Positions 1 to 17,188 of a stretch of 17,188 bases of DNA are shown piece after piece. The first letter of the stretch is position 1. Each line of letters opens with the position of its first letter. The notes under the pieces are model-generated. The model saw nothing but the letters and a program-made list of their open reading frames with translations, had not been told where the DNA came from and did not search any database. The stretch is from the NCBI GenBank assembly GCA_021779635.1, contig JAJYAH010000053.1, positions 1 through 17,188 of the forward strand, given 5' to 3'. The position numbers and the translations under genes are program-made. Source of the stretch: Pseudomonadota bacterium (GTDB lineage Bacteria > Pseudomonadota > Alphaproteobacteria > Rhizobiales > Xanthobacteraceae).

Positions 1-111
1 TTTCGTGACAATGAATAAAGCTCATGCAGAATTTTAGGCCGCAGTGGATCGAGCTAGCCCTCGGGTACTGGTAAGGCCTTCGACGGGCAAGATGTCAGGG
101 AGAGAAGCGAC

Positions 112-1347
112 ATGCGTAAATTAATGATAGCTGCTGCTTTTGCGCTGCCGCTGGTTAGCGGAACAGCCATTGCGCAGGAAACGGTGAAGATCGGCTATAT
201 CGATCCATTGTCGGGCGGCGGCGCCAGCGTCGGCGAGATCGGCCTCAAGACGTATCAGTTCATCGCCGAAGAACTCAATGCCAAGGGCGGCATTCTGGGC
301 AAGAAGGTCGAGATCGTCCCGTTCGACAACAAGACGAATCCGCAGGAAAGCCTGATCCAGGCGCAGAAAGCGATCGATTCCGGCGTTCGCTACCTCACTC
401 AGGGCAATGGTTCGTCGGTCGCCGGCGCGCTTTCGGATTTCGTCAGCAAGTACAATGATCGCAATCCGGGCAAGGAAGTCCTGTACTTCAACTATGCCGC
501 GGTCGATCCGGTTCTCACCAACGACAAGTGCAGCTTCTGGCATTTCCGTTGGGACGCGAATTCCGACATCAAGATGGAGGCGCTTACCAACTACATGAAA
601 AGCGTTCCCGGCATCAAAAAGGTTTACCTGATCAATCAGGATTATTCGTTCGGGGAATCGGTTCGCACCGCCGCCAAGGCGATGCTCGCCGCGAAACGGC
701 CGGATATCCAGATCGTCGGCAACGAACTTCACCCGCTGCTGAAGATCACCGACTTTTCTCCCTACATCGCCAAGATCAAGGCATCTGGCGCTGACACCGT
801 GATCACCGGAAACTGGGGGCAGGATTTCGCGTTGCTGCTGAAGGCGGCCGCCGACTCCGGTTTGAAGGCGAACTGGTACACCTATTACGCCGGCGGCACG
901 GGTGGGCCTACCGCCATCAAGCAGGCCAATCTCAACCATCAGGTGTTTACGGTTGCCGAAGGTTTCGCGAATGTCGACAATCCGCTGTCTCGGGAATTCG
1001 AGAAGGCACTGCGCGCGAAGTACGACTTCAGCCTGTTCTATCCTCGCGCCGTCAATGAAATGCGGATGTTCGCCCTCGCCGCGGAAAAGGCGAAGTCGCT
1101 CGATCCGGTCAAGGTTGCAGCCGCGCTCGAGGGGATGGAGTTCGAAGTTTTCAACGGCGGCAAGGGCTTCATGCGCAAGGACGATCATCAGTTCTTCCAG
1201 CCGATTTACATCGCTTCGCTGGGCGAGCGCACCGACAAGGAACCGTTCGACGAGGAACATACCGGCTGGGGCTGGAAGCAGGTTGCCAAGATCGACACGC
1301 CGCAAACCATGCTTCCGACCACGTGCAAGATGGACAGGCCAAACTGA
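112..1347 (+). CDS. Periplasmic substrate-binding protein of a branched-chain amino acid-type ABC importer
   Basis: This 411-residue protein has a Sec signal peptide: a short basic start (MRK), a hydrophobic stretch to about residue 17, and a likely signal peptidase I site after Ala21 (AIA|QE). The mature part begins with VKIGYIDPLSGGGASVGE, the typical opening of the Leu/Ile/Val-binding fold (Peripla_BP_6). By family it captures a small solute in the periplasm and delivers it to the LivHMGF membrane complex encoded just downstream. The ligand cannot be read from sequence; related proteins bind amino acids, amides, urea or aromatic acids. Cys140 and Cys405 are two cysteines of the mature protein that could pair. 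The ATG is preceded by AGGGAGAG at 97-104, which supports this start. The gene is followed by a strong stem-loop before livH, a common arrangement that lets the binding protein be made in excess. The 111 bases upstream hold no promoter I would defend. Confidence 0.9.
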   Translation: MRKLMIAAAFALPLVSGTAIAQETVKIGYIDPLSGGGASVGEIGLKTYQFIAEELNAKGGILGKKVEIVPFDNKTNPQESLIQAQKAIDSGVRYLTQGNGSSVAGALSDFVSKYNDRNPGKEVLYFNYAAVDPVLTNDKCSFWHFRWDANSDIKMEALTNYMKSVPGIKKVYLINQDYSFGESVRTAAKAMLAAKRPDIQIVGNELHPLLKITDFSPYIAKIKASGADTVITGNWGQDFALLLKAAADSGLKANWYTYYAGGTGGPTAIKQANLNHQVFTVAEGFANVDNPLSREFEKALRAKYDFSLFYPRAVNEMRMFALAAEKAKSLDPVKVAAALEGMEFEVFNGGKGFMRKDDHQFFQPIYIASLGERTDKEPFDEEHTGWGWKQVAKIDTPQTMLPTTCKMDRPN

Positions 1348-1361
1348 TCGTCGCGTACCGC

Positions 1362-1405
1362 CGTTCGTCCCGATTGAACCTTAGGTCCGAATATCGGGGC
1401 GAACG
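1362..1405 (+). other. Stem-loop between the binding-protein gene and livH
   Basis: The arms 1362-1374 (CGTTCGTCCCGAT) and 1393-1405 (ATCGGGGCGAACG) pair over 13 positions with a single G-T wobble, around an 18-nt loop that itself holds the small palindrome ACCTTAGGT. No T-run follows, so it is not a classical intrinsic terminator. Its place between a binding-protein gene and its permease gene fits an mRNA 3'-end stabiliser or partial terminator that raises binding-protein output over membrane components. That role is inferred. Confidence 0.6.
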
Positions 1406-1452
1406 CGGGCGGTCTTTCGACGATCCTCTCGACTGAGGGTGGGGGTGCCGCT

Positions 1453-2400
1453 GTGCTTGAACTGGTCGTCATATCGACGTTGAACGGCGTGCTCTACGGC
1501 ATGCTGCTGTTCCTGATGGCGAGCGGTCTCACCGTTATCTTCAGCATGCTCGGCGTCCTGAATTTTGCCCACGCCAGCTTCTATATGCTCGGCGCGTTCT
1601 TCGGATTTCAGATAAGCCGCTGGATCGGTTTCTGGCCTGCGCTGCTGATCGCACCACCGCTGGTGGGCGCGATTGGCGCGGCCGTTGAGCGGTATGGTCT
1701 CCGCCCGGTCCATAAGAACGGTCACGTCGCAGAACTACTATTCACGTTTGGCCTCGCCTTCGCGATCGAGGAGGTGGTGCAGATCATCTGGGGAAAAAGT
1801 CCGGTCGATTTCCGCGTGCCGCCCCTGCTCGATTTCCCCGCATTCACAATTTTCTCGACCAATTACCCCGCCTACAAGATGTTCATGCTGCTGGTGTCGA
1901 TTATCATCTTCGCAGGGCTGCTGATCGTGCTGAAGAAAACGCGAATCGGCCTGATCGTGCAGGCGGCGCTTACCCATCCGCATATGGTCGGACACCTCGG
2001 CCACAACGTTGGACGTATCTTCATGCTGGTGTTCGGCGTCGGGACGGCGCTCGCCGCGGTCGCGGGCGTGATTGCCGGACCGGCGCTGGTGACGCAATCG
2101 AACATGGCCGGCCTGCTTGGCCCGATCCTGTTCGTGGTCGTTGTCGTCGGCGGGCTGGGCTCCCTGCCTGGAGCGTTCATTGCCTCGTTGCTGATAGGGC
2201 TGGTTCAAACTTTTGCGGTATCGATGGACGGGTCGCTGGCGAGCGCTTTCGGACCTCTCGGGCCTGGCAACAAGAACCCCTTTGTCGCTGATATCTGGAA
2301 CGTCACCATCGCCCAGATCGCGCCCATCATGCCCTACTTTTTGCTGGTGTTGATCCTGATCGTCCGCCCGATGGGCCTTTTGGGAAAACGTGAATCATGA
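1453..2400 (+). CDS. livH: Branched-chain amino acid-type ABC transporter permease LivH
   Basis: This 315-residue, very hydrophobic protein has about eight predicted membrane segments. Residues 25-49 carry the conserved LivH segment with GLTVIFSMLGVLNFAHASFYMLG, split here as GLTVIFSMLGVLNF and AHASFYMLG. A cytoplasmic loop near residues 170-190 should contact the ATPases. It forms the membrane channel together with LivM. The start is GTG at 1453, placed after a GAGGG ribosome-binding site at 1435-1439; I see no better in-frame ATG upstream. It lies 105 bases after the binding-protein gene, with the stem-loop in between, and its TGA overlaps the livM ATG in an ATGA, indicating translational coupling. 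Family assignment is firm; the transported solute is unknown. Confidence 0.92.
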   Translation: MLELVVISTLNGVLYGMLLFLMASGLTVIFSMLGVLNFAHASFYMLGAFFGFQISRWIGFWPALLIAPPLVGAIGAAVERYGLRPVHKNGHVAELLFTFGLAFAIEEVVQIIWGKSPVDFRVPPLLDFPAFTIFSTNYPAYKMFMLLVSIIIFAGLLIVLKKTRIGLIVQAALTHPHMVGHLGHNVGRIFMLVFGVGTALAAVAGVIAGPALVTQSNMAGLLGPILFVVVVVGGLGSLPGAFIASLLIGLVQTFAVSMDGSLASAFGPLGPGNKNPFVADIWNVTIAQIAPIMPYFLLVLILIVRPMGLLGKRES

Positions 2401-3698
2401 GCGATCCCTCCAATGTCGCGGCTCCTGCAGGTGCGCCCAGCGCTGCCAAACTGCGCTTCTATGGCTGGTGGATCGCCACGGCCGCAGTGCTTGTTGTGCT
2501 GCCCTATATTTTCAGATCAGGCGGTGCGCTGACAGCGTTCAGCCTGGTGGGGATCTCGATCATCTTCTCGCTGTCCTACAATATACTGCTGGGGCAAACC
2601 GGCATGTTGTCGTTCGGTCACGCGGTCTATTACGGTCTGGGCGGCTTTCTGGCCATTCACGGCATGAACCTGATTGCCGGATTGAAGCTGCCTGTGCCGC
2701 TTCCGCTGGTGCCCCTGATAGGCGCGCTGGCGGGCTTGTTTTTCGCTGCCGTTCTCGGATGGGTATCGACCCGTCGAAGCGGTACGGCGTTTGCGATGAT
2801 TTCGCTTGGTGTTGCCGAACTCGTCGCCTCCTCTGCGTTGATCCTGCGCAGTTTCTTCGGCGGCGAAGCCGGCGTTTCCGCCAATCGAACCAAGATGCTG
2901 CGCTTGTTCGACCTGAATTTCGGATCGCAAATCCAGATTTACTATCTGGTCGCATTCTGGACGCTGATTGCGGCGATCGCGATGTACGCGCTGACGCGTA
3001 CTCCGCTGGGCCGGATGTGCAACGCGGTTCGAGACAATCCCGAGCGCGTGCAGTTTGTCGGTTACGATCCGCATGTTGTCCGCTATCTGGCTTTCTGCTT
3101 CGCCGGCTTCTTTGCCGGAATTGCGGGCGCGCTCGCGGCCATCAACTTCGAAATCGCCAACTCGGCCTATCTCGGCGCGGTTCAGTCCGGAACGGTTCTG
3201 TTTGCGACCTACATCGGAGGGGTCAGTTACTTCATCGGACCGGTCGTCGGAGCGATATTCGTTACCCTGCTGTCGCTCGGTCTCAGCGACCTGACGTCGG
3301 TGTGGCAGCTGTATTTCGGAATATTCTTCATCGCGGTCGTGATGTTTGCGCCGGGCGGAATCACTGGCCTTCTGATGATGCATCGGCCCCTTCTAAAAGC
3401 GGGAACGCTCGGCAAGGTTTTGCCCTCTTATCTGATCGCGTTGGTCCCCACGCTGGCGATGGTCGCGGGCCTTATGCTGGCGATCGAGACGATCGTTCAC
3501 TACACCGTCAACTCGGGCGACGATCCGAACACGAAGGCGTTCGGTATTCCATTCGACGCGTCCAGCCCCGTCACCTGGGTGGTGGCCGCGGTTCTTATCA
3601 TCGCTGGATTTTTGCTGGCGCGCAAAACCTGGACCCGGGTCGGGCAGGCATGGGACGATGCGACGACCGTCGCGCGCGAAAAGGGAGTCTACGCATGA
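2397..3698 (+). CDS. livM: Branched-chain amino acid-type ABC transporter permease LivM with a C-terminal membrane extension
   Basis: This 433-residue protein is the second channel subunit. The LivM core spans about residues 20-330. It includes the conserved YNILLGQTGMLSFGHAVYYG region (61-80) and the coupling-loop segment around NAVRDNPERVQFVGYDPHVV (209-228) that contacts an ATPase. The core ends at the usual FAPGGITGL (317-325). About 100 residues follow, with two further hydrophobic segments near 343-366 and 393-408 and a charged tail, which is not part of the minimal LivM fold. The start overlaps livH by four bases (ATGA at 2397) and the stop overlaps livG in the same way. The C-terminal extension could be a lineage-specific feature; its function is unknown to me. 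Confidence 0.9.
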   Translation: MSDPSNVAAPAGAPSAAKLRFYGWWIATAAVLVVLPYIFRSGGALTAFSLVGISIIFSLSYNILLGQTGMLSFGHAVYYGLGGFLAIHGMNLIAGLKLPVPLPLVPLIGALAGLFFAAVLGWVSTRRSGTAFAMISLGVAELVASSALILRSFFGGEAGVSANRTKMLRLFDLNFGSQIQIYYLVAFWTLIAAIAMYALTRTPLGRMCNAVRDNPERVQFVGYDPHVVRYLAFCFAGFFAGIAGALAAINFEIANSAYLGAVQSGTVLFATYIGGVSYFIGPVVGAIFVTLLSLGLSDLTSVWQLYFGIFFIAVVMFAPGGITGLLMMHRPLLKAGTLGKVLPSYLIALVPTLAMVAGLMLAIETIVHYTVNSGDDPNTKAFGIPFDASSPVTWVVAAVLIIAGFLLARKTWTRVGQAWDDATTVAREKGVYA

Positions 3699-4447
3699 CA
3701 TCCCCCGCGATCGAACTGCGCGATGTTCAAAAGAGCTTCGGCAATGTCAACATCATCCATGATCTGAATTTGACGGTCGCCAAGGGCGAGCGCCATGCGA
3801 TCATCGGGCCGAACGGCGCCGGTAAATCGACCACTTTCAATCTGATCAGCGGCTATATCGCGCCGACCTCTGGCAGTGTTCTTTTGGAGGGCGAGGTTAT
3901 TTCTGGCTTGCTGCCTTACCAAATCAATCGCCGCGGCCTCTCGCGCAGTTTTCAGGTCACCAACGTGTTTGCCAACATGAGCGTGTGGGAGAATATCCGC
4001 TGCGCCGTGCTCTGGGCGACCGGCCACCGCTACGCATTCTGGAAAAATGTCGACAATTTGCCCGAGGTGCGCGAGCGGACGGCGCAGATTCTTCAGGACA
4101 TCAATCTGCTGCCGCGCCGGGACGTTCTGGCGGGTCTGCTCACCTACGCCGAACAGCGCGCCCTCGAAATCGGAATCACCGTGGCGGGCGGTGCTCACGT
4201 CATTCTGCTCGACGAGCCTACCGCTGGCATGAGCCACGCCGAGACCGAACGCGCGGTGGCGCTGATTCGCCGCCTTACGGAAGGCCGGACGCTTTTGATC
4301 GTCGAGCACGACATGAGCGTGGTGTTTGGCCTGGCCGATCGAATTTCGGTGCTGGTGTACGGCCACATCATCGCCTCCGGGACCCCCGACGAAATCCGCT
4401 CAGACCCAAAAGTCAAGGAAGCCTATCTCGGCGAGGAGGCCGCCTGA
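3695..4447 (+). CDS. livG: ABC transporter ATP-binding subunit LivG with a degenerate signature motif
   Basis: This 250-residue cytoplasmic ATPase of the Liv importer has Walker A GPNGAGKST (38-46), a Q-loop Gln87, Walker B VILLDEP (169-175) with the catalytic Glu174, and the H-loop His205 in LIVEHDM. The C-terminal PDEIRSDPKVKEAYLGEE is the usual LivG ending. The ABC signature position reads LTYAEQRA (149-156) where a canonical LSGGQ would stand, so both glycines are replaced. LivG proteins commonly have a Tyr at the first glycine, but Ala at the second goes further. The ATG at 3695 overlaps the livM stop, and the gene ends in TGATG shared with livF. A longer open frame beginning in livM is an out-of-frame shadow and not a fusion. 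It pairs with LivF to power uptake. Confidence 0.92.
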   Translation: MTSPAIELRDVQKSFGNVNIIHDLNLTVAKGERHAIIGPNGAGKSTTFNLISGYIAPTSGSVLLEGEVISGLLPYQINRRGLSRSFQVTNVFANMSVWENIRCAVLWATGHRYAFWKNVDNLPEVRERTAQILQDINLLPRRDVLAGLLTYAEQRALEIGITVAGGAHVILLDEPTAGMSHAETERAVALIRRLTEGRTLLIVEHDMSVVFGLADRISVLVYGHIIASGTPDEIRSDPKVKEAYLGEEAA

Positions 4448-5142
4448 TGCTGGAGGTCAAGGATCTGCACGCTTATTACGGCAAGAGTCATATCCTGCAG
4501 GGCGTGGACATCCATATCGACGCCGGGGAGGTCGTCAGTCTTCTGGGACGCAATGGCGTTGGGCGCTCCACGACGGTCAAAGCCATCATGGGCGAGGTGC
4601 CGCCGCACGGCTCGATAAAGTTCAAGGGTGAGAACATTGCCGGACTTCCGAGCTATCGGATCGCGCAGCTGGGGTTGGGCTATGTTCCGGAGCATCGCGA
4701 TATCTTTCCCGGCCTGACGGTGCGGCAAAACCTGATGCTGGGCATCAAGGATACAAGGCGTCCGGGCAAGTGGCGACTCGAAGACATGCTCGAGATGTTT
4801 CCCAACCTCGCCGCAAGGGCCGATACCGCCGCCGGCGTGATGTCGGGCGGCGAGAAGCAGATGCTGACGATTTGCCGAACGCTGATGGGCGACCCCGAAC
4901 TCGTCATGATCGACGAGCCGACCGAGGGTCTGGCGCCGATCATCGTTCAGCAGGTGGGCGACCTGATCGCGGAAATCGCCCGGCGCGGAGTGGCGATCCT
5001 GCTGGTCGAACAGAAGCTCTCGATTGCGATGCGGATATCCCATCGGGTCTACGTCATGGGCCACGGCCGCATCGTGTTCGAGGGGACGCCCGACGAACTC
5101 AAGGCCAATGCGTCCGTCCGAAAGGAGTGGCTCGAAGTCTAG
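4447..5142 (+). CDS. livF: ABC transporter ATP-binding subunit LivF with Arg in the Walker A motif
   Basis: This 231-residue ATPase has the compact length and the ending KANASVRKEWLEV typical of LivF. Walker A (34-42) reads GRNGVGRST: the invariant Lys is Arg40, encoded by CGC at 4564-4566. The signature is normal (MSGGEKQ, 132-138), and Walker B is LVMIDEP (152-158) with catalytic Glu157. The H-loop position is Gln189 (LLVEQ), which is usual in LivF. The segment YVPEHRDIFPGLTV (79-92) is the LivF form of the Q-loop region. The ATG shares one base with the livG stop, so translation is probably coupled. It is the last gene of the operon and faces dhaK convergently across 103 bases. The Lys-to-Arg change is read directly; whether it lowers ATP turnover is unknown. 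Confidence 0.92.
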   Translation: MLEVKDLHAYYGKSHILQGVDIHIDAGEVVSLLGRNGVGRSTTVKAIMGEVPPHGSIKFKGENIAGLPSYRIAQLGLGYVPEHRDIFPGLTVRQNLMLGIKDTRRPGKWRLEDMLEMFPNLAARADTAAGVMSGGEKQMLTICRTLMGDPELVMIDEPTEGLAPIIVQQVGDLIAEIARRGVAILLVEQKLSIAMRISHRVYVMGHGRIVFEGTPDELKANASVRKEWLEV

Positions 5143-5145
5143 ACC

Positions 5146-5236
5146 GAGCGCCGAGAGGCGGCTCCCATACGATGACCGCCATGACACGCATGAAATGCGC
5201 GGAACTCCCGATCGGCCGCCGTTCGCGTGTACGGCG
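5146..5236. terminator. Convergent gap with small hairpins, possible bidirectional termination
   Basis: The 103 bases between the livF and dhaK stop codons hold three short inverted repeats. The first is at 5146-5164 (GAGCGCC, GAGA tetraloop, GGC-G-GCTC with one bulged G). The second is at 5187-5199 (CGCAT gaa ATGCG). The third has CGCCG and CGGCG near 5216-5236 around a 10-nt loop. None is followed by a T-run on either strand, so any termination would be weak or factor-dependent. The position between converging operons is the main reason for the call. Confidence 0.3.
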
Positions 5237-5245
5237 CTTTGCGGA

Positions 5246-6229
5246 CTACATGCCCCAACGCAACGCCGGCGTATGAACAGGCGCGTCCCAGAGCCGCTTC
5301 ATGTCCTCGTCAACCATCGATATCGTTGCCGAACAACCGGCCATATCGAGCGAGGTGACAAAATTGCCCACCATTGATCGCGCCACGGTAATGCCGACCG
5401 GTTCGAGCAATTTGCGGACGGCATCATACATCAGATAAAGCTCCGAAAGCGGCGTCGCGCCGAAGCCGTTGATCAGCAGGATAGCCTCGCCACGCTGGCC
5501 GAGATCGGCGGCGATGGCGTTGACCATTTCGGCAGCAATGGCACCTGCCCGCATCAGCTTGACGCGGCGGCGCCCCGGCTCGCCATGGATGCCAACCCCG
5601 ATCTCCATCTCGTCCTCAGCGAGGTCGAAGGTTGGTTTGCCGGCTGCCGGAACCGTGCAGCTCGTCAGAGCTATCCCGATCGAACGCGTAGCCGCATTGA
5701 CGCGATCGCCAAGCGCCTTCAGGTCAGCGAGATCGTGCCCCTGTTCGGCGGCCGCACCCAGGATTTTCTCCACAATCAGCGTGCCGGCAACGCCGCGCCG
5801 TCCGGTCGAAAAGGTCGAAGTTTCCACCGCTACGTCGTCGTCGGTAATCACGGTCGCAATCGGCTTGCCCGACATCTCGCGCGCCATCTCGAAGTTCATG
5901 ACGTCGCCTTCGTAATTCTTGACGATGAACAATACGCCGCCGCCGGTGTCCGCAGCCTCAGCAGCGGCGAGGATGAGATCCGGCGTCGGGGAGGTGAAAA
6001 CCTGACCGGGACAGGCGGCATCCAGCATGCCGAACCCGACAAATCCGGTATGAAGTGGCTCGTGCCCGGAGCCCCCACCCGATATCAACGCCACCTTGCC
6101 GGGCTTGAGATGCCGACGCTGCACGAACGGTGCATGCTCGCCCATACGCACAATATCGGAATGCGCCGCACAGAATCCGGCGAGGCTTTCGTTCATCGCG
6201 TTCTCGACGTCGTTGATCAGTTTCTTCAT
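5246..6229 (-). CDS. dhaK: PTS-dependent dihydroxyacetone kinase, substrate-binding subunit DhaK
   Basis: This 327-residue protein is full length for DhaK. It binds dihydroxyacetone, or a similar short ketose, as a hemiaminal on a histidine and holds it for phosphate transfer from DhaL-ATP, giving dihydroxyacetone phosphate. The substrate His is His215 in GVGIHGEPG. The N-terminal site has GGGSGHEP (51-58) with His56, and NYEGDVMNF (105-113) with Asp109, matching the positions of the active-site His56 and Asp109 of E. coli DhaK. The start is supported by GGGAGG at 6240-6235, five bases before the spacer base and ATG. It lies 30 bases after the small helix-turn-helix gene and closes the operon; it is far from dhaL, unlike the common dhaKLM order. 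A related specificity such as erythrulose cannot be excluded. Confidence 0.95.
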   Translation of the reverse strand: MKKLINDVENAMNESLAGFCAAHSDIVRMGEHAPFVQRRHLKPGKVALISGGGSGHEPLHTGFVGFGMLDAACPGQVFTSPTPDLILAAAEAADTGGGVLFIVKNYEGDVMNFEMAREMSGKPIATVITDDDVAVETSTFSTGRRGVAGTLIVEKILGAAAEQGHDLADLKALGDRVNAATRSIGIALTSCTVPAAGKPTFDLAEDEMEIGVGIHGEPGRRRVKLMRAGAIAAEMVNAIAADLGQRGEAILLINGFGATPLSELYLMYDAVRKLLEPVGITVARSMVGNFVTSLDMAGCSATISMVDEDMKRLWDAPVHTPALRWGM

Positions 6230-6259
6230 TAAGACCTCCCCATTAGCATCGCCTCGACG

Positions 6260-6679
6260 TCAGCTATCCTCGATCAGCCTTGCGACTTTCTCTGCGAACT
6301 CGCTCAAGAGCGTATCCAGCCTGTGGTTCTTCTGTTCGCTTCCAAGATCCGGCAGCATGAGGGTGAGACGCCTGCCTCGCTCCCGTTCCTTCAGCAGAAG
6401 CAGCCGCCGCGGATGCGCCCGGTGGTAGGCTTCGAGAAACCGGTCCCTCTCCTGCGCCGAGAAATGGCAGACCTGGATAATGGGATGGACGTGCTGGGCC
6501 GGGATCGGCGTCTGATAGGCCGGGTTGGCAATCTGCGTGATGAAGCTGCGATTCTTGCCGAGTGCTTCGGCCAGGCGCTGGCGTGTGCCGGAAGGCCGCC
6601 GATCGAGCACATCGCGAAGGATAGCCTTGTAGGCAGCGATCAGATCCTGTGATCCTGCCGGGGTCGCCTGCGTGCTCAT
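6260..6679 (-). CDS. Small helix-turn-helix protein, possible operon regulator
   Basis: I do not recognise a named family for this 139-residue protein. Residues 31-56 (GTRQRLAEALGKNRSFITQI, then ANPAYQ) look like a Cro/C1-type helix-turn-helix. The middle (60-90) is rich in His and aromatic residues (AQHVHPIIQVCHFSAQERDRF). The C-terminal third is strongly basic around 88-105 and ends in a predicted amphipathic helix (119-137) that could dimerise. The ATG at 6679 overlaps the stop of the enzyme I gene in an ATGA, and an upstream in-frame start would run deep into that gene, so I chose the coupled start. No clear ribosome-binding site precedes it. Placed between enzyme I and DhaK in a phosphorelay operon, it may sense the state of DhaK, DhaL or HPr and control transcription. 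That is inference from context only. Confidence 0.8.
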   Translation of the reverse strand: MSTQATPAGSQDLIAAYKAILRDVLDRRPSGTRQRLAEALGKNRSFITQIANPAYQTPIPAQHVHPIIQVCHFSAQERDRFLEAYHRAHPRRLLLLKERERGRRLTLMLPDLGSEQKNHRLDTLLSEFAEKVARLIEDS

Positions 6680-8286
6680 GCGGCAGAACCGGAATAGCGG
6701 GTGATCGCAGCCCTCACAGGCCCCAGCGCTCCGGGTGCGACCGAAAGAATGCGCAAGCCCTGATCGAGCAGCGCGGCGACATGCGCGGGATCGCCGGCAA
6801 GATCGCCACACAGGCTGGTTTCGCGGCCGGAGCGATCCGCATGGTCAACGACATGCCCGATCAAGTTGAAGACGGCCCGCGAAGGGCGGGCAAGATCGGC
6901 GAGTTCAGGCTCGTCCCGGCTCGCCGCCGCCATATACTGGATCAGATCGTTGCTGCCGATGGAAAAGAAGTCGGCATTGAAGTCCTCGATGGTGAGCGCC
7001 GCCGCCGGCACTTCGACCATCATGCCGAGCGGCGGCAATTGCGCTTCCTGGCCCTCGCGGAGCAATTCCTCGACGGCCTGTTCTAGCAGCGCGCGGCACC
7101 GGTCTAGTTCCTCCGGCACCGTGACCATGGGAATCATCACCTTGAGATTGCCTCCGACGGCAGCGCGGGCCAACGCCCGCAACTGCTCGCGAAACACGTC
7201 CAGATGCCGCAACGAGAGCCGCACACCCCGCACGCCCAGAAATGGATTGATGTCTCCGGCTCGCGTCAAGCCCGCAATCGGCTTGTCGCCTCCAGCGTCG
7301 AGGGTACGGATCGTCACCGGCTTGCCGGCGGCCCACTCGACCATGCGCTGGTAGATCCGGTATTGCTCTTCCTCGGTTGGCAGTTGCTCCCGACCCTGGA
7401 ACAGAAACTCGGTCCGCATCAGGCCGATGCCGTCGACATTGGCAGGATCAAGTTCCTCAAGTTCGGCGAGACCCGTTACATTGATCATCACGCGAACCAG
7501 TTCGCCAGCAGCCGTCAGCGCGGGGCCACGGAACGATGCCGCCGCCTGCCGCTGCTTTGACTGTTCGGCACGACGTTGACAATAAACCGTTCGCGTATCG
7601 CTGTCGGGATCGACAATGAGAAGTCCCGCGTCGCCGTCGAGCAGGGCATCGCTGCCACCTTCGAGATGATTGACGTCAACTCCCACGATCATCGGCACGC
7701 CGCGCGACCTGGCTAGAATGGCGACATGGCTGCTGGGGCTTCCCCGGCGCAATATCAAGCCGCCGTCACGCCAATCGCTGGCTAGAAACATCGAAGGAGG
7801 CATATCGTCGGCCGCAACGATGACCCCGGGCGGCACGGTTTGATCCATTTCGCCTGCCAGATGCCTCAGCACGCGATCGCGGAGGTCGCGCAAATCGGAG
7901 GCCCGGGCGCGGAAATAGGGATCTTCCGCCTGATCGTAGGATGCGATTTCCGGATCGATCGCAGCACTCCAGGCCCGCGTGGCAACCTCGCCGCCGGCGA
8001 TGCGGGCGAACCCCGGCGCTGAAAGATTGTCGTCTTCGAGAAGTGCAATCTGAAACGAGAGAATCGCTTCCGCATCAGCGTCCTCGACCTGGCCGGCGAG
8101 CGCGGTGAGATCCGCCTGCGACGCCGCGAGCGCATCGACAAGGGCCTGATGCTCCTCCGCCGGAGATCGTTTTTGACGGGCCTCATGCCTGGCGGGAGCC
8201 AAGCGCACGAGCGGTCCCAGCGCGATTCCGGGAGCGGCAGGCCTCCCCTCGATGCGATGGGCCGTTCGATGCGTTCTATCGTCCAT
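6676..8286 (-). CDS. ptsI: Phosphoenolpyruvate-protein phosphotransferase (enzyme I) dedicated to the Dha system
   Basis: This 536-residue enzyme I starts the relay by taking phosphate from PEP and passing it to HPr. It has the expected order. An N-terminal helical HPr-binding region is followed by the phosphohistidine domain with SPSSHVAILAR (183-193), active His187. A TIM-barrel PEP domain then carries GIGLMRTEFLF (286-296), IRTLDAGGDKP (326-336), GSNDLIQY (444-451) and SLCGDLAGD (491-499) with the catalytic Cys493. It begins directly with the enzyme I core and has no GAF domain, so it is not the nitrogen-PTS enzyme PtsP. It is slightly shorter than the E. coli enzyme (575 residues). The ATG has GGAG about nine bases upstream. 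It overlaps the HPr gene by 11 bases and the next gene by 4. Confidence 0.93.
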   Translation of the reverse strand: MDDRTHRTAHRIEGRPAAPGIALGPLVRLAPARHEARQKRSPAEEHQALVDALAASQADLTALAGQVEDADAEAILSFQIALLEDDNLSAPGFARIAGGEVATRAWSAAIDPEIASYDQAEDPYFRARASDLRDLRDRVLRHLAGEMDQTVPPGVIVAADDMPPSMFLASDWRDGGLILRRGSPSSHVAILARSRGVPMIVGVDVNHLEGGSDALLDGDAGLLIVDPDSDTRTVYCQRRAEQSKQRQAAASFRGPALTAAGELVRVMINVTGLAELEELDPANVDGIGLMRTEFLFQGREQLPTEEEQYRIYQRMVEWAAGKPVTIRTLDAGGDKPIAGLTRAGDINPFLGVRGVRLSLRHLDVFREQLRALARAAVGGNLKVMIPMVTVPEELDRCRALLEQAVEELLREGQEAQLPPLGMMVEVPAAALTIEDFNADFFSIGSNDLIQYMAAASRDEPELADLARPSRAVFNLIGHVVDHADRSGRETSLCGDLAGDPAHVAALLDQGLRILSVAPGALGPVRAAITRYSGSAA

Positions 8287-8557
8287 CCTGGAAATCTCCG
8301 TCGACCAGCGTCACCAGCGCTTCCAATGCGGCCTTCGCGTCGCTCCCCTCGGCGCGAAAATAAATAGTCGAATCCTTCGGTGCCTTGGTCGCCATGACCT
8401 TGACGATGCTCTTGGCGTCGACCCACGGCCCGTCCGGCGACAGGCCGAGATCGATGCGCGATTCAAAGGCCTTCGCGAGCTTGGTCAGCTTGACCGAGGG
8501 GCGCGCATGCAACCCGACCTCATGCCGCATCAGCACCGACGCCCGAAACTTGTTCAT
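8276..8557 (-). CDS. HPr phosphocarrier protein of the Dha phosphorelay
   Basis: This 93-residue protein has the HPr fold signature: GLHARPSVKLTKLA contains the active-site His17, which accepts phosphate from enzyme I and passes it to DhaM. The second conserved block is VDAKSIVKVMA, with Ser50 at the position that HPr kinase phosphorylates in organisms that have that control. A GTG lies three bases upstream at 8560; I prefer the ATG at 8557, with a GGGG ribosome-binding core eight bases before it, but the two starts differ by one residue. The stop is inside the enzyme I coding start (11-base overlap), so the two are probably made in matched amounts. The neighbours show that its partner is DhaM and not a sugar permease. 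Confidence 0.92.
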   Translation of the reverse strand: MNKFRASVLMRHEVGLHARPSVKLTKLAKAFESRIDLGLSPDGPWVDAKSIVKVMATKAPKDSTIYFRAEGSDAKAALEALVTLVDGDFQDGR

Positions 8558-8572
8558 CACGCTTGCCCCGCC

Positions 8573-8965
8573 TCAGACCGGTGTCAGCTCTTCGGCGGTG
8601 CGACGCACGGCCTCGAGCGTGGCGCCGGAAGCTGCTTCCGTCGCCGCCATGACCGCGCCCTCGACCACAGGCGCATTGCAGACGACGACGCGGTTGCGGC
8701 GCGATTCCGGCAACATCTCGATCGCCATCTCGCTATTGGTCTCCGCGCCGCCGAGATCGACGAGAATGGCAACGCCGCGTTCGGACCACGCCCGATCGAT
8801 CGCCTTCATGATCGCTTCGACGCTGGTACCCAACCCGCCGTCCGGGTCCCCGCCGCACCAGCCGAGCGGCACTTCGCGACCAACCATCTGCTCAACCATC
8901 AGCGCGGTGCCCCGGGCCACATCCGCCGAGTGAGACACGATAACGATTCCGACATTTTCGCTCAT
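8573..8965 (-). CDS. dhaM: DhaM, EIIA(Man)-like phosphotransfer subunit of dihydroxyacetone kinase
   Basis: This 130-residue protein is a single EIIA domain of the mannose/DhaM type. It opens with VGIVIVSHSADVARG, where His12 is the phosphorylated residue (His9 in E. coli DhaM). It also has the conserved GGLGTSVEAIMKAI (43-56) and VAILVDLGGAETNSEMA (65-81) segments. Its role is to take phosphate from HPr-His and rephosphorylate ADP bound in DhaL. E. coli DhaM carries extra HPr and enzyme I-like domains; here these are separate genes that follow immediately. The start overlaps the dhaL stop as ATGA, and 15 bases separate its stop from the HPr start. The assignment is strong because DhaL and DhaK are in the same operon. 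Confidence 0.93.
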   Translation of the reverse strand: MSENVGIVIVSHSADVARGTALMVEQMVGREVPLGWCGGDPDGGLGTSVEAIMKAIDRAWSERGVAILVDLGGAETNSEMAIEMLPESRRNRVVVCNAPVVEGAVMAATEAASGATLEAVRRTAEELTPV

Positions 8966-9576
8966 GCCAATCCTTCCATGACGTCTGCGACCGCATCGAC
9001 GATCAACGCAGAGGATCGTGCGCCGGGGTCCATGTGACCAATGCTGCGTTCGCCCAGAAACGACGCGCGACCGCGGATTGCCCTCATTGGAATGGTTTTC
9101 TCGGCAGCGGCCCAGGCCGTCGCCTTCAGCCGTGCCGCCACGCCGCCTCCCCCTTCGCGCAAGACGCCGAGCACCGGAAACAGCACGTCGAGCATTGTTT
9201 TTTGACCGACATCGGACTTTCCTCGCGCCTTGACCGCGTCGATCGCAGTGGCAAACGCATCGGCCGCCTGCTCGCGGGTCACCTCGTCTGCCAGCGACTT
9301 GCCGAGCGACATGAACAATGTCCCGTAAAGTGGACCCGAGGCCCCGCCAACCTTCATGACGAGGGTGGTGCCGACACCCTTCAGGGACTCGCCGAGGTTC
9401 TTGGCGGAGAGCTCATCGGCCGTCGCCAGAACAGCTTCAAAGCCGCGCCGCATGTTGATCCCATGGTCGCCGTCGCCGATGGCGCGGTCGAGGTCGGTCA
9501 ATTCATCCGCACTCGCAATGACACGATGCGCCACCGTTTCAAACAGAAGTTTGCGGGTCCGTCGATCCACCATCAT
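8962..9576 (-). CDS. dhaL: DhaL, ADP-binding subunit of PTS-dependent dihydroxyacetone kinase
   Basis: This 204-residue protein is full length for DhaL. It keeps ADP/ATP as a bound cofactor that is rephosphorylated by DhaM, and it transfers the gamma-phosphate to the ketose on DhaK. The metal-nucleotide site is clear: DLDRAIGDGDHGINMRRGF, with Asp30, Asp35 and Asp37 at the same numbers as in E. coli DhaL. The glycine-rich KVGGASGPLYGTLFM (75-89) and the lid segment VGQKTMLDVL follow. Two ATGs lie in tandem (9576 and 9573); the first overlaps the stop of the ABC ATPase gene as ATGATG. A GGGGG sequence lies about six bases upstream. The overlap with the ABC ATPase gene ties kinase synthesis directly to transporter synthesis. 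Confidence 0.94.
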   Translation of the reverse strand: MMVDRRTRKLLFETVAHRVIASADELTDLDRAIGDGDHGINMRRGFEAVLATADELSAKNLGESLKGVGTTLVMKVGGASGPLYGTLFMSLGKSLADEVTREQAADAFATAIDAVKARGKSDVGQKTMLDVLFPVLGVLREGGGGVAARLKATAWAAAEKTIPMRAIRGRASFLGERSIGHMDPGARSSALIVDAVADVMEGLA

Positions 9577-10610
9577 GCACGCCCCCGTAATCCGTCGGTG
9601 CCAATCCGGTTACCGGACTGATCGAAATAAAGCGGTTCGGCAAACTGGAGTGAGACCTGATCCCCTGCCTTGAGCTGCTGGACAGGGTCCGCGAGGGTCA
9701 CGAGCGAGTGGGTAGCGAGCTTGAGATGAACGTGGTTCTGATCGCCGAGATGTTCCACCCAATGCACCTGCGCCAGTGGTCCGGGATGATCCGCCGGAGA
9801 TATCCTGATGTGTTCAGTCCGCAAGCCCACGGTTTGCACATGCGCCGGCACGGCATCGCTGCCGAGGAGCGCCGCCGGAATGAGGTTGATAGTCGGTGTC
9901 CCAAGCCGGCTAGCCACATAGGTACTGTTCGGCCGCTCATAAATCTCCCTGGGCGTCCCGAGTTGAATCAGTACCCCTTCGTTCATCACGCCGATCCGGT
10001 CCGCCATCGTCATGGCCTCGGTCTGGTCATGCGTCACGTAGAGGATGGTCGTTCCCAACTCGCGCTGGATGCGCTTGAGCTCAAGCCGCAATTCGGCGCG
10101 AAGCTTGGCATCCAGCGAAGACAGCGGCTCGTCCATTAGATAGACCGCCGGCTCGCGGACCAGCGCCCGGCCGATGGCGACCCGCTGCATTTCGCCGCCG
10201 GAAAGAGCGGTAGCTCGATTGCCAAGCTTCTGCCCGATATGAAGCAGTTCCGCGACCTGATGGACCCTGCGGCGAACCACCTCCTCGTTCATGCGTCGCG
10301 CCGGCGACCGCAACGGAAAGGCCAAATTGTCGTAGACGGTCAGATGAGGATAAAGCGAATATTGCTGAAATACGAACGCGACGTCGCGCTCGGCCGGCAC
10401 TTCGTCCGTTACCACGCGCCCCTGGATCACCACATTGCCTCGATCGGGCTGTTCCAGGCCGGCAATCAAGCGCAGCGTCGTCGTCTTTCCCGCACCGGTC
10501 GGGCCCAGCAGCACGACAAACTCGCCGTCCGCGATGGAAAGGGAAAGGCCGCGGACGGCTTCGACCGCGCCGAAGCTTTTGCTGACGTCTACCAGCGCGA
10601 CTTCAGCCAC
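9573..10610 (-). CDS. Carbohydrate/polyol ABC importer ATP-binding subunit (MalK/UgpC type), first copy
   Basis: This 345-residue ATPase energises the importer. It has Walker A GPTGAGKTT (36-44), Q-loop FQQ (81-83), signature LSGGE (136-140), Walker B VYLMDEP (156-162) and H-loop His194 in YVTHDQ. A C-terminal regulatory TOBE-like part follows from about residue 235, including VGLRTEHIRI. I chose the GTG at 10610 because it has a near-perfect AAGGAGG five bases upstream (10622-10616). An ATG at 10625 would sit upstream of that site and lacks its own. The start overlaps the end of the second ATPase gene by eight bases. The protein is clearly different from that second ATPase, so the complex probably holds an ATPase heterodimer, as in the rhizobial glycerol importer GlpSTPQV. 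Confidence 0.9.
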   Translation of the reverse strand: MAEVALVDVSKSFGAVEAVRGLSLSIADGEFVVLLGPTGAGKTTTLRLIAGLEQPDRGNVVIQGRVVTDEVPAERDVAFVFQQYSLYPHLTVYDNLAFPLRSPARRMNEEVVRRRVHQVAELLHIGQKLGNRATALSGGEMQRVAIGRALVREPAVYLMDEPLSSLDAKLRAELRLELKRIQRELGTTILYVTHDQTEAMTMADRIGVMNEGVLIQLGTPREIYERPNSTYVASRLGTPTINLIPAALLGSDAVPAHVQTVGLRTEHIRISPADHPGPLAQVHWVEHLGDQNHVHLKLATHSLVTLADPVQQLKAGDQVSLQFAEPLYFDQSGNRIGTDGLRGRA

Positions 10611-11700
10611 GGCTTCCTCCTTCATAAAGCGACGAATGCAGCGCCTGCCCGCTGGTTGCGTCGAACAGCGAGAGCCTGTCCGGCCGCAACGCAAGCCCCA
10701 CAGTCTCACCCACCCGAACCGCTTTACTGGAAGGCAACCGCGCCTTTACCCGGCCATTGGCCGTGACGATGGTAACGATTTGTGTGGTGCCGAGATACTC
10801 GGCGCCAATCACGCGGCCTCGCAGCGGCGAGGCATCGGCGAACGACACATTCTCCGGCCGTACGCCAAGCGCGAACCGGCCCTCGGCGCGATCCTCGAAC
10901 AGCTCCGGCATCTCAACAGAGGCGCCGTCGATCCGGATATGGCGATCGCCGCTCCGCAGTGAGGTCTGGACGTTGATAAAGCTCATCGGCGGCGCACCGA
11001 TGAAGTCCGCGACGAACATCGTGCCTGGACGATCATAGATCTCTTGCGGCGTTCCGATTTGCTCGACGCGACCCTGGTTCATGATGGCGATACGGTCGGC
11101 CATCGCCATTGCCTCGAGCTGGTCGTGGGTGATGTAGACGGTGGTCGCATCGATGCGGTCGTGCAGTTCACGCAACTCGCCGCACATCAACCTGCGAAAC
11201 TCCGAATCCAGCGCGCCCAACGGCTCATCCATCAAAAAAGCCTTGGGGCGGCGTACAATGGCGCGACCAAGGGCGACGCGCTGCCGGTCGCCGCCGGATA
11301 GCCCGCCGACCCGGCGCTCCAGCAGATGGTCGATCCGCAGCAATCTCGCTGTTTCCTCGACGCTTTGCCTGATCTCGGCGCGCGGGAAATTCTGACATCG
11401 CAGCGGAAAGCCGATATTCTGGCGCACGTTCATATGTGGATAGAGCGCAAATAGCTGAAATACAAAGGCGATGTCGCGCGCTGACGCCGGCAGCGCCGTC
11501 ACGTTCTCGCCATCGAGCAGAATGCGACCGGAGGTCGGCAGTTCGAGCCCTGCGGTCATGCGCAATGTCGTGGTTTTGCCGCAGCCCGAGGGGCCGAGAA
11601 TGACAAAGAACGAGCCGTGATCGACCGTGAAGTTCACGCCCTTGACGGCGGCGAACGTTCCGAACGTCTTGGCTACGCTTTCGAGCTTGATCTCTGCCAT
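10603..11700 (-). CDS. Carbohydrate/polyol ABC importer ATP-binding subunit (MalK/UgpC type), second copy
   Basis: This 365-residue ATPase has Walker A GPSGCGKTT (36-44), Q-loop FQLFALYPH (81-89), signature LSGGDRQ (134-140), Walker B AFLMDEP (154-160) and His192 in YITHDQ. A C-terminal TOBE/OB part follows with LGVRPENVSF and GLALRPDRLSLFD, the usual MalK-type ending. All catalytic residues are present. The ATG at 11700 lies five bases after the stop of the small membrane protein gene; a longer in-frame extension to 12099 would overlap two genes and is not real. Its 3' end carries the ribosome-binding site of the next ATPase gene. With the other copy it should drive the two permeases encoded upstream; substrate specificity is not visible from the ATPases. 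Confidence 0.93.
   Translation of the reverse strand: MAEIKLESVAKTFGTFAAVKGVNFTVDHGSFFVILGPSGCGKTTTLRMTAGLELPTSGRILLDGENVTALPASARDIAFVFQLFALYPHMNVRQNIGFPLRCQNFPRAEIRQSVEETARLLRIDHLLERRVGGLSGGDRQRVALGRAIVRRPKAFLMDEPLGALDSEFRRLMCGELRELHDRIDATTVYITHDQLEAMAMADRIAIMNQGRVEQIGTPQEIYDRPGTMFVADFIGAPPMSFINVQTSLRSGDRHIRIDGASVEMPELFEDRAEGRFALGVRPENVSFADASPLRGRVIGAEYLGTTQIVTIVTANGRVKARLPSSKAVRVGETVGLALRPDRLSLFDATSGQALHSSLYEGGSRG
10616..10622 (-). promoter_or_regulatory. Strong internal ribosome-binding site that fixes a GTG start
   Basis: Read on the minus strand this is AAGGAGG, followed by the 5-nt spacer AAGCC and GTG. It lies inside the last codons of the preceding ATPase gene and decides the start of the next one at 10610 against the ATG at 10625. 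Confidence 0.75.
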
Positions 11701-11705
11701 GGCGC

Positions 11706-11909
11706 CTAATCCGGAAAATGGCTGACGATCACAAATCCCAGCGTCCCGGCCAGGATGGTGACGAAGGAATAGCTGTACAGGTCCAGCGAAAGCGGCTGCA
11801 TCAACATCAGGACGCCGAGGCCGATCAACGCCATCGCGACGGCTTCGCAAGGGCCGCGACGGAGCCAGAGTGGCCATCTCGATGCGGAATGCGCGATCCT
11901 TTCCGTCAT
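11706..11909 (-). CDS. Small two-helix membrane protein inside the ABC importer operon
   Basis: This 67-residue protein has a basic N-terminus (about 1-20, with four Arg) and two predicted membrane helices, near 21-38 (CEAVAMALIGLGVLMLMQ) and 46-63 (YSFVTILAGTLGFVIVSH), joined by a short turn. The positive N-terminus suggests both ends face the cytoplasm. The ATG at 11909 overlaps the permease stop as ATGA, and the stop is five bases before the next ATPase gene, so it is built into the operon and is not a chance frame. I do not recognise a family. Rhizobial glycerol ABC operons carry a small membrane protein (DUF2160) in a comparable place, but this sequence does not look like that family to me. 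A role as an accessory subunit of the importer is plausible. Confidence 0.8.
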   Translation of the reverse strand: MTERIAHSASRWPLWLRRGPCEAVAMALIGLGVLMLMQPLSLDLYSYSFVTILAGTLGFVIVSHFPD

Positions 11910-12859
11910 TTGCGCACCGCCCCAAAGGTGATGCCGCGTAACAGATGCCGACGCAGCAAGATGGTGAAGCACAGGATCGGGATGAAAAACAGCGTCGTCC
12001 CGGCAGCCACCGCGGGCCAGTCCTGACCTCCCTCGCCGATGATGAACGGAATGAAGGGCGGCATGGTCTGCGCGTCGCCGCTGGTGAGCAGAACCGCAAA
12101 GGCGTACTCGTTCCAGGCGAAGATCAGGCAGAAGATCGCGGTGGCCGCGATGCCGGTGGTCGCCTGCGGCAGCACCACCTTGAAGAAGGCCTGAAGGCGC
12201 GTATAGCCGTCGACCATCGCAGCCTCTTCATACTCGCGCGGAATTTCGTCCATGAATCCCTTCAATAGCCACACCGCCAGCGAGACATTCACCGCCGTGT
12301 ACAACAGGATCATGCCGAGCTTGGTATCGGTCAATCCGAGGTAGCGGAACATCAGGTAGATCGGGATCGCCACCGCGATCGGCGGCATCATCCGTGTCGA
12401 CAGGATGAAGAACAGCAGATCGTCAGCAAGCGGCACGCGAAATCGCGAGAATGCATAGGCCGCGATGGTGCCGAAGCACACCGCCAGAAAGGTCGAGCCG
12501 AAGCCGATCACCATCGAATTCACAAAGCGCGGCACCACCTTCGATGGCCCGCCAATCACCATGTTGCGTGAGCGCACCAGACGCTCATACCAGCTCTGCG
12601 GCGGCGGCAGGCTGGCGAGAAATTCAGGCGTCTGCCGCGAGCGCGTCGTGAAAAGATTGACGTAGCCTTCGACCGAAGGTTCGAACAAGATCTTGGGCGG
12701 ATAGGCGATCGAATCGGGCGGCGTCTTGAAACCGGTCAGGAATATCCACAGCAACGGCAGAATGGTCACCACCGCGTAGGTGACGACGAGAAACGAGGCG
12801 ACCATCTTCGACAGTGGCGATGGCTCGGCCACGGAATGTGCGGTGACGGGCGTTCTCAT
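11906..12859 (-). CDS. Carbohydrate/polyol ABC importer permease, MalG type
   Basis: This 317-residue inner-membrane protein has about six membrane segments: near 20-42, 114-136, 147-170, 180-200, 237-258 and 285-303. The ATPase-coupling EAA motif is at 211-232 (EEAAMVDGYTRLQAFFKVVLPQ), placed near the C-terminal third as in binding-protein-dependent sugar permeases. A long periplasmic loop (about 43-112) precedes the second segment. The end LRRHLLRGITFGAVRK is typical of MalG-like permeases. The ATG at 12859 overlaps the stop of the MalF-type gene as ATGA, and the longer frame to 12961 only extends into that gene. With the MalF-type partner it forms the translocation path. Confidence 0.93.
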   Translation of the reverse strand: MRTPVTAHSVAEPSPLSKMVASFLVVTYAVVTILPLLWIFLTGFKTPPDSIAYPPKILFEPSVEGYVNLFTTRSRQTPEFLASLPPPQSWYERLVRSRNMVIGGPSKVVPRFVNSMVIGFGSTFLAVCFGTIAAYAFSRFRVPLADDLLFFILSTRMMPPIAVAIPIYLMFRYLGLTDTKLGMILLYTAVNVSLAVWLLKGFMDEIPREYEEAAMVDGYTRLQAFFKVVLPQATTGIAATAIFCLIFAWNEYAFAVLLTSGDAQTMPPFIPFIIGEGGQDWPAVAAGTTLFFIPILCFTILLRRHLLRGITFGAVRK

Positions 12860-13800
12860 CGCTGCTTCACCCGATTGAGGGCTTTGACATAGATATTGGC
12901 GGCGCCAAACACCGTGACAAAGAGAATGATGGCCAAGGCCGACGAATAGCCGGTACGCCATTTCTCGAAAGCCTCGCGTTTCAGGGTGATCGACGCCACC
13001 TCCGTGGTCGAACCCGGGCCGCCCGAGGTGAGCAGATTCACCATGTCGAACATCTTGAAGTTTTCGATAGCCCGAAAAAGAATGGCGAGCATCAGGAACG
13101 GCATCACCATCGGCAGCGTGATCGACCAGAATTGCCGCCAGGGCGATGCGCGATCGACCTCGGCCGCCTCATAGATGTAATCCGGGATTGAACGCAAACC
13201 CGCAAGACAGATCAGCATGACATAAGGCGTCCACATCCAGGTATCGACCAGAATGATCGACCATGGTGCCAGCCGCACGTCGCCGATCATCTGAAACGAG
13301 CTCGGATCGATTCCGGTCAATAGCGCGACCGCGTTGTTGAATAGCCCGATCTGCGGCTGGAGCAGAAATGTCCAGAAGTTCCCGACCACCGCCGGGGAGA
13401 GCATCATCGGCAACAGAATGATGGTGGTCCAGAAGCTGTGACCGCGGAAGCGGCGGTTGATCAGAAGCGCCAGCCCGAACCCCAGGACCAGTTCGAGCAC
13501 GATCGACCACAGCACGAAATGAGCTGTGGCCTGCATCGCCTGCCACACGTCGGAGTCAGTCAAAATGTCGCGGTAGTTGTCGAGGCCGACATACGCGATC
13601 GGCGCATTCGGACGATTGGCGCGATAGTTGGTGAAGGAGAGCTGGATCGTCCACAACAACGGGAAGATGTTGATCGCCAGCAGGAGCAGCACCGATGGCG
13701 TAATGAACAGCCACGCGATCGCCTTGTCGGACATTCCGCCGAGTCGCATTTTCAGTCGGTGCGGTGTCCGGGTGACAGCCCGCTCGGCGAGAGTGCTCAT
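12856..13800 (-). CDS. Carbohydrate/polyol ABC importer permease, MalF type
   Basis: This 314-residue protein has six predicted membrane segments (about 28-50, 93-115, 124-145, 179-200, 229-245, 286-305). The EAA coupling motif lies at 211-230 (EAAEVDRASPWRQFWSITLP). The conserved NLLTSGGPGSTTEV (255-268) is a hallmark of this permease class. I chose the ATG at 13800 because AGGA (13809-13806) lies five bases upstream. A GTG at 13818 would add six residues but has no ribosome-binding site. The gene starts 84 bases after the binding-protein stop, with a strong stem-loop between them, and overlaps the MalG-type gene by four bases. Substrate choice is probably set by this pair with the binding protein. 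Confidence 0.93.
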   Translation of the reverse strand: MSTLAERAVTRTPHRLKMRLGGMSDKAIAWLFITPSVLLLLAINIFPLLWTIQLSFTNYRANRPNAPIAYVGLDNYRDILTDSDVWQAMQATAHFVLWSIVLELVLGFGLALLINRRFRGHSFWTTIILLPMMLSPAVVGNFWTFLLQPQIGLFNNAVALLTGIDPSSFQMIGDVRLAPWSIILVDTWMWTPYVMLICLAGLRSIPDYIYEAAEVDRASPWRQFWSITLPMVMPFLMLAILFRAIENFKMFDMVNLLTSGGPGSTTEVASITLKREAFEKWRTGYSSALAIILFVTVFGAANIYVKALNRVKQR

Positions 13801-13841
13801 CTGAGTCCTGTTGTTCACAGATCGGGATTCGCCAAAGGAGA

Positions 13842-13872
13842 TGGTCTCCCGATGCGAAAGATCGGGAGACCA
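13842..13872 (-). other. Perfect 12-bp stem-loop between binding-protein and permease genes
   Basis: TGGTCTCCCGAT at 13842-13853 is the exact reverse complement of ATCGGGAGACCA at 13861-13872, with a 7-nt loop. No T-run follows on the minus strand. A second ATCGGGA at 13821-13827 could pair with TCCCGAT at 13847-13853 as an alternative, shorter stem. It stands 12 bases after the binding-protein stop, the classical place for a hairpin that protects the upstream mRNA or limits readthrough into the permease genes. The function is inferred. Confidence 0.65.
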
Positions 13873-13884
13873 CGGTTGATCAAG

Positions 13885-15210
13885 CTAGATCTTGCCTTCT
13901 TCCTTGAACACCTTTTGCCAATCCTTGACCAGGAGATCGAGGGCTTCCTTCGCGGTTCCCTTATCGGCCACGACATAGTCATGGACGCGCTTCTGCATGT
14001 CGAGCAGAAGTGTCGCGTAGGAGGGTTCGGCCCAGAAGTCCTTTACGATACCCATCGACTCCAGGAAGTCAGCAGCAAACGGCGCACTCTTCGGGAAACT
14101 CGGATCGTTGAGCACCGCCTTGAGGCAGGAATATCCGCCAAGCGCCCACCACTTCTTTTGAACATCGGGCTGCGCGAACCATTTGATATAGGCGAGCGCG
14201 TCGTCCTTGTGTTCCGAGTAGGAGACGACCGAGATCCCCTGCCCGCCGAGCTGAGTAAAGTGAAACTTCTCCTTCGGATTGACGAAGAAGCCGATCTTGT
14301 CGCCGCCGACATTGGGATCCTTGTGGAGACCGGGAAAGAACGCGAAGAAGTTCATCTGCATCGCGACCTGCCCGGACTTGAAGGCGTCGAGGCCCTCCGA
14401 CATGTAGGCGTTGCTCATGCCCGGCGCCGTGCAGCACTTGTACAGCGACTTGTAGAATTCCAGCCCCTGGACCGCTTCCGGTGAATTGACGAAGCCCTCC
14501 ATGTGGTAGGGCTTCTTCGGGTCGTCGTATTGAAAGCCCCAATCATAGAGCGCGTTGGTCACGCCCATGGTGATGCCTTCGGAGCCGCGCTCGGTATAGA
14601 TATAGGCTCCGTAGACTTTCTTGCCGTCGATCTCCCTTCCCTGGAAAAACTCGGCGATCTGCTTGAGTTCATCCCAGGTCTTGGGAGGGGCAAGGTCGCG
14701 TCCGTACTTCTTCTTGAAGTCCGCCTGAATTTCCGGTCGCGCGAACCAATCCTTGCGATAGGTCCAGCCGATCGCGTCGCCCATCGCCGGCAACGCCCAG
14801 TAGTTCGGCGTGTTCTTGGGCCACTCGGAATAGCCGACCACCGTCGCCGGCATGAAATCGTCCATTGAGATTCCTTCCTTGGCGAAGAAATCGTTGAGTT
14901 TAACGTAGTGGCCGTTCTCGGCGGCCCCGCCGATCCACTGGCTGTCACCGATGATGACGTCGCAAAGTTTTCCCTTTGAATTCAGTTCGTTGAGAAACCG
15001 GTCCGCGTAGCTCGTCCAGGGGACGAACTCATATTTCATTTGAATTCCGGTTTTGGCGGTGAAGTCTTTCGAAAGCTCCACCAACGCGTTGGCCGGATCC
15101 CACGCCGCCCAGCACAAGGTCAGTTGCTTGGTCTGGGCAACCGCCGGACTTCCCATACACGAGGCAACAACAACCGCGGTCGCCCCCAACGCACGCATCA
15201 TCTGGATCAT
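13885..15210 (-). CDS. Family 1 extracellular solute-binding protein of the Dha-linked ABC importer
   Basis: This 441-residue protein is a family 1 (sugar/polyol) binding protein, the usual partner of MalFG-type permeases. The N-terminus is a signal peptide with a likely cleavage after Ala25 (AVA|QT). A lipobox-like VASC at 15-18 leaves open a lipoprotein form. Typical features include the opening QLTLCWAAWDPANALVELS, the ITLP-like central hinge region with YWALPAMGDAIGWTYRKDWF, and a Gly- and aromatic-rich ligand cleft (FAFFPGL, QGISVVSYSEH). It has several cysteines, including a CC pair near KCCTAPG. The ATG at 15210 has AGGGAGG (15224-15218) seven bases upstream; longer frames lack this. 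It is the first gene of the operon. The kinase genes downstream suggest dihydroxyacetone, glycerol or a similar short polyol or ketose as ligand, which is inference. Confidence 0.92.
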   Translation of the reverse strand: MIQMMRALGATAVVVASCMGSPAVAQTKQLTLCWAAWDPANALVELSKDFTAKTGIQMKYEFVPWTSYADRFLNELNSKGKLCDVIIGDSQWIGGAAENGHYVKLNDFFAKEGISMDDFMPATVVGYSEWPKNTPNYWALPAMGDAIGWTYRKDWFARPEIQADFKKKYGRDLAPPKTWDELKQIAEFFQGREIDGKKVYGAYIYTERGSEGITMGVTNALYDWGFQYDDPKKPYHMEGFVNSPEAVQGLEFYKSLYKCCTAPGMSNAYMSEGLDAFKSGQVAMQMNFFAFFPGLHKDPNVGGDKIGFFVNPKEKFHFTQLGGQGISVVSYSEHKDDALAYIKWFAQPDVQKKWWALGGYSCLKAVLNDPSFPKSAPFAADFLESMGIVKDFWAEPSYATLLLDMQKRVHDYVVADKGTAKEALDLLVKDWQKVFKEEGKI

Positions 15211-15231
15211 TACACAACCTCCCTGTTGTTT

Positions 15232-15247
15232 GCAGGCGATTGCCTGC
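15232..15247 (-). other. Leader hairpin just before the binding-protein ribosome-binding site
   Basis: GCAGGC (15232-15237) and GCCTGC (15242-15247) form a perfect 6-bp stem with a 4-nt loop. On the minus strand it ends seven bases before AGGGAGG, so it would sit at the edge of the ribosome-binding region in the operon leader and could stabilise the 5' end or affect initiation. Confidence 0.4.
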
Positions 15248-15325
15248 CTGTCCTGCCGATCACACTTCGCCGTTCGGCGTCTATGCACGCAGACTTAAAT
15301 CCCGCTTCAGCAAAACCGCGGGAAT

Positions 15326-15489
15326 GATGTTTAGTATTATTGTTAAGCATCAGCCTTTCACTAAACATTTTAGGAGTCAATGGGCCTCTTGCTCGCTTGC
15401 GCAAAACGAAGTTGTTGCTGCACTGCAACCATTAGCGCGAGCACTTCCACGGAAGTCGAAAGAAACGTGATGAGGGATGTTGTTTAGTA
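15326..15489 (-). promoter_or_regulatory. Repeated TGTTTAGT motif, candidate operators
   Basis: TGTTTAGT occurs at 15328-15335 and 15481-15488 on the + strand and inverted (ACTAAACA) at 15360-15367. Around the first copy, 15326-15351 forms an imperfect palindrome with GATG and CATC ends. The inverted copy overlaps the perfect palindrome CTAAA-CAT-TTTAG (15361-15373). Three copies of an AT-rich octamer in a GC-rich intergenic region suggest binding sites for a repressor or activator. No transcription factor gene other than the small helix-turn-helix protein of the same operon is in the window. Confidence 0.45.
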
Positions 15490-15572
15490 ATTTGGATGAT
15501 CAGCCGCCCCGCGCATTTCGCGCCGGTACCGCTGATGCTGCCGCCGGTAAATGTCGGAGCCTGTTCGGAGTC

Positions 15573-15591
15573 GAATGCCTTTAGGGCATTC
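15573..15591 (-). terminator. Hairpin 58 bases after the monooxygenase gene, possible weak terminator
   Basis: GAATGCC (15573-15579) pairs with GGCATTC (15585-15591) over seven bases, with a 5-nt loop that can close further by a T-G pair. There is no T-run after it on the minus strand. It is the best stem near the end of the monooxygenase gene, and it would separate that gene from the operon downstream on the same strand. Confidence 0.3.
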
Positions 15592-15648
15592 ATCGCGAGG
15601 ATATGCGTGGCGGCTTATTTTTTCGGCCACTTCGACAGGCGTTGCGGT

Positions 15649-17115
15649 TTAGGCGAGCTCGAAATCCTCGAGCATCGGGGCGCGCATGTCGTGTTCGAAT
15701 CTTTCGAAGGACCACGGATAGGACGCCACATTTCCCTTGGCGTCGATGTACCAGCTTCGGCATCCGGACGCCCAGATCGAGCCGGCCACTTTCTCCCGGA
15801 GCGCGGCGTTGTAGGCTTCGGTCGGCTCGCTCCTCGCCGAGATTTCCCCTACCTGGCCCGACTGGAGCAAACGCACGAGCTGAAGCACATAATTCAGCTG
15901 ACGCTCGATGGTCATCAGAAATGAAAAGTTTCCGATCGGGCTGTGCGGCCCTCCCAGCATGAAAAAGTTCGGAAAATCCGGAACGCTGATGGCCCGGTAG
16001 GCCTTATTTCCATCAGCCCAGGCCTCATCGAGCGTCCTGCCGCCGCGACCTGAAACCATCATCGGGCGAAACAGTTTGTGGGTGTTGAAGCCGGTCGCGA
16101 GAACCAGGCAATCCAGCCCGTGCAAGCGGCCATCCGCCATGCGCACGCCGTCGGCTTCGATGCGATCGATTTTGGTGTCGACCAGCTCCGCGTTCGGCTT
16201 CTGGATCGCCTGATAAAAGCGATCCGAGATAATCAGGCGCTTGCATCCCATCTTGTAGCCGGGCGTCAGCCGCGCCCGCAGGTTCGGATCGACGACGCTG
16301 TCGAGATTGGCCTGACAGGCCTGCGCCATCGCTGCGTAAACCTCGGCGCTTTCACCAGCGAGAGCGGCACAGAAGGTATCGTTGAAGGCTTGCGCGAGAT
16401 AGTCGTAGCGCGCCTGCATCAGGGAAGGATCCGTCCGGTATTGCTGCCGTTTTGCTTCCGAATATCGCACATTGGGTTGCGGCATGATCCATTTCGCGGT
16501 GCGCTGGAACAGAAAGACCCTTTCCACTTCATCGACAATGGCCGGCAGAATCTGGCAGGCCGTCGAGCCCGTGCCGATGATCCCGACGCGCTTGCCCTTC
16601 AGCGACACGCCGTGATCCCAGCGCGCCGTGTGAAAGGCCGGTCCTTTGAATTCCTTCAACCCGCGGATATCGGGGTAAACCGGATGATGCAGAACGCCTG
16701 TCGCCGTCACGACGACATCGAACGCGCCTTCATTTCCCTGGCTCGTTTGAATATGCCATTGATGGTCGCGATAAACCGCTTCGGTCACTTCGCAGGAATA
16801 GTGGATGAGTTGATTCACATCATACTTTCTTGCGACATCCTTCAGGTAAGCGTGAATTTCCGGCCCGGGAGCGTATCGCTGGGTCCATTCGGGATTCGGC
16901 GCAAAAGAATACCGGTACAAATGCGACGGCACGTCGCATGCGAGACCCGGATAGGTATTGTCCCGCCAGGTGCCGCCGAGATCGGCCGCCTTTTCAAAAA
17001 TGGCGATGTCGGAAATGCCGAGCTCTCTCAGCTTGATCGCGGTCACGATGCCGGATGCACCGGCACCGATGACGGCTAGCCGCAGTGTCCTGGCCTTGGC
17101 CGTGCTTCGGTCCAT
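15649..17115 (-). CDS. Flavin-containing monooxygenase of the Baeyer-Villiger type
   Basis: This 488-residue FAD/NADPH enzyme should insert one oxygen atom into a ketone, or oxidise a heteroatom, in the cytoplasm. The FAD-binding Rossmann motif is GAGASG (17-22), and the flavin-site stretch GGTWRDNTYPGLACDVPSH (47-65) follows. The Baeyer-Villiger fingerprint is FKGPAFHTARWD (156-167), matching FxGxxxHxxxW(P/D), and the NADPH-binding GIIGTGSTA (178-186) comes next. A KR pair in MGCKRLIISD and the late ATGF motif (LDCLVLATGFNTHKLF) are also present. Length fits single-component enzymes of the cyclohexanone/phenylacetone monooxygenase group. The ATG at 17115 has a modest GGCGGA upstream. It is a lone gene here, 438 bases upstream of the ABC-Dha operon on the same strand; its substrate is unknown and any link with that operon is weak. 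The 73 bases upstream to the window end show no gene. Confidence 0.9.
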   Translation of the reverse strand: MDRSTAKARTLRLAVIGAGASGIVTAIKLRELGISDIAIFEKAADLGGTWRDNTYPGLACDVPSHLYRYSFAPNPEWTQRYAPGPEIHAYLKDVARKYDVNQLIHYSCEVTEAVYRDHQWHIQTSQGNEGAFDVVVTATGVLHHPVYPDIRGLKEFKGPAFHTARWDHGVSLKGKRVGIIGTGSTACQILPAIVDEVERVFLFQRTAKWIMPQPNVRYSEAKRQQYRTDPSLMQARYDYLAQAFNDTFCAALAGESAEVYAAMAQACQANLDSVVDPNLRARLTPGYKMGCKRLIISDRFYQAIQKPNAELVDTKIDRIEADGVRMADGRLHGLDCLVLATGFNTHKLFRPMMVSGRGGRTLDEAWADGNKAYRAISVPDFPNFFMLGGPHSPIGNFSFLMTIERQLNYVLQLVRLLQSGQVGEISARSEPTEAYNAALREKVAGSIWASGCRSWYIDAKGNVASYPWSFERFEHDMRAPMLEDFELA

Positions 17116-17188
17116 TGCAGTTCCGCCCGGGCTGGTGCTCAGATCTCCTTTATATTCGCGATTTCATCGGCACCGCAACGGTCGCGCA

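Follow-up and report, generated by a model that had tools for sequence, protein, structure and literature searches.

A candidate uptake-and-activation operon joining an ABC importer to a PEP-relayed dihydroxyacetone kinase, with a predicted in-operon regulator

Architecture of the operon and its known relatives

The window, a 17,188-nucleotide stretch from a member of the Xanthobacteraceae, carries twelve consecutive genes that all lie on the minus strand (Table 1). As originally predicted, they encode a complete binding-protein-dependent ABC importer followed by all parts of a dihydroxyacetone (Dha) kinase and a phosphotransferase (PTS) chain. Profile searches assign each product to the claimed family, with the exception of the small protein, which has no Pfam family, and the helix-turn-helix (HTH) protein, which has no Pfam or NCBIfam match (both at E <= 0.001). 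The importer is of the CUT1 type, having an SBP_bac_1 binding protein, MalF/MalG-like permeases, and MalK/UgpC-like ATPases with a TOBE domain. Both ATPases score below the UgpC cut-off and are thus assignable to the UgpC/MalK type only. No EIIC or EIID was found among the 18 window genes scanned, which agrees with the proposal of a PTS cascade lacking these membrane components beside the importer. Scans of the window with Rfam and for tRNAs each gave no hits.

Seven of the eleven gene junctions overlap (by 4, 4, 23, 4, 4, 11, and 4 bp), and the other four have gaps of 66, 5, 12–15, and 30 bp. The expectation of overlaps of 4–11 bases at most junctions therefore holds for the majority, apart from the 23-bp overlap, which lies between the two ATPase genes and is counted from the first ATG. 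The dhaL start does overlap the stop of the ATPase gene before it, by 4 bp (9573–9576).

Table 1. Positions of the operon genes and upstream elements in the window
Feature	Positions	Strand	Basis or remark
SBP gene, extracellular solute-binding protein, 441 aa, SBP_bac_1/SBP_bac_8	13885..15210	-	Pfam and relatives
ABC permease 1, MalF/UgpA-like, BPD_transp_1	12856..13818	-	Pfam/NCBIfam
ABC permease 2, MalG/UgpE-like, BPD_transp_1	11906..12859	-	Pfam/NCBIfam
Small protein, 67 aa, hydrophobic by eye	11706..11909	-	Present in 103/104 assessable importer loci
ABC ATPase 1, UgpC/MalK type with TOBE_2	10603..11700	-	Pfam/NCBIfam
ABC ATPase 2, UgpC/MalK type with TOBE_2	9573..10625	-	Pfam/NCBIfam
dhaL, PTS-type nucleotide loop GDGDHGINM	8962..9576	-	NCBIfam TIGR02365, 220.5 bits (cut-off 138.3); alignment
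dhaM, EIIA-Man-like phosphoryl donor	8573..8965	-	NCBIfam TIGR02364, 133.5 bits (cut-off 98.25)
HPr gene, start GTG 8560 or ATG 8557	8276..8560	-	NCBIfam TIGR01003, 65.5 bits (cut-off 47.9)
PTS enzyme I (EI) gene	6676..8286	-	NCBIfam TIGR01417, 354.9 bits (cut-off 341.7)
HTH protein gene, 139 aa, predicted lambda-repressor-like fold	6260..6679	-	Goes with PTS version; proposed regulator
dhaK, IHGEPG motif	5246..6229	-	NCBIfam TIGR02363, 463.9 bits (cut-off 406.25), below DhaQ cut-off; alignment to E. coli DhaK
Predicted operator: TGTTTAGT (15367-15360), degenerate CTTAACA (15347-15341), ACTAAACA (15335-15328)	15328..15367	-	Conserved promoter motif
Third exact half-site TGTTTAGT, farther upstream	15481..15488	+	Motif scan
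TTGACT, possible -35 element just before operator (weak; no promoter here in consensus scan)	15375..15380	-	
PhaR(AniA)-like box TTGCAGTGCAGCAA, fits YGCRNYGCR	15415..15428	-	Motif from PMC12542648

DhaKLM is the established case of an EIIC-free PTS chain working as a kinase, and the phosphotransfer parts are common to E. coli and the window. The DhaL loop and the DhaK histidine motif align with those of E. coli; we take the histidine of IHGEPG to be the covalent substrate-binding residue. E. coli DhaM is one longer protein, fused to HPr and part of EI. In contrast to the window, the E. coli dha region has DhaR as its neighbouring regulator and, over the 8 kb inspected, lacks an ABC importer. 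Like the window importer, the rhizobial glycerol importer GlpSTPQUV combines a binding protein and a small protein with two permeases and two ATPases. However, its small subunit belongs to DUF2160, and the window protein has no such match.

The twelve-gene arrangement is already known. In Bradyrhizobium diazoefficiens USDA110, blr3566–blr3577 comprise the same twelve gene types, in matching order by locus number. Table 2 of a 2016 study (PMC5017801) lists all twelve as rising together, 4.2- to 24.3-fold, in a blr7984 mutant; the genes are lower in bacteroids, and the authors name the ABC, PTS, and DhaK parts. The counterpart of the HTH gene by position, blr3576, is labelled 'hypothetical protein', and the portion of the article covered proposes no in-cluster regulator, operator, donor swap, or specific substrate. 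Clusters of EI, HPr, and dihydroxyacetone kinase were reported from Mesorhizobium loti and B. japonicum in 2008 (PMC2405797), with dedicated ptsH and ptsI beside the Dha kinase genes as in the window; unlike the importer-containing operon described here, they are presented in a text that does not use the term 'ABC transport'. A further paper names blr3566 once (PMC8632152). Among the matches listed in searches for the cluster, its regulator, operator, and substrate, the cluster was otherwise recognised only in the former two papers. Within the literature searched, the exchange of phosphoryl donors, the linkage of the HTH gene to the PTS relay, and the HTH-associated promoter sites are new.

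Exchange of the kinase among importer loci

We compared the operon with the closest 80 of at least 591 loci (L001–L080), five loci hand-picked from a plasmid listing (L081–L085), and loci from two evenly drawn sets of 385 and 369 genomes (L087–L106 and L111–L114). One locus (L086) duplicates L005 and was dropped before counting. Five others (L004, L010, L012, L059, and L079) lie on contigs that end before the kinase genes are complete, and were left out of the 104 assessable importer loci and of the promoters lacking the HTH gene (hth- promoters).

Every one of the 104 assessable loci has a Dha kinase downstream of its importer, so that the proposed survey for co-occurrence of the two halves came out in favour of a conserved pair. 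The kinase itself varies. It is the PTS relay in 66 loci (the window not included), a split DhaL and DhaK without DhaM in 26, and a fused, ATP-type kinase in 12. At least five switches of kinase type are placed on the binding-protein tree, whose 64 rows are a dereplicated subset of 105. The loop GD(G/A)DHGxNM is present in DhaL of all 66 PTS loci; among fused-kinase matches the loop motif is found in 19 of 22, and the aligned portion of the remaining three did not show it. Whole genomes agree with the locus counts: DhaM is present in none of eight Burkholderiales with non-PTS versions, and among Alphaproteobacteria in none of 11 with non-PTS versions versus 11 of 11 with PTS loci. The relay is therefore dispensable for importer loci, 38 of the 104 being without it.

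These patterns suggest that the importer and a Dak-family kinase form the constant pair, and that the donor of the phosphoryl group can be exchanged among a PEP relay, a split kinase, and a fused ATP-type kinase, the non-PTS kinases presumably using ATP. The regulator also appears usually to change along with the donor: only 4 of 66 PTS loci, versus 31 of 38 others, have a LacI homologue no more than 2.5 kb from the binding-protein start, and the HTH gene shows the reverse distribution (66 of 66 versus 0 of 38).

Chance gene order is excluded, because the order recurs across Alphaproteobacteria. It is highly improbable that importer and kinase share a promoter by history only and serve separate substrates. 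Such a history would fit two loci (L108 and L109) in which a Dha kinase with relay and HTH gene occurs without this importer, but no importer locus of the 104 lacks the kinase despite the repeated replacements of kinase type, and the twelve B. diazoefficiens genes are induced together (PMC5017801). The original prediction of one functional unit is supported on these grounds; it did not foresee that the relay is dispensable, nor a role for the HTH protein.

Neighbouring genes gave no sign of belonging to the system. For the branched-chain-type ABC operon (112–5142), no liv homologue of at least 50% identity occurs in the 80 closest loci, most of which show only 1–2 kb past dhaK. The flavin monooxygenase gene (15649–17115) has no homologue in the same loci.

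A putative regulator and a candidate operator

No homologue of DhaR or DhaS-DhaQ is recognisable in the operon, and the HTH protein is its sole putative regulator. Pfam HTH_3, HTH_19, and HTH_31 match the family weakly (E 0.05–0.18, one or two of 36 members each). The structure model (pLDDT 82) has lambda cI and C-proteins as top Foldseek matches at a probability of about 1.0, with a best E of only 0.085. Across 385 alphaproteobacterial genomes, DhaM is above cut-off in 14 and the HTH protein in 13, all within those 14 (Fisher p 2.6e-23, uncorrected for relatedness); a 0.9-Mb genome (G184) has DhaM without the HTH protein. Because this search took no more than 10 candidates from each genome, some HTH genes may have escaped it; a search of 43 genomes that scored almost every candidate gave three. 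From its linkage to the PTS version, the promoter sites described below, and its predicted fold, the HTH protein is probably the regulator of the operon.

Upstream of the binding-protein gene, promoters of HTH-containing operons share the half-sites listed in Table 1. The comparison used 66 such hth+ promoters (the window and 65 loci), with promoters shorter than 250 bp dropped; the motif analysis used dereplicated subsets of 41 and 22 sequences. An exact half-site is present in 55 of 66 hth+ promoters and in none of 36 verified hth- promoters, three of which have one with a single mismatch. Before verification, exact sites appeared in 2 of 40 hth- promoters, both from the truncated loci L004 and L079. 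The 65 loci contain 96 sites within 26,195 bp of promoter sequence, compared with 5 within 1,309,275 bp elsewhere. Promoters are probably richer in AT than genes, which would exaggerate this enrichment; a better comparison is given by the hth- promoters. Outside the discovery set, the site is present in both hth+ operons without this importer and, at no more than one mismatch per half-site, in seven of seven plasmid loci (exact half-site in six), five of which are from Rhizobium or Sinorhizobium and related to the discovery loci. The exact palindrome occurs once each in 4 of 18 hth+ genomes, at the HTH operon, and is missing from the other 14; of 18 hth- genomes, one has a single copy, in an unrelated position. 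A scan of the window for promoters and terminators gave two promoter-like sites versus 2.3 expected, none of them at the operator. The window has a PhaR(AniA)-like box, as do 22 of 66 hth+ promoters, versus 0 of 40 hth- promoters.

The TGTTTAGT/ACTAAACA pair is probably an operator for the HTH protein, judging by this association. A different, unlinked regulator might read the site, with the HTH protein acting otherwise, for example by controlling the relay enzymes through protein contact. The dyad spacing is variable (16 of 66 hth+ promoters have no 11–12-bp dyad within three mismatches), and LacI homologues lie near four PTS loci as well. We consider this arrangement unlikely, however, since the site accompanies the HTH gene into two operons without this importer, exact sites are absent from all 36 verified hth- promoters, and the HTH protein is predicted to resemble lambda repressor.

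More tentatively, the HTH protein may be a new kind of PTS-linked regulator that senses the charge of the relay by way of EI, HPr, DhaM, or DhaL, so that the balance of PEP and incoming ketone would switch the operon. H63, H72, and H89, the three histidines that are invariant in the HTH protein, are possible sensing positions. Such sensing would account for the absence of the HTH gene from the sampled lineages in which another kinase replaces the relay, and for the usual takeover by LacI.

Substrate and proposed function

Dihydroxyacetone or another short ketose or polyol, as originally inferred, is a putative imported solute, although the relatives of the binding protein point to larger sugars. 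The structure model of this protein has a pLDDT of 63.5. Its nearest solved relatives are mostly sugar-binding, and include Lin1841 (5ysb), presumably a beta-glucan binder, a trehalose/maltose-binding protein, and further down the sulfoquinovosyl-glycerol-binding SmoF. In addition, 12 of 109 loci (11 of 24 evenly sampled and 1 of 80 closest), with all kinase types represented, have two further genes close to the importer: a match to PDB 8ro4 (2-hydroxy-3-keto-glucal hydratase, 611 bits) and an oxidoreductase of the Gfo/Idh/MocA type. We take this pair to represent a 3-keto-glucoside pathway, and it speaks for the import of a larger sugar by some lineages. A flank census (126 ORFs from 24 loci; the first 25 of 105 families) shows that sugar-converting enzymes do occur in the surroundings of these loci, contrary to an initial expectation. 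A literature search on 3-keto-glucal gave nothing relevant among the matches listed.

A less likely reading, favoured by the MalE-like class of the binding protein, is that the imported solute is a larger glycoside or keto-sugar and not free dihydroxyacetone; the ketone for DhaK would then be freed from it intracellularly, as through a 3-keto-glucoside pathway. A hydratase homologue is present in 27 of 39 importer genomes versus 3 of 37 others, sets that are not matched for size (24 of 33 versus 3 of 15 at 3 Mb or more). However, at E <= 1e-60 the hydratase was not found in 12 of the 39, including two Bradyrhizobium (G001 and G003), and the pair adjoins different ABC importers in three of seven other contexts inspected, which marks it as a general module. 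Dihydroxyacetone remains the simplest reading of the substrate.

Our preferred reading, to which we assign a probability of roughly 0.7, is a self-contained uptake-and-activation operon in which the importer and a PEP-relayed Dha kinase are under an in-operon HTH regulator and the phosphoryl donor is exchangeable. A carbohydrate would be brought in by the binding protein and the ATP-driven importer. Inside the cell, DhaK would hold a ketone, most simply dihydroxyacetone, and DhaL would phosphorylate it; by analogy with E. coli DhaKLM, DhaL would be recharged by the dedicated chain PEP to EI to HPr to DhaM. The phosphorylated product would then enter triose-phosphate metabolism. The HTH protein would control the operon, probably as a repressor, by binding the paired sites of the promoter that precedes the binding-protein gene.

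The HTH family has more than 5,000 members, and the 120 listed are named only 'hypothetical' or 'uncharacterized'; the present analysis marks them as probable regulators. Nature here combines a single importer with any of three kinase arrangements, a series which indicates that the PEP relay is interchangeable with other phosphoryl donors around one transport step. An operon that Bradyrhizobium shares with many other Alphaproteobacteria and with Burkholderiales, previously reported but left without an explanation, thus becomes a testable system with a predicted regulator and operator.

The operon and its published precedent

Gene calls and family searches confirmed that twelve same-strand genes encode an ABC importer and a PEP-driven dihydroxyacetone (Dha) kinase relay, transcribed in the order binding protein, two permeases, small protein, two ATPases, DhaL, DhaM, HPr, enzyme I (EI), a helix-turn-helix (HTH) protein and DhaK, with the kinase and relay parts scoring above curated cut-offs. 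Seven of the eleven gene junctions overlap, including the predicted one between dhaL and the stop of the preceding ATPase gene (4 bp). As also predicted, no membrane EIIC/D is encoded by any of the 18 genes scanned in the window. A Bradyrhizobium erythrophlei homologue shares 94% identity with the binding protein, which makes that group the probable origin of the window. A branched-chain/urea-type ABC importer converges with dhaK, and a flavin-containing monooxygenase gene lies upstream in the operon's direction; among the 80 closest loci, none has a close homologue of the former beside the operon or a homologue of the latter.

The arrangement is not new, because it is already in print: blr3566-blr3577 of B. 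diazoefficiens USDA110 comprise the same twelve gene types in identical order (PMC5017801), and a 2008 paper had described the EI/HPr/Dha-kinase cluster in M. loti and B. japonicum (PMC2405797). All twelve blr genes are jointly induced in a blr7984 mutant (4.2- to 24.3-fold) and are expressed at a lower level in bacteroids (0.17-0.60 in wild type); the paper's discussion covers ABC uptake together with the PTS and DhaK (PMC5017801). The matches listed in our literature searches included no statement on the substrate or control of this cluster; within the literature searched, the regulator, operator and donor swap appear to be new.

Features of the window and of loci fetched for comparison (L numbers)
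Feature	Position	Strand	Remarks
Twelve-gene operon	window 5246-15210	-	
HTH gene	window 6260-6679	-	
Predicted operator half-sites	window 15367-15360 and 15335-15328		degenerate copy in between; promoter word search
TTGACT	window, just ahead of predicted operator sites		
PhaR/AniA-like box TTGCAGTGCAGCAA	window 15428-15415	-	second promoter element; fits YGCRNYGCR
Branched-chain/urea-type importer	window 112-5142	+	
Monooxygenase gene	window 15649-17115	-	
Hydratase homologue and Gfo/Idh/MocA oxidoreductase pair	L075 5777-8012; L094 16462-18715; L104 2579-4787; L114 14983-17204; eight more loci		
Importer-less Dha operon	L109 7285-12225		
Partial operon copy, Microvirga ossetica plasmid	L122 10896-14418		
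Second DhaK/DhaL pair and FGGY kinase, Rhizobium rosettiformans	L084 24157-32202		

Exchange of the kinase donor

We compared 109 distinct binding-protein loci: the 80 closest among at least 591, five from plasmids, and 24 found in evenly drawn sets of 385 and 369 genomes. Five end ahead of complete kinase genes. In all of the remaining 104 assessable loci a Dha kinase lies downstream of the importer, so that the proposed union of the two halves is supported. Sixty-six carry the dhaL-dhaM-HPr-EI-hth-dhaK version (PTS loci; eight of these add a fused kinase), 26 have dhaL and dhaK alone, and in 12 a fused kinase is the only Dha kinase at that place. We found no DhaM elsewhere in the genome that might serve the non-PTS versions: it is absent from all eight Burkholderiales genomes with such versions, and among 22 even-sample alphaproteobacterial importer genomes the 11 with DhaM are exactly the 11 with PTS loci. 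The DhaL nucleotide loop reads GD(G/A)DHGxNM in 66/66 PTS loci and GDGDHIFN in 25 of the 26 split non-PTS loci, while 19 of 22 fused-kinase matches have GDGDTGST and the other three lack it in the aligned part. The split pair probably uses ATP.

At least five switches of kinase type are needed on the binding-protein tree (64 rows). Both fused-only groups adjoin a locus with relay and fused kinase together (L090 and L081), a placement suggesting that the second kinase was acquired before the relay disappeared.

Three 1.4-Mb alphaproteobacterial genomes, with loci of 33-35% GC (L104, L105 and L106), keep the importer with the split version and have the hydratase/oxidoreductase pair adjacent in divergent orientation. 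Microvirga ossetica carries a full operon copy on one plasmid (L123) and, on another, a partial copy from the end of dhaM to dhaK, 3' of an IS5-family transposase gene. Downstream on the other strand, R. rosettiformans has a second DhaK/DhaL pair accompanied by an FGGY kinase and by a different ABC importer.

The HTH protein and its predicted operator

The HTH gene is present in 66/66 PTS loci versus 0/38 non-PTS loci. With up to ten candidates scored per genome, it occurs in 13 of 385 genomes, all within the 14 with DhaM above cut-off (Fisher p 2.6e-23, a statistic that ignores relatedness); the sole DhaM-positive genome without it is 0.9 Mb in size. Two of the 13 (genomes G057 and G369) have relay and HTH gene together, with the importer of this family absent. 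Judged by this distribution, the HTH protein goes with the relay, not with the importer. In 31/38 loci without the relay, versus 4/66 PTS loci, a LacI homologue sits no more than 2.5 kb from the binding-protein start.

For the window HTH protein, neither Pfam nor NCBIfam gave a match at E ≤ 0.001, and 36 family members gave no Pfam match better than E 0.009; its relatives in the protein collection number over 5,000. In Foldseek, the predicted structure (pLDDT 82) is closest to lambda repressor and to restriction-controller proteins, at high probability but with weak E-values. H63, C71, H72 and H89 are invariant in 36 aligned HTH proteins and are candidate residues for sensing or phosphorylation. 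In the importer-less operon of L109, two dhaM genes flank EI and an HTH gene.

In an unbiased word count over promoters of ~400 bp, TGTTTAGT/ACTAAACA ranked first; 36 of the 41 dereplicated HTH-positive promoters contain it. The exact half-site occurs in 55/66 HTH-positive versus 0/36 verified HTH-negative promoters (66/66 versus 3/36 at one mismatch), and a dyad spaced by 11-12 bp with up to 3/16 mismatches in 50/66, 0/36 and, among base-shuffled promoters, 1/660. Across 65 HTH-positive loci there are 96 sites in 26,195 bp of promoter versus five in the other 1,309,275 bp, a ~960-fold higher density for which promoter base composition may partly account, which makes the HTH-negative promoters the sounder control. 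The exact palindrome occurs once each, at this operon, in 4/18 HTH-positive genomes, and at an unrelated place in 1/18 HTH-negative genomes. Beyond the discovery set, sites lie directly 5' of the first Dha gene in the two importer-less HTH-positive operons (L108 at 8991 and 9146; L109 at 7118), and seven of seven further plasmid loci have the dyad at no more than one mismatch per half-site (exact half-site in six); no site was found in the partial Microvirga copy, which lacks the operon start. As far as these promoters indicate, the site travels with the HTH protein. The position of the window sites, with TTGACT just before them, suggests that it acts in repression.

Substrate and possible carbon-storage control

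Every kinase arrangement found at the importer loci is of the Dak family, and the twelve-gene operon encodes no metabolic enzyme besides the kinase system, which points to dihydroxyacetone as the phosphorylated species. We put at about 0.5 the probability that dihydroxyacetone or another short ketone is taken up as such. On this imported solute the original prediction is weakened, since the binding protein is similar to proteins that bind sugars and oligosaccharides, as would fit uptake of a larger sugar from which dihydroxyacetone or another short ketone is formed. This tentative alternative also draws on a homologue of 2-hydroxy-3-keto-glucal hydratase (PDB 8ro4) paired with a Gfo/Idh/MocA oxidoreductase, close to the importer in 12/109 loci of all kinase types (11/24 evenly sampled, 1/80 closest), which likewise argues against import of free dihydroxyacetone. 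At one of these loci, L092, the stretch retrieved includes the hydratase gene alone. The hydratase homologue occurs in 27/39 importer genomes versus 3/37 others in sets that are not size-matched (24/33 versus 3/15 at ≥3 Mb). However, the pair lies close to a different ABC importer in 3/7 other contexts. Some other substrate seems unlikely.

The second promoter element fits YGCRNYGCR, the PhaR (AniA) box known from S. meliloti (PMC12542648). A stricter form occurs in 22/66 HTH-positive versus 0/40 HTH-negative promoters; its density in the former is ~60-fold that of the remaining parts of the loci. Through this predicted box, control of the operon by carbon storage is possible; the element would tie importer and kinase relay to the carbon-storage state of the cell.
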